DNA of 64,000 nt from Arenimonas fontis (GTDB lineage Bacteria > Pseudomonadota > Gammaproteobacteria > Xanthomonadales > Xanthomonadaceae): positions 248,001-312,000 of the forward strand of contig NZ_VUOD01000003.1 in assembly GCF_008386465.1 (NCBI RefSeq), read 5' to 3'. Of the stretch, positions 1-64,000 are shown one piece after another. Under the pieces are notes generated by a model. The model was given only the letters and a program-made list of their open reading frames with translations. It was not told the DNA's origin and made no database searches. A program made the translations under genes and the position numbers. The first letter of the stretch is position 1. Every line of letters begins with the position of its first letter.

Positions 1-99
1 GGCCACCAGGGTGGGCAGGCCGATGCCGAGGTTGACGTACATGCCGTCGGCCAGTTCGCGGGCGGCGCGCGCCGCCATCTGGTCACGGTTCCAGGCCAT
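1..99 (-). CDS. scoB: 3-oxoacid CoA-transferase subunit B, N-terminal fragment
   Basis: Only the first 33 codons are inside the window; the gene continues past base 1. ScoB is the beta subunit of succinyl-CoA:3-oxoacid CoA-transferase, which activates acetoacetate to acetoacetyl-CoA using succinyl-CoA. The visible translation starts MAWNRDQMAARAARELADG and continues to GIGLPTLV, the conserved glycine-rich start of the family. The ATG (99-97) overlaps the TGA of scoA (101-99) by one base, so the two subunits are translationally coupled. The identification rests on this short N-terminus plus the scoA neighbour. Confidence 0.9.
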   Translation of the reverse strand, partial: MAWNRDQMAARAARELADGMYVNLGIGLPTLVA

Positions 100-848
100 C
101 ACTTGCCTCCTGCGCGCACGGTGCGCTGCTCGATGCGCTTCTCGGGATTGGGGTTGTGCACGATGCGGTCCACGTAGATGCCGGGCAGGTGCACGTGATC
201 GGGATCTATGGCGCCCACCGGCACCACTTCCTCGACCTCGGCCACGCAGACCTTGCCGGCCATGGCGCAGGCCGGGTTGAAGTTGCGGGCGGTCTTGCGG
301 AAGACCAGGTTGCCGGCCTCGTCGGCCTTCCAGGCCTTGACCAGGGACAGGTCGGCCTTGAGCGCGGTCTCCAGCACGTACCAGTGGCCGTCGTCGAACT
401 GCCGGGTTTCCTTGCCCTCGGCCACCACGGTGCCATAGCCGGTGCGGGTGAAGAAGGCGGGGATGCCGGCGCCACCGGCGCGCAGGCGCTCGGCCAGGGT
501 GCCCTGGGGGTTGAACTCCAGCTCCAGCTCGCCGGCCAGGAACTGGCGCTCGAACTCCTTGTTCTCGCCTACGTAGCTGGAAATCATCTTGCGGATCTGC
601 CGGGTGGCCAGCAGCAGGCCCAAGCCGAAACCGTCCACGCCGGCATTGTTGGAGATCACGGTCAGGCCCTTCACCCCGGAGTCGCGCAGGGCGGCGATCA
701 GGGCCTCGGGGATGCCGCACAGGCCGAAACCGCCCACGGCCAAGGTCTGGCCGTCGGCGACGAGGTCGCGGAGGGCGTCGGGGGCGGAGGGGTAGAGCTT
801 CGGAGATTTCCGGGGAGATGAAGGCTTATCTGCTTGAATCTGGTGCAT
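99..848 (-). CDS. scoA: 3-oxoacid CoA-transferase subunit A
   Basis: Alpha subunit of the acetoacetate:succinyl-CoA CoA-transferase, about 249 residues from the ATG at 848. The family core is clear: DGQTLAVGGFGLCGIPEALI, then SNNAGVDGFGLG, SSYVGENKEFERQ and AGGAGIPAFFTRTGYG, ending NPNPEKRIEQRTVR. Together with scoB it would consume the acetoacetate that the fumarylacetoacetase at 35321-36316 releases from tyrosine. The start is uncertain. Relatives usually begin just before the KLYPSA motif, but no ATG, GTG or TTG lies there. The ATG at 848 adds about a dozen residues and has no clear Shine-Dalgarno sequence; an upstream ATG at 956 is less likely. The assignment of function is firm, the start is not. 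Confidence 0.93.
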   Translation of the reverse strand: MHQIQADKPSSPRKSPKLYPSAPDALRDLVADGQTLAVGGFGLCGIPEALIAALRDSGVKGLTVISNNAGVDGFGLGLLLATRQIRKMISSYVGENKEFERQFLAGELELEFNPQGTLAERLRAGGAGIPAFFTRTGYGTVVAEGKETRQFDDGHWYVLETALKADLSLVKAWKADEAGNLVFRKTARNFNPACAMAGKVCVAEVEEVVPVGAIDPDHVHLPGIYVDRIVHNPNPEKRIEQRTVRAGGK

Positions 849-979
849 AGCCCGGGAAAGTGTGATTGGCAGGGGCGGCAGCTTACCCCAGGTATTGGCT
901 TCTGGGCATGTGCTTTCGGCCACACCCCATCCCCACGATGCGCAGTGAGCGGGCACCGCCTCTCAAGAGCAGCCCGGAC

Positions 980-1654
980 CTATCTCGCGCCTGATGCCTT
1001 CCGTAGATTCAATGTCTGCTCGTATCCAGGCCGTACCGCATAGACCAGCAGGTCGTACGACCCCGCCTGCTCTCCTCGTACGGCAACTATGCGAGACCTG
1101 GGAAGATCTGCGGAGATACCAGCCAGAAAGACATCGGCCCACTCGTATGCGGCCCCTTCACTACCGAATCGCGCGACCACTCGGCACATCCCTTGCCGAC
1201 ACTCCACTTCGTATGCTCCCGGCGTGCGCCCCTGCACAGCGGGAATGTCTGTCGATATCACTGACACAATGCTTTCTTCCAAGGCCTTGTCACCGGCTGT
1301 TCCTGGCAGCATCCCCGAGAACCTTGTCTCCATGACATCGGCAACCGCACGGTTTTCAGCATCGACCGCTTCATATGGGATGCCCTCAGGAAGCAGGCTT
1401 CGCTTTGCGGCTGGCTTCGCTTCCTCATCCACCAAGAATGCGTCCCGACGGGTGGGGGAGTCGTCGCTGTCGACATCCATCCCAAGGCTCTCAACTTTCT
1501 CCTCGAGCGCCCGCAGACGCTCTACAAGGTCGCTGTCGATAGCGGCACCCCGCTGCTCCTCACCTCCAAAGGCTGTCCGCTCTTGCGTCCGGTTCAACGC
1601 GAGAGCAGCCAACACGAAGGATATAAGTGACACAATCAACGCTACGCGGTTCAC
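980..1654 (-). CDS. membrane-anchored protein of unknown function
   Basis: A 224-residue protein that I do not recognise. It starts at a GTG (1654) and has an N-terminal hydrophobic segment (about residues 4-20, VALIVSLISFVLAALAL) consistent with a signal anchor. A short charged heptad-like stretch follows (about 40-58, RLRALEEKVESLG) that could form a coiled coil, then a linker and a globular C-terminal part with two close cysteines (VECRQGMCRVV) that might form a disulfide outside the cytoplasm. It follows another small exported protein on the same strand, separated by a strong hairpin. Base use here looks less GC-rich than in the flanking metabolic genes, which suggests transfer. No function is proposed. 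Confidence 0.6.
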   Translation of the reverse strand: MNRVALIVSLISFVLAALALNRTQERTAFGGEEQRGAAIDSDLVERLRALEEKVESLGMDVDSDDSPTRRDAFLVDEEAKPAAKRSLLPEGIPYEAVDAENRAVADVMETRFSGMLPGTAGDKALEESIVSVISTDIPAVQGRTPGAYEVECRQGMCRVVARFGSEGAAYEWADVFLAGISADLPRSRIVAVRGEQAGSYDLLVYAVRPGYEQTLNLRKASGAR

Positions 1655-1685
1655 GGAATATGACCTCAGATGATGAGGGCCAATC

Positions 1686-1720
1686 GGCGGCTGAGGTTCT
1701 GACTCTCGACCTCAGCCGCC
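1686..1720 (-). terminator. strong hairpin after the small exported-protein gene
   Basis: A perfect 12-bp inverted repeat (GGCGGCTGAGGT at 1686-1697 and its complement at 1709-1720) with an 11-base loop. It begins 35 bases after the stop codon of the gene at 1755-2246 and precedes the gene at 980-1654. The U-tract on the minus strand is poor, so it may be a terminator or an RNA-stabilising hairpin. Confidence 0.6.
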
Positions 1721-1754
1721 TCCCGACTTGAACAACCCTGTAGCAGCCGAACGC

Positions 1755-2246
1755 TCAGGCTTCGGGTACGGGCTCCGCTTCCCAGGCAGCCATCACATCC
1801 AGAGCAACCTTTGGCGGCAGCACACAGTTGAAACCGAGCACCGCATACTCGTTGTTTCTTTCAATGTCGTTAAACTGGTTGACCACCGGTTCACCTCCGG
1901 CCGGGACAGTGACCACGTTGCTGACGGTCACGTAACCGCCACCATAAGGCTGCCCAACCTTTGCCGTACACGTCACATCCCTATCCACGGTTCCATAGTT
2001 ACGAAGTACGATCTGGAACAACGAATAGGAGGGCGATGCAACATTCTCCGGCGACAATACGCAGTAAGCAGTACGATTCGAAGACGCTTCATTGCGGATC
2101 TGGGTAACGGTGTAGATCATGCCGCTAGCTGAAGACGGTTGGCAGCTCACGCCGTTGGACACGGTGACCCCATCCTGAGCCATCGCCACTGGCAGCATCA
2201 ACAGACCTGGCAACATTAAACCCAACAAGATTCCAGAAATTTTCAT
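1755..2246 (-). CDS. small exported protein of unknown function
   Basis: A 163-residue protein starting at ATG 2246, chosen because a GGAGG sequence sits just upstream. The N-terminus is a classical signal peptide: MKIS, then a hydrophobic core (GILLGLMLPGLLMLPVA) and a likely cleavage site after AMA. The mature part contains four cysteines (in SCQP, YCVL, VTCTA and FNCVL) that could make two disulfides, and is rich in serine, valine and asparagine, as in small beta-sandwich secreted proteins. I do not recognise a family. It stands alone: about 600 bases without a gene lie upstream and a strong hairpin downstream. Confidence 0.6.
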   Translation of the reverse strand: MKISGILLGLMLPGLLMLPVAMAQDGVTVSNGVSCQPSSASGMIYTVTQIRNEASSNRTAYCVLSPENVASPSYSLFQIVLRNYGTVDRDVTCTAKVGQPYGGGYVTVSNVVTVPAGGEPVVNQFNDIERNNEYAVLGFNCVLPPKVALDVMAAWEAEPVPEA

Positions 2247-2855
2247 AGGTCCTCCGACTCCCAAGTTTGGGCTGTAGTTCGCCCCCTAGCCGGTTCGCTT
2301 CGAGGGTGAGGCGGACCATCCGCCTGGCTATGAATACGGCAATTTGCGCAATTGCGGGCCAGACGGACGCCATACGGCACCCAATGGAGTCTCAGACAGG
2401 CCGGAGATGCGGCCCATCGCGGGCAACCCGCCCTTCGCTGTCGCCGCCGGTGTGGAATCCAGGCAGGGCGCCGCTTTGCGGCGACGCAGCAGACCGCGAA
2501 AACCGATCGCCTGTCGAGCTAACCGGCCGGGTAGAAATGCCGGGCTTATCGGGAATTCCGGTATTCGGCCAGGACGGCTTTCCCGGCACGAGGTTTTCCT
2601 TGAAGCGCTGGTAGAACGCCGCCACCCGCGGTGTCGAACCCTGGTCGTTCACCTGCGTTAGCAGGACAGCCCCCCGAACCCAGGAAATCCGAAGGGCGCT
2701 GACTCAGCCCTAGGCGCCCCTCTGGCTTGCCTCGAAACTGCCGTGCCTGGCCACCTGCCGTGTGAGCGTCTTCACATTGATCGAATGCACGTCGAACTTG
2801 CTGAGTCCGGGCGCATCCGGAATCGAGCAGTACACCGACAAAGAGCCACTCCGTC
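2247..2855. other. about 600 bases with no supported gene
   Basis: Several short open frames exist on both strands, but none has a ribosome binding site, a recognisable motif or codon use like the neighbours. Structural signals seen: a tight hairpin AGGCGGA-CCA-TCCGCCT (2309-2325), which would lie in the 5' leader of the exported-protein gene at 1755-2246; and a GGGCGC/GCGCCC inverted repeat at about 2695-2717, downstream of the glycosyltransferase gene that ends at 2856. The stretch marks the boundary between the accessory genes and the polysaccharide locus and may be a decayed gene remnant. Confidence 0.5.
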
Positions 2856-4145
2856 TCAAAGTTCACCCTCGGCCATACCCGACGTCAGCTCGTCGTCCGT
2901 GCCTGCATCCGCACCAGACAGCGGCGGAGACTGCGCTGCGGTCGCGAGCAGGCATCGTGTCGACTCGAGATGGGCGGTCGGACCGAAGAGGCCGTCGATC
3001 TTCCGGCGCCAATCTGCCACCTGTTCGGGGCTGGCCGGTACGGCCTCTGCAAGGGGACGTCCGTCACCGAACCTGCGCACCGGCAGTCCGTGCCCGCGCA
3101 GGAAGTCGCAGATCGGGTTTTGCTCGCGCAGGTACACCGTCGCGCCCAATTTCAGCATGTGCAGGATGTTGCCGAAGCCCTGCTGGCGGAAATGGCCCAT
3201 GACCACGGCAGAACACTGACGGATGATCGCCATGTACTCGTGGAAGGGCAGGAAGCTGCGTAGGGCGATGAAGCGATCTCCGAACAGGCGTCTGCCCTCC
3301 TCTTCCACTGCGTCGGCATAGGCATCCGCACCGTAACTGAGCGGGCAGATGATCCGGCGGCTTCCGCCCCAGGAGTTTGCCAGTTCCCGGAAGGTCTCCA
3401 GGTGGTTGTTAGTCGGCGCGGCGCTGTTGCCCACGAGAATGGATTGTCCGGAGGCAAGCTGGTCGTCCTCCTCCACAGCCGGCCCGAGCGGATAGTTCCA
3501 GCGGACGTAGGCGGGAAGGAAGCCGGGGTTCGCTGTTCGTACCAGCTCGTAGTCCTGGCGCAGCACCGGGCCGAACAGGCGGAACCGATTGAGGAGGCCG
3601 ATCTCGTCGCGGCCGCCCGGACCGATGGCCAGGCGGCGAACCCGCACTCGGAGCTCCGCCCCGCTTTCGTCGCGCTCCGGAGGTTCTTCCGGCACCGACC
3701 GGGCCAGCTCCCTCCGCTCTTCCTCGCTGACCGTCGGCGATGTCGCTTCGACCAGCTTCCGTGTCTCCGGCAGCAGCAACTGGCAGCGCTCGCCGGCCAG
3801 GTGGTAGTAGTCGCCGCCCCAGCCTATCCATACCAGATTGACTTTGCGGGTACAGGCGTTGACCAGCAGCCGGGCACGGTCGTCCAGGTAGTGGATGAAT
3901 ACCGCGGTGTAACGCTCCAGCCCCGCCAGGAAATCAGCCGACAGCGCTTGTCGCAGCCCAAGCCGCATGACCTGGCCTGAACGCAGGTAGCGGAAGCTGG
4001 TGGGACAGGCCAAGTGAACATACGCATGGGCGCCCGGCGCCACCTGCTCGAAGGACTCGATGGCGAGATCGATGAATTTGTCGTCGGGTACGACGTGGAG
4101 AAACCTCCCGCCGTCGGCCGGGTGCGCCGCCGAGCTCATCGGCAC
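2856..4145 (-). CDS. WecF-like 4-acetamido-4,6-dideoxyhexosyltransferase
   Basis: About 429 residues (GTG at 4145; an in-frame ATG at 4139 is an alternative). It resembles the Fuc4NAc transferase family (Glyco_transf_56, WecF), which adds 4-acetamido-4,6-dideoxygalactose from its dTDP donor to a lipid-linked acceptor at the inner membrane. Family-like features are the N-terminal FLHVVPDDKFIDLAIESF, a WIGWGGDYYHL block matching WIWGADLY-type sequence, ILVGNSAAPTNNHLE, and a C-terminal FRQQGFGNILHMLKLG / YLREQNP region as in WecF. The next two upstream genes, an acetyltransferase and an aminotransferase, would make such a donor sugar. It is the last gene of this compact minus-strand block, one base from its upstream neighbour. 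Confidence 0.78.
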   Translation of the reverse strand: MPMSSAAHPADGGRFLHVVPDDKFIDLAIESFEQVAPGAHAYVHLACPTSFRYLRSGQVMRLGLRQALSADFLAGLERYTAVFIHYLDDRARLLVNACTRKVNLVWIGWGGDYYHLAGERCQLLLPETRKLVEATSPTVSEEERRELARSVPEEPPERDESGAELRVRVRRLAIGPGGRDEIGLLNRFRLFGPVLRQDYELVRTANPGFLPAYVRWNYPLGPAVEEDDQLASGQSILVGNSAAPTNNHLETFRELANSWGGSRRIICPLSYGADAYADAVEEEGRRLFGDRFIALRSFLPFHEYMAIIRQCSAVVMGHFRQQGFGNILHMLKLGATVYLREQNPICDFLRGHGLPVRRFGDGRPLAEAVPASPEQVADWRRKIDGLFGPTAHLESTRCLLATAAQSPPLSGADAGTDDELTSGMAEGEL

Positions 4146-4146
4146 C

Positions 4147-4782
4147 TCAACGCTTCCTCACCGCCGGCACACCCGCGACCATGGACTGCGGTTCGACATC
4201 GTCGGTCACGCAGGCGCTGGCAGCGATCACCGCGCCGTCGCCAATGATCAGCGGTTTGTGCGCCGTGCCGTTGATGATCGTCGCGCCGGTTCCGATGTAG
4301 ACACCAGTGCCGACATGCACGTTACCTGACACCCGCACTCCAGGCGCCAAGGTCGAATGGTCGCCGATGACGACGTCGTGGCCGATCGTGCAGGCCAGGT
4401 TGACGTGTACGTGCCGGCCGATGTCAATGTTGGTGGTCAGCAAACTGCCGGCGCAGATGATTGAGCCGCCGCCGACACGAACACGCTCGGAACGGAGGAC
4501 ACCGGGATGGACCAGCGTCCACGCCGGCACGTTGACCTTCTCCAGCAGACCGGCAACGCGCTTCCTGGCGTTGCAATCGGCGATGGCGACGACCGCTGCA
4601 CGCCCCTCCTCTGGAGCGAGTTCCTCCAGTCTGAGAACCGGCAGGTCGTCGATGGTGTATTGGGCGATGTGCGCCGATTCCGCCGCGAAACACAGGCGTA
4701 CGCCTTTGGGAAGCGCCGAACGCGCAAGCCAGGCGACCTCGCGCCCGAATCCACCACAGCCAACGATCACCAGTTCCTGCAC
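4147..4782 (-). CDS. NeuD/PglD-type sugar N-acetyltransferase
   Basis: 211 residues from a GTG at 4782 (the nearby ATG is out of frame). The N-terminal half is a small nucleotide-binding fold (VIVGCGGFGREVAWLA). The C-terminal half has the hexapeptide repeats of a left-handed beta-helix acyltransferase (GHDVVIGDHSTLAPGVRVSG, GTGVYIGTGATIIN, IGDGAVIAASACVTDDV, VAGVPAVRKR). Relatives acetylate the amino group of a UDP- or dTDP-4-amino-4,6-dideoxy sugar with acetyl-CoA. Its position directly after a sugar aminotransferase gene and before a WecF-like transferase gene fits conversion of the 4-amino sugar to Qui4NAc or Fuc4NAc. The exact sugar cannot be read from sequence. Confidence 0.85.
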   Translation of the reverse strand: MQELVIVGCGGFGREVAWLARSALPKGVRLCFAAESAHIAQYTIDDLPVLRLEELAPEEGRAAVVAIADCNARKRVAGLLEKVNVPAWTLVHPGVLRSERVRVGGGSIICAGSLLTTNIDIGRHVHVNLACTIGHDVVIGDHSTLAPGVRVSGNVHVGTGVYIGTGATIINGTAHKPLIIGDGAVIAASACVTDDVEPQSMVAGVPAVRKR

Positions 4783-4818
4783 ATTGCGCTCCGTGTTCGC
4801 TACCTGAATGCCCGCCCG

Positions 4819-5985
4819 TCACTCAGACAGCACCCTGAAGATATCAGCCTGGAGGCCGACGGCTCCATCCGGAAGAGAAGTACCAGTCGGCAGCACCAGT
4901 ACCCGCTCGGACACGGCCTCCGTCACCGGGAGATGCGCACCTTCTCCGGGATAAATCTCCCGGTACGGCATCATGCGGTGACAGCCCGGCCAGAAGTACT
5001 TTCGGGCCAGGATGCCCTCGGCGTGCAGGGCTTCCACCACGCGGTCACGCCCGACCGGAAAACGCTCGTCCAGTTCGACCACCACATACTGGTAGTTGTT
5101 GCGCTCGTTTTCGTCATAACGGAGCACATTGACGCCGGGAATCTGTGCGAAGGCTTCGACGTACTGCTGGTGGATCTGCCGGTTCCTGCCGATGAATGCC
5201 GGCAGCGCGTCCAGGTTCACCAGACCCATGGCTGCGCAGACCTCGTTCATCTTGCCGTTTGTGCCCAGCGACATCGTGTTGTCGTAGCCCGAGAAACCGA
5301 AGTTCCTTAGCAGGCGCAGCTCCCTCGCAAGCGCTGCGTCGTTGGTGACCACGGCCCCACCCTCGAGGGTGTTGAAGAACTTGGTGGCGTGAAAGCTCAG
5401 CACTTCCGCCGCGCCGAAGTTTCCGATCGATCGGCCTTCGAAGGTGCAGCCGAAGGCATGCGCGGCGTCGAACACCAGGGGAACCCCCAGTTCCCCGGCC
5501 AGGTCCTGCAGCTCGCGCACTGGCACCGGCCGTCCCCAGAGGTGCACGGCCACGATTCCACTCGTCCGGCTGGACGCACGCGCGCGGGCCGCCTTCGGAT
5601 CGATGTTGTGCGTCGCCGGGTCGATGTCGACGAAGATCGGCTTGATACCGCACCTGAGCAGGGCGTGGGCGGTGGCGATGAACGTGTAGGATGGAACCAG
5701 GACTTCCCCAGCCAAGCCGAGAGCATGGAAGAGGATCTCCAGACCGATTGTCCCGTTGCAGACCGCCACACAGTGCTCGACGCCCAGCTGTTCGCCGATC
5801 CGGCGCTCCAGCTCCCTGACCAGCGGTCCGTCATTGGTCAGCCACCGCCGATCAAGCGCCTCCCTGACCAGGCGGTCAAACGCCTGGCGGTCGCCTATAT
5901 TTGGTCGCCCGACATGGATGGCCGGGTCGAACGCCGGCGACCCGCCGAACAAGGCAAGGTCCGAGCGGCGCTTGACTCGCTTCAT
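4819..5985 (-). CDS. DegT/DnrJ/EryC1/StrS sugar aminotransferase (VioA-like)
   Basis: 388-residue PLP-dependent aminotransferase acting on a nucleotide-linked keto sugar. The PLP lysine is K202 in SFHATKFFNTLEGG. Other family blocks are CNGTIGLEILFHALG, VPSYTFIATAHALL, VFVDIDP-like FVDIDPATHNID, VVFDAAHAFG-type sequence (VFDAAHAFG) and the C-terminal RKYFWPGCHRMMPY. These blocks are closer to VioA/FdtB-type enzymes (dTDP-4-keto- or 3-keto-6-deoxyglucose amination) than to WecE. With the acetyltransferase 36 bases downstream it probably makes a dTDP-4-acetamido-4,6-dideoxyhexose; no dTDP-glucose synthesis genes (rmlA/B) lie in the window, so the substrate must come from elsewhere. Confidence 0.88.
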   Translation of the reverse strand: MKRVKRRSDLALFGGSPAFDPAIHVGRPNIGDRQAFDRLVREALDRRWLTNDGPLVRELERRIGEQLGVEHCVAVCNGTIGLEILFHALGLAGEVLVPSYTFIATAHALLRCGIKPIFVDIDPATHNIDPKAARARASSRTSGIVAVHLWGRPVPVRELQDLAGELGVPLVFDAAHAFGCTFEGRSIGNFGAAEVLSFHATKFFNTLEGGAVVTNDAALARELRLLRNFGFSGYDNTMSLGTNGKMNEVCAAMGLVNLDALPAFIGRNRQIHQQYVEAFAQIPGVNVLRYDENERNNYQYVVVELDERFPVGRDRVVEALHAEGILARKYFWPGCHRMMPYREIYPGEGAHLPVTEAVSERVLVLPTGTSLPDGAVGLQADIFRVLSE

Positions 5986-5991
5986 CGGCGC

Positions 5992-6696
5992 CTAGCCGCC
6001 TACCCGGTTGCACATCGCCAGGTACTCCCGCTCGATGCCCTCGATCCACGGATGGATTTCCCGCAGCCGCTCGATTCGCGGCGGCAGGTGCCTTCCGTGC
6101 TGACCGCCGTCGTGCTTTTCCTGCTGATAGGAAAGCGTGTTGACGGGCTCCCAGCCGGTTACGATCTCCCTGGCAGCACGGGTAACCGGAGCGCCGATGA
6201 ACCTCGCAAAAAGCTCCAGGTCGAAGCCCGCCGGATCGTCCACGTTCACCATGTACAGGCGTCCGCGCTCGAACAGGCGACGGTACAGGTGCAGGGATGC
6301 GCTGAATTGGTAGATGACGTCGGCCTCGCGGTGACCCCAGTGGCGGATGCTGTGGTGGCTGATGATGACGTCTTCGATCTTCCGGTAGCTGGTCACCGCC
6401 TTGGCTTCGGGATACGCCTCCAGCAGGTCGAGGACGAAATCGTCCTTGCCCGGGTCCTCGTACTTCATGGCAGCGATACCGTTGGCCTGGACGTACTCGG
6501 TGCCGCGCCCCTGCGCCAGCATCTCGGCGAAGACGCCGATGGTGTTCTCGTCCTGGGTGGTGTCGCGCCTAGCGCCATTGATCAGCGCCACCTTGCCCAG
6601 CATCGAGCCGAACAGGGATCGCGTCAACTTGACGACGAACTGGCTACCGGTTCGGCTGCGGGTTGGCCAGATCAGCTTGAAAGTCATTGTGGTCAT
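5992..6696 (-). CDS. sulfotransferase-like protein
   Basis: 234 residues starting at ATG 6696, six bases downstream of which the aminotransferase gene begins. It looks like a small PAPS-dependent sulfotransferase. A phosphosulfate-loop-like N-terminus (KLIWPTRSRTGSQFVVKLTR) replaces the usual PRSGTTWL. A 3'-phosphate-binding-like block follows at about residues 95-115 (AYPEAKAVTSYRKIEDVIIS), where TxR--DVxxS is typical. The C-terminal ending (PAGFDLELFARFIGAPVT) matches the LxxLxxFLGxP segment of the family. The loop is divergent, so activity is inferred, not shown. Its place inside the polysaccharide locus suggests sulfation of the polymer. Confidence 0.6.
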   Translation of the reverse strand: MTTMTFKLIWPTRSRTGSQFVVKLTRSLFGSMLGKVALINGARRDTTQDENTIGVFAEMLAQGRGTEYVQANGIAAMKYEDPGKDDFVLDLLEAYPEAKAVTSYRKIEDVIISHHSIRHWGHREADVIYQFSASLHLYRRLFERGRLYMVNVDDPAGFDLELFARFIGAPVTRAAREIVTGWEPVNTLSYQQEKHDGGQHGRHLPPRIERLREIHPWIEGIEREYLAMCNRVGG

Positions 6697-6711
6697 TCCG
6701 GGCTATTGATT

Positions 6712-7356
6712 TCAGGTCCAGGCCAAGCACAACGCGCAGGAATCGAGCAGGCGGCGCAGCCGCTCCGCCTCCTCCCCGCCAGCCTGCTGCACCATTTCCT
6801 TCGGAAGCAGGACCCTTCCGATCATCAGGTCTTCACAGAACAGTACCGCTACGCCGATCTTCGGCAGCGCCTTCCTGAGCAACGAGGGCTCGCCGATCGT
6901 CAGCATGCCGGCATTGCTGGAAACGGAAATCTCGTCCGATGACGCCATCGAGCCAACCAGCTGATCCATGTTGCCAATGCGTATCGCGCAGGCGCACTTC
7001 TCCGCGCCGCCGCGGCTGGCTGTCACTCCAACATCCAGCTGGCCGTCGCGTTCGCCAACCGCCTTCCGCTGCGGCACCGTATTGACCGGGAAAACGTGTA
7101 CCGCGACCGGCTCCAGGAAACGCTGGATTGCCGAGGCCACATGCGGCGAACAGCCATTGCCAGGCATCTTGAATACCCCGGAGATCGAGTTTCCGAACAA
7201 GAGGCACAGCGCCACCGCCAGCCGGTCCGGATGCTGGTTCAGCGGTACAGCCGAAATGTCGACCTCGCTGACCACCGGAATGGCGTCGTAGTCGCCCGGC
7301 AAGGCCACCAGCTTCAGCGTGCCTTCCGCCGCATCTTGGGTGATATTGAATTCCAT
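6712..7356 (-). CDS. polysaccharide-locus protein of unknown function
   Basis: 214 residues, start ATG 7356, lying 21 bases after the tandem glycosyltransferase gene and 15 bases before the sulfotransferase-like gene, so almost certainly co-transcribed. I do not recognise it. It has no signal peptide and no clear membrane helix. It is rich in cysteine for a cytoplasmic protein (seven, including a CACAI motif and a C-terminal SCALCLAWT). Segments such as ISGVFKMPGNGCSPHVASAI and VFPVNTVPQRKAVGERDG look like conserved folded-domain sequence. A role in modification or regulation of the glycan is possible but unsupported. Confidence 0.55.
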   Translation of the reverse strand: MEFNITQDAAEGTLKLVALPGDYDAIPVVSEVDISAVPLNQHPDRLAVALCLLFGNSISGVFKMPGNGCSPHVASAIQRFLEPVAVHVFPVNTVPQRKAVGERDGQLDVGVTASRGGAEKCACAIRIGNMDQLVGSMASSDEISVSSNAGMLTIGEPSLLRKALPKIGVAVLFCEDLMIGRVLLPKEMVQQAGGEEAERLRRLLDSCALCLAWT

Positions 7357-7377
7357 CTGTCAGCTTTTCAGGACGTC

Positions 7378-9447
7378 TCAGCTTGCACGCTGCAGCACCA
7401 TCGGCTCCATGTCGGAGGCGACAGGACGGGTAGATTCTGCATATTCCAGCGCTTCAGCCAGGGTCTCGAAAGCCTTGACGCCAACCATGTACGGCCGCCG
7501 GTCGGCGACGATCAACCGATACCCCTCGGCCCCGATGTCCCAGAACCGCCCCACACCGTCCCCACCGCCCGGTACCGCCACGAAGCAGTAGAACCGCTTC
7601 CCGGACGGCATCAGATCCGCGGCCTGCTCCACCAGGGTGTTCCGCAACACCGAAACCCGCGGCTGGGCACCGTCGATGCGCGCCTGCAACACCGGCTCCG
7701 CCCGGACGCCAATGGCAGCCGCCCGCAGCGCCTGCAGGTGGTCCAGGCTCACGTCGAACAGCCAGACCACGGCCTCTACGATGCTGCCGTCGCGGCCACG
7801 CACCTCGTGGACCTCGTTGCGCACGCCGTGGCCTTCGGCAAAGCCGACGACCTTGCTGATTGCCTCAGGGTCGCGCAACCTCACTGAGGCATCGCGCGAA
7901 GTCAAACGGTCGGGCAGGTAGGGGCCAACCGAGGCCTGCAGGTTGCCGCTGCCGCTGCAGTTCACGAAGGCGACATTACGGGCGAGGTCGCGCAGCTGCG
8001 TTTCCTTCTGCGGGGAGAAGTAGCGGCGGAACAGGCTGGTGGTCCGGCGCGCCGACTCCTTCTGATGATCGGAGATGATGTCGGTAAGGTTGCCACCGTG
8101 GAACCTGCGCAGGATATGGAACTTGCCCGTGTGCTGCAGCCGAACTCCGGACATCGTCATCCTGATGGCGAGGTTGTAGTCGGTACCGGCGCGGAGGCCA
8201 GGGTCATAGCCAAAGGCGCGGATGACGTCGGTGCGGATCATCAGCGTGCCGTGCGCCATCACCCCTCCGCTGTACATCATCTGGGCAACGCCAAACTCCT
8301 TGCCCGGCCTGGCGACTAGCTCACCGGTATCGTCGCGGAAGTCCACCCAACCGCCATAAGTGCCGTGCACGCCTTCTGTCAGTTTCTCGAAGTGCGCCTC
8401 GATCCGCCAAGGCAGCATTATGTCGTCATCATCCTGGACTACGATGAACTGGGCCCTCGCTTCCGCCAGCGCCCGGTTTCGGGCCACAGACACGCCCTGG
8501 TTTTCTTGGCGGAAATAACGGATCCGAGGGTCGGCGAAGGAGCGGACGGCATCCTCGGTGTAGTCGGTGGAGCCATCGTCGACGATGACGATCTCGAAGT
8601 CCTGCACGGTCTGCATCAGTACAGAGCGGATGCAGTCGCGGAGATAGCTGGCCCGGTTGTAAGTGGCGATGGCCACGGTGACCAGCGGGGCGGCGCCAGG
8701 ACGTGCATATTTCCAGTCCAGATTCCGCACCCAGGTCTTGTCTGACAGCATGATCTCGCGATTGAGCGTGATCGCCGCCCTGCCCTCCGGCGTGCTGTCG
8801 GCGGCCTTCCTGCTGCTTTCGTGCCAGATGTGGAAGATCCGGCAGGCCAAGTCGTCGATCCAGTTGAGCTTGAGGCCGAACCGGCGCAGGCGGTTGGCGA
8901 AGTCGATATCCTCGCCACCGTAGATCTCCATCCGCTCGTCGTAGCCACGAATGGCTTCGTAGGCGCGGACGTCGAAGGCGATCATGCCGCCCATGCCCCA
9001 CCTGGGCCGGAGTGTCGAGTTCTTCTCGAACGCATCCCAGTTGAAGTCTTTGATCGTCTCGGCATTGTAGTCGGGCGACAGGTCACGGCACTGGAGCAAT
9101 TGCGCAGCCCCCGAGTCCTTCTGCAGCAGGCCGCAGATGACGGCGTGCGCTTCCGGCGTGAACAGCATGTCCGCGTCGGTGGTGATCACGTACTGGCCGC
9201 GGGCAGCGGAGACGCCGGCATTCAGCGCCCGCGACCGGCTCCAGGGGCCGTTGGTCTCGGTCCGCACGTGGATTGCGCCGTTACCCTCCACCACCGAACG
9301 GACCGCTTCCACGTCGGCTGAGCCGTAGTCAGACACGATGATCTCCACCGCGTCGCCGAGGCTGGATTCCCGGTGCGACCTTATGGCAAGCGCCAGGCGG
9401 TCAAGACCCCAGTCGCGGAAGCAGATGACGACAGACAACCTGATCAT
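7378..9447 (-). CDS. two-domain GT2 glycosyltransferase (chondroitin-polymerase-like layout)
   Basis: 689 residues. The start is ATG 9447, because the upstream gene ends at 9444 and the two overlap as ATGA; the open frame runs further upstream but only as a shadow of that gene. Domain 1 (about residues 1-290) is a GT-A fold with LSVVICFRDWG, a TDADMLF metal-binding motif and a GGEDIDFANRLRRFG block of the Glyco_transf_7C type. Domain 2 (about 300-520) is a second GT2 (VTVAIATYNRASYLRDCI, VDDGSTD, VQDDDD, LRAGTDYNLAIRM). The last 170 residues are unassigned. Two tandem GT2 domains in one chain of this size recall bifunctional polymerases such as KfoC, but repeat-unit polymerisation is only an inference. 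Confidence 0.85.
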   Translation of the reverse strand: MIRLSVVICFRDWGLDRLALAIRSHRESSLGDAVEIIVSDYGSADVEAVRSVVEGNGAIHVRTETNGPWSRSRALNAGVSAARGQYVITTDADMLFTPEAHAVICGLLQKDSGAAQLLQCRDLSPDYNAETIKDFNWDAFEKNSTLRPRWGMGGMIAFDVRAYEAIRGYDERMEIYGGEDIDFANRLRRFGLKLNWIDDLACRIFHIWHESSRKAADSTPEGRAAITLNREIMLSDKTWVRNLDWKYARPGAAPLVTVAIATYNRASYLRDCIRSVLMQTVQDFEIVIVDDGSTDYTEDAVRSFADPRIRYFRQENQGVSVARNRALAEARAQFIVVQDDDDIMLPWRIEAHFEKLTEGVHGTYGGWVDFRDDTGELVARPGKEFGVAQMMYSGGVMAHGTLMIRTDVIRAFGYDPGLRAGTDYNLAIRMTMSGVRLQHTGKFHILRRFHGGNLTDIISDHQKESARRTTSLFRRYFSPQKETQLRDLARNVAFVNCSGSGNLQASVGPYLPDRLTSRDASVRLRDPEAISKVVGFAEGHGVRNEVHEVRGRDGSIVEAVVWLFDVSLDHLQALRAAAIGVRAEPVLQARIDGAQPRVSVLRNTLVEQAADLMPSGKRFYCFVAVPGGGDGVGRFWDIGAEGYRLIVADRRPYMVGVKAFETLAEALEYAESTRPVASDMEPMVLQRAS

Positions 9448-9905
9448 GATTGCAGCTCCAGCTGCTCCAGCCTCCGGTAATGGACGAACTCGCCGGATCC
9501 CACAACCAGCCTGTCTTGGACCAGGCAGGTGCGGATCCGGATACTCGACGCTGCGTCCTTCCGGTTCCACAGACGGACATGCAACGCTGCCGCCGCGAAG
9601 GGCACGCTGCTGCGGAACACGTCGAGCCGCACCTGTTCCGAGCCGTCGATGGCCGGCAGGTAATGATACGGCGCCTTCAGGCCCTCCGACACCGGCCAGT
9701 TGCCCTCCGCCACCAGCGGCTTGCCGTCGGCGCCGTATAGTCTGATGTCGCAAAGGAGGTCCTTACGCTCGAACCGGCACATCGTTTCGACTTCCAGGAT
9801 GATCGCCATCTCGTTGGTCGGCTCATCCGGAACGTAACAGTACGCGACCAGCCCCGCCGGCCGGGCGGACTCCGCCATCGCGATCTTCTGGAGAAGCTCC
9901 TGCAT
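9444..9905 (-). CDS. unknown protein coupled to the tandem glycosyltransferase
   Basis: 153 residues from ATG 9905 to a TGA that overlaps the next start by four bases (9444-9447), so it is translated together with the GT2 enzyme. I do not recognise it. It has no signal peptide. Predicted beta-rich segments (GLVAYCYVPDEP, MAIILEVETMC, VRLDVFRSS, ALHVRLWNR) would suit a small beta-sandwich or ligand-binding fold. The tight coupling suggests a partner or accessory subunit of the glycosyltransferase; that is inference from position only. Confidence 0.55.
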   Translation of the reverse strand: MQELLQKIAMAESARPAGLVAYCYVPDEPTNEMAIILEVETMCRFERKDLLCDIRLYGADGKPLVAEGNWPVSEGLKAPYHYLPAIDGSEQVRLDVFRSSVPFAAAALHVRLWNRKDAASSIRIRTCLVQDRLVVGSGEFVHYRRLEQLELQS

Positions 9906-9915
9906 CTGTTGTCCC

Positions 9916-11046
9916 TTAGTTCCTGGCAGCCCTCGCCGACCACCACGTGTACAGCGAGGAGGCTATCCGGTAGGCGGTCCTGCCATCCCAGAGCGGTATG
10001 TCGGGCCGTGTCGCGCGCCTGTCACTCTCCGCAAGCACGGAATCGATCATCGCCCTGGCATCGTATCGGTTCACAAGCATATTCGTCCCCGATCGCACGG
10101 TGACCGGCCGTTCGGTGTTCTCCCGATAGGTCAGGCAGGGAACGCCGAGGTAACTGGTTTCCTCCTGTATACCACCGGAATCGGTGATGACCAGCGCCGC
10201 CGGCAGCGCCAGCAAGTTGATGAATTCGCGGTACCGCATGGCTGTAACGTCGCGGATGGCAGCATTCGCGGCGATGCGCTCCCTCAGACCGGTTCTCGCC
10301 AATGCCGCCTCGGTACGCGGATGCAGGGGGAATACGACCTCGAGTCTTTCCGCCAGATACTCCACCAGGCCGATCACCTCCAGCAGGCCGGCTTCGGTAT
10401 CGACATTCGAAGGCCGGTGGAAGGTAGCCACGGCGAACTTTCCGGCCGAGACCCCCAGCCTGGCGGCGATCTCCGCTTTCGCCCGTTCATCGAGCGCAGC
10501 CGCCAGCGAGTCGATCATGATGTTGCCGGCCAGGCAGACCGCATCGGCGTTCTTCGCCTCGCCGAAGACCAGGTTGTTGAAGGCATCTTCCGACGGCGCG
10601 AAGAACAGGTCGGAGATCGAATCGACCACCACCCGATTGATCTCCTCCGGCATGCTGCGATCGCCGCTGCGCAGCCCGGCCTCGATATGCACCAGCGGCA
10701 GCAGCGAGCGCTTGGCAGCCAGGGCCGCACCCAGGGTCACGTCGACGTCACCGAAGACGACGACCATGTCGGGCGTCTCTTCGGCCAGCAGCCTCGAGTA
10801 GGTCGATATGATCTCGCCCAGGCGCGCGCCGAAACCAGCGCGCTCCAGCGGCAGGTAGCGGATGATCGACTGGTCGACGCCGAGGTCCTCGATGATTTCG
10901 TCGCTCAGGCTCGGCGAGGTGTGCTGGCCGATGAACACGATCCGCGGCTCGCACCAGTCCTGCGACTGCAACACCCGCGCCAGCGGCGACAGTTTGACGA
11001 TGTTCGGTCGCGTGCCGACGACCAGGTCTATCATGCAGGTCTTCAC
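9916..11046 (-). CDS. wecB: UDP-N-acetylglucosamine 2-epimerase (non-hydrolysing)
   Basis: 376 residues. It interconverts UDP-GlcNAc and UDP-ManNAc in the cytoplasm, the first step to UDP-ManNAcA. Family blocks are present: VVGTRPNIVKLSPLARVL at the N-terminus, HIEAGLRSGD, MPEEINRVVVD (the glutamates expected in the active site), ATFHRPSNVD (catalytic histidine region), DSGGIQEE and TERPVTVRSGTN. A small divergence is VFGDVDVT where QGDTDST is usual. The start is either GTG 11046 or ATG 11034. The partner dehydrogenase is the C-terminal half of the fusion at 24462-27149 in the same locus. Confidence 0.94.
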   Translation of the reverse strand: MKTCMIDLVVGTRPNIVKLSPLARVLQSQDWCEPRIVFIGQHTSPSLSDEIIEDLGVDQSIIRYLPLERAGFGARLGEIISTYSRLLAEETPDMVVVFGDVDVTLGAALAAKRSLLPLVHIEAGLRSGDRSMPEEINRVVVDSISDLFFAPSEDAFNNLVFGEAKNADAVCLAGNIMIDSLAAALDERAKAEIAARLGVSAGKFAVATFHRPSNVDTEAGLLEVIGLVEYLAERLEVVFPLHPRTEAALARTGLRERIAANAAIRDVTAMRYREFINLLALPAALVITDSGGIQEETSYLGVPCLTYRENTERPVTVRSGTNMLVNRYDARAMIDSVLAESDRRATRPDIPLWDGRTAYRIASSLYTWWSARAARN

Positions 11047-11069
11047 GGATCGATCTTCCCCGCCCTTCG

Positions 11070-11999
11070 CTATGCCCTGCCCGCCAGCCGGCGCAGGCCG
11101 TCACTCACCACCGTCGCACAGCGGATCCCCAGGACCCGCTGCAGGCGGGCAGGCGATCCGATCGACACATGGATGTCGCCCGGCCGCTCCGGGCCGTAGC
11201 TCGGCTCGATGCGGTTTCCCACCGCCTCGCTGATGTACATGTGCAACTCGTCGATGCGGGTGGCCCGCCCCGTGCAAACATTGAGGATGTCGAAGTGGCC
11301 AGAACCGCGACCGGCCTTCTCCAGCAGCCACATCGAGGCGATGACACAACTGACGACGTCATCGACGTGGACGAAGTCGCGCGACGCGGAGCCATCCCCG
11401 TTGATCACGGCCTGTGCGCCCTTCAGCGCGCGCTCCATGAAGATCGACACGACCCCGGAATACGGGGAAGCAGGATCCTGTCCCGGGCCATAGACGTTGA
11501 AGAACCGGAGCCCGATGTTAGGTACGCCGAACAGCCGCGCCGCGACCTCGCCATGCAGCTCGCAGGCGCGCTTGTCGGCGCCGTAGGGGGTACGCGGGCT
11601 TGGGATCGCCTGCTCGTCAATGGGCTGCCGCTCCTGATCGCCATAGACGGCGGCGGAGGACGCCCAGACCACTGGCAGCGACAGGTCGCGCGCGGCTTCG
11701 AAGACGGCAACGGTTCCGGTCAGGTTGACCGAATGAGATTCCACCCACTCGCGATTGCAGCGTTCGACCGAGGCGACGGCGGCGAGATGGAAGACACCGT
11801 CGCCGCCGGCGGTGAGCTCGCGCAGCAGGCGGCCATCGCGCACGTCCCCCACCACCAGGCGTACGCCGGACGCCAGCCTGTTCCGGTCGCCGGTGCTGAG
11901 ATTGTCCAGGACGGTCACTTCATGCCCATTCGCCCGCAACCTTTCTACAAGGTGGGAGCCGATGAACCCGCAACCTCCGGTTACCAGGTACTTTCCCAT
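11070..11999 (-). CDS. NAD-dependent nucleotide-sugar epimerase/dehydratase
   Basis: 309 residues from ATG 11999 (a GTG two codons earlier at 12005 is possible). Extended short-chain dehydrogenase of the GalE group: NAD-binding GGCGFIGSHLVERL, HLAAVASVERCN, catalytic serine region SSAAVYGD, YGADK supplying the Tyr and Lys of the YxxxK motif, then RFFNVYGPGQDP and SRDFVHVDDVV. Such enzymes epimerise UDP-glucose/galactose or their N-acetyl forms; the sequence does not tell which. It is the first gene of the compact minus-strand block that runs down to 2856. Confidence 0.88.
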   Translation of the reverse strand: MGKYLVTGGCGFIGSHLVERLRANGHEVTVLDNLSTGDRNRLASGVRLVVGDVRDGRLLRELTAGGDGVFHLAAVASVERCNREWVESHSVNLTGTVAVFEAARDLSLPVVWASSAAVYGDQERQPIDEQAIPSPRTPYGADKRACELHGEVAARLFGVPNIGLRFFNVYGPGQDPASPYSGVVSIFMERALKGAQAVINGDGSASRDFVHVDDVVSCVIASMWLLEKAGRGSGHFDILNVCTGRATRIDELHMYISEAVGNRIEPSYGPERPGDIHVSIGSPARLQRVLGIRCATVVSDGLRRLAGRA

Positions 12000-12196
12000 T
12001 ACCACCCATGCTCAGGAGCCGGCCATGCCGGCAGGCGCTGCGGCGCGACGCCGGCATAACCAAACTTGGCTTCCAGCCATCGGGACACCCCCAGCCGGAT
12101 CCCCTACCCAGTCCTCGACTGAGGGCGCCATAATACCTGCCCACGTGGGCCGCATCCATGCATTTTTCCGGCCCAGACATCCGGAGATTCCCCCAG
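12000..12196. promoter_or_regulatory. divergent intergenic region between epimerase and sulfotransferase genes
   Basis: This 197-base gap must hold the promoters of the minus-strand block starting at 11999 and of the plus-strand sulfotransferase gene at 12197. A CATAAT sequence (12129-12134, plus strand) could be a -10 box, but no convincing -35 lies at the right distance. A GCCGGC-rich repeat is seen near 12023-12057. No operator is assigned. Confidence 0.35.
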
Positions 12197-12946
12197 ATGG
12201 CCATCCACGACCTCGGCGTCGTCGCCCGCCGCAAGCGGCCCGGTGATTTCGAGAACTGCACCAACATCTCGCTGCGAAATCGTTACGTCTACTTCGCCGT
12301 AGACAAGGTGGCCAACAGTTCGATCAAGAACGCCCTGTACACCATCGAGCTGGAGCCGGTGAAACGGCCGCCGCCCTCGCCCTTCGACAAGCGGCTTTCA
12401 CCCCTGCTCTCGCCGTTCCAGTTGCCGCCCGATCTGCTTGACGAGGTGCTCAACAGCGGCCGGTACTTCCGCTTCGCTTTCGTGCGCAATCCCTATTCGC
12501 GCACGCTGTCATGCTATCTCGACCGCATCCTGAACCCCACGGCCAAGCCCCGGGCGCACCTGCAGCGCATCCTGGCGCGCAAGGGCCGGCCGACCGAGGA
12601 CATCAGCTTCGAGACCTTTGTCCGCGCCATCTGCGAGCAACCCTCGGCGGAGCAGAACTCGCACTGGCGCGTGCAGACCGACGACATCCTCTGGGGCGAC
12701 ATGGAGTTCGATTTCATCGGCAAGTTCGAACGCCTCTGGGAAGACATGGCGGTGGTCAGTACCCGCATCTGGGGCGAGGTGCTTCCGCCCATGGCGGCCT
12801 CCGAGGTGAACAAGTCGCCGAAAGTCACCAATGCCGGGTCCAAGTTGCGTCAGTACTACACCCCGGAGCTGGCCGATCTGGTCTACGAGCGCTTCCGCAG
12901 CGACTTCGACACCTTCGGTTACGACCGTGAGCTGGACGCCGCCTAG
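12197..12946 (+). CDS. carbohydrate sulfotransferase (Sulfotransfer_2 type)
   Basis: 249 residues from ATG 12197, chosen for the GGAG ten bases upstream and because codons before it (from 12158) lack a ribosome site. It resembles the family of membrane or cytosolic carbohydrate sulfotransferases. The first PAPS-binding block is YFAVDKVANSSIKNAL (K and SS in the loop). The second is RFAFVRNPYSRTLSCYLDRI, matching the FVRxPxxRxxSxY signature almost exactly. It would transfer sulfate from PAPS to a sugar hydroxyl. It is the only plus-strand gene in the locus. Its TAG stop shares the bases CTAG with the stop codon of the convergent MBOAT gene. Confidence 0.88.
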   Translation: MAIHDLGVVARRKRPGDFENCTNISLRNRYVYFAVDKVANSSIKNALYTIELEPVKRPPPSPFDKRLSPLLSPFQLPPDLLDEVLNSGRYFRFAFVRNPYSRTLSCYLDRILNPTAKPRAHLQRILARKGRPTEDISFETFVRAICEQPSAEQNSHWRVQTDDILWGDMEFDFIGKFERLWEDMAVVSTRIWGEVLPPMAASEVNKSPKVTNAGSKLRQYYTPELADLVYERFRSDFDTFGYDRELDAA

Positions 12947-14364
12947 AACTGGAAGTAGATGAAGTTGTTCACCTCCATCGGCATAAGCATCACCAGCAGC
13001 GCCAGCACCGCCCCCAGGCACAGGCCGACCGCCCAGGCCGGCAACCGCAAGGGCGCCGCCTTCAGCCAGCGACGTTCCGATTGCATGCCCAGCGCCAGGG
13101 TGTCAAGCAACACGGGCAGAATCACTGCCAGGTAGGGGATGGCGGCCCGGGCCAACCCCTGGTCCGGGCGCAGGCCGGTGAAGGCCGCGAACACCTGCAG
13201 CGAGTCGCCGAAGCCCTGGGCCCGGAACGGGATCCAGGCCAGCAGCACGAACAGCTGGGTGAGCGCCCAACCGGCGGCGGCCCAGGCCACCGCCGCCACG
13301 GCGCCGCGACCGACTCCGTGCAGCAGGCCGGACATGCGCTTGTGCATCACCAGCGCGGCTCCGTGCAACCCGCCCCAGAGCACGAAGTTCCAGCTGGCGC
13401 CGTGCCAAAGGCCACCCAGCAGCATGGTCAACATCAGGTTGCGCTCGCGCTTCAGGTCCCCGTCGCGGTTGCCGCCCAGCGGGATGTACAGGTAGTCGCG
13501 CAGCCAGGTGGACAGCGAGATGTGCCAGCGTCGCCAGAAGTCGGTGATGCTGGCGGCGATGTAGGGGAAGTTGAAGTTCCGCGGCAGGTGGAAGCCCAGG
13601 GTCCTGGCCACGCCGATCGCCATCAGCGAATAGCCGCAGAAGTCGAAGTAGATCTGCGCATAGAAACCGACGGTGGCCATCACCAGGCTGTGGTTGTCGT
13701 GCCCCCGCACATCGGCGAACACGCCGTCCACGAAGGGCGACACGTTGTCCGAGAACACCGCCTTGTAGATGAAGCCAACCGCAAACAGCTTCAGTCCTAC
13801 CTGCAGGTCGCGCGCGGTCGGCGCCCGGGGCCGGGCCAGCTGCGGCAGGAAATCGGAGGCGCGGATGATCGGGCCGGCCATCATCTTCGGGAAGAACGAG
13901 ATGTACAGGGCCGTGTGCAGCAGCTTGCGGTCCGCGGCCAGGTCGCGCCGATACACGTCCACCACGTAGCAGATCGCCTCGAACACGAAGAAGCTGATGC
14001 CCACCGGCAGGATGATCGCCAGCGCCGGCCAGGACAGGTGCACGCCCACCGCCTCGGCCAGGGCGGCCAGGGACCCGGCCAGGAAGTCCAGGTACTTGAA
14101 CACCGACAGCACGCCCAGCAGCAGGACGATGGCCGCGGCCAGCACCAGCCGCGGCCGCCAGCGCGCCTCGATCAGCAGCACCGCTGCGTGGCAGATCGCA
14201 ATCACCAGCCACATCAGGCCGAGGAAGCGCCAGTCCCACCATGCGTAGAAAACCTGGCTGGCCAGCAGCAGCAGCCAGTTCTGCGCCTCCCGGCCGCGCA
14301 GCAGCCAGTAGGCACCGAACACCAGCAGGTAGAACAGCAGGAAGGCGCCGGAGGTGAAGATCAT
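12943..14364 (-). CDS. MBOAT-family O-acyltransferase (AlgI-like)
   Basis: 473 residues from ATG 14364, which overlaps the TGA of the upstream SGNH gene (ATGA). A polytopic inner-membrane protein with about ten hydrophobic segments. Family signatures include FVFEAICYVVDVYR, DFWRRWHISLSTWLRDYLYI-type sequence (FWRRWHISLSTWLRDYLYIP) and GGLWHGASWNFVLWG followed by GLHGA, which carries the conserved catalytic histidine. Relatives pass acetyl groups across the membrane for O-acetylation of alginate and other polysaccharides, working with an SGNH-fold periplasmic partner; that partner is encoded by the overlapping upstream gene. It ends with the stop codon shared with the plus-strand sulfotransferase gene. 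Confidence 0.92.
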   Translation of the reverse strand: MIFTSGAFLLFYLLVFGAYWLLRGREAQNWLLLLASQVFYAWWDWRFLGLMWLVIAICHAAVLLIEARWRPRLVLAAAIVLLLGVLSVFKYLDFLAGSLAALAEAVGVHLSWPALAIILPVGISFFVFEAICYVVDVYRRDLAADRKLLHTALYISFFPKMMAGPIIRASDFLPQLARPRAPTARDLQVGLKLFAVGFIYKAVFSDNVSPFVDGVFADVRGHDNHSLVMATVGFYAQIYFDFCGYSLMAIGVARTLGFHLPRNFNFPYIAASITDFWRRWHISLSTWLRDYLYIPLGGNRDGDLKRERNLMLTMLLGGLWHGASWNFVLWGGLHGAALVMHKRMSGLLHGVGRGAVAAVAWAAAGWALTQLFVLLAWIPFRAQGFGDSLQVFAAFTGLRPDQGLARAAIPYLAVILPVLLDTLALGMQSERRWLKAAPLRLPAWAVGLCLGAVLALLVMLMPMEVNNFIYFQF

Positions 14365-15509
14365 CGGCCGACCTCCCCGGCCAATGCCGCCGCCAGTCGT
14401 TTGGCGAACCAGGGCGCGAAACGGTCGGCGCCGGCCGGACGCATGTGGCGGGCGTCGTTCCAGTACTCGCGGCCGTCCAGGGCGTCGATCAGCGCCGGAT
14501 CTTCGTAATCCAGGCAGAAGTCCGCCGGCCATTTCGCGCAGAAAGCGGCGACGTGGTAGATGTCGTCGGCGTCGGCGCTCGCGACCGCGTAGAAGCCCGC
14601 CTGATCCACCAGGTCGCCGAGCAAGTCGCGAAAGCGGGCGATGCGCACCGGCCCGATCCAGTCCAGCTGGCGGTCCGCCGCCGCGAAACCGCGGCCGGTG
14701 GCCCGCCAGGCGTCGGCATGGCGCAAGGCGGCACGGACGCGGTCCATTCCCTGGAAACGATAGCCGCGCTTGGCGACGTCCAGTGGCATGTAGCCTGGCC
14801 TGATCCGGATCCCGTCCAGCGAGACGACACGACGGAAGCCACCCAGGTTGCTCAGGTTCACCGCCGCGTGCTCCAGCACCGCCACGGTCCTGGCTCCGTC
14901 CAGCCCGCCACCGATCGCCACCGCTCTCAGCGCCGCCAGGGCGTTGCCGAGCGTCATGTAGGCATAAGCCCGGTAGGTTCGCTCATTGCGGGTGAAGTTG
15001 TTCAGAGGATCCAGATCGTACCGGTTCTGCATCTCCATCAGCAGGACCACCTGCTTCCGGCGCAAGGTCTCGCGCTGCCGGTCGTCCAGCCGTTCGATGG
15101 CGATGGACAGCATCCAGTAGCGTTCGAAGTGATTGGAGCCGTCGAGGGAAAGCTGCACCGCGGCCGTGCCGATACCGGTGCTTTCGCTCATCCGGCTGGC
15201 CACCTGCCGGGCGTCCAGCCCGCGCGCCGAGTAGCTGCTGCCCTCGAACACCAGGATGCGCCCGATCTGCGGATCGGCGATGGCGGCGTGCAGTTCCCGC
15301 TCGACGCCCGCCACCAGGCGCAGGGCATTGGTGGAAGGGTAGTAACCGGCTTGCTGGCTAGCCCAAGGCACTGCCGCCGTCGCCAGGACCATTCCCGCGA
15401 CGAAGCCGGCCAGGACGGCGCGCGTTCTCCCGTTTTCGGTCGAGCGCAGGGCGCAGACGAACGCGAGCAGGATCAGACCGGCAAGGATGAACACACTGCT
15501 GGAGTCCAT
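14361..15509 (-). CDS. SGNH-like acetyltransferase partner of the MBOAT protein
   Basis: 382 residues. Two N-terminal hydrophobic segments (about 7-21 and 31-48) anchor it, leaving a periplasmic domain. Two features fit an SGNH/AlgJ-like acetylesterase fold: ILVFEGSSYSARG (serine of block I at about residue 91) and a C-terminal YWNDARHMRP in which D352 and H355 match the DxxH dyad. The four-base overlap with the MBOAT gene supports a joint role in O-acetylating the polysaccharide. The central part is divergent and I cannot place the other two SGNH blocks, so the catalytic assignment is inferred. Confidence 0.72.
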   Translation of the reverse strand: MDSSSVFILAGLILLAFVCALRSTENGRTRAVLAGFVAGMVLATAAVPWASQQAGYYPSTNALRLVAGVERELHAAIADPQIGRILVFEGSSYSARGLDARQVASRMSESTGIGTAAVQLSLDGSNHFERYWMLSIAIERLDDRQRETLRRKQVVLLMEMQNRYDLDPLNNFTRNERTYRAYAYMTLGNALAALRAVAIGGGLDGARTVAVLEHAAVNLSNLGGFRRVVSLDGIRIRPGYMPLDVAKRGYRFQGMDRVRAALRHADAWRATGRGFAAADRQLDWIGPVRIARFRDLLGDLVDQAGFYAVASADADDIYHVAAFCAKWPADFCLDYEDPALIDALDGREYWNDARHMRPAGADRFAPWFAKRLAAALAGEVGR

Positions 15510-15521
15510 TCGGGCGACGCT

Positions 15522-18101
15522 TCAATCCTGGGTCCAGAGAGAGGCGTAGGGCGCGAAGCGGGCCCGCAGGCCGTCGAGCAGCGCCTCCGGCAAGGCGTCG
15601 GTCGAGACCGGCGGCAGTCCGGGCGCGTGCGCCGCCCGCTGGGCGACGACCCGCCGCAGGCGGTCCGTATCCAGGGGCGCGCCGGCGATCTTGCAGATCG
15701 CCGCCACCGCCGCGGCCGGATCCCGGAGCACCTGCGCGGGCGTGAATCGCAGCGCGAAGCGCTGACGCAGCGCCCAGCGCAGGATGCGCTCGGTCCGCAG
15801 GGCCACACTTTCCAGGCGCGCCGTCAACGGTTCCGGCACCTCCGCGCTGCCCATCTCGCTCCGCGGCAGCTGGCGCAGGCAGTGCTCGACCGGATCGCCG
15901 CAGATCAGCGCCAGCACGGCCTGCGGCTCGATGCCGAGCGAAAGGTCCTCGCGGACCAGTGGCTCGACGCGCACTACGTTCGCCCGCAGCGGGTCCTGGC
16001 CTTCGCTGCCGGCGTAAAGCAGATGCACGGCATCCAGCAGGATGGCCCGGTCACGGGCCGGCAGCGTCAGCGCCTTGCGGACCAGTGGTCCAGGCACGCC
16101 GATCCAACTGGCGCCCACCATTCCGGCGGCGCGCGTCAGCAGTCCTTCCAGCCAGCTGGCGACCGCGCCGCCGGTACCGGTGAGGTAGACCGTCGGCCGC
16201 CGGCTGCGCTGGCGGAGCACGGCCAGCGCATGCAGTTCCTCGGCCAGCCGCGCGGGATCGCCATCGCGGCGGCGCAGGTGCAGGTCGCGGGCCGCTGTCA
16301 CCCGCTCCGGCGCCTTCCTGACATCTTCCGGCCACCACGCATCCGGGTTGCGGCAGTAGCTACGGAAAAGCTGCCGGCCGAGCTCCTCCGGATCGAGCCG
16401 CTCAGCGCCGCGGTGGTCGATCAGCCTAAGCCCGAGCCGCGCCCGCAGCGCCGGTCCGGGAAAACGGAAGGCCAGCAGCTGGGCGGGCTCCAGCTGGTTG
16501 GTCTCGCGCGAGGCCACCGCGCCGGCCTGGCCCGGCAAGCCGGGATCGAGCAGGCGGATGCCCTCGCAAGCGCCGTCCAACACCTCGATGCGCAACTCGC
16601 GACCGGCCGCCAGGTCGAGCAGGCGGGCCTGGCCTTCGCCAATCACGATCTCCTTGTCCGCTGGCACATGCCAGAGCGACAGGAAACCTTTCGCAGACTC
16701 CACCCCGGTCTCGCCTTCCGGTTCCAGACTGTCTTCCACCTCGAAGCGGCGCTGGGCCAGATCCAGCCTCAGCCGCCGCCGGGCACGGAAGCCAGGCCAG
16801 GAGGCCGACCACGCTTCCGCCAGGGCATGCGCCTCGCCCGACTCCAGCAACTTCAGTCCGCCCTCGGCATCCGAGGCCGGCCGCTTCCAGTCCGGATCGA
16901 AACCCTCCGGCACCGGCACGTTGTGCGCCCACTTCGAGCGCAGGTAACGACGTACCGGCTCGTGTTCGACGTAGTTGAACATGCCCGAATCGAGCAGCCA
17001 GTCGCCACCCCAGTACAGGCACAGTGACAGGTCGTCGTCGTGCCGGTGGTAGCGCGAGCGGAAGCCGCTGCGCAACACCAGATGGAAGGCCGACGCCGGC
17101 GGCTCGCCAGCCGACCAGTCGCTGCGCGCCACCAGATAGCCGCCGTCCTCGAAGGCGCGCAGCCAGCCCTCGGGCCTCTCGCCCTCGCGGCCGCCGCTGG
17201 TCACCCAGTCCAGGCGGCGGTGCGCCGGCGTGCCGGCCAGGCGGCGGAAGACGTTGCCGGCCGGGCGCTGCTCGGTGTCGCCGATCGCCGGCAACAGACC
17301 GTCGGGGCGCACGATCCAGGCCATGTACTCCAGCGCCCTGGGCAGGGTCCTCTCCAGGGCCGGGCCCAGCGGGCCGAGCTGTTCCGGCGTGAAGGCCGAT
17401 GCGATCTCGTCGAACAGGTTGCCGACGAACTGGTGGTAGGCCGGGCTGTTTTCCACGTGCACGCCGTCGGCGCCGAAGGCGAACTCCAGTTCACCGGCGA
17501 GCCGCGCCATCGCCGTTTCCAGCCAGCGACCGGCACCGGGCCGGCCGGCCAGGGCGAGGCCCAGCAGGCCCAGCACGCGCGATTGGTCTATGCCGTGGTT
17601 GGTGTGCCGGGTGTACATGCCTTCCTCGGCCAGCCGGTCGGCGTGCCGGGCCAGGAAGGCCTCCAACATGGCCTGCGCTTCCGGCATGCGCGCGTCCAGG
17701 CGCAGGTGGCAGAGCAGCCACAGCGCGTTCAGCGCGCGCATCGCCGTGGCGTGGTCGTGCCAGGCGAACTCGAAGCCGTCATCGCCGTCGGCGAAGCGTG
17801 CCGACCAGGACCGCACCGCCTCCAGCGCATGCGCCATCGCCCGAACGTCGGCGGACGCCGCATCGTAGGCGATCAGCCAGGGCATGAAGTTGAACGAGGC
17901 GATCTGCCATTGCCAGCTGCGATGTCCGAGCGGATCGGCAGTCCAGTCCCTGAACAGGTCCAGCGTTACCGGGGGAAAGCCACGAAACTGGTACAGGTTC
18001 TCCTGCACCAGCCGACGCCCGGCGCGGGCGGCAGAAGGATTGCTCCTGATGGCCAGGACGCGCTGGCGCAGCGCTTCCGGCAGTCCGGCGTTCCCGTCCA
18101 T
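15522..18101 (-). CDS. heparinase II/III-type lyase fused to a sulfotransferase-like domain
   Basis: 859 residues from ATG 18101 (GGAGG four bases upstream; a GTG at 18104 is an alternative). Residues about 1-620 look like a heparinase II/III family lyase: an alpha-helical toroid with TRHTNHGIDQSR (Asn-His near 166), SPAYHQFVGN (Tyr-His near 218), and the signature SRYHRHDDDLSLCLYWGG / WLLDSGMFNY near 350, followed by beta-sandwich sequence. Residues about 635-859 resemble a P-loop sulfotransferase: VYLTGTGGAVASWLEGLL, then ALICGDPVEHCLRQLPRSE in the position of the RDPxD--xS block, and FTPAQVLRDPAAAVAAICK with AGAPL, typical of the family C-terminus. It has no signal peptide, so a lyase acting in the cytoplasm is unusual. 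The gene overlaps the glycosyltransferase gene upstream by one base. Confidence 0.75.
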   Translation of the reverse strand: MDGNAGLPEALRQRVLAIRSNPSAARAGRRLVQENLYQFRGFPPVTLDLFRDWTADPLGHRSWQWQIASFNFMPWLIAYDAASADVRAMAHALEAVRSWSARFADGDDGFEFAWHDHATAMRALNALWLLCHLRLDARMPEAQAMLEAFLARHADRLAEEGMYTRHTNHGIDQSRVLGLLGLALAGRPGAGRWLETAMARLAGELEFAFGADGVHVENSPAYHQFVGNLFDEIASAFTPEQLGPLGPALERTLPRALEYMAWIVRPDGLLPAIGDTEQRPAGNVFRRLAGTPAHRRLDWVTSGGREGERPEGWLRAFEDGGYLVARSDWSAGEPPASAFHLVLRSGFRSRYHRHDDDLSLCLYWGGDWLLDSGMFNYVEHEPVRRYLRSKWAHNVPVPEGFDPDWKRPASDAEGGLKLLESGEAHALAEAWSASWPGFRARRRLRLDLAQRRFEVEDSLEPEGETGVESAKGFLSLWHVPADKEIVIGEGQARLLDLAAGRELRIEVLDGACEGIRLLDPGLPGQAGAVASRETNQLEPAQLLAFRFPGPALRARLGLRLIDHRGAERLDPEELGRQLFRSYCRNPDAWWPEDVRKAPERVTAARDLHLRRRDGDPARLAEELHALAVLRQRSRRPTVYLTGTGGAVASWLEGLLTRAAGMVGASWIGVPGPLVRKALTLPARDRAILLDAVHLLYAGSEGQDPLRANVVRVEPLVREDLSLGIEPQAVLALICGDPVEHCLRQLPRSEMGSAEVPEPLTARLESVALRTERILRWALRQRFALRFTPAQVLRDPAAAVAAICKIAGAPLDTDRLRRVVAQRAAHAPGLPPVSTDALPEALLDGLRARFAPYASLWTQD

Positions 18102-21100
18102 CACGCCTCCCCGGAACCGCCGGGCAGCAGCCCTTGTGCCACCAGCGAGCGGCGTACCGCCTCGAAGGTGAAGCGCTTCGCCACCTCGCGCACCCGTTGC
18201 CGCGCCTCGCGCCGCAGTGCCGGCTCGCGCGCCAGCCGGCGCAGCAGGGCCAGGGCCTCGGCCTCGCTGTCGGCGTACAGCGGGTAGGCCTCGCCGAAGA
18301 CCTCGCGGTTGACGGCGTTGCCGGCCAGGATCGGCGGCACGCCGCAGAGGGCGTACTCCAGCACCTTGGTGGACAGCTCGTGCGTGTGCGCCTCGAGGCT
18401 TGGATGGCGCCAGGCCCAGCCCACATCCATGCCGGCCAGTTCGCGCAGCAGCGCTTCCCGTTCGCTCGCGCCGTGCCAGTGCAGGTCGGGCAGCTCGCGC
18501 AGGGCCGTGCGCACCTCATCGCGGAAGGCCGGATCCTCGGGCGGGTTGTGGATCTTGTCGCCCCAGGCGTGCAGCTCCAGGGCCAGACCTTCTTCGCGCA
18601 GGCGGCGATGGGCGGCGAACAGTTCGCGGATGCCCCACAGGGGTGCGAACTTGCCGGCATAGGCCAGACGCAGCGGCCGATCGCCGCCGGCGGCAGCGTC
18701 CGCCGCGGGCGGCGCGGCAAGCAGCGTCGCCGCCAGCTCAGGAATCATCGGCGGCAGCAGGCGGGTCTTGCCCCGTGCCTCCGGCAACAGGCGTTCCAGG
18801 TAGTCGCGGAACTGCGGGGTCTGGCACAGCAGCACCGACGCGGCCGTCGCGATGTCGCGCAGGCGGGCGAGGAGGTCTCCGGACACGTCCTCGGCGCGCT
18901 GCGGAAGGTCGGTGATGTAGACCCAGAGGCGGCCGGCCAGCGACGGTCGCCGCGCGGCGCGATGGCAAAGTTCGAAGCCGCGCAGCACCACGGCGTCATG
19001 ACGCCAGCGGATGTCGTCGGCCTCGATCCTGTCCAGGGCCTCGTCCGGCGTCAGGGCCTGGTGTGCCTCGATGTCCGGTTCCGCCAGGCGCAGGCTTTCG
19101 ATCGACAGCAAGGGCGCGATCAGATGTGGCGAGCGCACGCGCGCCTTCAGGTACAGCGTGGCGTGCACGCCGGGCTGCCCGGCCAGCACCTGCGCCAGCG
19201 ATGCCGCCCAGACCGCCGAACCGTCGGTGACGTTCAGGTTGACGTCGCCGTAGAGGGCCAGGCGCCGGCGCACCGGCGTCGGCTCCGGAATCGGCGGCGG
19301 CAATGTCCCGCCGGCGATCAGCACCAGCTCCCTGGCGATAGTGGCCTCGTGACCGGACAGGCGGCGCGCCTGGGCGGCGGCGGCGGCCGACATCGCCAGG
19401 AAACGGTCCGGGTCGCGGTAAAGCGTCCGGATGCCCTCGGCCAGGCCATGTGCGTCCTCCGGGCCCGCCAGCCAGGCGCAGCCCTCGTCCACGAACTCGG
19501 GAATCGCCGCCACCCGGTTGGTCACCGGCACCAGACCCGAGGCCATGGCCTCGTCGCGGGAAACGCCCTGGCTGTCCATGCGCGAGGGCACCAGGAAGAT
19601 GCCGTAGTCGGCATGCAGTGCGGCGATCTCCTGCTGCGACAGGAAACGCTGCTCCAGGCGCACGTTCGGGAAGTCGCGCAGCGGCGCCACCGTCTGCTCG
19701 AACAGCGGGCCGTCGCCGATGAGGTGGAAGGACAGCTCGCCGAAGAAGGGTTCGCGCGAGAGCTCCAGGATGGCGGCGACGCCGAGGTCGTTGCCGTAGG
19801 CGGCGGAGGCGAAGGGCCGGATGGAAAGGATGCGCAGGCGGTGTTCCGCCGTTTTCGGCCGGTAGCGGAACAGCTCGCCGTCCACGAAGTTCGGGATCAC
19901 CGCCAGCTGCGCCGGCGGCACCTGCACGCCCAGGTCGCGCAGCGCCTCGTGCGCCAGGTGCCTGGACACGAAGACCAGGCGAAGGTTGGGATGCGGATGC
20001 GCGAGCATGTCCATCCACATTGCCCGCCGCCGTTCCCAGCCCTGCCGGGCCCGCTCCTGTTCCTGGGCGGTGGGGAAGTTGAAGCTGCGCCGGTACCAGG
20101 GCTGGATCTCGGCGCCATGCACCCAGACCACCACCCGGATGCGGTCCAGCAGCGGCTTCACCGCCTCCCACATCTGCGGATCCATGGCGTGCACCAGCAG
20201 GCAGCGGTAATCGTTGCCGGATACCAGCAGGTCCAGGTGTTCGGCCTGACCGGCCACCACGTCCACGCCCTGGAACTCGCTGAACTCCAGCGCCTGGTTG
20301 CTGAAGCGGAACACGTCCACGCGGGTGCCGGCGGCGCCGTAGGCGAGCACACGCCGGTGCACGAAGCCGTAGCGGTACAGGTTGTCGTAGCGCGGGTAGT
20401 CCTTGGTCAGCAGCAGGGCCTGGCCGCGCCCGGCTATCTGCTCCAGGGCCGGCGAGACCGCGCCGCGCACCAGGGCCAGCAGCTCGGTGTCGCCGGCGCC
20501 GATGACCCGCAGGCCCAGCTTGATCCACTCGGTGCCGGGCGGCAGCGGGATGGCCTGATTGGTGTCGGAAGAAACGATGGCATGCGACAGCCGCTCGCGG
20601 TTGGCATTCATGAACACCAAGGCCACGTTCACGTACAACCCGGCCGAGGTGCGCAGGTGGAAACGCGCGGCCCCGTCCTCCGCCAGCTCCTCCGGCCGGA
20701 ACTGCCGACAGGCATACACGTAACCGTGTTTGCCGTCGTCCAGGCGCGAACTGACCAGCACCCGGTCGCCGGAATGGCGGACATGCAGCCGGCCTTCGGC
20801 ATGGCTGGAGGGTGGGAAGAGCGCACGCAGGAAGGCCAGCTCGGCCTCGTCGCGGTCGGCACGGTCGCCTGCCGGCGCGTCGCCGGCGAAACGGGCCCCG
20901 CCGCGCTCCAGCAGTGCGTCCATCGCCAGCCCGGTGTCCAGGGGCAGGTCGTCCACGACGGCGGCGACCGCCGCGCCGGCGCCGTCCCGGCAATAGTTGA
21001 ACTCGTCGGTGGCGAGGATCTCCAGGTCGCCGACCGGGGCGTCGCCGTCCAGCAACTCGGCCAACACGCGCCCGGCCAGGGCCTCGCAGCGCACCAGCGC

Positions 21101-24100
21101 CTGTCTCAGCGGCGCTGCGGCGGCCGGCCGGTACTGGGCGCCGTCTTCGCCCAGCACCGGCAGCCCGGAAACGAGGCGGTAATGACTGCGCTTGGCCAGG
21201 GCGTCGGCCTTCGCGTACGCGGTGCCCAGGGCCAGGTCGGTGAGGTAGTTCGGCCCGTAGTGGTCCCTGCCGTCCAGCCTGGCCAGCCAGCATCCCGGCC
21301 AGGCGGCGGCAGGCGCCAGCGTGCGCGCCTGGGCGGCGCCGACCAGGCTCAGGTCGCGCCGCCCGGGCGGAGTCTCGGGCACGAAACCTTCGGCGGCGAC
21401 CAGCACCAGGCGCTTCTCCGGCCAGCGCTGGGCGTCGAAGACCCGCAGGGCGGCTTCCACCTCCGCCTGATCGGCGACGTGAGCCAGGGCCAGCACACGG
21501 GCCCGGTCGGCCTGCAGACGCTCGCCCAGGGCACGGCCCGCCAACCAGGCCAGCCGATGCGCGTAGGTATGCTCGGAAAGCACCTTGCGCAAGCCCGCCA
21601 GGCGGAACCGGCGCAGGCGTTGCTCGTCGGAAAGCAGATCGGCCAGCCGCTCGCGCAGCGGGCCGGCATCGCCGGCGGAGGGTACCAGCTCGCCGAGCAT
21701 GGTCCTGAGACCGCGCGAGTAGTTGCTGATGGTGAGGGTGTTGCAGGCCAGCAGTTCGAAAGCGCGCCGCGCGAACATGCTCTGCGACTGCTTGACCGTA
21801 TTGATGGTGATTGCGTACCGATAGCCCTTGTAGGCCCGGTCAATCTCCGAGAAGGGCAGCGAGCCCTGGATCATCGGCTGGTAGCGCTCCGGGAAGCTCA
21901 GTCCCGGATCGCCGGAACCGTGGTTGCGGTCGTAGATCTCCACCGGCCGGAAGGCCAGGGCGGCATCCACCAGCATGTCGAAATCGGCGCGCCGCTCCGG
22001 GTACTTGGCGTAGTAGGAGCCGGCAAAGCAGAAAGCATCCTTGCGCGGGTAGCGCTCGATCGGGTGGTGCACGCGCGGCTGCGCCGCGAAGGGCAGCAGG
22101 TGCACCCGGGAGTGGCCAAGGTCCTCCCGGTAGGCCTTGATCCTGTCCATGTCGGTGGTGAACACCACGTCGAACAGCGAGGCCGCGCGCAGGAAGAGGG
22201 CGTAATGGACCGGGTCCTCCTTGTTCCAGAAGGCGGTAGGGATGCCACGAGCGCGGCAGTAGGCCACCAGTTCGCGCAGTTCGTTGCTGCACTGGGGCAC
22301 CTTCTTCTCCCACTCGCCGCGATAGCCCTTCCAGGCCGACTCCACCAGCAGCAGGTGCGGCTGGCAGGCATCCATCTGCGCCTTCCAGGTATCAATGCCC
22401 AGCGGCGTGAGCTGGCACTCCGGCTCGAAGCAGGCCTGGGTGAACTCGTCCATCACCGCCGCCACCCGCAGCGCGCGCAACCCGTCGGAGAAGCCGCTGC
22501 GCGGGCCCGGCATCGCGGCCGGGGCGCCTGTGCCCTCGGTCGCCGACTGGTCCCGCAATATGCGATACACGACCGCCACTTCGTCAGCAACCCGGTCCCA
22601 ACCGCGTTCGGCAAGCAACTTGCGCCGTGCCGCTTCGCCCATGCGGCGGGCCAGGTCGGGCTGCGCCGCCAGATCCGCCAGACAGCGGGCCAGCGCATCC
22701 GGGTCGCCCGCCGCGTGAATCCGGCCAGTGCTGCCGTCCTCGACCAGGCGGCGCAGCGGGGCCACGTTGGACACCAACAGCGGCAGGCCCATGGCCATCG
22801 CTTCCAGCGGTTTGAGTGGCGTGACCAGCTCGCAGACCCTCACCGGCTTGCGCGGCAAGGCCACGCAGTCGCAGAGCGCCAGGTGCGCGCGCACCCGCGC
22901 CGGTTCGACCCGGCCGGCGAAATGCACGCGCGCCTCCAGCCCCAGCTCCCGCGCCAGCGCCTCGAGCTCTGCCTTCGACTCGCCGCCGCCGACCAGCAAC
23001 ACGTGCAACTGCGGAACCTCGTCGGCGACGATCGCCAGTGCGCGCAGCAGGTCGTCCAGACCTTCGTAACGGGTCAGGGAACCGGCGAAGCCGACCACGA
23101 AGGCCTGCTCCGGCAGGCCCAGCGAGCGCCTCATGTCCGGATCGGGCAGCGGGCGTTCATCGGGATACGCGGCGTTGGGCGCCAGCGAGATCCGCTCGGC
23201 CGGCACGCCACGCTGCCGCAGCTCGGCCGCGAGCTCCTCGTTGATGGCCAGCACGTGGTCGGCCTGGCGCGCCACCAGGGTCTCCAGATCGCGTTCGAGG
23301 GCGAAGCGCTGCTCCTGCTCGTAACCCGGCATGCGGCTGGCGGCGGTGTATTCCCAGAGCCCGCGCACTTCATAAACGAAGGGCAGGCCGCAGCGGCGGG
23401 CGGCGATCAGCGCCGGCAGTGCGTTCTCGTAGTTGGAGGCGGCGTGGACGACGGCGACGCGACGTTCACGCAGCACCTCCTCGATGGCGGCAGCGGCGCG
23501 GCTGATGTACTCGTCCGGCGGGCTGAGCTGGCGGCTGCCGGGCGCGCGCAGGTAATCAATGCCGTCCACGTTCACCGGGTCCAGCGGGCCGGGCCCGCGA
23601 TCCGGGCGGTCGGCCGGGTAGCCGGGCCGGGTCAGGCAGGCCACCTGCAGGCCCTTGCCGCGCAGCGCCTGCAGCAGCGCCTGCGTGCGCAGGGTATAGC
23701 CGCTGACGTGGTTGGGCAGAGCCGAGGCGGCGACGTAGAGCACGCCCTCGCGGTCACGCGCCGCCGCCGGTGCCCGCGGCGGCACCACCGGCAGGCGATG
23801 GCGCAACCTGACCAAGGCGCGCAGCTGGGCCGCCTTTTCCCGCTCCTCGTCGCTTAGCGGATGATCGGGCGGCAGGCGCTCCAGGGTCGCCAGCGCCTCG
23901 TCGAGCTCGCCGGCATCGAACCTGAGGAACGCCAGCCAGAGCGTCCGGTAGGGTCTGGGCTCGAGGGCATCGGCGATCTGGCCGTAGCGGCAGGCATCGC
24001 GCGGGCCGAGCGGGAACACCCGCTTGGCCAGTTCGGTATAGACGCGCGCCCGTTGCTCCACCGTCAGGTAGAGCGAGCTGACCTCGACGTCGGCGGCGAC

Positions 24101-24445
24101 GAAACCCTCGCGCGCGTAGGTCGCGCAGGCGGCGTCCGCCATCGCCTCCAGCCTTTCGTCCGGGATGTGGCCGGGGCCGGCACCGCGGCGGAAGCGGCGG
24201 GCCACGCCGAGCAGGCGCCTGGGCACCGCGAGCAGGCCGCGCAGGGAACGCAGCGCGTCCACCTGCAGGGCGCCCAGTTCCCGGACTGCGCTGTTCTCGT
24301 GCAGGCCGAGGCGGTAGGCGATGTCGGCCAGGGCACGGCGCATCCGTGCCAGGTCGGCTTCGTGCGCGGCATCGCGGGCGGCATCGCGGGTATCGGCCGC
24401 CCGGTCGGACCCTTGCGGCGGCGGTGCGGGGTTCTTCATCGCCAT
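18101..24445 (-). CDS. giant multidomain glycosyltransferase (three GT4 plus CgeB-like)
   Basis: 2114 residues from ATG 24445 (ATG 24439 also possible). Approximate layout: 1-230 charged helical N-terminus; 232-635 GT4 domain 1 (SGYTLRTQALLQALRGKG, VVGFAGSLTRYEGLDDLL, KPLEAMAMGLPLLVSN); 655-975 CgeB-like transferase (WNKEDPVHYALF, VFTTDMDRIKAYR, ARRAFELLACNTLTISNYSRG); 980-1140 fragment resembling the back half of a GT2 domain (YGPNYLTDLALGTAYAKADA); 1218-1332 beta-rich module (NANRERLSHAIVSS); 1340-1710 GT4 domain 2 (LLTKDYPRYDNLYRYGFVH, SRDEAMASGLVPVTN); 1727-2114 GT4 domain 3 (YGDVNLNVTDGSAVWAASLA, STKVLEYALCGVPPI). It would build several linkages of the polymer from one chain. The gene lies 16 bases after the GT4-dehydrogenase gene. 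Confidence 0.85.
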   Translation of the reverse strand: MAMKNPAPPPQGSDRAADTRDAARDAAHEADLARMRRALADIAYRLGLHENSAVRELGALQVDALRSLRGLLAVPRRLLGVARRFRRGAGPGHIPDERLEAMADAACATYAREGFVAADVEVSSLYLTVEQRARVYTELAKRVFPLGPRDACRYGQIADALEPRPYRTLWLAFLRFDAGELDEALATLERLPPDHPLSDEEREKAAQLRALVRLRHRLPVVPPRAPAAARDREGVLYVAASALPNHVSGYTLRTQALLQALRGKGLQVACLTRPGYPADRPDRGPGPLDPVNVDGIDYLRAPGSRQLSPPDEYISRAAAAIEEVLRERRVAVVHAASNYENALPALIAARRCGLPFVYEVRGLWEYTAASRMPGYEQEQRFALERDLETLVARQADHVLAINEELAAELRQRGVPAERISLAPNAAYPDERPLPDPDMRRSLGLPEQAFVVGFAGSLTRYEGLDDLLRALAIVADEVPQLHVLLVGGGESKAELEALARELGLEARVHFAGRVEPARVRAHLALCDCVALPRKPVRVCELVTPLKPLEAMAMGLPLLVSNVAPLRRLVEDGSTGRIHAAGDPDALARCLADLAAQPDLARRMGEAARRKLLAERGWDRVADEVAVVYRILRDQSATEGTGAPAAMPGPRSGFSDGLRALRVAAVMDEFTQACFEPECQLTPLGIDTWKAQMDACQPHLLLVESAWKGYRGEWEKKVPQCSNELRELVAYCRARGIPTAFWNKEDPVHYALFLRAASLFDVVFTTDMDRIKAYREDLGHSRVHLLPFAAQPRVHHPIERYPRKDAFCFAGSYYAKYPERRADFDMLVDAALAFRPVEIYDRNHGSGDPGLSFPERYQPMIQGSLPFSEIDRAYKGYRYAITINTVKQSQSMFARRAFELLACNTLTISNYSRGLRTMLGELVPSAGDAGPLRERLADLLSDEQRLRRFRLAGLRKVLSEHTYAHRLAWLAGRALGERLQADRARVLALAHVADQAEVEAALRVFDAQRWPEKRLVLVAAEGFVPETPPGRRDLSLVGAAQARTLAPAAAWPGCWLARLDGRDHYGPNYLTDLALGTAYAKADALAKRSHYRLVSGLPVLGEDGAQYRPAAAAPLRQALVRCEALAGRVLAELLDGDAPVGDLEILATDEFNYCRDGAGAAVAAVVDDLPLDTGLAMDALLERGGARFAGDAPAGDRADRDEAELAFLRALFPPSSHAEGRLHVRHSGDRVLVSSRLDDGKHGYVYACRQFRPEELAEDGAARFHLRTSAGLYVNVALVFMNANRERLSHAIVSSDTNQAIPLPPGTEWIKLGLRVIGAGDTELLALVRGAVSPALEQIAGRGQALLLTKDYPRYDNLYRYGFVHRRVLAYGAAGTRVDVFRFSNQALEFSEFQGVDVVAGQAEHLDLLVSGNDYRCLLVHAMDPQMWEAVKPLLDRIRVVVWVHGAEIQPWYRRSFNFPTAQEQERARQGWERRRAMWMDMLAHPHPNLRLVFVSRHLAHEALRDLGVQVPPAQLAVIPNFVDGELFRYRPKTAEHRLRILSIRPFASAAYGNDLGVAAILELSREPFFGELSFHLIGDGPLFEQTVAPLRDFPNVRLEQRFLSQQEIAALHADYGIFLVPSRMDSQGVSRDEAMASGLVPVTNRVAAIPEFVDEGCAWLAGPEDAHGLAEGIRTLYRDPDRFLAMSAAAAAQARRLSGHEATIARELVLIAGGTLPPPIPEPTPVRRRLALYGDVNLNVTDGSAVWAASLAQVLAGQPGVHATLYLKARVRSPHLIAPLLSIESLRLAEPDIEAHQALTPDEALDRIEADDIRWRHDAVVLRGFELCHRAARRPSLAGRLWVYITDLPQRAEDVSGDLLARLRDIATAASVLLCQTPQFRDYLERLLPEARGKTRLLPPMIPELAATLLAAPPAADAAAGGDRPLRLAYAGKFAPLWGIRELFAAHRRLREEGLALELHAWGDKIHNPPEDPAFRDEVRTALRELPDLHWHGASEREALLRELAGMDVGWAWRHPSLEAHTHELSTKVLEYALCGVPPILAGNAVNREVFGEAYPLYADSEAEALALLRRLAREPALRREARQRVREVAKRFTFEAVRRSLVAQGLLPGGSGEA

Positions 24446-24461
24446 CAGGGCCGTCGGCCGC

Positions 24462-27138
24462 TCACCGGCGCCACAGGCCGACGGTGTCCATCACCTGCTT
24501 GCCAGCGCCCGGCGCCAACCGCCTGAACGCCTTGTGGCCGACCAGCAACAGGACGATGTCCGCGGACTGCACCGCCTCCTCGGCCGGCACCAGCTGCAGA
24601 TCGAGCTCCCCCAGGCCGGCGTGCGGCAGCGCCGCCTCGAAGGGATCGGCGCAAAGCACGCGACCCGGGTAGCGCTCGCTGAGGGTGCGGGCGATCTGCA
24701 GGGCCGGGCTCTCGCGGAAGTCGTCCACGTCCGGCTTGTAGGTCAGACCCAGGCAGGCGATGCGGGCATCGGGCCGCCCGGCCAGCGCCTGCTCCACCTT
24801 GGCGATCACATGCAGCGGCTTGTGGTCGTTGACCTCGCGCGCCTGGCGGATCAGCCGGGCCTGCTCCGGCGCGCTGGCGACGATGAACCAGGGATCCACG
24901 GCGATGCAGTGGCCGCCCACGCCCGGCCCCGGGTTGAGGATGGACACGCGCGGATGCCGGTTGGCGAAGCCGATCACGTCCCAGGCGTCGATGCCGAGCC
25001 TGTCGCAGATCATGGACAGCTCGTTGGCGAAGGCGATGTTGACGTCGCGGTACGCGTTCTCGGTCAGCTTGACCATCTCCGCGGTGCGGTCGTCGGTCAG
25101 CAGGCACTCGCCCTTGACGAAGCGCTGGTAGAGGCCGGCGGCGCGCTTCGCGCACTCCGGCGTCATGCCGCCGATGATGCGGTCGTTGTCCACGAGCTCG
25201 CGCAGCATCTGCCCGGGGATGATGCGCTCGGGACAATAGGCCAGGTGGACATCGGGACCACGATCGCCGCCCGGGAACGCCAGGTCGGGACGAAGCTCGG
25301 CCATCACTCGCGCCAGCATGCCGGTGGTGCCCACCGGCGAGGTGGATTCGAGAATGACCAGGTCACCCTTCTTCAGCACCGGCGCCAGCGAGCGGCCGGC
25401 GGCCTCGACGTAACTGACGTCGGGCGCGTGATTTTCGTCGTGCCCGACCGGCGTCGGCACCGCGATGATGAAGGCGTCGGCAGGCTGGGGATCCAGGTGG
25501 GCGCTGAGCCGGCCCTCCTTCACCCCGCGCTCGACCAGCGCGTCCAGATCGCCCTCCTCGATGTGCGCGCGGCCCTGATTGACGCTGTCCACGGCCCGCT
25601 GGCTGATGTCCACGCCGTATACCCGCAGACCGCTGGCGGCGAACATGGCGGCGGTGGGCAGGCCGATGTAGCCCAGGCCGATCACTGCCAGGCTGGCGAT
25701 CTCCGATCCGGAGGGCGGGGCGTCGCGTCGCATGCTCATTCTCTTGTCGTTCCTCGGTGCGGTCGATGGGGGAGGCGTACGTTCCGATCCCGCCTCCGGC
25801 CGGTGCCGGGCGCGGATTATCGCATCCAGTCGCGCGGCGATGGCCGGCCAGGCATGGCCGGCGGCCGCGTCGGGAGTCGGCACGAACGGAACAGTGCCGC
25901 CGGCCTGCTTGAGGTCCCGCCAGGCGCGCAGGACGCGGGCGATGTCCCTGGCATCGTTGCGGCAGGCAACGCCATGCCCGGTACCGGCCAGCAAGGCGGC
26001 CGCGGCGTCGGCCGGATCGGCCGGATCGGGGCACAGATGCAGGATCGGCTTGCGCGCGCCCAGGTACTCGTACAGCTTGCCCGGCACCTGGCAGGGATCG
26101 TCGTTGGCGATGTTAACCAGTACGTCCACAGCCCGCTGCGCCTTGAGCGCCCGCAGGTGCGGCATGAAGCCCAGCAGGCGGATCGCGCCCGGCGAACGCC
26201 GAGCGACCTCGGCGATGTCGTCCGGCACCTTCACCGAGGCGATGTTCAGGCGCGTGCCCGGCGTCGCCAGCACCGCCTCCATCAGAGCGTCGTGCCGGCG
26301 GAACCCGTAGAAGCTGCCGGTGTAGAGCAACTCCAGCCGGCCGGTATCGAACCTCGGGTCCTGCGGGCCGTCCGGCGGCAGCGCCGGGGCCGGGTCGTAT
26401 CCCTGGGTGAGCACCGCGCAGCGGTCGGCCGGCAGGCCGTGGCGCCTTGCCAGCAGCGCCGCCGCCCGATCGGTGGTGACCAGCACGCATTCGGCGCGCG
26501 CGCAGACCTCGCGTTCCAGCGCCTCGGCGCGGCGGTGCCAGCGTCGTGGCGTGTACGGCGCCAGCACCGGATCACCCAAATCGGCGACCCAGCGCACTCC
26601 CCGGCGGGCAGCCATCAGGCCGAGCTCCAGGGTCGTGGCCGGCTCGTGCGAGCTGATCACCACGTCGGGCCGGATCTCATCGAGCAGGGCCTGCATGCGC
26701 CGCTTCGCCCAAGGCTTCCATTCGCCGCGCAGGTCGGGGAACAGCAGCCATTCCATCAGCCGCTGCGCGCGCAAGAACATCCGGCCCTTCCAGTTCAGGC
26801 CGGCATGCCAGAGCCTGCCCTTCCAGTTGAGTTCGACCTCGGCCGCAACCGCAGCGCCACCCTGCCCCTGCGGTTCCGCCGGCGGGCCGGCGCTGCGCCG
26901 TCGCCTGCGCGCGCGCGCCGCCAGAAAGCCCATCAGCGGACCGGCAAAACAGCGGTGCACGGTCAGTCCGGGTGGAATGGCCGGCAAGCCCAGACCGTCG
27001 GCGGGATGGTCGGGGGCCAGCACGTGCACGTCGTGGCCCAGCGCCACCAGTTCGCGGGTCAGATAGGACCAGCGCAGCGATTGCGGGGACGGGCTGGGCG
27101 GAAATTCGTAAGCGACCACCAGGAGGCGCAGCGGCTTC

Positions 27139-27149
<11 letters not shown>
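24462..27149 (-). CDS. GT4 glycosyltransferase fused to UDP-ManNAc dehydrogenase (WecC)
   Basis: 895 residues in one uninterrupted frame from ATG 27149 (AAGGGGG upstream; it overlaps the wzt-like gene by 11 bases). Residues about 1-455 are a GT4-type glycosyltransferase (VVAYEFPPSPSPQSLRW, VISSHEPATTLELGLM, LLYTGSFYGFRRHDALM, GKLYEYLGARKPIL). After a proline/arginine-rich linker, residues about 471-895 are a nucleotide-sugar dehydrogenase: AVIGLGYIGLPTAAMFA, VPTPVGHDENHAPD, ESTSPVGTT, TENAYRDVNIAFANEL and GPGVGGHCIAVDPWF with catalytic C748, matching WecC, which makes UDP-ManNAcA. An internal ATG at 25739 could allow separate production of the dehydrogenase, but no stop codon separates the halves. 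Confidence 0.88.
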
Positions 27150-27966
<817 letters not shown>

Positions 27967-27975
27967 CTCCCGCCC

Positions 27976-28797
27976 TCAGACCCACAGTGGCACATATCGG
28001 GCATAACGCCGATACAGCAGGATGGTGAGCGCCCAACCGGCCGCCGCCAGCAGGCAGACCACCAGAATGGAAGCCGTCTCCGGATGGCCGCCAAGCAGGG
28101 GCGCGCGCACTACTTCCAGCAGATGGAATGCCGGATTGAAACGCACCAGGCTGCCGCGCAGCGTGTCCGGAGGAAACCGGTCCACCTGCCAGAGTATCGG
28201 CGTCAGCAGGAAGCCCAGCATCAGCACGGCGCCGATCAGTTCCTGGGTATCGCGGAAGCGGGCTCCGATCAGGGCGATGCAAACGGCGATCCAGCCCAGG
28301 TTGAGCAGCAACAGCGGAAAGCTCAGCAGCAGGGTCCAGAGGTGCCCGAGATGGGTTTCGGGCGACCACATCAGCACCGCCACCACCACTGCGCCGCCGA
28401 AAAACAGGTGAAAGAACGCCTTGGAGAACGACACCAAGATGAAATCGGTCAGCCGGATCCGGCCTTCCATGATGTTGGCCTTGTGCGACGGCAGGGCACC
28501 GGCGACGTCGGTGACGACCTGGATCATGAACCGCCAGGTCACGTAGCCCACCGCCAGGTAGGGCAGGTAGCGCTCCAGCGGATAGCTCATCAGGTGCGAA
28601 TAGACATTGCCCAACACCAGCACGAACAGTGCCACCGGCAGCGCCAGCCAGAGCAGGCCGAGGCTGGTGCGCCGGTACTTGGTGGTGATCTCCAGCCAGC
28701 TGGAATAGGCCCAGTACTCCGGCCGGCGCAGGCTCTGCCACAGGTGGGCCAGCAGCGCCGGTCCCTGGTCGGAACGATAGGTGCCGCCCGCGTTCAT
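27976..28797 (-). CDS. wzm: polysaccharide ABC exporter, permease (Wzm/KpsM-like)
   Basis: 273 residues from ATG 28797, overlapping the upstream cystathionine gamma-lyase stop as ATGA. ABC-2 type permease with about six membrane helices: LGLLWLALPVALFVLVLGNVY-type first helix, YLAVGYVTWRFM, FFGGAVVVAVLMW, LLLSFPLLLLNLGWIAVCIAL and a final LVVCLLAAAGWALTILLYRR. The cytoplasmic start (RRPEYWAYSSWLEITTKYRR) and the NPAFHLLEVVRAPLLGG motif are typical of O-antigen exporters. It is the first gene of the polysaccharide locus proper; the gene order metB-wzm-wzt is as in Xanthomonas LPS loci. Confidence 0.93.
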   Translation of the reverse strand: MNAGGTYRSDQGPALLAHLWQSLRRPEYWAYSSWLEITTKYRRTSLGLLWLALPVALFVLVLGNVYSHLMSYPLERYLPYLAVGYVTWRFMIQVVTDVAGALPSHKANIMEGRIRLTDFILVSFSKAFFHLFFGGAVVVAVLMWSPETHLGHLWTLLLSFPLLLLNLGWIAVCIALIGARFRDTQELIGAVLMLGFLLTPILWQVDRFPPDTLRGSLVRFNPAFHLLEVVRAPLLGGHPETASILVVCLLAAAGWALTILLYRRYARYVPLWV

Positions 28798-29957
28798 CCG
28801 GCCAGCGCCTCCTCCAGCTCCGCCCGCAGGTCGGCCAGGTCCTCGACGCCGACGCTCAGGCGCACCAGGTTGTCGCCGATGCCGAGCTGGGCGCGGCGCT
28901 CCGGCGGCACCGAGGCGTGGGTCATCACCGCCGGATGGTTGACCAGGCTTTCGACGCCACCCAGGGACTCGGCCAGCGCGAACAGTTCGGTGCGCTCGCA
29001 GAAGCGCTTCGCCGCCTCGAAGCCGCCCTTGAGCAGCAACGTCACCATGCCGCCGAAGCCGTCCATCTGCCGCCTGGCCAGCGCGTGCTGCGGGTGCGAA
29101 GCCAGACCGGGGTAGATCACCCGCTCCACGGCCGGGTGCCTCTGCAGCCATTCGGCCAGGGCCTGGGCGTTTTCGCAGTGCGCCTTCATGCGCAGGTGCA
29201 GGGTCTTGAGGCCGCGCAGGGCCAGGAAGCTGTCGAAGGGGCCCTGGACGCCGCCGACGGCGTTCTGCAGGAAGCTCAGCTTCTCGGCCAGCTCGGCGTC
29301 GTCGCCGACCACCACCATGCCGCCGACGATGTCGCTGTGGCCGTTGAGGTACTTGGTGGCCGAATGCATCACCAGGTGGGCGCCATGTTCCAGCGGCCGC
29401 TGCAGGATCGGCGAGCTGAAGGTGTTGTCTACCGCCAGCAGGATGCCGCGCTTGCGGCAGAACTCGGCCAGGCGGGCGATGTCCACGATCTTCAGCAACG
29501 GGTTGGTGGGCGTCTCGCACCAAACCAGGCGGGTGTTGGGCTTCACCGCCGCTTCCAGCGCCGCCATGTCGTTGAGGTCTATGAAGCTGAAATCCAGCCC
29601 GGCGCTGCGCCGGCGTACCCGCTCGAACAGGCGGAAGGTGCCGCCGTAGACGTCGTCCATGCAGATGACGTGGCTGCCGCTGTCCAGGGCGTCCAGCACG
29701 GTGGCGGTCGCGGCCAGGCCGCTGGCGAAGGCGTAGCCGCGGCTGCCGCCTTCCAGCGCCGCCACGCAGCGCTCGTAGGCGAAACGGGTCGGGTTGTGGC
29801 TGCGGCTGTATTCGAAGCCCTGGTGCACGCCCGGGCTGGACTGCACGTAGGTCGAGGTAGCGTAGATCGGCGTCATCACCGCGCCCGTGCTCGGGTCGGG
29901 CGACTGGCCGGCGTGGATGGCCCGGGTGCCCAGGCCGTGCTTGTCGTGCTCGCTCAT
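28794..29957 (-). CDS. cystathionine gamma-lyase/gamma-synthase family enzyme
   Basis: 387-residue Cys/Met-metabolism PLP enzyme. PLP lysine K202 lies in MHSATKYLNGHSD; other blocks are IYATSTYVQSSPG, YSRSHNPTRFAYE, FASGLAATATVL, VYGGTFRLFERV and ESLGGVESLVNHPAVMTH. Beside a cystathionine beta-synthase gene it most likely acts as cystathionine gamma-lyase (cystathionine to cysteine), though the sequence cannot exclude gamma-synthase activity (metB), the name used for the LPS-flanking gene in Xanthomonas. It starts at ATG 29957 with AAGGA upstream, 22 bases after the beta-synthase gene. Confidence 0.92.
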   Translation of the reverse strand: MSEHDKHGLGTRAIHAGQSPDPSTGAVMTPIYATSTYVQSSPGVHQGFEYSRSHNPTRFAYERCVAALEGGSRGYAFASGLAATATVLDALDSGSHVICMDDVYGGTFRLFERVRRRSAGLDFSFIDLNDMAALEAAVKPNTRLVWCETPTNPLLKIVDIARLAEFCRKRGILLAVDNTFSSPILQRPLEHGAHLVMHSATKYLNGHSDIVGGMVVVGDDAELAEKLSFLQNAVGGVQGPFDSFLALRGLKTLHLRMKAHCENAQALAEWLQRHPAVERVIYPGLASHPQHALARRQMDGFGGMVTLLLKGGFEAAKRFCERTELFALAESLGGVESLVNHPAVMTHASVPPERRAQLGIGDNLVRLSVGVEDLADLRAELEEALAG

Positions 29958-29979
29958 GTCCGTTCCTTAGGGCGGCGGC

Positions 29980-31350
29980 TCAGCCGGCGCGCCGACGCAG
30001 ATAGTTCAACAGGTCGATGCGGGTGATCAGGCCAAGGAAACGCGAACCGTCCATGACGATGGCCACGTGACCGCGATCGAACACCGGCAGCAGCGCCTCC
30101 ATCGGCGCGGTCACCTCCAGCACGTCCAGCTTGCTGACCATGGCGGTGGCCACCGGGTCGCGGAAGCGCTCTTCCTGGCCGTAGACATGCAGCAGCACGT
30201 CGGATTCGTCGAGAATGCCGACGATGTTCTCGCCGTCCATCACCGGCAGCTGCGAGACGTCGTACATCTTCATGCGCTGCCAGGCCACGTGCAGGGTGTC
30301 GTTCGGGCCCACCACCACGGTGTCGCGCTGGGCGTAGGGCCGCATGATCAGGTCGCGCAGGTCGCCGTAACGGGGCCGGTCCAGGAAGCCCTGGTCCAGC
30401 ATCCAGTAGTCGTTGTACATCTTCGAGAGGTACTTGTTGCCGGTGTCGCAGACCAGGGTCAGCACCTTCTTCGGCGCGGTCTGCCCGCGGCAGTACTTCA
30501 GCGCGGCCGCCAGCAGGGTGCCGGTGGAACTGCCGCCGAGGATGCCCTCCTTCATCAGCAGCTCGCGGCCGGCCAGGAAGCTTTCCCTGTCGGAAATGGC
30601 ATAGGCCTTCTTCACCCGGCTGAAGTCGGAGATCGAGGGCAGGAAGTCCTCGCCGATGCCCTCCACCAGCCAGGTGCCGGACTTGCTGCTGAGCACGCCC
30701 TCGTTGATGTACTGGGCCAGGATCGAACCGACCGGGTCGGCCAGCACCAGTTCCAGCTGCGGCGCCACCCGGGCGAAGTACCGCGACAGGCCGGTCATGG
30801 TGCCGGAGCTGCCGCAGCCGAAGACGATGGCGTCCAGCCGGCCGTCCATCTGCCGCCAGATTTCCGGACCTGTCACCTCTTCATGGGTGGCGGGATTGTC
30901 CGGGTTGCCGAACTGGTTGATGAAGTAGCCGCCCGGGGTTTCCCGGGCGATGCGCTCGGCCATGTCCTGGTAATAGTCCGGGTGGCCCTTGGCCACGTCC
31001 GAGCGGGTCAGGATGACCTCGGCGCCCATGGCGCGCAGGTTGAATATCTTTTCCCGGCTCATCTTGTCGGGAACCACCAGGACCAGGCGGTAGCCCTTTT
31101 GCCGGGCCACCAGGGCCAAGCCGATGCCGGTGTTGCCGGCGGTGCCCTCGACCAGGGTGGCGCCGGGCCGGATGTCGCCGCGGGCCTCGGCGGCCTCGAT
31201 CATGCGCAGGCCGATGCGGTCCTTGATGGACCCGCCCGGGTTCATGCATTCCAGCTTCAGGTACAGCTCGCAGGGCCCGGTGTCCAGGTGCTGGGCCTTG
31301 ACGATGGGAGTTTCGCCGATGAGCTCGAGGACGTTCTGGTGGATCGGCAT
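29980..31350 (-). CDS. cystathionine beta-synthase with CBS-domain pair
   Basis: 456 residues from ATG 31350. Condenses serine and homocysteine to cystathionine in the cytoplasm. The N-terminal fold-II PLP domain has MNPGGSIKDRIG (lysine K43), EGTAGNTGIGLA, and GCGSSGTMTGLSRYF with GGSSTGTLLAAALKY. Residues about 330-456 hold two CBS motifs (LHVAWQRMKMYDVSQLPVMD and LITRIDLLNYLRRR), the regulatory Bateman module. No heme-binding N-terminal extension is present, as usual in bacteria. It forms an operon with the gamma-lyase gene and is the first gene of the run into the polysaccharide locus. Confidence 0.94.
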   Translation of the reverse strand: MPIHQNVLELIGETPIVKAQHLDTGPCELYLKLECMNPGGSIKDRIGLRMIEAAEARGDIRPGATLVEGTAGNTGIGLALVARQKGYRLVLVVPDKMSREKIFNLRAMGAEVILTRSDVAKGHPDYYQDMAERIARETPGGYFINQFGNPDNPATHEEVTGPEIWRQMDGRLDAIVFGCGSSGTMTGLSRYFARVAPQLELVLADPVGSILAQYINEGVLSSKSGTWLVEGIGEDFLPSISDFSRVKKAYAISDRESFLAGRELLMKEGILGGSSTGTLLAAALKYCRGQTAPKKVLTLVCDTGNKYLSKMYNDYWMLDQGFLDRPRYGDLRDLIMRPYAQRDTVVVGPNDTLHVAWQRMKMYDVSQLPVMDGENIVGILDESDVLLHVYGQEERFRDPVATAMVSKLDVLEVTAPMEALLPVFDRGHVAIVMDGSRFLGLITRIDLLNYLRRRAG

Positions 31351-31442
31351 GGGGGGCTGGGACGGGCGGAAACCGCCTGGAAGGGCCGCGGATTCTACCA
31401 GTCCGGCCGGTACCCGACATCCGCGCGGAGCGGGGAAGTGCT

Positions 31443-31482
31443 CGGACGGCGACGGCCCGACGAGGGAGGCCGCCGCCGTCCG
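31443..31482 (-). terminator. long hairpin downstream of the YdcH gene
   Basis: Arms CGGACGGCG (31443-31451) and CGCCGTCCG (31474-31482) pair perfectly, and after one mismatch five further pairs (CGGCC/GGCCG) extend the stem, leaving a 10-base loop. It starts 11 bases past the stop of the gene at 31493-31711. There is no U-run, so termination is likely but not certain. Confidence 0.55.
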
Positions 31483-31492
31483 GCGGGAACCA

Positions 31493-31711
31493 TCAGTGAT
31501 GCCGTTGCGCGAACATCCGCGTCAAACGGTCCTTGGCGTACAGCTTTTCCTTCTTCATCCGCGCCAGCGTGGCGTCGTCCACGGGCAGGACGCCCAGCTC
31601 GGCATCCAGGACCTGTTTGTCCAGCTCCCGGTGCCGGTGGTAGAGCTGCCGGAATTCCGGATCGCTCTTCATCAGCGCGTCGAGTTCGTGCTGTGGTTGC
31701 CCTTCAAACAT
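31493..31711 (-). CDS. YdcH-family (DUF465) protein
   Basis: 72 residues. The ATG at 31711 was chosen because AGGAGGT lies eight bases upstream; a longer in-frame reading from 31870 has low-complexity sequence and no ribosome site. The sequence MFEGQPQHELDALMKSDPEF, then HRELDKQVLDAELG and MKKEKLYAKDRLTRMF fits the small helical-hairpin YdcH/DUF465 family, conserved in proteobacteria but of unknown function. It stands alone between hairpins. Confidence 0.88.
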   Translation of the reverse strand: MFEGQPQHELDALMKSDPEFRQLYHRHRELDKQVLDAELGVLPVDDATLARMKKEKLYAKDRLTRMFAQRHH

Positions 31712-31979
31712 CGGTTTGACCTCCTCCGGAAACGCGAACGCCCCGGCCGGGGCCAGGGCGTACGGATTGAAGACAAAGGTCAGGTCGCTTTCGCGGGCGG
31801 CGCCCCCCATCGGCCCGCCCGCCTCGGTCTTCGAGGGGGTGGACTCGGCGGGGGCGAGGTCTGCTTTCATCGGCCTGGCTCGTGTATCCCGGGGGCGTCG
31901 GGAGGCCCCGGGACTCCGAAGCTACTCCCCTGCTCCAGGGCCCGCAAGCCCGCCTTCAAGCGATTGATTAAAAAGACAT

Positions 31980-32924
31980 TTACTCGACGATGATCTCCAC
32001 CCGCCGGTTCCGGGCGCGGCCCTCGGCGGTGCCGTTGTCGGCCACCGGTTCGGCCTGCCCCTTGCCCACCGCGGTGATCCGGCCGGAGGCGATGCCGGCC
32101 TGTTCCAGCAGCCGCCGAACCGCCTCGGCCCGGCGCCGCGACAGGGCCAGGTTGGCGGCCTCCCCGCCCTGGCTGTCGGTATGGCCTTCGACCGTGATGG
32201 CGCCGCTGCCCGGCAGCTGTGCCGCCAGCGCGTACAGGCTGGCCTGGGCCGCGGCGGTCAGGGTGGCGCTGCCGCTGGCGAAGGCATTGCCGGCCAGGGT
32301 GTAGACGGTGCGGCCGCCCTCCCGGCGGGACGGCGGCGGTGCCGCCTCCATCACCGCCGCCGCCAGCTCGGCCTCCTTGCGGGCCAGCTCGGCCTCGCGG
32401 GCGCGGGCGGCGGCCAGCTTGCGCGCCTGTTCGGCTTCGGCGGCGGCGGCCTTCACCGCCGCCTCGCGTTCGGCTTCGGTGCGCTCCAGTTCGCGCTGCA
32501 GGGCTTCCTCGCGGGCCAGGGCGGCCAGGCGCAGCCGCTCGTTTTCCATCCGCACGCGCTCGGCCTCGCGGCGACTGGCTTCCAGCAGGATCTGGTCACG
32601 CTCGCGGTCGAGCTGGGCGGCCTGCTGCTCGTACAGCTCGGCTTCGGCGGCCAGCCGGGCAATCTGGATCCGGGTCCTGGCCAAGGCCAGGGCGTGCTCA
32701 CGATCGCTGCGTTTGGCCCCGGCGGCCGCATCCAGGGCTTGGCGGGCCTTCAGGCGCTCGACCCGCCCCAGGCTGGCCAGGGAGGGATCGCCGTCCAGGC
32801 TGCCAAGCTCGGCGCGCAGGCCGGCCACGGCCTGTTCGTGTTCGCTGGGCGCCGCCGGCGCCATCGGCGCGGTCAGGGCCAGACCCAGGGCCAACAGCAG
32901 GGAAGACCAGGGATTCCGGCGCAT
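31980..32924 (-). CDS. OmpA-family protein with long coiled coil
   Basis: 314 residues. A signal peptide (core SLLLALGLALTAPMAPAA) leads into a long alanine/glutamate/arginine-rich coiled coil (about residues 30-190). The C-terminal OmpA-like peptidoglycan-binding domain (about 205-314) has AITVEGHTDSQGG, NLALSRRRAEAVRRLL and NRRVEIIVE. Such proteins tether the envelope to peptidoglycan. It has no transmembrane beta-barrel. It starts one base after the stop codon of the DUF4398 gene; the two are commonly paired. Confidence 0.9.
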   Translation of the reverse strand: MRRNPWSSLLLALGLALTAPMAPAAPSEHEQAVAGLRAELGSLDGDPSLASLGRVERLKARQALDAAAGAKRSDREHALALARTRIQIARLAAEAELYEQQAAQLDRERDQILLEASRREAERVRMENERLRLAALAREEALQRELERTEAEREAAVKAAAAEAEQARKLAAARAREAELARKEAELAAAVMEAAPPPSRREGGRTVYTLAGNAFASGSATLTAAAQASLYALAAQLPGSGAITVEGHTDSQGGEAANLALSRRRAEAVRRLLEQAGIASGRITAVGKGQAEPVADNGTAEGRARNRRVEIIVE

Positions 32925-32925
32925 G

Positions 32926-33306
32926 TCAGCGGCCCTCCGGGTTCAGCAGCAGCTGCCGCCGCAGGTCGGCATTGCGGGCGGCGCGGCTGTCCACCTCGGC
33001 CCGGGCGGCATCCAGGCGGGCCTTGACCCGGGCCAGGTCGGCATTGGCGGCGGCCGCCTCGGCATAACGCTCGGCGTCGCGCTTGCGGCGTTTGTCCAGG
33101 GACTCCCGGGCCTGCTGCAGCTGCTGGCGGGCGGCGGCCAGGACATCCGCGGCCGGGCCGCGCGGATCGGCCTGTTCGGCGGCGGCCAGCGCCTGCTCCG
33201 CCTCGGCGATGGCGCGGTCCGGATCGGCCAGGGCCGGCGGCGAAAATCCCGACGCAATCAACAGGATGGCGCTGGCGAGATGGATTTTTCGCGGCGTTGG
33301 TGTCAT
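32926..33306 (-). CDS. DUF4398 periplasmic protein
   Basis: 126 residues from ATG 33306 (an ATG at 33315 is also in frame; neither has a clear ribosome site). A signal peptide (LASAILLIASGFSPPALA) is followed by an alanine-rich helical region (DPDRAIAEAEQALAAAEQAD, LAAARQQLQQARESLDKRR), typical of DUF4398 proteins next to OmpA-like genes. Function unknown; probably an envelope partner of the OmpA-family product. Its start is only about 40 bases from the divergent pilU start. Confidence 0.85.
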   Translation of the reverse strand: MTPTPRKIHLASAILLIASGFSPPALADPDRAIAEAEQALAAAEQADPRGPAADVLAAARQQLQQARESLDKRRKRDAERYAEAAAANADLARVKARLDAARAEVDSRAARNADLRRQLLLNPEGR

Positions 33307-33348
33307 AAGACGCATACTGTTGGGCAGGGGTTCCAAGGATATACGCAC

Positions 33349-34473
33349 ATGGACATCGGCTACTTCCTGAAGCTGATGACGGAGAAGAACGCGTCGGACA
33401 TGTTCCTGACCACCGGCGCGCCCGTCTACATCAAGGTGGAGGGTCGCCTCTACCCGCTGGGCAATACCGGCCTGCCGGCAGGCATGGTCAAGAAGATCGC
33501 CTACTCGCTGATGGACGAAGGCCAGGTTCCGCAGTTCGAGCGCGACCTGGAGTTCAACATGGCCATCGCCGTGAAGGACACCGGCCGCTTCCGCGTGAAC
33601 GTGTTCAAGCAGCGCGGCGAGGTCGGCATGGTGATCCGCGCGATCAAGAGCGAGATTCCCAGCATCGACCAGCTCAAGCTGCCGGCGGTGCTCAAGGACA
33701 TCGTGATGGAACAGCGCGGCCTGGTGCTGGTGGTGGGTTCCACCGGCTCGGGCAAGTCCACCACGCTGGCGGCGATGATCGACCACCGCAACAGCAACTC
33801 CACCGGCCACATCCTCACCATCGAGGATCCGATCGAGTTCCTGCACAAGCACAAGAAGTCGATCGTCAACCAGCGCGAAGTCGGCCTGGACACCCACGCC
33901 TTCCACAACGCGCTGAAGAACGCCATGCGCGAGGCGCCCGACGTCATCCTGATCGGCGAGATCCTCGACGCCACGACCATGGAGTCGGCGATCGCCTTCG
34001 CCGAGACCGGCCACCTCTGCCTGGCCACCCTGCACTCGAACAACGCCGACCAGACCCTGGACCGCATCCTGAACTTCTTCCCGGAATCGGCCCACAAGAA
34101 CGTGCTGATGAACCTGTCGCTGAATCTCAAGGCGGTGATCAGCCAGCGCCTGGTGGTCGGCAAGGACGGCAAGCGCCTGCCGGCGGTCGAGATCCTGATC
34201 AACACGCCGATGATCCGCGACCTGATCCGCCGCGGCGAGGTGCACGAGATCAAGGAGGCGATGGACAAGTCGCTGCAGGAAGGCATGCAGACCTTCGACC
34301 AGTCCCTGTACCGGCTCTACAAGGAAGGCAAGATCGAGCTGGAGGAGGCGCTGCGCAAGGCCGATTCGCGCGATGGCCTGGCCCTGAAGATCCGCCTGTC
34401 CGAGGGCGCCAGCGGCGAGCACGACCCCTACGCCGACATGTACGGCGGCGAGAGCGGCCAGGGCAGCTTCTGA
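33349..34473 (+). CDS. pilU: type IV pilus retraction-associated ATPase PilU
   Basis: 374 residues from ATG 33349 (AAGGA ten bases upstream). A hexameric secretion-type ATPase acting at the cytoplasmic base of type IV pili with PilT. N-terminal PAS-like part (SDMFLTTGAPVYIKVEG), Walker A GSTGSGKST (130-138), Asp box TIEDPIEF, His box GHLCLATLHSNNADQTLDR. The Walker B region reads LIGEILDATTME, with leucine where arginine usually follows GEI. The C-terminal EGMQTFDQSLYRLYKEGKI and a soluble acidic tail favour PilU over PilT. No other pilus gene is in the window. Confidence 0.93.
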   Translation: MDIGYFLKLMTEKNASDMFLTTGAPVYIKVEGRLYPLGNTGLPAGMVKKIAYSLMDEGQVPQFERDLEFNMAIAVKDTGRFRVNVFKQRGEVGMVIRAIKSEIPSIDQLKLPAVLKDIVMEQRGLVLVVGSTGSGKSTTLAAMIDHRNSNSTGHILTIEDPIEFLHKHKKSIVNQREVGLDTHAFHNALKNAMREAPDVILIGEILDATTMESAIAFAETGHLCLATLHSNNADQTLDRILNFFPESAHKNVLMNLSLNLKAVISQRLVVGKDGKRLPAVEILINTPMIRDLIRRGEVHEIKEAMDKSLQEGMQTFDQSLYRLYKEGKIELEEALRKADSRDGLALKIRLSEGASGEHDPYADMYGGESGQGSF

Positions 34474-34476
34474 TTT

Positions 34477-34544
34477 CCCGCCGGCCGTGAACCACCGGCG
34501 CTGCGGGTGGCGGCGGCTGCCTTCGGCCGCAAGGCCCCGGCGGG
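34477..34544. terminator. inverted repeat between convergent pilU and maiA
   Basis: CCCGCCGG at 34477-34484 pairs with CCGGCGGG at 34537-34544 across a GC-rich loop that can itself fold (GGC/GCC segments). It fills the gap between the two convergent genes and may serve as a bidirectional terminator. There is no U-tract. Confidence 0.35.
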
Positions 34545-34553
34545 CGGGAGCCC

Positions 34554-35216
34554 TCAGCGCTGGGCGTCGGGCTGGTGCTCGGGGCGGGCCTTGTCGAAGG
34601 CATCCAGCGCCAGGCATTCGCCGACGATCCGGCGGATGGTCGGATAGGGCGTCATGTCCACCTTGAAGCGCTCGGCGTTGTAGACCTGCGGTACCAGGCA
34701 GCAGTCCGCCAGGGTCGGCACCTCGCCGTCGCAGAAGGTGCCGGTGGACGGGTTGTCCTCCAGCACCTGCTCCACCGCCGACAGCCCGGCCGCGACCCAG
34801 TGCCGCACCCAGGCATCGCGCGCTTCCTGGGCCAGCCCCAGGGTGTTCTCCAGGTACTGCAGCACCCGCAGGTTGTTCAGCGGATGCACGTCGCAGGCGA
34901 TCATCTGGGCGATGGCGCGGACCCGTTGGCGATCGCGGGCGGTGGTCGGCATCAGCGGCCGGTCCGGCCAGGTTTCGTCCAGGTACTCGATGATGGCCAT
35001 GGACTGGCGCAATATCCGGTTACCGTGCAGCAGCACCGGCACCAGCTCCTGCGGATTGAGGTCGGCATAGGCTGGCTTGTGCTGTTCGCCCCCGTCCTTG
35101 AGCAAGTGCACCGGCACGATCTCGTAGGGCAGCCCCTTGAGGTTGAGCGCGATGCGCACCCGATAGGCGGCGCTGGATCGCCAGTACGAGTACAGCCGGA
35201 TGGAGCCGGTGTTCAT
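34554..35216 (-). CDS. maiA: maleylacetoacetate isomerase (GST zeta)
   Basis: 220 residues. Isomerises 4-maleylacetoacetate to 4-fumarylacetoacetate with glutathione in tyrosine breakdown. The zeta-class glutathione-S-transferase signature YSYWRSSAAYRVRIALNLKG is at residues 9-28; NPQELVPVL, LRQSMAIIEYLDETWP and a helical C-terminal domain with HPLNNLRVLQYL follow. Length is normal. Last gene of the hpd-hmgA-fahA-maiA operon, 104 bases after fahA with a hairpin between. Confidence 0.95.
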   Translation of the reverse strand: MNTGSIRLYSYWRSSAAYRVRIALNLKGLPYEIVPVHLLKDGGEQHKPAYADLNPQELVPVLLHGNRILRQSMAIIEYLDETWPDRPLMPTTARDRQRVRAIAQMIACDVHPLNNLRVLQYLENTLGLAQEARDAWVRHWVAAGLSAVEQVLEDNPSTGTFCDGEVPTLADCCLVPQVYNAERFKVDMTPYPTIRRIVGECLALDAFDKARPEHQPDAQR

Positions 35217-35273
35217 GCCGCTTCCCCCTTCGCCTGGACTCCCGGCACCACCGCCGGGCCGGCTCCAAGCATA

Positions 35274-35307
35274 CGCCCGGGCGCCCTGGCTTCACCATGC
35301 CCGGGCG
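35274..35307 (-). other. hairpin between fahA and maiA
   Basis: Perfect arms CGCCCGGG (35274-35281) and CCCGGGCG (35300-35307) around an 18-base loop lie in the only sizeable gap of the tyrosine operon. It could reduce maiA expression or mark an mRNA processing point. Confidence 0.4.
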
Positions 35308-35320
35308 GCTGACCGACCGT

Positions 35321-36316
35321 TCAGGGCCTGGCGATCACCTGTTCGATGGCGCCGAAGATGCTGCGGCCCTCGCGATCCAGCATCTCGATGCGGACGACGT
35401 CGCCGAAGCGCATGAAGGGCGTGCTGGGCTTGCCGTCGCGCAGGGTCTCCACCGTCCGCTGCTCGGCGAAGCAGCTGGCACCCTTGCTGGTGTCCTCGTT
35501 GGCCACGGTGCCGGAGCCGACGATGGTGCCGGCCACCAGCGGCCGGGTCTTCGCCGCGTGCGCCACCAGCTGGGCGAAGTCGAACTGCATGTCCACGCCG
35601 GCCTCGGGCGCGCCGAACCATTTGCCGTTGATGTGGGTCAGCAGCGGCAGGTGCACCTTGTTGTCCCGCCAGGCCTCGCCCAGCTCGTCGGGAGTGACGA
35701 ACACCGGGCTCAGCGCCGAGCGCGGCTTGGACTGCAGGAAGCCGAAACCCTTGGCCAGCTCGGCCGGGATCAGGTTGCGCAGGCTGACGTCATTGACCAG
35801 GCCGACCAGCTGGATGTGCCGCGCGGCCTCCTCGGCGCTGACGCCCTGCGGCACGTCATCGGTGACCACGACGACCTCGGCCTCCAGATCGATGCCATAG
35901 GCCTCGTCGGCCACCAGCACCGGGTCGCGCGGGCCGTAGAAACCGGCGCTGGTCGCCTGGTACATCAGCGGGTCGGTGTAGAAGGTCTCCGGCACCTCGG
36001 CGCCGCGGGCCTTGCGTACCCGTGCCACGTGCGGCAGGTAGGCGCTGCCGTCCACGAATTCGTAGGCGCGCGGCAGCGGCGCGGCGAACTGGCGGAAATC
36101 CACCTCGAACACCGGTTCGCCGTTGATGGTCTCCGGCCGGCCCTGCTCCAGGGCCTGGTAGACGCCGTTCAGGCGCGGCGCCGCGCTCGACCAGTCGTCC
36201 AGGGCCGCCTGCAGGGTGGCGGCGATGCCGGTGGCGCGCACCGCCCGGCCCAGGTCCTTCGACACCACCACCAGGGTGCCGTCGCGGCCGCCTTCCTTGA
36301 GGGATCCGAGTTTCAT
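35321..36316 (-). CDS. fahA: fumarylacetoacetate hydrolase family protein (fumarylacetoacetase)
   Basis: 331 residues from ATG 36316 (AGGAG upstream). Cleaves fumarylacetoacetate to fumarate and acetoacetate, last step of tyrosine degradation. Sequence features: MKLGSLKEGGRDGTLVVVSK, FYTDPLMYQATSAGFYGPRD, and the metal-binding acidic LEAEVVVVTDDVPQG, then GWRDNKV-type (GEAWRDNKVHLPLL) and GSGTVANEDTSKG. Shorter than the eukaryotic enzyme, as in other bacterial short-type FAH proteins. Position 23 bases after hmgA supports the assignment. Confidence 0.93.
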   Translation of the reverse strand: MKLGSLKEGGRDGTLVVVSKDLGRAVRATGIAATLQAALDDWSSAAPRLNGVYQALEQGRPETINGEPVFEVDFRQFAAPLPRAYEFVDGSAYLPHVARVRKARGAEVPETFYTDPLMYQATSAGFYGPRDPVLVADEAYGIDLEAEVVVVTDDVPQGVSAEEAARHIQLVGLVNDVSLRNLIPAELAKGFGFLQSKPRSALSPVFVTPDELGEAWRDNKVHLPLLTHINGKWFGAPEAGVDMQFDFAQLVAHAAKTRPLVAGTIVGSGTVANEDTSKGASCFAEQRTVETLRDGKPSTPFMRFGDVVRIEMLDREGRSIFGAIEQVIARP

Positions 36317-36339
36317 CCTGATGCTCCTGAATGTCCGGC

Positions 36340-37635
36340 TCAGCCGCGCTTGCCGGGGTCGAAGTGCTTGCGCAGACCGGCCCAGCACTGCCGGTAGTCG
36401 CGCTGGCGATGGCCGGCCTCCAGAGCCTGGGCGGTCGGCCGGATCACGTGCCGGGATTCGAACATGAAGGCCATGGTGTCGGTGATCACGTCCGGCTTGC
36501 TCAGGTCGGCGTTGGCGGCCTTCTCGAAGGTGGCCGCGTCGGGACCGTGGCCGCTCATCGAATTGTGCAGCGAGGCGCCGCCAGGCACGAAACCCTCGGC
36601 CTTGGCGTCGTAGGCACCGTGCACCAGGCCCATGAACTCGCTGGCGATGTTGCGGTGGAACCAGGGCGGCCGGAAGGTGTCCTGGGCCACCAGCCAGCGC
36701 GGCGGGAAGATGACGAAATCGATGTTGCTGGTGCCTGGGGTGTCGCTGGGCGAATGCAGCACCAGGAAGATGCTCGGATCCGGATGGTCGTAGCTGATCG
36801 AGCCGATGGTGTTGAAGCGGCGCAGGTCGTACTTGCAGGGCGCGTAGTTGCCATGCCAGGCCACCACGTCCAGCGGGCTGTGGCCGATGTCGGCGCGCCA
36901 GAGGCCGCCCTGGAACTTGGCCACCAGCTCGAAGCCGCCCTCGCGGTCCTCCCAGGCGGCGACCGGGGTGAGGAAATCGCGCGGATTGGCCAGGCCGTTG
37001 CTGCCGATCGGGCCCAGGTCCGGCAGGCGGAAAAGGGCGCCGAAGTTCTCGCAGACGTAACCGCGGGCCTGGCCGTCCGGCAGCGAGACGCTGAAGCGGA
37101 TGCCGCGCGGGACCAGGGCGATCTCCTGCGGCTCGACCTCCAGCACGCCAAGCTCGGTGGCGATGCGCAGGCGGCCCTGCTGCGGGACGATCAGCAGTTC
37201 GCCATCGGCGTCGTAGAAATAACGACCGTCCATGTCCTTGTTGGCGGCGTACACGTGCACGCCCATGCCACCGGCGGACGGGCCGCCGTTGCCGGCCATG
37301 GTGAACAGGCCGTCGAGCCAGTCGGTCGGCGCCTGCGGCAGCGGCAGCGGGCTCCAGCGCAACTGCTCTGGCGTCACCGGACCATGGCCGAAATCGTTGT
37401 GGAAACGCGAATGCGCCAGGGGCGAGAAGGAACCATGCATGGCCGCCGGCCGGATCCGGTACAGCCAGCTGCGCCGGTTGGCCCCGCGCGGCGCGGTGAA
37501 GGCCGTGCCGGAGAGCTGTTCGGCGTACAGGCCATAAGGACACTTCTGCGGCGAATTCCGCCCGACCGGCAAGGCACCAGGCAGCGCCTCGGTCGCGAAC
37601 TCGTTCCCGAATCCGCTCATGTACTGGAGACTCAT
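36340..37635 (-). CDS. hmgA: homogentisate 1,2-dioxygenase
   Basis: 431 residues from ATG 37635 (GGAG nine bases upstream; ATG 37620 is an alternative). Fe(II) enzyme that opens the homogentisate ring to maleylacetoacetate. The family N-terminus [19 protein letters not shown] is present, with [29 protein letters not shown] and the iron-binding C-terminal region [18 protein letters not shown] with [12 protein letters not shown]. Full length. Lies 19 bases after hpd. Confidence 0.97.
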
Positions 37636-37654
37636 CTGGGACTCCGTTGAGGGC

Positions 37655-38755
37655 TTACAGCACGCCGCGGCGCATCTGGTCGCGTTCGATGGATTCGAAC
37701 AGGGCCTGGAAATTGCCCTCGCCGAAGCCTTCGTTGCCCTTGCGCTGGATGATCTCGAAGAAGATCGGGCCGAAGGCGTTCTTGGTGAAGATCTGCAGCA
37801 GCTTGCGCTGCTTGGTCTCCGGGTCGGCGTCGATCAGGATCCTGTTCTTCGCCAGCCGCGGCACGTCCTCGCCGTGGTTGGGGATGCGCTGGTCGATCAC
37901 TTCGTAATAGGTGTCCGGCGTGTCAAGGAACTCGACCCCGGCCTTCCGCATGGCTTCCACCGTGCCGTAGATCTCGTCGGTGAACAGGGCGATGTGCTGG
38001 ATGCCCTCGCCCTTGTACTCGCGCAGGTATTCGTTGATCTGGCTCTTCTCGTCGCTGGACTCGTTCAGCGGAATGCGGACGATGCCGTCGGGCGCGGTCA
38101 TGGCCTTGGACAGCAGGCCGGTCTTGGCGCCCTTGATGTCGAAGTAGCGGATCTCGCGGAAGTTGAACAGCTTCTCGTAGTACTCCGACCACTTCTGCAT
38201 GTTGCCCACGTACAGGTTGTGGGTCAGGTGGTCTATGAAGGTCAGGCCGAAGCCCTTGGGATGCTGGTCGACGCCGGGCAGCGGCTCGTACTCGGCATAG
38301 ACGTCGTCGCGGCCGTCGTCGATCAGGTACAGCATGCAGTCGCCGATGCCCTTGATCACCGGCGCCTTCACCGCCGCGGTCTCCGGCCGGTGCTCCACCT
38401 TCTCGCCGCCGTTGGCCAGCACGTGCGCCAGCACCTCGCCGCTGGGGCGCTTGAAGCGGATGGCGAAGCCGCAGGCGGACTGGCCGTGCCTGGCGGCGAA
38501 GTCGGCGGCGAAGGAATCCGGATCCTCGTTGAGCAGGAAGTTGATCAGGCCCTGGCGGAACAGGGTGACCGGCCGGGTGCGATGCCGGGCCACGGCGGTG
38601 AAGCCCAGCTTGCGCAGGTAGTCGGCCATGGCCGCGCCCTGGCCGGCCGGCGCGGCGAACTCGACGAACTCGAAGCCATTGATGCCCATCGGGTTCTCGA
38701 AGGTGGTGGGCGTCATGCCCAGGTTCGGGGCGTGGGTCTGGGGTTGCGCGTTCAT
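37655..38755 (-). CDS. hpd: 4-hydroxyphenylpyruvate dioxygenase
   Basis: 366 residues. ATG 38755 is chosen for the GGAGGT a few bases upstream; the frame extends ten codons further without support. Converts 4-hydroxyphenylpyruvate to homogentisate. Two vicinal-oxygen-chelate domains; the Fe(II) facial triad is visible as [10 protein letters not shown] (His about 176), [11 protein letters not shown] and [20 protein letters not shown] (Glu). First gene of the tyrosine operon, with a clear promoter and overlapping palindrome at 38798-38826. Confidence 0.97.
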
Positions 38756-38797
38756 GGGGACCTCCGGGTCGCGGCGGCTTGCCAAGGGAAGACCATC

Positions 38798-38826
38798 GTT
38801 ATAGTTTCATCTGAAACCATTTGCAA
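38798..38826 (-). promoter_or_regulatory. sigma-70-type promoter of hpd
   Basis: On the minus strand TTGCAA (38826-38821) and TATAAC (38803-38798) are separated by exactly 17 bases, a good match to -35 and -10 boxes. Transcription would start near 38790, giving a leader of about 35 bases before the hpd ATG. The spacer consists almost entirely of the operator-like palindrome. Confidence 0.7.
38801..38820. promoter_or_regulatory. MarR-type operator palindrome
   Basis: Arms ATAGTTTCA and TGAAACCAT match at eight of nine positions around a two-base centre. Its size and symmetry fit a MarR-family dimer site, and it covers the spacer and -10 of the hpd promoter as well as sequence upstream of the divergent regulator gene, so it could control both. 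Confidence 0.7.
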
Positions 38827-38840
38827 GCCGCGAGGCCCCG

Positions 38841-39296
38841 ATGGCCGAGCAAGACCTGCTGGACCTGGAACATTTCCTGCCCTACCGGCTGTCGGTGTTG
38901 TCCAACCGGATCAGCCAGGACATCGCCCGCCTCTACGCCGACCGCTTCGGCCTGGCCGTCACCGAGTGGCGGGTGCTGGCGGTGCTGGGCCGGCACCCCG
39001 GCCTGTCCGCCCGCGAAGTGGCCGAGCGCACCGCCATGGACAAGGTGGCGGTCAGCCGGGCGATTGCCTCCCTGGTCGAAGCGGGCCGGCTGCTGCGCGA
39101 GGTCGATCATGGCGATCGCCGCCGCGCGGTGCTGCGGCTCAGCCCCGCCGGCGAGGCGATCTATCGGCAGGTCGCGCCCCTGGCGCTGGCTTACCAGTCG
39201 CGACTGCTCGAGGGCCTGGGCGAGGACGAGCGTGCCGCACTGGATCGCCTGCTGACCCGCATGGAGGAACTGGAGCTGGCGACGCGGCCGGGCTGA
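38841..39296 (+). CDS. MarR-family regulator of tyrosine catabolism
   Basis: 151 residues from ATG 38841 (GAGG upstream). Winged helix-turn-helix repressor: FGLAVTEWRVLAVLGRHPG, recognition region AREVAERTAMDKVAVSRAIA and the wing REVDHGDRRRAVLRLSPAG, with helical dimerisation ends. It is transcribed away from hpd with a palindrome between, so it most likely represses the hpd operon and itself, with a tyrosine catabolite as inducer. The ligand is inference from related HpdA/HmgR-type regulators. Converges with the MFS gene 19 bases downstream. Confidence 0.9.
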   Translation: MAEQDLLDLEHFLPYRLSVLSNRISQDIARLYADRFGLAVTEWRVLAVLGRHPGLSAREVAERTAMDKVAVSRAIASLVEAGRLLREVDHGDRRRAVLRLSPAGEAIYRQVAPLALAYQSRLLEGLGEDERAALDRLLTRMEELELATRPG

Positions 39297-39315
39297 GCCT
39301 GTCAGGCGCCTCCGC

Positions 39316-40659
39316 TCAACGGTTGCTGCCGACCGTGATGGTCTCCAGGCCGTGGCCGCCCTGACCGCGCTCGGCCCGCCACAGCCGCCAGGCGAAAAAC
39401 AGCCCCAGCGAGGACAGCGCCGTGTAGAACCACATGCCCGGGGCGTACCCGGCCGGATTCTCCGGCCCCGCCAGGTAGCGGTCGTTGAGCGCACCCACGA
39501 CCAGCGGCACGGCGATCCAGCCCAGCTGCTGGCACAGGGTCATCAGGGCGTAGGCCGAGCCGAGCCGCCGGTCGTCGACGATGTAGGCCACGCTGGGCCA
39601 CATCACCGCCGGGATCAGCGAGAAGACCCCGCCCAGCAGCAGGATCACGCACAGCAGCGTCAGCGGTACCTCGCCGCTTCCCACCAGCGGGATGGTGACC
39701 ATGACGTCCGGTCCCGGCGGCAGATAGGTCACTGCCAGGAACAGCGGCAGCATCACCAGCGAGCCGATCGCCATGAACAAGGACCGGCGACCGACCCGAT
39801 CCACCCACAATCCGAACAGCGGAGTGGCGAAGATCGCCGCCACCGGCAACAGGCTGCTCAGGATGCCGGCCGCCTCGCGCTCCAGCCCGTGCGCCTGCTG
39901 GAAGTAGTCGATGGCGAAACTCCGGAACGGGAACACCGTCGAGTAGAACACCACGCACAGGGCGACGATGTACCAGTACGAAGCGCTGAAACGGTAGAGG
40001 CTGCGCAAGTCCAGCCGGTCGGTGGCCGCCGCCTCGCCCAGGTAGAAGCGGCCTTCGGCCCGCCGTTCCAGCATCCAGTACAGCAGCGCCGCGCCCAGAC
40101 CGGCCGCCATCACCCCGGTGGACAACCAGAGCGGATCCTGCCAGTTCGAGTACAGCGGCGCGGCGAAGGACGTGGACCAGTCCGCCGAAGCAGAACCCAG
40201 GCGGGAGATCGAAAGGTTCAGGCCGAAGGCGAAGCTCAGCTCCTTGCCCTTGAACCATTTCGCCAGCACCGCCGTCACCGCGACGATCAGGGGTTCGGCG
40301 CCCATGCCCAGCAGGAAGCGACCGGCCGCCAGGGTCGGAAAGCTGCTGGCGGCCGCCGACACCGCCGCCGCCAGCACGCACACGGCGGCGAAGGCGACGA
40401 TCGCCCGGCGGGCGCCGAAGCGATCGATCACGTAACCGCCGACCAGCAACACCAGCAACGCGGCCAGGTTGTAGGCCGAGGACAGCATGCCGATCTGCCG
40501 GTAGCTGAAACCCTGCTGCTCGCGCAGCAGGTCCACGACCGGATTGAGGGCGTCGTAGACGTAGTAGTTGCCGAACATGGCCAGGCTGGCGAACACCAGC
40601 ACCAGCCAGCGGTAGGCGGGAGTCGGCCTCGGCAAGGCGCCGGCGCCCGGTATGCTCAT
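39316..40659 (-). CDS. MFS transporter
   Basis: 447 residues, about twelve membrane helices. Major facilitator superfamily features: NPVVDLLREQQGFSYRQIGM before helix 2, GGYVIDRFGARRAIVAF (the loop 2-3 GxxxDRxGxR motif) and its repeat GLWVDRVGRRSLF after helix 8. A conserved-looking LAKWFKGKELSFAFG follows helix 4. The substrate is not readable. It lies 10 bases after the POT peptide transporter gene and next to tyrosine catabolism, so an amino-acid or peptide-related solute is plausible. Confidence 0.88.
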   Translation of the reverse strand: MSIPGAGALPRPTPAYRWLVLVFASLAMFGNYYVYDALNPVVDLLREQQGFSYRQIGMLSSAYNLAALLVLLVGGYVIDRFGARRAIVAFAAVCVLAAAVSAAASSFPTLAAGRFLLGMGAEPLIVAVTAVLAKWFKGKELSFAFGLNLSISRLGSASADWSTSFAAPLYSNWQDPLWLSTGVMAAGLGAALLYWMLERRAEGRFYLGEAAATDRLDLRSLYRFSASYWYIVALCVVFYSTVFPFRSFAIDYFQQAHGLEREAAGILSSLLPVAAIFATPLFGLWVDRVGRRSLFMAIGSLVMLPLFLAVTYLPPGPDVMVTIPLVGSGEVPLTLLCVILLLGGVFSLIPAVMWPSVAYIVDDRRLGSAYALMTLCQQLGWIAVPLVVGALNDRYLAGPENPAGYAPGMWFYTALSSLGLFFAWRLWRAERGQGGHGLETITVGSNR

Positions 40660-40669
40660 CGCCCCGACC

Positions 40670-42166
40670 TCACTTGACGCCGTGCATCAGCCTGTTGATC
40701 AGCGGCGCGACCAGGAACAGCAACACGCCCGAGCCCACCAGGGCCCAGAAGCCGAAGGTGTAGCCGGCGTAGGCCGAGGCCACGGTCATGCCGGTCTCGC
40801 CGCTGACATGCCCGGCGAAAATGCCCGACAGGTTGTTTCCGATCGCCGTGGACAGGAACCAGCCGCCCATGCCGAAACCGACCAGGCGCACCGGCGCGAG
40901 CTTGGTCACCATGGACAGGCCGATCGGCGACAGGCACAGCTCGCCGGCGGTCTGGATCACGTACACCATGAACAGCGTCCAGAACGGAATCTTGCCGGCA
41001 TCGTCCACCAGGCTGGACAGGGCGAACATCAGCAGGGCGAAGGCCAGGCCATTGCCGATCAGTCCCAGACCGAACTTGCGCGGGATAGACGGGTTGGCCG
41101 GTCCCAGCGCCACCCACGCCCAGGCGAACAGCGGTCCCAGCACCAGGATCGCGATCGGGTTGACCGACTGGAACCAGCCGACCGGGAAGATCCAGCCGCC
41201 GAAATCGCGGTCGACGATGTTCTGGGCCAGGAAGTTGAACGAACTGCCGGCCTGCTCGAAGAACATCCAGAACAGCACGTTGAACACGAAGATGATCAGC
41301 ATCGCGATCGAGCGGTCGCGCCGGACCGAGCCCTCGCGGACTCCTTCCGCCAGGATCAGCGCGCAGAGACCGGCGAAGAGCACGCCGAGGATCCAGGCCA
41401 GGACGCTGGCGTCGATGGTCAGCAGGGCGAACGCCACCGGAATCGCCGCCATCGTGCCGAGCGCGACCCACAGCGAACGCATGTTGCCTTCGCCGCCCTC
41501 CGGCGGTCGCCCCACGCCGCCGAGCTGGCGCCGGCCGAACCAGAACCACACCAGGCTGAGCAACATGCCGATACCGGAGGCGATGAAGACCACCTTGTAG
41601 GCCGGCATGCTCTCGCTTCCGAACACCCGCTCCGCCAGCCAGCCGGTCAGCACCGGCGCAACCGCGGCACCGGCGTTGATCCCCATGTAGAAGTAGGTGA
41701 AACCCGCATCCCGTCGCGGGTCGTTCAGGCCGTAAAGACTGCCGACCATGGTCGAAATGTTCGGCTTGAACAGGCCGTTGCCGCAGATGATGGTCGCCAG
41801 CCCGATCTTGAAGACCTGCTCGTTGGGCACCGCGATCAGGAACAGGCCGGCGGACATGACCACCGCGCCGATGAGGATCGAACGCTGATAGCCGATCAGG
41901 CGATCGGCGACGTAACCGCCGAACAGCGCGGCGGCGTAGATCAGGGCCAGGTAGGCGCCGTAGAGGGTGTTGGCGGGGGCCTCGCCGGTTCCCGAGCCGT
42001 CGTAGAACTGGGCGACGATGTACAGGGTTAGCGCCCAGCGGATGCCGTAGAAGGCGAAGCGCTCCCAGAATTCGGTCATGAACAGCATCCACAACGGCTT
42101 CGGATGCCCCAGGACCTGCTTGAACTCCGGCACGCCGGCCGTGGTTTGCTCTGTGACGCCGCCCAT
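40670..42166 (-). CDS. POT-family proton-dependent oligopeptide transporter
   Basis: 498 residues with about fourteen helices. The proton-coupling ExxER motif is seen in TEFWERFAFYG (helix 1). Other family marks are GGYVADRLIGYQRSILIG, GNGLFKPNISTMVGSLY and FTYFYMGINAGAAVAP. Takes up di- and tripeptides with protons across the inner membrane. Forms a two-gene unit with the MFS transporter downstream; a supply of amino acids for the catabolic genes nearby is a reasonable inference. Confidence 0.94.
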   Translation of the reverse strand: MGGVTEQTTAGVPEFKQVLGHPKPLWMLFMTEFWERFAFYGIRWALTLYIVAQFYDGSGTGEAPANTLYGAYLALIYAAALFGGYVADRLIGYQRSILIGAVVMSAGLFLIAVPNEQVFKIGLATIICGNGLFKPNISTMVGSLYGLNDPRRDAGFTYFYMGINAGAAVAPVLTGWLAERVFGSESMPAYKVVFIASGIGMLLSLVWFWFGRRQLGGVGRPPEGGEGNMRSLWVALGTMAAIPVAFALLTIDASVLAWILGVLFAGLCALILAEGVREGSVRRDRSIAMLIIFVFNVLFWMFFEQAGSSFNFLAQNIVDRDFGGWIFPVGWFQSVNPIAILVLGPLFAWAWVALGPANPSIPRKFGLGLIGNGLAFALLMFALSSLVDDAGKIPFWTLFMVYVIQTAGELCLSPIGLSMVTKLAPVRLVGFGMGGWFLSTAIGNNLSGIFAGHVSGETGMTVASAYAGYTFGFWALVGSGVLLFLVAPLINRLMHGVK

Positions 42167-42285
42167 GCGGTCTCTCCCCTGGCTTGTCTGTCGTTATGTG
42201 GTTTCCGGCGCCCGGTCCGGCCGGAGGGCCGGCCGCGGGGCCGGCAAGGTGTAACCGCCCCGCCATGCGTCCGTCAAACGCGACA

Positions 42286-42307
42286 CGCCCCGGACCGGGC
42301 CGGGGCG
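42286..42307 (-). terminator. terminator-like hairpin after the AbgT gene
   Basis: Perfect 8-bp stem CGCCCCGG (42286-42293) and CCGGGGCG (42300-42307) with a six-base loop, 26 bases past the stop of the gene at 42333-43919 on the minus strand. Only a short T-rich patch (GTTT) follows. Confidence 0.55.
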
Positions 42308-42332
42308 CATTCAGGTGACTGAACCGGCCGGA

Positions 42333-43919
42333 TCAGCGGCCCGGCGGCAGGTACTCGTAGCTGGCGCCCCAGCCCAGGGGGATCTCCAGGGCCCAGAAGC
42401 CCAGCAGGAAGGCGCTCCAGCACACCAGCAGGGTCAGCGAATACGGCAGCATCAGGGCCAGCAGGGTACCGATGCCGGCCCCCTGCACGTAGCGCTGGCA
42501 GAACACCACGATCAGGGGGAAATAGGGCAGCAGCGGCGTGATGATGTTGGTGCTGGAATCGCCGACCCGGTAGGCCGCCTGGGTCAGGTCGGGCGAGACG
42601 CCCAGTTCCATCAGCATCGGCACCATGATCGCGCCGATCAGGGCCCACTTGGCCGAGGCCGAGCCCACCATCAGGTTGACGAAGGCCGACAGCAGCACGA
42701 TGCCGACCAGGGTAACCCCCAGCGGCAGGCCGAGCGCGCGCAGGCCGCTGGCGCCCTCGACCGCGATCAGCGCGCCCAGGTTGCTCTGGCCGAAGGCCCA
42801 GATGAACTGGGCGCAGAAGAAGGCCATCACCACGTAGTAGCCCATGCCGGACATGGCCTTGGACATGCCCTTCACCACGTCGCGATGGTTCTTCACGCTG
42901 CCGGCCATCATGCCGTAGATCACGCCCGGCACCAGGAAGAAGATGAAGATCAGCGGCACGATGGACTGCATCACCGGCGCCTGCATCACCAGCAGGTCGC
43001 TCTGGCCCGCCGCCACCGGCGTGCCGGCCGGCGCCCGCCAGGGCGAGCCCTCCGGCAGCAGGCTCAGCACGAACAGCAGGCCCAGCACCGCCATCGAGGC
43101 CAGGGCCCAGGCGAGGCCGCGCTTCTCGGCGGCGTCCAGGGCTTCGAGCTTCGGCATCTGCGAGGGGTCGCCGTCCACCGGCGTGCGCCGCAACCGCGGT
43201 TCGATCACCCGGTCGGTGAGGAACCAGCCCACCAGCACCACCAGACCGGTGGAAGCGGTGGTGAAGAAGTAGTTGTTCAGCGGGCTGACCACCACGGTCG
43301 GGTCTATCAGCTGGGCGGCGCTGGTACTCAGGCCCGACAGCAACGGGTCGAGGCTGCTGGGCACGAAGGTGGCGGAAAAACCGCCGGAGACGCCGGCGAA
43401 GGCCGCGGCGATGCCGGCCAGCGGATGCCGCCCGGCGGCGTAGAAGATCACCGCGCCGAGCGGGATCACCAGCACGTAGCCGGCGTCCACCGCCACATGG
43501 CTGAGCACGCCCACGGCGATCAGCATCGGTGTCAGCAGCATGCGCGGGGTGACGGTCAGGGCGGCGCGCAGGGCGGCGGAAACGAAGCCGGTGTGTTCGG
43601 CCACGCCCAGGCCCAGCATGGCCACCAGCACCACCCCCAGCGGCGGGAAGGTCACGAAGGTGTTGACCATGGCCGCCATGAAGCCGGTCAGGGAGCGGCC
43701 TTCGAGCAGGTTGCGGATGACGATGGGCTCGCCGGTGCGCGGGTCCACCGCGTCGAAGCTCAGGCCCGACAACCACCAGGACAGCGCCCAGACCACCAGC
43801 ATCAGCAGCAGGAACAGCACCGCCGGATCCGGCAGGCGGTTGCCCACGCGCTCGACCAAGTCCAGCGCGCCTGCGACCAGGCCGCGCCGGGCAGGGGTTT
43901 CCTGGGGGGTTGCGCTCAT
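42333..43919 (-). CDS. AbgT-family transporter
   Basis: 528 residues, polytopic. Resembles the AbgT/MtrF family (p-aminobenzoyl-glutamate uptake or antimetabolite efflux): NRLPDPAVLFLLLMLVVWAL at the N-terminus, FPPLGVVLVAMLGLGVAEHTG, HVAVDAGYVLVIPLGA, FSATFVPSSLDPLLSGLS, and the hairpin-loop-like NLMVGSASAKWALIGAIMVP with VGDSSTNIITPLLPYF. Substrate direction cannot be told from sequence. The kynA gene lies upstream on the opposite end, 58 bases away on the same strand, with a hairpin between. Confidence 0.93.
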   Translation of the reverse strand: MSATPQETPARRGLVAGALDLVERVGNRLPDPAVLFLLLMLVVWALSWWLSGLSFDAVDPRTGEPIVIRNLLEGRSLTGFMAAMVNTFVTFPPLGVVLVAMLGLGVAEHTGFVSAALRAALTVTPRMLLTPMLIAVGVLSHVAVDAGYVLVIPLGAVIFYAAGRHPLAGIAAAFAGVSGGFSATFVPSSLDPLLSGLSTSAAQLIDPTVVVSPLNNYFFTTASTGLVVLVGWFLTDRVIEPRLRRTPVDGDPSQMPKLEALDAAEKRGLAWALASMAVLGLLFVLSLLPEGSPWRAPAGTPVAAGQSDLLVMQAPVMQSIVPLIFIFFLVPGVIYGMMAGSVKNHRDVVKGMSKAMSGMGYYVVMAFFCAQFIWAFGQSNLGALIAVEGASGLRALGLPLGVTLVGIVLLSAFVNLMVGSASAKWALIGAIMVPMLMELGVSPDLTQAAYRVGDSSTNIITPLLPYFPLIVVFCQRYVQGAGIGTLLALMLPYSLTLLVCWSAFLLGFWALEIPLGWGASYEYLPPGR

Positions 43920-43961
43920 GCCTTCGCTCTCCTCGGGACGAAATCAGCCGGCATCCTAGCA

Positions 43962-43978
43962 AGCCCGGGCGCCGGGCT
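43962..43978 (-). terminator. hairpin at the end of kynA
   Basis: AGCCCGG (43962-43968) and CCGGGCT (43972-43978) form a perfect 7-bp stem with a GCG loop; it begins inside the kynA stop codon on the minus strand and is followed by TTGCTAGG. A compact terminator or mRNA 3' end structure. Confidence 0.5.
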
Positions 43979-44838
43979 CAGCCGGGCGTGCCCAGCACCG
44001 TGCGCACCTCGTACAGCTCCGGGAAGAAGGTCAGCTCCAGCGCCTGCTTGAGGAAGCCCACCCCGGAGCTGCCGCCGGTGCCGCGCCGGTAACCGATGAT
44101 CCGTTCCACCGTTTTCATGTGCCGGAAGCGCCAGAGCTGGAAGCTGCTTTCGATGTCCACCAGCTGCTCGCAGGTGGCATAGGCTTCCCAGTGCGTGTCG
44201 GTGTCCTCGTAGATGGCCTTGAACACCGGCACCAGCCCGGCCTCGCGGGCGTGCGGCCGCGACCAGTCGCGCTCGACGCAGCCGGCCGGCACCGCATAGC
44301 CGCGCCGGTGCAGGTGGCGCAGGAACTCGTCGTACAGACTGGGCGCCTCCAGCGCCGCCCGCAGCCGGGCGGTGGCGTCCGCGTCGTGGGCGAACACCTT
44401 CACCATGTCGGCGTTCTTGTTGCCCAGCATGAACTCGACCAGGCGGTATTGCAGCGACTGGAAGCCCGACGCCGGGCCCAGCACCTCGCGAAACTGCAGG
44501 TAGTCGGCCGGCGTCAGCGTCTCCAGCACCGACCACATCTCGGTCAACTGGCGTTGCACCTGCTTGACCCGGGCCAGGATCTTCTGCATCGGATCCAGCT
44601 GGTCGCGCTGCAGGCAGCCGATGGCGGCGCCGAGCTCGTGGATGATCAGCTTCAGCCACAGCTCCGAGACCTGGTGCTGGACGATGAACAGCATCTCGTC
44701 GTGGTGCGGCGGGTCCGAGAGCGGCTTCTGGGCCGACAGCAGGGTGTCCAGCTGCAGGTAGCCGCCATAGCTGAGCCGGTCGCGCAGATCGGTGGTGATG
44801 CCCTGCTCCAGGGCGCGCTGGTTGGGGGTTTGGCTCAT
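43978..44838 (-). CDS. kynA: tryptophan 2,3-dioxygenase
   Basis: 286 residues from ATG 44838. Heme enzyme that opens tryptophan to N-formylkynurenine. The substrate-binding His55 is in [20 protein letters not shown] and the heme ligand is H240 in [19 protein letters not shown], the same numbering as the Xanthomonas enzyme; [15 protein letters not shown] supplies the conserved substrate-loop. No formamidase or kynureninase gene is nearby. Divergent from the secreted nuclease gene across 175 bases. Confidence 0.97.
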
Positions 44839-45013
44839 GAGGCCGGCTCCGGTGCGAAAGGGGGAAGTCTGTCATGCCGGTGCAGCATTTTCCGATATAG
44901 ACTGCCAACTCCGTCACGGTTCGGCAGGGGACCCCTCGAAGGGCCGGGCCGGCGGCGCCCCCGTTCGATCCACTCCTCGGTCCACTCCGTTCCTACCCAC
45001 TCAGGCAGACACC

Positions 45014-48000
45014 ATGCGCAAGCGCACGCGTCCGTACGCCCGACTGGCCCTGCTGGCCCTGGCCCTGGCGGGCCCCGCCGGCGCGGCCGAATTGTTCCTC
45101 TCCGAAATCGTCGAAGGTTCCAGCAACAACAAGGCGGTCGAAGTCTTCAACGGCAGCGGCGCCGAGGTCGACCTGGCCGCCGGCGGTTACCGCCTGCAGT
45201 TCTTCTTCAACGGCAACACCAGCCCCGGCCTGACCATTCCCCTGGCCGGCACCGTCGCCGCCGGCGACGTCCATGTCGTCGCCCACAGCAGCAGCGTCGC
45301 CGCCATCCTGGCCGAAGCCGACCAGACCAATGGCTCGAGCTGGTTCAACGGCGACGACGCCATCGTCCTGCTCAGCGGCGACACCATCCTGGACGTGGCG
45401 GGCCAGATCGGCTTCGACCCGGGCAGCCAGTGGGGCTCGGGCCTGAGCTCCACCGCCGACAACACCCTGCGCCGCAAGGCCGGCATCTGTGCCGGCGACA
45501 CCGATGGCAGCGACGCCTTCGATCCTGCGCTCGAGTGGGACGGCTACCCGAACGACACCTTCGACGGTCTCGGCAGCCACACCGCCACCTGCGCCGGCGG
45601 CGGCACGCCCACCGATCCGGCGGCCAGCGGCGGCGCCAGCCCGGCCAGCCTGGCCGCCGGCGACCCGACCCTGCTGACCGTGGACGTCACGCCCGGCGCC
45701 AATCCGGAAAGCACGGGTCTGAGCGTGACGGCCGATCTCGGCGTCATCGGCGGCAGCGCCAGCCAGGCCCTCTACGACGACGGCAGCCACGGCGACGAGA
45801 CCGCCGGCGACCTGCGCTTCTCCTTCCTGGCCACCGTGGCCGAGGGTACCCCTCCGGGTCCGAAGAGCCTTCCGGTCAGCGTAGAGGACGGCGAAGGCCG
45901 CAGTGCCGCCGCCAGCATCGCCCTTTCGGTGGTGGCGAAAGTCGCCATCGCCGAGATCCAGGGCAGCGGCGTCGGCTCGCCCCTGCCGCTGGGCACCGAG
46001 CTCGTCACCGAGGGCATCGTGACGGCGCGCCGCGCGAACGGCTATTTCATCCAGAGCGCGCCGGGCCAGGAGGATGGCGATCCGGCCACGGCCGAGGGCC
46101 TGTTCGTGTTCACCTCGGCACCGCCGCCGGCCGCGGCCGCGGTGGGCAGCCGCGTGCGCGTGGCCGGTCGGGTCGGGCAGTTCCGGCGCACCCCGCACGG
46201 TTTCCCGCTGACCCAGCTGACCAACAGCAGCCTCACGGTGATCGCCACCGGCGAGGCGCTGCCGCCGCCGGTGCTGCTGGACGCCAGCGTGCTGGCGCCG
46301 GACGTGCCGGTGGACGCGCTGGGCCGTTACCAGGGCATGCGCGTGCAAGTGCCGACGGCGGTGGTGACCGGGCCGAGCAATGGCTTCGGCGACTTCCACG
46401 TCACCCTGGCCGGCGTGCCGCGCCCGGCCCGCGAGCCCGGCGTGGCAGTGCTCGACGCGGTGCCGCTGCCGCCGGAGAAGGCCATCCCGCGTTTCGACCG
46501 CAACCCCGAGCGGCTGCGGGTCGAAAGCCGCGGCCTGGCCGACGCGCCGGCCGACAACCTCAACCTCGATGCCGGCGCGCTGGTAGAGGGCCTGTCCGGC
46601 GTCCTCTACTACGACCGCGGCGATTTCACCCTCCTGATGGGCGAGCGCAGCGGCGTCAGCCACAGCGGCGGCGCGCAGGTGCGGGCGGTGCCCGCGGCCG
46701 GCAAGGAGGACGTCCGCGTCGGCAGCTACAACATCCAGAACCTGTCCGGCGGCGCCGCGGTGGATCCGGCCCGGCTGGCCAAGCTCAGCGAAGTTTTCTG
46801 CCAGTACCTGCGCCTGCCCGACGTGGTCGGCCTGATCGAGATCGGCGACCTGGCCACCGCCCAGCGCCTGGCCCAGGCCATCAACGACGACGAGTTCGGA
46901 CACTGCCCGGACGACCCGCAGTACCAGGCCCACCTGTTGGCGGCCAGCGGCAGCCAGCGCCTGGGTTTCCTGGTGAAGACGGCGCCGGCCGCCACCGGCG
47001 AGCCGCGCGTGCAGGTGCTGGACGTGGTCGAGCACTTCGTCGGCGAGCCGCTGCTGGACCCGCAGGGCAATGCTTCCAGCCTGGTGCTGTTCGACCGCCC
47101 GCCCCTGCACCTGAGCGCGGTGGTCAACGGCGACAACGGCGAGGACTATCCGCTGGAGGTGCTGCTCAACCACACCCTGTCGCTGCTGGACGTCAACAGC
47201 CTGAACGGCAACGCCACCTGGGGCACGCTCGGCGAGCGCGCCCGGCAGAAGCGCCGGCAGCAGGCCGAGCGGCTGTCGCAGCTGGTCGAGGCCATCCAGT
47301 CCGCCGATCCGTCGCCGCCGCTGGTGCTGATCGGCGACTACAACGCCTTCGAGTTCAGCGACGGCTACGTGGACGTGATCGGCATCATCTCCGGCAAGCC
47401 GGCGCCGGCCAATGAGGTACTGGTGCCCGGCGACAGCGCCGTGACCGTGCCGCTGACCAACCTGCTGGAGACGGTGCCGGCGGAGCAGCGCTACTCCTAT
47501 GTGTTCGAGGGCAACACGCAGTCGCTCGACCACGCCCTGGTGAACGCCGCGGCCCTGGCCAGTGCCGACGCGCAGCTGTACCACGCGCGGGTGAACGCCG
47601 ACTTCGCCGCCGACCTGGCCGCCGATCCGACCGTGCCGGTACGCAGCTCCGACCACGATCCGCTGGTAGCCGAGCTGATGGTGCCGCGCTTCCTCGACGC
47701 CGACCTGGCGGTGAAGGTGGAAGGCCCCTTCCTGCCGGTGCGCGACGGCCAGCTGGTGCCTTTCCTGGCCCTGGTTCGCAACCTGGGCGCCGACCGGGCG
47801 GTGGATGCGGTGCTGGAGCTGCGCCTGGACGCGTTGGCCGACCAGCTGCGGCTGGTCTGGGCGCCGGGCTGGACCTGCGAGCCGCCGGTGGCCGACGGCG
47901 ATGGCAGCCGCCTGAGCTGTCGCCGCGACGCCGACCTGGCGGCCGGGGAAAGCGACCTGCTGGGGCTGATCCTGGAGGCCCGGCGTCACTCGGCGCGGCA

Positions 48001-48106
48001 AACGATCGGCGTCGCCGCCACGGCCGACACCCGCAGCCGCGACCTGCGAACCGACAACGACGCCGACGCCGACGGCACCCGGGTGGTGGGCAAGCCGCGC
48101 CGCTGA
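45014..48106 (+). CDS. secreted multidomain nuclease (LTD, OB-fold, EEP)
   Basis: 1030 residues from ATG 45014. Signal peptide with core LALLALALAGPAGA. Residues about 25-190 form a lamin-tail-like domain (LFLSEIVEGSSNNKAVEVFN, YPNDTFDGLG). About 310-440 is a YhcR-type OB-fold (VAIAEIQGSG, VTEGIVTARRANGYFIQ). About 568-890 is an endonuclease/exonuclease/phosphatase domain with VGSYNIQNLSG, VVGLIEIGD, LVLIGDYNAFEF and SSDHDPLVAE. The last 140 residues are a DUF11-like beta-sandwich. The layout matches extracellular nucleases such as ExeM and NucH, which degrade DNA outside the cell. Six or more cysteines are present in the exported part. A strong terminator follows. Confidence 0.9.
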   Translation: MRKRTRPYARLALLALALAGPAGAAELFLSEIVEGSSNNKAVEVFNGSGAEVDLAAGGYRLQFFFNGNTSPGLTIPLAGTVAAGDVHVVAHSSSVAAILAEADQTNGSSWFNGDDAIVLLSGDTILDVAGQIGFDPGSQWGSGLSSTADNTLRRKAGICAGDTDGSDAFDPALEWDGYPNDTFDGLGSHTATCAGGGTPTDPAASGGASPASLAAGDPTLLTVDVTPGANPESTGLSVTADLGVIGGSASQALYDDGSHGDETAGDLRFSFLATVAEGTPPGPKSLPVSVEDGEGRSAAASIALSVVAKVAIAEIQGSGVGSPLPLGTELVTEGIVTARRANGYFIQSAPGQEDGDPATAEGLFVFTSAPPPAAAAVGSRVRVAGRVGQFRRTPHGFPLTQLTNSSLTVIATGEALPPPVLLDASVLAPDVPVDALGRYQGMRVQVPTAVVTGPSNGFGDFHVTLAGVPRPAREPGVAVLDAVPLPPEKAIPRFDRNPERLRVESRGLADAPADNLNLDAGALVEGLSGVLYYDRGDFTLLMGERSGVSHSGGAQVRAVPAAGKEDVRVGSYNIQNLSGGAAVDPARLAKLSEVFCQYLRLPDVVGLIEIGDLATAQRLAQAINDDEFGHCPDDPQYQAHLLAASGSQRLGFLVKTAPAATGEPRVQVLDVVEHFVGEPLLDPQGNASSLVLFDRPPLHLSAVVNGDNGEDYPLEVLLNHTLSLLDVNSLNGNATWGTLGERARQKRRQQAERLSQLVEAIQSADPSPPLVLIGDYNAFEFSDGYVDVIGIISGKPAPANEVLVPGDSAVTVPLTNLLETVPAEQRYSYVFEGNTQSLDHALVNAAALASADAQLYHARVNADFAADLAADPTVPVRSSDHDPLVAELMVPRFLDADLAVKVEGPFLPVRDGQLVPFLALVRNLGADRAVDAVLELRLDALADQLRLVWAPGWTCEPPVADGDGSRLSCRRDADLAAGESDLLGLILEARRHSARQTIGVAATADTRSRDLRTDNDADADGTRVVGKPRR

Positions 48107-48132
48107 GCGCCGCCGCGAACCCTACGCACGCG

Positions 48133-48160
48133 AACGGGCGCCTTCGGGCGCCCGTTTCGC
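48133..48160 (+). terminator. rho-independent terminator of the nuclease gene
   Basis: A 10-bp stem AACGGGCGCC (48133-48142) and GGCGCCCGTT (48147-48156) with a TTCG tetraloop, running into TTTCGC. A stable UUCG loop 26 bases after the nuclease stop codon makes this the best terminator in the window. Confidence 0.85.
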
Positions 48161-48215
48161 TTCCGGACGAACGGACCGGCTATCATCCGGGTTCGTTTCC
48201 CGTCGGAGGGACACG

Positions 48216-49289
48216 ATGTCCCGGGTTGCAAGTTTCGAGATCGAATACCTGCAGTACCTCGGGCCGGACGGACGTCCGGCCGGCGAGGATCTGCCTGCCT
48301 TCGCGCGGGACCGGCGCCTGCTGGTGGACCTGCTCAAGCAGATGCTGCGCGTGCGCAGCTTCGACACCAAGGCGGTGGCCCTGCAGCGCACCGGCAAGCT
48401 GGGCACCTATGCCAGCTGCCTGGGCCATGAGGCCGCGCACGTCGGCATCGGCAGCGCCATGCAGTACGACGACGTGTTCGCGCCCAGCTACCGCGAGTAC
48501 GGCGCCCAGTTCATGCGCGGAGTCAAGCCGCGCGAGGTGCTGATGTACTGGGGCGGCGACGAGCGCGGCAACGACTTTTCCGGTCCGCCGCACGACTATC
48601 CCTGGTGCGTGCCGATCGGCACCCAGTGCCTGCACGCGGCCGGTGCCGCCCTGGCCTTCAAGCTGCGCGGCGAGCCGCGGGTGGCGGTGGCCTGCGTCGG
48701 CGACGGCGGCAGTTCCAAGGCCGACACCTACGCCGCGATCAATTCCGCCGGCGCCTACACCCTGCCCTTCGTGCTGTGCATCATCAACAACCAGTGGGCG
48801 ATCTCGGTGCCGCGCAAGGCGCAGACCGGTGCCCAGACCCTGGCGCAGAAGGGCATCGCCGGCGGCCTGGACTGCGTGCAGGTGGACGGCAACGACGTCA
48901 TCGCCGTGCGCGCCGCCATGGACCACGCCATCGCCCGCGCCCGCAACGGCCACGGCGGCAGCGTGCTGGAGCTGGTCACCTACCGCCTCAGCGACCACAC
49001 CACCGCCGACGATGCCCGCCGCTACCGCGACGACGCCGAGGTGAAGGCGGCCTGGGAGCGCGAGCCGATCGCCCGCCTGCGCACCTGGCTGATCGCCGAA
49101 GGCGCCTGGAGCGAGGCCGAGGAAGCCGAATGGAAGGAGGCCTGCGCGGCCGAGATGGATGCCGAGGTCAATGCCTACCTGGAAACGAAGGTGCAACCGG
49201 TGGAGGCGATGTTCGACCACCTGTACGCCGAGATGCCGGCCGACCTGGCGGCGCAGCGCGAACAGGCGCTGAAGTGGGAGGGCCGTTGA
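48216..49289 (+). CDS. bkdA1: branched-chain 2-oxoacid dehydrogenase E1 alpha
   Basis: 357 residues from ATG 48216 with GGAGG six bases upstream. Thiamine-diphosphate subunit that decarboxylates branched-chain 2-oxoacids from Val, Leu and Ile. The TPP motif is VACVGDGGSSKADTYAAINS ... INNQWAIS; the phosphorylation-loop-like YRLSDHTTADDARRYRD and GTYASCLGHEAAHVGIG, YREYGAQFMRG fit the BCKDH/PDH E1 alpha group. The N-terminal FEIEYLQYLGPDG matches bacterial BkdA1. First gene of a three-gene operon plus a VOC gene; no E3 gene is nearby. Confidence 0.92.
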   Translation: MSRVASFEIEYLQYLGPDGRPAGEDLPAFARDRRLLVDLLKQMLRVRSFDTKAVALQRTGKLGTYASCLGHEAAHVGIGSAMQYDDVFAPSYREYGAQFMRGVKPREVLMYWGGDERGNDFSGPPHDYPWCVPIGTQCLHAAGAALAFKLRGEPRVAVACVGDGGSSKADTYAAINSAGAYTLPFVLCIINNQWAISVPRKAQTGAQTLAQKGIAGGLDCVQVDGNDVIAVRAAMDHAIARARNGHGGSVLELVTYRLSDHTTADDARRYRDDAEVKAAWEREPIARLRTWLIAEGAWSEAEEAEWKEACAAEMDAEVNAYLETKVQPVEAMFDHLYAEMPADLAAQREQALKWEGR

Positions 49290-49290
49290 G

Positions 49291-50271
49291 ATGGCGGCCA
49301 TCACCCTGATCGAAGCCATCACCCAGGCCCTGGCCTGGGAAATGGCCCATGACGAATCGGTGCTGGTGCTGGGCGAGGACGTCGGCGTCAACGGCGGCGT
49401 CTTCCGCGCCACCGCCGGCCTGCAGCAGCGCTTCGGCGACCAGCGCGTGCTGGACACGCCGCTGGACGAGACCACCATCGCCGGCCTCACCGTCGGCCTG
49501 GCCTCGCAGGGCATGAAACCGGTCGCCGAGGCGCAGTTCGACGGCTTCGTCTACCCGATGGTGGACCACATCGTCTGCCATGCCGCCCGCTTCCGTTACC
49601 GCACCCGCGGCCGGCTCAGCTGCCCGATGGTGCTGCGCGTGCCCTGGGGCGGCGGCATCCGCGCGCCGGAACACCACAGCGAGGCCAACGAAGCCATCTT
49701 CACCAACGTGCCCGGCCTGCGGGTGGTGCTGCCGAGCAGTCCGCAGCGTGCCTACGGCCTGCTGCTGGCGGCGATCCGCGATCCGGATCCGGTCATCTTC
49801 ATGGAGCCCAAGCGCATCTACCGGCAGTACAAGGAGGAGGTGCCGGACGACGGCGAGGCGCTGCCGCTGGACGTCTGCTTCGTGCTGCGCGACGGCAGCG
49901 ACGTCACCCTGGTGACCTGGGGCTCGCAGGTGAAGGAAACCCTGGAAGCCGCCGAGGCCCTGGCCGCCGAAGGGATCAGCGCCGAAGTCATCGACGTGGC
50001 CACGCTCAAGCCGCTGGACTTCGACACCATTCGCGAATCGGTGGCCAAGACCGGCCGTTGCGTGATCGTGCACGAGGCGCCGCGCACCGCCGGCTTCGGC
50101 GCCGAAATCGCCGCCCGCCTGGCCGAGGAATCCATGTACGACCTGGTGGCGCCGGTCGAGCGCGTCACCGGCTACGACACCCATATCCCGCTGTTCCGGC
50201 TGGAGATGAAGTACCTGCCGAGCGTGGAGAAGATCGTCGCCGCCGCCAAGCGCACGCTGGCGGCCAGCTGA
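49291..50271 (+). CDS. bkdA2: branched-chain 2-oxoacid dehydrogenase E1 beta
   Basis: 326 residues, starting two bases past the E1 alpha stop. Transketolase-like pyrimidine-binding half: LIEAITQALAWEMAHDESVL, LGEDVGVNGGVFRATAGLQQ, DTPLDETTIAGLTVGLASQG, FDGFVYPMVDHIV and the C-terminal transketolase domain (VIDVATLKPLDFDTI, VIVHEAPRTAGFGAEIAARL). Forms the E1 heterotetramer with the preceding product. Confidence 0.95.
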   Translation: MAAITLIEAITQALAWEMAHDESVLVLGEDVGVNGGVFRATAGLQQRFGDQRVLDTPLDETTIAGLTVGLASQGMKPVAEAQFDGFVYPMVDHIVCHAARFRYRTRGRLSCPMVLRVPWGGGIRAPEHHSEANEAIFTNVPGLRVVLPSSPQRAYGLLLAAIRDPDPVIFMEPKRIYRQYKEEVPDDGEALPLDVCFVLRDGSDVTLVTWGSQVKETLEAAEALAAEGISAEVIDVATLKPLDFDTIRESVAKTGRCVIVHEAPRTAGFGAEIAARLAEESMYDLVAPVERVTGYDTHIPLFRLEMKYLPSVEKIVAAAKRTLAAS

Positions 50272-50281
50272 GGTTGCAACG

Positions 50282-51721
50282 ATGAGCGAGAAAAAGCTGT
50301 TCCTGCTGCCGGACCTGGGCGAGGGCCTGCCCGACGCCGAGATCGTCGAATGGCTGGTCAAGGTCGGCGACGTGGTGAAGCTGGACGAGCCGCTGGTGTC
50401 GATGGAAACCGCCAAGGCGGTGGTCGAGGTGCCCTCGCCCTACTCCGGCAAGGTGCTGCGCCTGGCTGGCGGCCCCGGCGACGTGATCGCCACCGGCAGC
50501 TGGCTGGTCGAGATCGAGCTCGACCCCTCGCTGCCGCAGCGCGCCGAGGCCCAGGACACCGGTCACTCGCACGGCCACGGCCACAAGGGCGCCGGCCGGC
50601 CGGTGCCCAACGAACCGGCCCGCGACGACGGCGATGCCACCACCCTGGTGGCTTCGGACGAGGGCGGCGAGCTCCTGGAGGAAGGCACCGGCGGTCGCAA
50701 GGCCTCCGCAGACGCCGGCACCGTGGTCGGCGCCATGCAGAGCTCCGACGCGGTGCGCAGCGAGCAGGCCGTCGCCATCGGCGGCGTCAAGGCCATGCCG
50801 GCCGTGCGTGCGCTGGCGAAGAAGCTCAAGGTGGACCTCGGCCGGGTGACGCCCACCGGCGCCGGCGGCGTGGTCACCCTGGCCGACGTGAAGAGGGCGG
50901 CGGCCGAGGGCACGGCGCCGCTGGGCGCGTCTCCCGCTTCCCCGGCCGCTCTTCCGCGTGGGGCGAGGGCAGCGGCTTCGGCGAGTCCGCAAGCGGCGCC
51001 GGGCAGCCCGGCGAAAAGCCCCTCTCCTTTCGCCGGAGAGGGGCCGGGAAGAGGGGGTGCCGGCCCCGGCCCCGGCGTGGCCTTCGACGTGGACGAACCC
51101 ATCCGCGGCGTCCGCCGCAACATGGTGCGCTCGATGTCGCAGGCGCATGCCGAGGTGGTGCCGACCACGCTCATGGACGACGCCGACATCGCCGCCTGGG
51201 CCCCGGGCGAGGACATCATGGCCCGGCTGATCCGCGCCATCGTCGCGGCCTCGGCGGCCGAGCCGGCCATGAACGCCTGGCTCAATGCCAAGGAAGGCAC
51301 CCTGCGCCGGCACGCGCGCGTGGACGTGGGCATCGCCGTGGATTCGCCCGACGGCCTGTTCGTGGCCAACATGCGCCATGCCGAGCGGCTGGAGCCGCAC
51401 CAGGTGCGGGCCGCGCTCAACCGTATCCGCGAGGGCGTCAAGAACCGTAGCCTGCCGCCGGAAGAACTGCGCGACTACACCATCATGCTGAGCAACTTCG
51501 GCGTCTTCGCCGGCAAGTACGCCACGCCGGTGGTGGTGCCGCCCTGCGTGGCCATCGTCGGCGCCGGCCGGCTCTACCACGCGGTGGTGCCGGTGCTGGG
51601 CGGCATCGAGACGCACCGGATGATGCCGATCTCGCTGACCTTCGACCACCGCGCCGCCACCGGCGGCGAGGCGGCGCGTTTCCTGCGCGCACTGCTGGAC
51701 GACCTGCAGAAGGCCCGCTGA
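50282..51721 (+). CDS. bkdB: branched-chain 2-oxoacid dehydrogenase E2 (lipoyl acyltransferase)
   Basis: 479 residues. One lipoyl domain (residues 1-80) with lipoyl-lysine K45 in METAKAVVEVPSPYSG; a His-rich linker (HSHGHGHKG); an E1/E3-binding domain near 170-207 (MPAVRALAKKLKVDLGRV, GAGGVVTLADVKRA); and the catalytic acyltransferase domain from about 275 with FDHRAATGGEAARFL at the active site. The linker between binding and catalytic domains (about 218-262) is unusually long and low in complexity; its DNA contains a palindromic repeat (51019-51043) that reads in frame as SPSPFAGEGPGRGG. It is the acyl-transferring core of the complex. Confidence 0.94.
   Translation: MSEKKLFLLPDLGEGLPDAEIVEWLVKVGDVVKLDEPLVSMETAKAVVEVPSPYSGKVLRLAGGPGDVIATGSWLVEIELDPSLPQRAEAQDTGHSHGHGHKGAGRPVPNEPARDDGDATTLVASDEGGELLEEGTGGRKASADAGTVVGAMQSSDAVRSEQAVAIGGVKAMPAVRALAKKLKVDLGRVTPTGAGGVVTLADVKRAAAEGTAPLGASPASPAALPRGARAAASASPQAAPGSPAKSPSPFAGEGPGRGGAGPGPGVAFDVDEPIRGVRRNMVRSMSQAHAEVVPTTLMDDADIAAWAPGEDIMARLIRAIVAASAAEPAMNAWLNAKEGTLRRHARVDVGIAVDSPDGLFVANMRHAERLEPHQVRAALNRIREGVKNRSLPPEELRDYTIMLSNFGVFAGKYATPVVVPPCVAIVGAGRLYHAVVPVLGGIETHRMMPISLTFDHRAATGGEAARFLRALLDDLQKAR
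51019..51043. repeat. REP-like palindrome inside bkdB
   Basis: CCCCTCTCC (51019-51027) and GGAGAGGGG (51035-51043) are perfect 9-bp arms around a seven-base centre, followed by GCCGGGAAGAGGGGG. Elements of this sort (CCTCTCC...GGAGAGGG) are familiar intergenic repeats in Xanthomonadales; here it sits inside a coding frame. Confidence 0.65.
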
Positions 51722-51722
51722 C

Positions 51723-52112
51723 GTGGCCCACCACAGTCGCCTGGCGGGCTTCATCATCGACTGTGAAGGCGGCTCGCTGTCCGAGGCCGCGCGCTTCTGG
51801 TCGGCGGCCCTGGGCCTGCCGGTGCTGGATCCGGACGAAGGCGGCGAAGGCCGTTACGCCCGCCTCGACGGCAGCCGGCACGGCCTGCACATCGAAGTGC
51901 AGCGGGTCGAGCACCCCTCGCGCGTGCACCTGGACATCGAAAGCGACGACATCGAGGCCGAGGCCAGACGTCTCGCCGCCCTGGGCGCGAAGGAAATCGC
52001 CCGGCCGCGCAACGGCCGCTGGATCGTGCTCGAGGCTCCGACCGGTCACCGCTTCTGCGTGGTGCGGGCGCGCGAGCGCCTGCACCCGGACAACGCCAAC
52101 GTGCACCCCTGA
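51723..52112 (+). CDS. VOC-family (glyoxalase-like) protein
   Basis: 129 residues from a GTG at 51723, one base after the bkdB stop, so part of that operon. A single vicinal-oxygen-chelate domain: AGFIIDCEGGSLSEAARFWS, ALGLPVLDPDEG, HIEVQRVEHPSRVHLDIESD and GRWIVLEAPTGHRFCVV. Such proteins bind metals or small molecules; the function here is not known. Confidence 0.85.
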   Translation: MAHHSRLAGFIIDCEGGSLSEAARFWSAALGLPVLDPDEGGEGRYARLDGSRHGLHIEVQRVEHPSRVHLDIESDDIEAEARRLAALGAKEIARPRNGRWIVLEAPTGHRFCVVRARERLHPDNANVHP

Positions 52113-52145
52113 GGCGGCGCGCCCCTGGGTGCGGCGGGCTCGGGC

Positions 52146-52466
52146 TCAGTCCGTCGCCGGCACGAATCGCGCCCGCCGCCAGAACCAAGCGACGATGACC
52201 GTCAGCAGGAAGGCCTTGTAGGCCAGCAGGCAGGCCAGCACCTGGCGCCAGATCGGCCCGGCTTCGATACTGCGGTCGGCGAAGCTGTAACCCCAGCGCC
52301 CGGCGATGAACGCGGCGACGAAGGCCAGCGCCAGCGCCAGCAGATCGAAGCGCCGGCGCGCCGGCGTCACCGGCAGATCGCGCGGCAGCCACCAGTAGAC
52401 CGCGCCCAGGATCAGGAACCAGGGCAGGAACAGCAGCATGGCCAGGTCGGCGATGTCGGCGCTCAT
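52146..52466 (-). CDS. small membrane protein of unknown function
   Basis: 106 residues with three hydrophobic helices (LAMLLFLPWFLILGAVYWWL; LLALALAFVAAFIAG; VLACLLAYKAFLLTVIVAWF) and a short basic C-terminus. Its ATG overlaps the trpS stop by one base (TGATG), so it is co-translated with trpS. I do not recognise the family. Confidence 0.75.
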   Translation of the reverse strand: MSADIADLAMLLFLPWFLILGAVYWWLPRDLPVTPARRRFDLLALALAFVAAFIAGRWGYSFADRSIEAGPIWRQVLACLLAYKAFLLTVIVAWFWRRARFVPATD

Positions 52467-53791
52467 CAGGCCTCTTCCATCAGCCGGGCCAGAGCGTCGG
52501 TGACCTGCTCCAGGGCCACGCCCTCGGCCAGGTCGCCGACCAGTTGCTCGCCCAGGTGCAGGCCCACGCCCTCGACGTGACGCAGCAGGGCGGCGCCCTC
52601 CTGCTTGAGGCGGGCGACCAGGCGGCCGGCCTCGCGCGGCGATTCGTGGCCGGCGCTGAGCAGCAGCTCGCGGCCCTCGCCGTCCACCAGCTTGAAATGG
52701 AAGCGGCCGTCCTTCTCGCGGTACTGCTTGAACTGCGGCAGCGCGGCCCTGGCCTTGGCGGCCTTGCCGCCGCCGGCCGGGGTCGAGCGCAGGTCGCGCA
52801 GGCCGACGGCGGCGCGCAGCTCGGCCAGGAAGGGCGTGGCCAGGGCCCGGGCCTTGGCGGCGCCGGCGCGCAGGATGTCCTCGATCTCGCCCGGCCGCGC
52901 CATCAGCGCCTCGTACTTCTCGCGCAGCGGCGCCAGTTCCGCCTCCAGGCGCTCGTACAGGGCCTGCTTGGCCTCGCCCCAGGCGATACCGGCGGCGAAG
53001 GCCCCGGCGAACTCCGCCGTCTCCTCCGGCGTGGCGAAGGCCTGGTAGAGCTGGAACAGGGCCGAACCCTCGGTGTCCTTGCGCTCGCCCGGCGCGCGCG
53101 AATCGGTCAGCACCGAGAACACCAGCTTTTTCAGCTCGGCCGGCGGCGCGAACAGCGGGATGGTGTTGTCGTAGCTCTTGCTCATCTTGCGGCCGTCGAG
53201 GCCCGGCAGGGTCGCCACGTTCTCCTCGATCGCCGCCTCCGGCAAGACGAAGTGCTCGCCGTAGAGGTGGTTAAAGCGGGCGGCGAAGTCGCGCGCCATC
53301 TCGATGTGCTGCACCTGGTCGCGGCCAACCGGCACCGACTCCGCCTTGAACATCAGGATGTCGGCGGCCATCAGCACCGGGTACATGAACAGGCCGGCGG
53401 TGACGCCGGCATCCGGGTCCTCGCCCGCCTCGACGTTCCTGTCCACCGCCGCCTTGTAGGCGTGGGCGCGGTTGAGGATGCCCTTGCCGGCCACGCAGCT
53501 CAGCAGCCAGGTCAGTTCGGTGATCTCGGGGATGTCGGACTGCCGGTAGAACCAGACCCGGTCCGGATCCAGGCCGCAGGCCAGCCAGCTGGCGGCGATC
53601 TCCAGGGTGGAACGCTGCACGCGGGCCGGCTCCTGGCACTTGATCAGGGCGTGGTAGTCGGCGAGGAAGTAGAAGCTCTGCACGCCCGGGCGACGGCTGG
53701 CGGCGATGGCCGGACGGATGGCGCCGGCGTAGTTGCCCAGGTGCGGGGTGCCCGAGGTAGTGATGCCGGTGAGGACGCGGGTGGCTGGCAT
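52466..53791 (-). CDS. trpS: tryptophan-tRNA ligase with C-terminal extension
   Basis: 441 residues from ATG 53791. Charges tRNA-Trp. The class I HIGH-like motif is PHLGNYAGAI (17-25) and the KMSKS loop is GRKMSKSYDN near residue 200; AGLFMYPVLMAADILMF and VGRDQVQHIEMARDFA are typical of bacterial TrpS. Usual bacterial TrpS is about 330 residues; here about 100 more follow, with a lysine/alanine-rich link and a DGRFHFKLVDGEGRELLLS segment resembling a YegP/DUF1508 repeat. The upstream in-frame codons to 53932 are not supported. Confidence 0.95.
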   Translation of the reverse strand: MPATRVLTGITTSGTPHLGNYAGAIRPAIAASRRPGVQSFYFLADYHALIKCQEPARVQRSTLEIAASWLACGLDPDRVWFYRQSDIPEITELTWLLSCVAGKGILNRAHAYKAAVDRNVEAGEDPDAGVTAGLFMYPVLMAADILMFKAESVPVGRDQVQHIEMARDFAARFNHLYGEHFVLPEAAIEENVATLPGLDGRKMSKSYDNTIPLFAPPAELKKLVFSVLTDSRAPGERKDTEGSALFQLYQAFATPEETAEFAGAFAAGIAWGEAKQALYERLEAELAPLREKYEALMARPGEIEDILRAGAAKARALATPFLAELRAAVGLRDLRSTPAGGGKAAKARAALPQFKQYREKDGRFHFKLVDGEGRELLLSAGHESPREAGRLVARLKQEGAALLRHVEGVGLHLGEQLVGDLAEGVALEQVTDALARLMEEA

Positions 53792-53898
53792 GGCGGAACG
53801 GCGTGTGAAAGGCCGCCATTCTAGCCTCCCGCGCCGGCCAACCCCGTCGCGCCCGTCGGGACGTTCCATCGCAGGCCCCCACCCCGAGGAGTGCGACG

Positions 53899-54783
53899 AT
53901 GAAAACCCCGTTTCCCTCACCGATTCCCGCATCGGCCCCCGCGCCGGCGCCAGCCCGGGCCTTCGCCCCGAGCTGGCGGATTCCCGCCCTCGGCCTGCTG
54001 CTGGCGATGCTGGCGGCGGCCCTGTGTCCGCCCGCCCAGGCCTTCGCCCGCCGGCCCCCGTCCGGGGACCTGGTGGAGCTGCAGGTCCGCGACCTGGACA
54101 GCGGCCGTCTGCTGGAGCGGCACTACCACCGCGGCCGCTGGCACCTGGCCGGCGAACCGGGCCAGCGCTATGCCCTGGTCCTGCGCAACCTCACCGGCGA
54201 GCGCGTGCTGGCCGTGCTGTCGGTGGACGGCGTGAACGTGGTCAGCGGCCAGACCGCCGCGCCGAGCCAGTCCGGCTACGTGCTCGAACCCTGGCAGCAG
54301 ATCGAAGTGCGCGGCTGGCGCAAGAGCCTGGAGCAGGTCGCCGAGTTCCACTTCACCGCCCTGCCCGACAGCTACGCCGCCCGCACCGGCCGGCCGGAGA
54401 ACGTCGGCGTGATCGGCATGGCGGTGTTCCGCGAGCGCCGGCCGGCGGCGGTGACGCCGCCGCCCTACTATCGCCGCGACGGTGTCGCCGGGGCCGAAGA
54501 CGCGGCGAAGGCGGGCGCGCCTGCCGCCGGCACCCGGGAGGCCCTGGCCGCGCCGAGCCACGCGCCGGAAGCCCGCCAGGCCCTGGGCACCGGCCACGGC
54601 CAGCGCCGCTGGGACGCGGCCCGGACGACGCATTTCGAGCGGGCCTCGTCCCGGCCCGAGCAGGTGCTGAGCCTGTACTACGACAGCTACGAGGCCTTGG
54701 CCGCCCGTGGCGTGCTGCCGTCGCGCCGGCCGGCCTGGCGGGAACCGCAAGCCTTCCCCGTTGGCTTCGTGCCCGACCCCTGA
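53899..54783 (+). CDS. exported protein of unknown function
   Basis: 294 residues from ATG 53899 (GGAG upstream), divergent from trpS. After a proline/alanine-rich start, a hydrophobic segment (ALGLLLAMLAAALCPPAQAFA, about 30-50) acts as signal peptide or anchor. The central part is a compact, apparently conserved domain (LVELQVRDLDSGRLLERHYH, NLTGERVLAVLSVDGVNVVS, SGYVLEPWQQIEVRGWRKS, GVIGMAVFRERRP). A disordered C-terminal region then ends in LSLYYDSYEALAARGVLP. Homologues with this core seem widespread in proteobacteria, but I know no function. Confidence 0.7.
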   Translation: MKTPFPSPIPASAPAPAPARAFAPSWRIPALGLLLAMLAAALCPPAQAFARRPPSGDLVELQVRDLDSGRLLERHYHRGRWHLAGEPGQRYALVLRNLTGERVLAVLSVDGVNVVSGQTAAPSQSGYVLEPWQQIEVRGWRKSLEQVAEFHFTALPDSYAARTGRPENVGVIGMAVFRERRPAAVTPPPYYRRDGVAGAEDAAKAGAPAAGTREALAAPSHAPEARQALGTGHGQRRWDAARTTHFERASSRPEQVLSLYYDSYEALAARGVLPSRRPAWREPQAFPVGFVPDP

Positions 54784-54885
54784 GCCGCGGCAGGCCCAGG
54801 CCCGGGAACTCGGCGGGGCCGGGCCGGAACGCCCAAGGGCGACGACCGCTTGGCCGAAGGCGCCGGGCCGGGAGCCGGAAACGGC

Positions 54886-54910
54886 GGGGGCCGGGCAAGG
54901 CCCGGCCCCC
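54886..54910. terminator. bidirectional hairpin between convergent genes
   Basis: An 11-bp perfect stem GGGGGCCGGGC (54886-54896) and GCCCGGCCCCC (54900-54910) with an AAG loop, between the exported-protein gene on plus and the entericidin-like gene on minus. No U-run, but the stem is very stable. Confidence 0.6.
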
Positions 54911-54929
54911 TCGCCGCGATCGCCAGGCC

Positions 54930-55070
54930 TCAGTTCTTGGCGCGCTCGGCGGCTTCTTCGAGTTCGCTGCCGGCCTTTTTCACGTCCTGGCCGAAGCCCT
55001 TGACGGTGTTGCAGCCGGCCAGCGCGAAGGCGGCCAGCAATGCCACCAGGATCAGTCGCTTGCGGGTCAT
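54930..55070 (-). CDS. entericidin-like small lipoprotein
   Basis: 46 residues, ATG 55070 with AGGAGA upstream, TGA at 54930. A lipoprotein signal peptide (MTRKRLILVALLAAFALAGC) ends in the lipobox LAGC at Cys20; the mature peptide NTVKGFGQDVKKAGSELEEA is an amphipathic helix like EcnA/EcnB (NT-x-GxGxDxxxxG motif). Entericidins are tiny cell-envelope lipoproteins linked to stress and, in enterobacteria, to a toxin/antidote pair; only one copy is seen here. Divergent functions are possible, but the motif is clear. Confidence 0.88.
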   Translation of the reverse strand: MTRKRLILVALLAAFALAGCNTVKGFGQDVKKAGSELEEAAERAKN

Positions 55071-55147
55071 GGCGGTCTCCTGAACGCGTGCGGATCGAAA
55101 CGCCCGCCGAGTCTAAACCCGGCCGGCGGCCTGTCAACGCGGCCCGT

Positions 55148-56071
55148 TCAGTCCCGCATCAGGGTGGACTTGCCGAACAGGCTCTCCACCAGGTCCACCG
55201 CCAGCCTGCCGGTGCGATTGTGTTCGTCGAAGGCCGGATTGAGCTCGACGATGTCGATCGAACCGACCCGGCCGGTGTCGGCGATCATTTCCATCACCAG
55301 CTGCGCCTCGCGGTAGTTGGGGCCGCCCGGCACGGTGGTGCCGACGCCCGGCGCGATGGACGGGTCGAGAAAGTCCACGTCGAAGCTGACGTGGATGTGG
55401 GTATCGGCATCCACCCCGTCCAGGGCCATCTCCATCACCCGCTTCATGCCGACCTCGTCTATGAAGCGCATGTCGTAGATGTCCAGGCCGTATTCCTTCA
55501 CCAGGCGCTTTTCCCCCTGGTCCACCGAGCGAATGCCGACCTGGCGGATCTGCGAGGGTTCGATGGCCGGCGCCGAACCGCCCAGGTGGGTCAGCTCGCG
55601 CGGACCCAGGCCGCACAGGCAGGCCACCGGCATGCCGTGCACGTTGCCCGAGGGCGTGACCTGGCTGGTGTTGAAGTCGGCATGCGCGTCCAGCCAGAGC
55701 ACACGCAGCTTCTTGCCCCGTTCACGGCAGTGGCGGGCGACGGCGGTGATGCTGCCCAGACCCAGGCAATGGTCGCCGCCGAGCAGGATCGGCAAGCGGC
55801 CGGCCTGCAGCTGGGCGTACACCGCCTCCATCACCGTCCGGTTCCAGGCCGCTACCTCGGGCAGATGCCGGTAGCCGTCCACCGGCGGCTGCCAGGGATT
55901 GACCGGGCCCGACAGGTTGCCGGTATCCACGACCTGCAGGCCGCGCTCGCGCAGGGCATCGGCCAGGCCGGCGACGCGCAGGGCTTCCGGGCCCATCGAA
56001 GCGCCACGATGGCCGGCACCGATGTCGGTGGGCGCGCCGATCAGGGCGACGGTGCTGCCGAGATGGCTCAT
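55148..56071 (-). CDS. rocF: arginase
   Basis: 307 residues. Binuclear manganese enzyme that hydrolyses arginine to ornithine and urea. Metal-binding motifs are complete: LGGDH (97-101), WLDAHADFNT (DAHAD 128-132), SFDVDFLDP (DVD 231-233) and the SIDIVELNPAFDE end. ALIGAPTDIGAGHRGASMGP is the arginase N-terminus. The start overlaps the rhodanese stop as ATGA (56068-56071). Confidence 0.95.
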   Translation of the reverse strand: MSHLGSTVALIGAPTDIGAGHRGASMGPEALRVAGLADALRERGLQVVDTGNLSGPVNPWQPPVDGYRHLPEVAAWNRTVMEAVYAQLQAGRLPILLGGDHCLGLGSITAVARHCRERGKKLRVLWLDAHADFNTSQVTPSGNVHGMPVACLCGLGPRELTHLGGSAPAIEPSQIRQVGIRSVDQGEKRLVKEYGLDIYDMRFIDEVGMKRVMEMALDGVDADTHIHVSFDVDFLDPSIAPGVGTTVPGGPNYREAQLVMEMIADTGRVGSIDIVELNPAFDEHNRTGRLAVDLVESLFGKSTLMRD

Positions 56072-56460
56072 CGCGCCGCCTCCGCGCCCGGCCGCGCGAC
56101 CGGGCGGCCCTCGGCCTGCCAGCGCGGGAAATGCCCCTCCAGTTGCCGGCTTTCGATGCCGGCGCCCGCCAGCACCCGCTCGGCGATGTCGGCGCGGCGG
56201 CCGCTGCGGCAGTACACCAGCACCCAGGCCGGCTCGCCCAGCTCCGGCAGCCGCTCGGCCAGCTCGGCATGGGGGATGTTGATCGCGCCGGGGACATGAC
56301 CGGCCGCGTATTCCTCGCGGCTGCGCACGTCCAGGATCAGCGGCGCGTCCGCGCGGCGGGACAGCTCCGCCACCGCCGCCGGCGCGACGTCCGGCCGGCC
56401 GGCCGCGGTCGGCAGCGGCGCCAGCAGGGCCAGCGCCAACAGGCAGGTTCGCAGGTTCAT
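56068..56460 (-). CDS. exported rhodanese-like protein
   Basis: 130 residues from ATG 56460 (GAGGGA upstream). Signal peptide with core LLALALLAPLPTAA. Single rhodanese domain: PLILDVRSREEYAAGHVPGA, NIPHAELAERLPEL and active-site loop VYCRSGRRA with the catalytic cysteine. A periplasmic sulfur-carrier or phosphatase-like role is typical; no partner is evident. Overlaps arginase by four bases. Confidence 0.92.
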   Translation of the reverse strand: MNLRTCLLALALLAPLPTAAGRPDVAPAAVAELSRRADAPLILDVRSREEYAAGHVPGAINIPHAELAERLPELGEPAWVLVYCRSGRRADIAERVLAGAGIESRQLEGHFPRWQAEGRPVARPGAEAAR

Positions 56461-56538
56461 GGCGTCCCTCGGTTGCGGCATGGGCCTGTCAGGATACGCC
56501 GGCGGCCGAACCCGCATCCAGCCGCGGCGACGCCCGGT

Positions 56539-58596
56539 TCAGGCCCGTGGCAAGCGCGCCTGGATCTCCGCCGCCGGCGCCGGCCGGCCGAAATGGTAGC
56601 CCTGCAGCTCGTCGCAGCCGATCCCGGCCAGGAAATCGGCCTGTTCGGCGGTCTCCACGCCCTCGGCCGCCACGGCGATGCGCAACTGGTGGCCCATGGC
56701 GATGATGGTGCGGGCAATGGCGGCATCGTCGGCATTGCCGGGCAGGCCCATGACGAAGCTGCGGTCTATCTTCAGCCGGTCGAGCGAGAACTGCTTGAGA
56801 TAGGCCAGGCTGGAATAGCCGGTGCCGAAATCGTCCAGCGACAGGCGCACGCCCAGCGCCTTGATATCGGCGAGATGGCCCTGCACGCGATCCACGTGCT
56901 CCATCAGCGAGCTTTCGGTCAGCTCGATCTCCAGACGCCGGCCGGGCACGCCGTGCCGCGCCAGGCTGTCGCGCACCTGGCGGACGATGTCCGGACGTTG
57001 CAGTTGCAGGGCGGAGACGTTCACCGCCACGGTGAAGCCGTCGAGGCCGGCGTCCTCCCAGGCGCGCAACTGCCGACAGGCTTCGTCGATCACCCATAGG
57101 CCGACCTCGGGCATCAGGCCCAGGGCCTCGGCGATCGGGATGAAGCGGCCCGGCGGTACCCGGCCCAGTTCCGGGCTGTTCCAGCGCACCAGGGCTTCCA
57201 GACCGGTGACGACGCGGCGGCCGGCGTCGAGGATGGGTTGGTAATGCAGTTCCAGCTCGCCGCGCGGGATCGCCTCGCGCAGGCGCGCGCCCAGCACCAG
57301 CCGGTCCTCCAGCTCCTGCATCTGCTCGACCGAGAACATGCAGGCGGCGTCGCGGCCCTGGCGCTTGGCCCGGCCCATCGCCGCTTCGGCCCGGCGCAGC
57401 AGCTCCATGGCGCTCTCGCCGTGCTCCGGCGCCCGGGCGATGCCGACGCTGGCGGTCAGGAACAGGCGGTAACCGTCGCCTTCGATGGGCTGCGCCACCG
57501 CGGCCCGCAGGCGCTCGGCCAGGGCCACGGCCTGGTCCGGCGTCAGCACCGGCGCCATGGCCACGAACTCGTCGCCGGCGAAGCGGGCCAGGCGCGCGCC
57601 CTCGTCCAGCTCGGCGAGCATGCGGTCGGCCAGCAGGCGCAGGGCCTCGTCGCCGATGACGTGGCCCATGGACTCGTTGACGACGTGGAAGCGGTCCACG
57701 TCCAGGAACAGCAGCGACAGGGCCGCGCCTTCCTGCTCCAGAAAGGTGGCCGCCTCGTTCTCGAGCACCGGAAAACGCGGCAGCCCGGTGACCGGATCGT
57801 AGTTGGCCGCATAGGCCAGGCGTTCCTCGGCCTCGCGCTGCTCGGTGATGTCGTTGCCGATGACCATGCGGCAGGCGCGGCCGTCCATTTCGATTGGATG
57901 GGTGGCGATCTCGACCCAGATCAGGCTGCCGTCCTTGCGCCGGTGCCGCCAGACGCCGCCGCGCTGCCGGTCGTCGAAGGTGGCCAGATGGGTCTTGAGC
58001 CGCTCGGCCTCGTCCGGTTCGCGCAGGTCGAGGATGCTCATGCGCAGCAGTTCCTGCCGGCTGTAGCCGTAGTTGTCCACCATCGCCTCGTTGACGGCCA
58101 CCAGGCGCAGGGTCTCGACGTCGTAAACCCAGGTCGGAAACGGATTCAGCTCGAACAGCAGGCGGTAGCGCTGCCGGCTGTCCTCGAGTTCCGCCAGCTG
58201 GCGGGCATGCCGGGCGGCATAGCGCAGGGCCCGGGCCAGGGTTTCGGCGTCTATCCGGCCCTTGACCAGATAATCGGCCGCGCCCGCCTCCAGCGCCCTG
58301 CGGTCCAGTTCCGGATTTCCCTGCCCGGTCAGCATGATCACCGGCCGGCGCGGCCGGCCGGGCGCCAACGCCGCTTCCAGCAGGTCCAGGCCGGAATCGG
58401 GACCGAGGTGATAGTCCACCAGGTAAACGTCGTGGCGGTCATCCGCCAGCGCCTGCAGGCCCTCGGCCAGGGAGCCGGCCCAGTCGAGCTCGAACTGCAT
58501 CTGCGGCAGGTCCGACAACAGGTCGCGCAGGATCAGGAAATCCTCGCGGTCGTCGTCCACGACCAGTACCCGCAGGACACGGGATGCCGGCATCAT
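56539..58596 (-). CDS. REC-PAS-GGDEF-EAL cyclic-di-GMP regulator
   Basis: 685 residues from ATG 58596, overlapping the response-regulator stop as ATGA. Receiver domain (1-125) with VLVVDDDRED and phospho-acceptor D61 in LVDYHLGPDSG; PAS domain about 150-275 (NPFPTWVYDVETLRLVAVN); GGDEF domain about 285-440 with RFAGDEFVAM, an AGDEF variant; EAL domain about 445-685 with TGLEALVRWN, LSLDDFGTGYSSLAYL, IAVAAEGVET and LQGYHFGRP, all intact. Phosphodiesterase activity is therefore likely; cyclase activity is uncertain. Output of the kinase operon upstream. Confidence 0.94.
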   Translation of the reverse strand: MMPASRVLRVLVVDDDREDFLILRDLLSDLPQMQFELDWAGSLAEGLQALADDRHDVYLVDYHLGPDSGLDLLEAALAPGRPRRPVIMLTGQGNPELDRRALEAGAADYLVKGRIDAETLARALRYAARHARQLAELEDSRQRYRLLFELNPFPTWVYDVETLRLVAVNEAMVDNYGYSRQELLRMSILDLREPDEAERLKTHLATFDDRQRGGVWRHRRKDGSLIWVEIATHPIEMDGRACRMVIGNDITEQREAEERLAYAANYDPVTGLPRFPVLENEAATFLEQEGAALSLLFLDVDRFHVVNESMGHVIGDEALRLLADRMLAELDEGARLARFAGDEFVAMAPVLTPDQAVALAERLRAAVAQPIEGDGYRLFLTASVGIARAPEHGESAMELLRRAEAAMGRAKRQGRDAACMFSVEQMQELEDRLVLGARLREAIPRGELELHYQPILDAGRRVVTGLEALVRWNSPELGRVPPGRFIPIAEALGLMPEVGLWVIDEACRQLRAWEDAGLDGFTVAVNVSALQLQRPDIVRQVRDSLARHGVPGRRLEIELTESSLMEHVDRVQGHLADIKALGVRLSLDDFGTGYSSLAYLKQFSLDRLKIDRSFVMGLPGNADDAAIARTIIAMGHQLRIAVAAEGVETAEQADFLAGIGCDELQGYHFGRPAPAAEIQARLPRA

Positions 58597-59057
58597 GGCA
58601 GGCCGGGGTCGCCCGCCGGCGGCAGGTCCACCGTTTCCAGCCAGTACCGGCCCAGGTTGCGCACCACCTCCAGCATGCCGGCGAAGCTGGCCGGCTTGGT
58701 GATGAAGGAGTTGCCGCCGTCGCGGTAGCTGCGCAGCACGTCCTCCTCGGCGCTGGAGGTGGACAGCACCACCACCGGAATGTGCCGCAGCGCCGGGTCG
58801 GCCTTGATCTCGTGCAGGGCTTCGCGCCCGTCCTTGCGCGGCATGTTCAGGTCGAGCAGGATCAGGCCCGGTTCCGGATGGTCGGACGCGCCGGAATAGC
58901 GCCCGCGCCGGCGCAGGTAGTCCATCAGCTCCTCGCCGTCGCCGACGAAATGCAGCGGGTTCTCCATCCGGCACTCGCGAAAGGCCTCTTCCGCCATCAG
59001 GCGGTCGTCCGGATCGTCCTCGGCGATAAGGATCGTGATGTCTTCGCGCACGGTCAT
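58593..59057 (-). CDS. Rcp1-type single-domain response regulator
   Basis: 154 residues from ATG 59057 (GTG 59075 is an alternative). Receiver only: ILIAEDDPDDRLMAEEAF, phospho-acceptor D69 in LILLDLNMPRKDG, VVVLSTSSAEED and FITKPASF. These features, including the DDPDDRL start, mark the group that partners phytochrome-like kinases of the SHDLQEPLRK type. It sits 22 bases after such a kinase gene and overlaps the next regulator. Confidence 0.92.
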   Translation of the reverse strand: MTVREDITILIAEDDPDDRLMAEEAFRECRMENPLHFVGDGEELMDYLRRRGRYSGASDHPEPGLILLDLNMPRKDGREALHEIKADPALRHIPVVVLSTSSAEEDVLRSYRDGGNSFITKPASFAGMLEVVRNLGRYWLETVDLPPAGDPGLP

Positions 59058-59079
59058 CGGGGCAGGAATCGTCACCTGG

Positions 59080-62000
59080 CTAGGTTAACCCCGGGTCACG
59101 GCGGTTTTCCGCCACGGAAACGTGACCGGTGTCCGGATTTTGCCGCTCCGGCAACTGGATAACGAAACAAGCGCCTTCGCCCGGCCGCCCTTCGGCCCGG
59201 ATCTGGCCGCGGTGCCGTTCGACGATGCGGCGCACGATGGCCAGGCCGATGCCGGTCCCCTCGTAGTCCTGGCGGCCGTGCAGGCGCTGGAACGGCGCGA
59301 AGATCTTGCCGGCGTGGCGCGGTTCGAAGCCGATGCCGTTGTCTTCCACCCGCAACTCCCAGGCCGGTTCGCCGTTGAGGCTGACGGCCGTCGCCGAGAT
59401 CCGGACCCGTGGCGGCCGCTCCGGCGCCCGGAACTTCAGCGCGTTGGCCACCAGGTTCTGCAGCAGTTGCCGCATCTGGGTCGGGTCGGCATCCATCGTC
59501 GGCAGCGGGCCGGCCTCGACCAGGCCGCCGCTGCTCTCCAGCCGCGCCCCCAGATCCTCGAGCACCGTCGCCAGCGTCTCGTCCAGGGCGACGCGGACGA
59601 AGGGCTTGCCGCGGGTCACGCGGGAATAGGCCAGCAGGTCGTCGATCAGGCGCTGCATGCGTTCGGCGGCCTGCCGGCTGCGCTCCAGGTAATCCGCCGC
59701 TTCGGCCGACAGCTCCGCAGCGTAACGGTGCCGCAGCCGATCGGCGAAGGCGCGGATCTTGCGCAGCGGTTCCTGCAGGTCGTGCGAAGCGATGAACGCG
59801 AAGTCCTGCAGCTCGCGGTTGCGCGCATCCAGGTCGGCCAGGGTCTGGCGAAGGGCGTCCTCGGCGGCCCGGCGCTCGGTGATGTCGCGGCCGACTGCAT
59901 ACACCAGACCGTCGTTGCCCGGCGAGGACAGCCACTCGATCCAGCGCACGCCGCCGTCGGCGCGCACGTAGCGGACCTGGACCGCCTGCTCGATGGTCTC
60001 GCCCCGCGCCATCCGGTCGGCCCGTTCCAGGATCCGTTGGCGATCGTCCGGATGCACGAAGTCGGTGAAGGTGCGGGCCAGCAGCTGCTCGCGGTCGTAG
60101 CCGGTCACCTCGGACATCTTCGGGTTGACGGCGACGAACCGGCGGCTGGCCGGCTCGAAGATCACGAACAGCTCAGCCGACATCTCGAAGAAGCGATCCC
60201 GCACCCGCAGCCTTTCGATCAACCGGCCCCGTTCGATGGCGTCGCTGGCCATCTGGGCGAACTGCTGGGTCACCAGCTGGTCTTCCTCGCTGAACTCGCC
60301 GACGTACTTGTCGCTAAGTTGCAGCAGACCGATCACCCTGCCCTCGGCGCCGATCATCGGCACCGCCAGCCAGCCGCGCATCGGCGGGTGCCTGCCGGCT
60401 TCGGCGCCGAAGCCGCGCCAGCGCGGATGCGCCTCCAGTTCGGCCTGGCTCATGCGCACCGGCCTGGCCGTTTCCACCACCATGGCGTAGATGCCGCTGC
60501 CGTCCGGCGGCGTGTCGTAGCCGCGCCACTGTCCGTACTTTTCCGACAGCGACACCGCGTGCACCTGCTGGGCCGGGCTTTCGTCCACGTTCAGGCTGAT
60601 CACCGCCTGATGGGCGCCGATGGTGTCGCGCAGGCTGTCCACCAGTTGCTGGTACATCTCCTGGTCCGGCAGCTTGCGATTGAAACGGATGGCGGCATCG
60701 CTGAGCCGGCGCAGCTGCCGGCTGGTGGTCTCGGCGGCGTTCAGGGCTTCGCCCAGTTCCTGCTGATGCCGCCGCAACACGGTGATGTCCTGGGCGATGC
60801 CGAACACGCCGGCCACCCTGCCCTGCACCATCATCGGCAGGTTGGTAATGCGCATCTCCAACCGTCGCCCGGCCGGCGTCACCACCCCGATCTCGTACTG
60901 GCGGGCCTCGCCCAGGCAGACCGCCCGGAAATGCTGGCGGGTCATCTCCCTGTGCTCGGGTGCCACCAGGAAATCGAAAGCTTTGCCCAGCACGTCGCCG
61001 GCAGTCAGGCCGGTGACCTCGCTGTACTGGCGGTTGACCGCGGTGAAGCGCCCCTCGAGGTCCATCGAGAACACCGCGTCCGGGTGCTCTTCGAACAGCG
61101 ACCGGAACCGCTGTTCGCTCAGGGCCAGCTCGCGGTAGGCCTTGTCCTGCTCGATCGCCACCGCGGCGATGGCGGCCATGTTCTCCATCATCTTCAGCTC
61201 GTCCGGCGACGGCTCGCGGACGCTGCGGTAGTAGTTGGCGAAGGTGGCCAGCACCTTGCCATCGGCGGACTTCACCGGCACCGACCAGCAGGCCCTCAGG
61301 CCATGCGCTGCCGCCAGGTCGCGGTAGTCCTCCCAGAGCGGATCGCTCATGATGTCCGAGACGATCACCGTCTCGCCGCGCCAGGCCGCGGTGCCGCACG
61401 ACCCGGCCTTGGGCCCGATCTCCGCGCCGTGGATGGCCAGGTTGTACGCCGCCGGCAGGCTGGGCGCCGCCCCGGTCAGCACGTGCCGCCCGGCCTCGTC
61501 CAGCAACAGCACCGAGCTCAACGAGCCGGGGAACTGCTGTTCGGCCAGCCGGGTGACGGCTTCCAGGCTCTCGGTCAGCGGCCTGCGCGAAGCGATGCCG
61601 GCCAGGATTTCCCGCTGCCCCTGCTCCATTGCCCGCGCCCGCCTCGCCTCGGTGACGTCGCGCATGAAGCTGGTGAACACCGGCGGGTCGGCGTCCGGGA
61701 GGCGGATGATGGTGAGCTCGACCAGCAGTTCGCTGCCGTCGGCCCGCAGCGCCGGCAGTTCCACGCGCTTGCCCAGCAGCTTTCCGCGCCGTTCCCGCAG
61801 GTAGGTCGCCAGGCCCTGGCGATGGCCATCGCGGAGGCGCTCGGGCGCCAGCAGGTCCGCGAGATCCCTGCCCAGCACCTCCTCGCGGCGGTATCCGAAG
61901 GTGCGCTCGGCCGCCGGATTGAAATCGAGGATGCGGCCGTCCGCCGACATCGTGACGATGCAGTCGAGCGCGCTCTCGACCGTGCTGCGCATGCGCGCCT

Positions 62001-64000
62001 CGCTTTCGCGCAAAGCCCGCGCCTGCGCTTCCAGGGCGGTCACGTCCCTGGCCACGGCGAAGGTCATCCGGTCGCGTGGCGACCAGCGCAAGGACCACTG
62101 GGTCACCCGCACGACCCCGCTTCGGTGCACGCAGCGTATGCGCAGGTCGCTGGCCGGATTGCCCGCCATCACCGCCGCCGCCGCCCGCAGTGCCTTGCCG
62201 CGATCGTCCGGATGCACCAGGTCCACCCAGGCCCGGCCGATCAGTTCGTTCGGGCCGTGGCCCCAGATTTCCCTGGCGGCGTGGCTGACCTGCTGGAACC
62301 GGCCGTTGGCATCCAGCACGCAGATGGCGTCCAGGGAGTGCTCCATCACCTGCCGGTTCACCACCAGCGAATGCTCGAGCCGCTTGGCCATCTCCCGAAG
62401 CCCGTCCTGGGCGGCGCGCTGCTCGGTGACGTCCTGGATGGCGCCGGTGGCGGCGGCAGGATTGCCATCGGCGTCCCGCAGCAAGGTGCCTATCTCCCGC
62501 ACCACCCGCTGTTCGCCGTCCGGGCGCAGCACCCGATATTCGAGGTCCAGGTCGCCTTCCCCGGCGTGCAGGCGCCGTTGCGCCTCCTGCAAACGGGCCC
62601 GGTCCTCGAAGTGCACGCGTTCCAGCAGCGCCGGCAGGCCGAGCCGGAGCTGCCCGGGCTCCATGCCGAAGATCCGGAACACCTCGTCCGACCAGCTCAG
62701 CTCGCCGCTGGACAGGTCGTACTCCCAGCTTCCCAGGCGGGCCAGGCGCTGCGCATGCGCCGAGGCCGCCTCGGCCTTGAGCCGGACCGCCTCCGCCCGC
62801 TTGCGGTCGCCGACGTCCTGGAAGTACACGGCGATGCCGTTGGGATGCGGGAACACCCGGGCATGGAACCAGGACCCGAGCGGCGGATAAAAAACCTCGA
62901 ACTCGACAGTGCGACGTTCTGTCTGGGCAGTCCGGAAACTGCTCTCGACGATCGTGCCGCGCGTCTCCGGGAAACACTCCCATAGCGGGCGGCCCAGCAG
63001 CTCGTCCCGGGGCCGCCGCATGAGCTGCTCGGCGCGCGGATTCACCAGCACGAAGCGCCACTGACTGTCGAGCACGTAGAAAGCGTCGCTGATGCTGTCG
63101 AATACCTCGGCAAGCTCCCGCTCGACGGCCTGCAAGGCCTGCCGCGTTCGCTCCGATGTCTCGATCTGCCGACGCAGCAGCTCGCTGGCATGCTCGGCTT
63201 CGCGTGCTCGCCGCTGCCCCAGCGCGGCCAGGCGCAGGGCCAGCGTCAGCAGGCCGCCGGCGGTCAGCCCTCCCAACAGGACCAGCCCGGAGAAACTCGC
63301 CCTTACGCCCGTCTCCGGGATCGGCCACAGCTTGACCCGGGCATCGTCCATGCCGTCGAGCGTCCGTGCCGGCACCGTCTCCCGCCCCGGCTCGCCGCGC
63401 TGATACAGCACCCTCGCGCCCTGGATCACCTGCAAGGATTGTCCTGCAGCGGCGTCATGGGTCAGATCGCTGAAAAGCTGCTCGATGTCCACCACCGCCA
63501 TCAGGAAGCCCGCCGGCTCCGGACCGGCGCCGGCCGCGGCGGGCACCGGCACCACCAGCAACTCCCCCAGCCGGCCCGTGAACAGCGGCATCGCTCGCGA
63601 CCAGGCTGCCTTATCGGCCGCGGCCCTCGCCAGCAAGGCGGCATGTGCCGGATCCGCATCCATACGGTCGCCGATCCGGTCGACCAGTGCCGGCCCGCGC
63701 CAATGCACCTGGCGCAGGTCCGTGTCCGGACCCAGCCAGGCGAGGGCCGAAAAACTGGCGAAATCGCCCAGGTAAGCCTCGGCGCCCCGGGCGAATACCT
63801 GCTGCTGGGCGCTGCTGTCCTCCAAGGCAGCCAGGCGCTGGGCAAGCCGCGCCAGCGCCTGGCGCCGCTCCCACATCCCCTGGTCCAGTGCCCTGGCCAC
63901 CATGTCCGCCTGGCTGCCCAGCAGGGCCTGCCCCAAGCGGCTCTGCTCGCGCTCCAGCCGGAGCCACAGGCCAAGCGACAGCATGACCGCCGCCAGGCCC
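59080..64000 (-). CDS. multi-PAS/GAF hybrid-sensor histidine kinase (5' end beyond window)
   Basis: At least 1639 residues; the N-terminus lies past base 64000 (the frame is open to the edge with hydrophobic GLAAVMLSLGLWLRL). Order by window position: membrane segment at the edge; extracytoplasmic CHASE-like region about 63930-63310; second membrane helix about 63300-63230 (GLVLLGGLTAGGLLTLALRL); PAS domains at about 63140-62800, 62760-62430, 62390-62010, 62000-61640; GAF 61610-61130; PAS 61110-60740; GAF 60680-60220; PAS 60200-59840; HisKA with phospho-acceptor His codon at 59782-59784 (SHDLQEPLRKIRAFADRL); HATPase with QNLVANALKF, VEDNGIGFE and GTGIGLAIVRR. No receiver is fused. Together with the two downstream genes it forms a phosphorelay to c-di-GMP. 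Confidence 0.93.
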   Translation of the reverse strand, partial: GLAAVMLSLGLWLRLEREQSRLGQALLGSQADMVARALDQGMWERRQALARLAQRLAALEDSSAQQQVFARGAEAYLGDFASFSALAWLGPDTDLRQVHWRGPALVDRIGDRMDADPAHAALLARAAADKAAWSRAMPLFTGRLGELLVVPVPAAAGAGPEPAGFLMAVVDIEQLFSDLTHDAAAGQSLQVIQGARVLYQRGEPGRETVPARTLDGMDDARVKLWPIPETGVRASFSGLVLLGGLTAGGLLTLALRLAALGQRRAREAEHASELLRRQIETSERTRQALQAVERELAEVFDSISDAFYVLDSQWRFVLVNPRAEQLMRRPRDELLGRPLWECFPETRGTIVESSFRTAQTERRTVEFEVFYPPLGSWFHARVFPHPNGIAVYFQDVGDRKRAEAVRLKAEAASAHAQRLARLGSWEYDLSSGELSWSDEVFRIFGMEPGQLRLGLPALLERVHFEDRARLQEAQRRLHAGEGDLDLEYRVLRPDGEQRVVREIGTLLRDADGNPAAATGAIQDVTEQRAAQDGLREMAKRLEHSLVVNRQVMEHSLDAICVLDANGRFQQVSHAAREIWGHGPNELIGRAWVDLVHPDDRGKALRAAAAVMAGNPASDLRIRCVHRSGVVRVTQWSLRWSPRDRMTFAVARDVTALEAQARALRESEARMRSTVESALDCIVTMSADGRILDFNPAAERTFGYRREEVLGRDLADLLAPERLRDGHRQGLATYLRERRGKLLGKRVELPALRADGSELLVELTIIRLPDADPPVFTSFMRDVTEARRARAMEQGQREILAGIASRRPLTESLEAVTRLAEQQFPGSLSSVLLLDEAGRHVLTGAAPSLPAAYNLAIHGAEIGPKAGSCGTAAWRGETVIVSDIMSDPLWEDYRDLAAAHGLRACWSVPVKSADGKVLATFANYYRSVREPSPDELKMMENMAAIAAVAIEQDKAYRELALSEQRFRSLFEEHPDAVFSMDLEGRFTAVNRQYSEVTGLTAGDVLGKAFDFLVAPEHREMTRQHFRAVCLGEARQYEIGVVTPAGRRLEMRITNLPMMVQGRVAGVFGIAQDITVLRRHQQELGEALNAAETTSRQLRRLSDAAIRFNRKLPDQEMYQQLVDSLRDTIGAHQAVISLNVDESPAQQVHAVSLSEKYGQWRGYDTPPDGSGIYAMVVETARPVRMSQAELEAHPRWRGFGAEAGRHPPMRGWLAVPMIGAEGRVIGLLQLSDKYVGEFSEEDQLVTQQFAQMASDAIERGRLIERLRVRDRFFEMSAELFVIFEPASRRFVAVNPKMSEVTGYDREQLLARTFTDFVHPDDRQRILERADRMARGETIEQAVQVRYVRADGGVRWIEWLSSPGNDGLVYAVGRDITERRAAEDALRQTLADLDARNRELQDFAFIASHDLQEPLRKIRAFADRLRHRYAAELSAEAADYLERSRQAAERMQRLIDDLLAYSRVTRGKPFVRVALDETLATVLEDLGARLESSGGLVEAGPLPTMDADPTQMRQLLQNLVANALKFRAPERPPRVRISATAVSLNGEPAWELRVEDNGIGFEPRHAGKIFAPFQRLHGRQDYEGTGIGLAIVRRIVERHRGQIRAEGRPGEGACFVIQLPERQNPDTGHVSVAENRRDPGLT

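Follow-up and report, generated by a model that had tools for sequence, protein, structure and literature searches.

A heparinase-family protein with a sulfotransferase-derived tail in a probable sulfated-polysaccharide cluster of Arenimonas fontis

Heparinase III enzymes of family PL12 are exported degradative lyases. The window analyzed here, a stretch of 64,000 nucleotides from Arenimonas fontis, holds a gene in which a heparinase-fold half is continued by a tail of about 290 residues, and this raises the question of what such a protein does among genes for building a sugar chain. The original prediction offered two answers, namely that the protein edits and sulfates the same polymer, or that the lyase fold serves a non-lytic role such as epimerization or binding during synthesis. 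The features on which our analysis rests are collected in Table 1.

Table 1. Features of the window (position 1 is its first nucleotide) and the related sulfotransferase of the congener G003
Feature	Position	Strand	Details
Fusion gene	15522..18104	-	860 aa; heparinase-fold half and tail derived, by homology, from a sulfotransferase
Hepar_II_III_N, alpha/alpha toroid half	17256..17996	-	Residues 37-283; Pfam E 1.9e-12; carries Asn169, His170, Tyr223
Hepar_II_III_C, beta-sandwich half	16572..17162	-	Residues 315-511; Pfam E 2e-16; carries His353, His355, Asp372, Tyr378, His394
Tail	15525..16409	-	Residues 566-860; linker of ~70 residues and putative sulfotransferase-derived core 635-860; basis, homology to the G003 sulfotransferase
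Lost 5'-phosphosulfate loop site, as aligned	16155..16178	-	Residues 643-650, GTGGAVAS; alignment to 29 scorable rows
Lost 3'-phosphate motif site, as aligned	15888..15902	-	Residues 735-739, CGDPV for xRDPx; alignment to 29 scorable rows
Multi-domain glycosyltransferase	18101..24445	-	2114 aa; Pfam; directly upstream of the fusion gene
Glycosyltransferase fused to nucleotide-sugar dehydrogenase	24462..27209	-	Nearest solved relative Cap5O
Wzt-type ATPase and Wzm-type permease	27139..29523	-	ATPase 27139-27966; permease frame 27976-29523, matching from its residue 259 onward
382-aa protein	14361..15509	-	Downstream of the fusion gene; no Pfam match; conserved in G003
MBOAT O-acyltransferase	12943..14532	-	Pfam E 5.6e-32
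Separate PF03567 sulfotransferase	12158..12946	+	Pfam E 6.2e-23; 2.6 kb from the fusion gene
UDP-GlcNAc 2-epimerase, WecB type	9916..11046	-	Pfam E 1.7e-76
G003 stand-alone sulfotransferase	L046 11163-12554	-	463 aa; Sulfotransfer_3/Sulfotransfer_1, E 1e-9 and 5e-7

As the original prediction had described, heparinase part and tail form one chain: both are read in a single frame with no stop between them. A GTG start gives 860 residues; the following ATG, which corresponds to the end coordinate 18101 of the original prediction, gives 859. Four bases are shared between the start of the gene and the stop of the multi-glycosyltransferase gene upstream. The fusion is not an assembly artefact, because a second member of the genus, the congener G003, has it too. 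The same continuous frame is present there with 62% identity over residues 44-860 (50% in the tail); the first 44 residues are encoded in a different frame, and no stop interrupts the G003 frame beyond this point. The N-terminal part was recognized as heparinase-like, with scores of 47.6 and 60.7 bits against superfamily cut-offs of 22 and 24 (PF16889/PF07940), and the motifs read out beforehand (NH, YH, and the RYHRHDDDLS type) were located at residues 169/170 (NH), 223/224 (YH), and 352-358 (YHRHDDD). This is the only PF07940 gene in the genome.

Hydropathy detected no signal peptide or membrane stretch in the fusion protein (the Kyte-Doolittle mean over 19 residues peaks at 1.23, at residue 721), which agrees with the prediction, and an exported degradative enzyme was rejected for this reason. 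The missing signal peptide had been presented as an oddity; it turned out to be ordinary, since 60 of the 79 heparinase-family rows sampled likewise have no hydrophobic N-terminal stretch by this crude test, and unexported members of the family are thus often found in genomes of this class. Of 80 sampled heparinase loci, mostly covering little sequence (median 4.1 kb), only 26 show a glycosyltransferase, which counts against the reading favored below, and 4 show a Sulfotransfer_3-type frame.

Searching the PDB with a three-row profile placed PL12 heparinase III first (4mmh at E 1.6e-24, 5jmd, 4fnv), followed by the alginate lyase 3a0o and then the 8r70 group. Foldseek of the AlphaFold2 model gave the same first matches (4mmh at E 8e-20), with human DS-epi1 (6hzn) at rank 10 and E 1.7e-12. 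The full-length model, for which two Reyranella rows were used, reaches a pLDDT of 70 or more at 273 of 860 residues; averages over ten residues range from 32 to 88 between residues 121 and 570, and its heparinase half is usable. When aligned by phmmer, N169, Y223, and H353 correspond to residues 216, 270, and 400 of the 4mmh chain. A single presumed offset of 24 would make these the Asn240, Tyr294, and His424 that PMC12088678 gives for heparinase III. The candidate positions are conserved in most of the 79 aligned rows, our own included (N169 in 73, H170 in 71, Y223 in 72, H353 in 77, H355 in 78, D372 in 64, Y378 in 64, and H394 in 75). The active-site tyrosine and histidine of the heparinase II/III superfamily are conserved, as Y223 and H353 in comparison with 4mmh and as Y223, H353, and Y378 in comparison with relatives, and the catalytic-type set Asn169, His170, Tyr223, His353, and Tyr378 looks intact. 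The fusion protein shares the fold and the Asn/Tyr/His set with the PL12 enzymes; unlike them, it has no signal peptide, carries an extra tail, and lies in a biosynthetic cluster.

Several of these lyase families have in common a Tyr-His dyad capped by a second tyrosine, and DS-epi1 shares their fold and the tyrosine (PMC11848413). Because lyases and epimerases of the heparinase fold have these residues in common, the sequence cannot choose the reaction, and the HepC equivalog cut-offs of NCBIfam were missed by far (scores of 28.4 and 27.8 bits, where 600 and 700 are required). One reading is that of a cytosolic lyase that controls chain length or clears unexported polymer, with the tail as a binding module. 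The closest characterized solved relatives are lyases and the Tyr and His are conserved, but such an enzyme would presumably cut the chain while it was under construction, and DS-epi1 uses the equivalent tyrosine for epimerization (PMC11848413). We consider this reading doubtful while still giving it real weight, and it overlaps with the lyase branch of the explanation that we favor below.

The surroundings of the gene bear on what the polymer may be. The dehydrogenase of the neighboring fused protein matched Cap5O at E 9e-104, ahead of entries named UDP-glucose dehydrogenase (best 5e-46). Cap5O is a UDP-ManNAc dehydrogenase, and the Cap5O-like dehydrogenase together with WecB suggests ManNAcA as the acidic sugar, although the genome has other dehydrogenase genes elsewhere. 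The cluster also includes an NAD-dependent epimerase on the strand of the fusion gene. The GSS and NDxxH motifs of the downstream 382-aa protein hint that it is the SGNH-type protein that works with the MBOAT. The separate sulfotransferase retains a loop lysine (DKVANSS) and a PxxRxxS motif (NPYSRTLS), both of them motifs named in PMC11625862, and judged by these residues it is the likelier working sulfotransferase when set against the tail. Part of this setting is conserved in G003, where multi-glycosyltransferase frames, fusion gene, 382-aa protein, MBOAT, and sulfotransferase follow each other in the same order. Between 7 and 11 kb to the left of the window lie CysNC (APS kinase), a CysD-type PF01507 gene, and a permease of the CitMHS/sulfate-symporter type. 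Both CysNC and CysD, however, also have a place in the ordinary synthesis of cysteine. The presence of PAPS genes and sulfotransferases in such a cluster is described as a hallmark of sulfated polysaccharide synthesis (PMC11641403), and a similar cluster has been reported (PMC11766843). From its gene content, the cluster probably produces a sulfated surface polysaccharide. A heparinase is unnamed in the available text of both of these reports.

The tail had been predicted to be sulfotransferase-like. This holds as remote homology, by way of a stand-alone Sulfotransfer_3 protein of G003, and does not hold at the level of domain models, since Pfam, PF00685, PF13469, and PF03567 included, returned nothing for residues 619-860 even at E 10. 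The stand-alone protein, whose gene sits after a heparinase gene, aligns to the linker and the first half of the core; it differs from the tail in being a separate gene and in retaining a 3' motif of the RDPxDxxxS type. By BLAST it matched the tail in the window at E 2e-8 and that of G003 at E 4e-10, over the same region. Smith-Waterman scores were 108 and 119 for the two tails (shuffle means ~38) and 79 and 80 for the core without the linker, and in neither case did any of 500 shuffles score as high; the linker alone was non-significant, its scores being reached by 22 and 7 of 500 shuffles. Used as a query within the class, the G003 protein found matches in 19 of 274 genomes, and its sole match in our own genome was the tail (E 4e-6).

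Profile comparisons were more mixed. With the G003 protein left out, hhalign of the tail against 32 other sulfotransferase rows (a profile still including four badly cut or aligned rows, L072-L075) scored 23.3, above all 200 column shuffles (mean 14.5, maximum 21.8), with the GDP and the C-terminal part in register; this test is weak alone because the reversed tail reached 19.8 and hhalign itself gave a probability of 2.5%. When the G003 protein was included, the probability was 19%, with the alignment in register over both motifs. A sulfotransferase HMM, run against the tails and 1000 shuffles, missed the tail of the window and placed that of G003 (1.4 bits) below seven shuffles. L064, which is no sulfotransferase, was taken out of the sulfotransferase rows. 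Searched against the PDB at a limit of E 5, a profile of both tails and the G003 protein matched 13 sequences, of which 11 are named sulfotransferases (best E 5e-4) and the remaining two are a polyketide synthase entry and an unrelated entry. In 398 phylum genomes it hit 11 places besides our own, and the sulfotransferase HMM recognizes all 11 frames. The G003 row may carry these matches, because a profile of the tails alone found no sulfotransferase in the PDB and one unrelated match. AlphaFold2 gave a pLDDT of 36 for the tail alone in single-sequence mode, and every residue from 566 to 860 stayed below 50 in the full-length model.

The absent Pfam match, the weak or negative profile results (sulfotransferase HMM, hhalign, and tails-only PDB search), and the lack of a usable predicted fold could be taken to mean that the tail is an unrelated helical domain whose resemblance to sulfotransferases is fortuitous. 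Against this, both tails match one sulfotransferase in one region with the BLAST values given above, no shuffle equals their scores even for the core alone, and even the profile that lacks the G003 protein keeps the GDP and the C-terminal part of the tail in register. We therefore regard a chance resemblance as improbable. On alignment evidence that runs through the G003 protein, and with a negative HMM test, the tail is homologous to the PAPS-dependent sulfotransferase family.

As motifs that bind PAPS, the 5' loop Lys/Arg and, for PF00685, RxxxDxxxS are named, and bacterial sulfotransferases can be without the consensus (PMC11625862). Motifs were counted in 29 scorable rows out of 33, L072-L075 being left out as cut or wrongly aligned. 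The 3'-motif arginine and the loop glycine are present in all 29 and the 5'-loop arginine in 27, the exceptions being the G003 sulfotransferase and L058. In both tails the 3' arginine is replaced by glycine, and the 5' loop reads GGAVAS in the window and GGAAAA in G003, with neither the loop glycine nor the Lys/Arg of the 5'-phosphosulfate-binding motif; the serine position of the 3' RxxxDxxxS is Arg in the window tail and Ser in that of G003. The P-loop that had been read in the tail is therefore not a working one, as most aligned sulfotransferases have PRSGT at this place. Judged from these alignments, both PAPS-binding motifs are lost in the two species found to have the tail.

Constraint on the tail was estimated by the Nei-Gojobori method from a single species pair, the window and G003, with no test applied. 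The dN/dS ratio was 0.23 and 0.22 in the heparinase parts, 0.20 in the linker (where dS is saturated at 2.5), and 0.57 in the tail core. For comparison, it was 0.19 in the PF03567 sulfotransferase and 0.28, 0.30, 0.19, and 0.25 in four other genes, of which two could be compared over part of their length. The stretch that contains the lost loop (residues 635-665) is not free of constraint, because it is 68% identical between the species with a dN/dS of 0.59 over 31 codons; around the lost 3' motif the ratio exceeds 1 over 18 codons, too few for use. By these ratios the tail core is constrained, but less so than its neighbors, as expected for a non-catalytic domain.

These observations bear directly on whether the protein is a bifunctional enzyme, with a heparinase half that acts on the polymer and a tail that is still active in sulfate transfer and binds PAPS in an unusual way. 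The descent of the tail, a cluster that looks sulfation-competent, the precedent of bacterial sulfotransferases without consensus motifs (PMC11625862), and the similarity of the 5' loop stretch between the two species all speak for it. Two residues found in every scorable row are nevertheless gone in both species, the core is less constrained, and a PF03567 sulfotransferase lies close by. Sulfation by the tail is unlikely because its PAPS motifs are lost, its core is less constrained, and a separate sulfotransferase is at hand; we hold the bifunctional enzyme to be very improbable, and the proposal that the protein both edits and sulfates one polymer is left unsupported.

The other half of the original prediction, a non-lytic role in synthesis, fits better because the catalytic-type residues are intact, no export signal is present, the human enzyme DS-epi2 has the same domain order, and the fusion gene overlaps a multi-glycosyltransferase gene within a Wzm/Wzt cluster. 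Modification during synthesis is thus favored. We think it reasonably probable that the protein is a cytosolic enzyme that acts at the polymer level, as a uronate epimerase or lyase, before export by Wzm/Wzt, and that its tail is a pseudo-sulfotransferase module. As a tailoring enzyme of the surface-polysaccharide cluster, it would act through its heparinase half on uronates of the finished, still cytosolic polymer, where the C5 proton may be abstracted. The reaction would most likely be that of a C5-epimerase like dermatan sulfate epimerase and otherwise that of a chain-cutting lyase. The tail would transfer no sulfate and would instead bind the substrate or act as a docking module, perhaps in connection with the sulfotransferase encoded separately, after which the Wzm/Wzt transporter would export the chain.

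DS-epi2 (DSEL), a uronate C5-epimerase, consists of a heparinase-fold epimerase half and a C-terminal domain of the sulfotransferase type (PMC8006597, PMC3717172). It differs from the fusion protein in being a Golgi membrane protein, in having a domain recognized as PF00685, in an extra domain between the two, and in its substrate, chondroitin/dermatan. The parallel, as far as domain descriptions can be compared, is one of architecture and does not by itself imply common descent of the two fusions. A stronger version, to which we give only modest credence, would make the protein a bacterial counterpart of DS-epi2: a cytosolic polymer-level uronate C5-epimerase, perhaps converting ManNAcA to GulNAcA, whose pseudo-sulfotransferase senses sulfation or gives the real sulfotransferase a docking site; epimerization and sulfation would in this way be coupled before export. 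The fusion offers a testable parallel to the animal dermatan sulfate epimerase. A heparinase fused to a sulfotransferase-derived domain, with a separate sulfotransferase in the cluster, points to the building of acidic polymers and not to their breakdown, and the protein is more likely to guide or remodel the sugar chain than to sulfate it. If the binding-module reading is true, the tail would be a pseudo-sulfotransferase.

How widespread is this arrangement? Among 41 genomes (our own and 40 relatives), three matched at E 0.001, and the whole tail occurred only in our own and in G003. The tail alone matched 7 of 27 genus genomes at E 10 or better, strongly in those same two and weakly in five. 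With the full protein, 27 of 369 class genomes and 5 of 398 phylum genomes were matched, our own included, and every match other than our own ended by residue 536; at most two candidates were scored per genome, so that misses in these searches are to be read as lower bounds. The tail HMM was positive in 2 of 84 distinct heparinase frames, those of the window and G003, and a general sulfotransferase HMM gave one weak match (E 0.019, one gene in two loci). These frames are part of the family, PF07940 being present in 76 of the 369 class genomes, and the fusion survey covers a part of the loci listed for it. Against plasmids, tblastn matched 7 records, all within residues 18-508, and the G003 sulfotransferase matched none. 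The fusion is rare in this sample. In the literature, which was partly covered, we found no report of a bacterial heparinase-sulfotransferase fusion or of an unexported heparinase in polymer synthesis. In a tree from which 5 of the 84 heparinase frames were excluded (matched stretch below 400 aa), the window protein clusters with G003 and two Reyranella proteins with support of 100/98. The heparinase-family protein of Reyranella soli (L006 5986-7650) differs in its length of 554 aa, with the tail absent, but it is 38% identical over residues 12-546, and its gene too comes directly after a multi-glycosyltransferase gene.

In the congener genome that carries the same fusion (G003), locus L046 (11163-14078) holds both a second, distant heparinase gene and the gene for the stand-alone sulfotransferase. 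The sulfotransferase gene comes after the heparinase gene, and this gene order matches the order of domains in the fusion. Among the sampled heparinase genes, a Sulfotransfer_3-type frame was also observed nearby in three further loci (L118, L135, and L139).

The heparinase fold may also have been joined to a tailoring enzyme of another kind. Locus L134 (G060:C260) holds a 1014-aa frame for an unexported heparinase protein with a C-terminal extension, which, from reading the sequence by eye, resembles a SAM-dependent methyltransferase. The second Reyranella soli heparinase protein has an N-terminal part with weak BNR/Asp-box matches.

Features adjoining the tail-less relative and within the window
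Feature	Location	Remark
Second heparinase protein, Reyranella soli	L006 7788-10841	Adjoins the tail-less relative
Glycosyltransferase and nucleotide-sugar dehydrogenase in a single frame	Window 24462-27209	Dehydrogenase nearest Cap5O

In G003, the homologue of the fusion shifts frame near residue 44 (G003:C1:1192511-1192621), and the multi-glycosyltransferase (L045 11150-17485) is spread over more than one frame. These frame changes could be either sequencing errors or real breaks.
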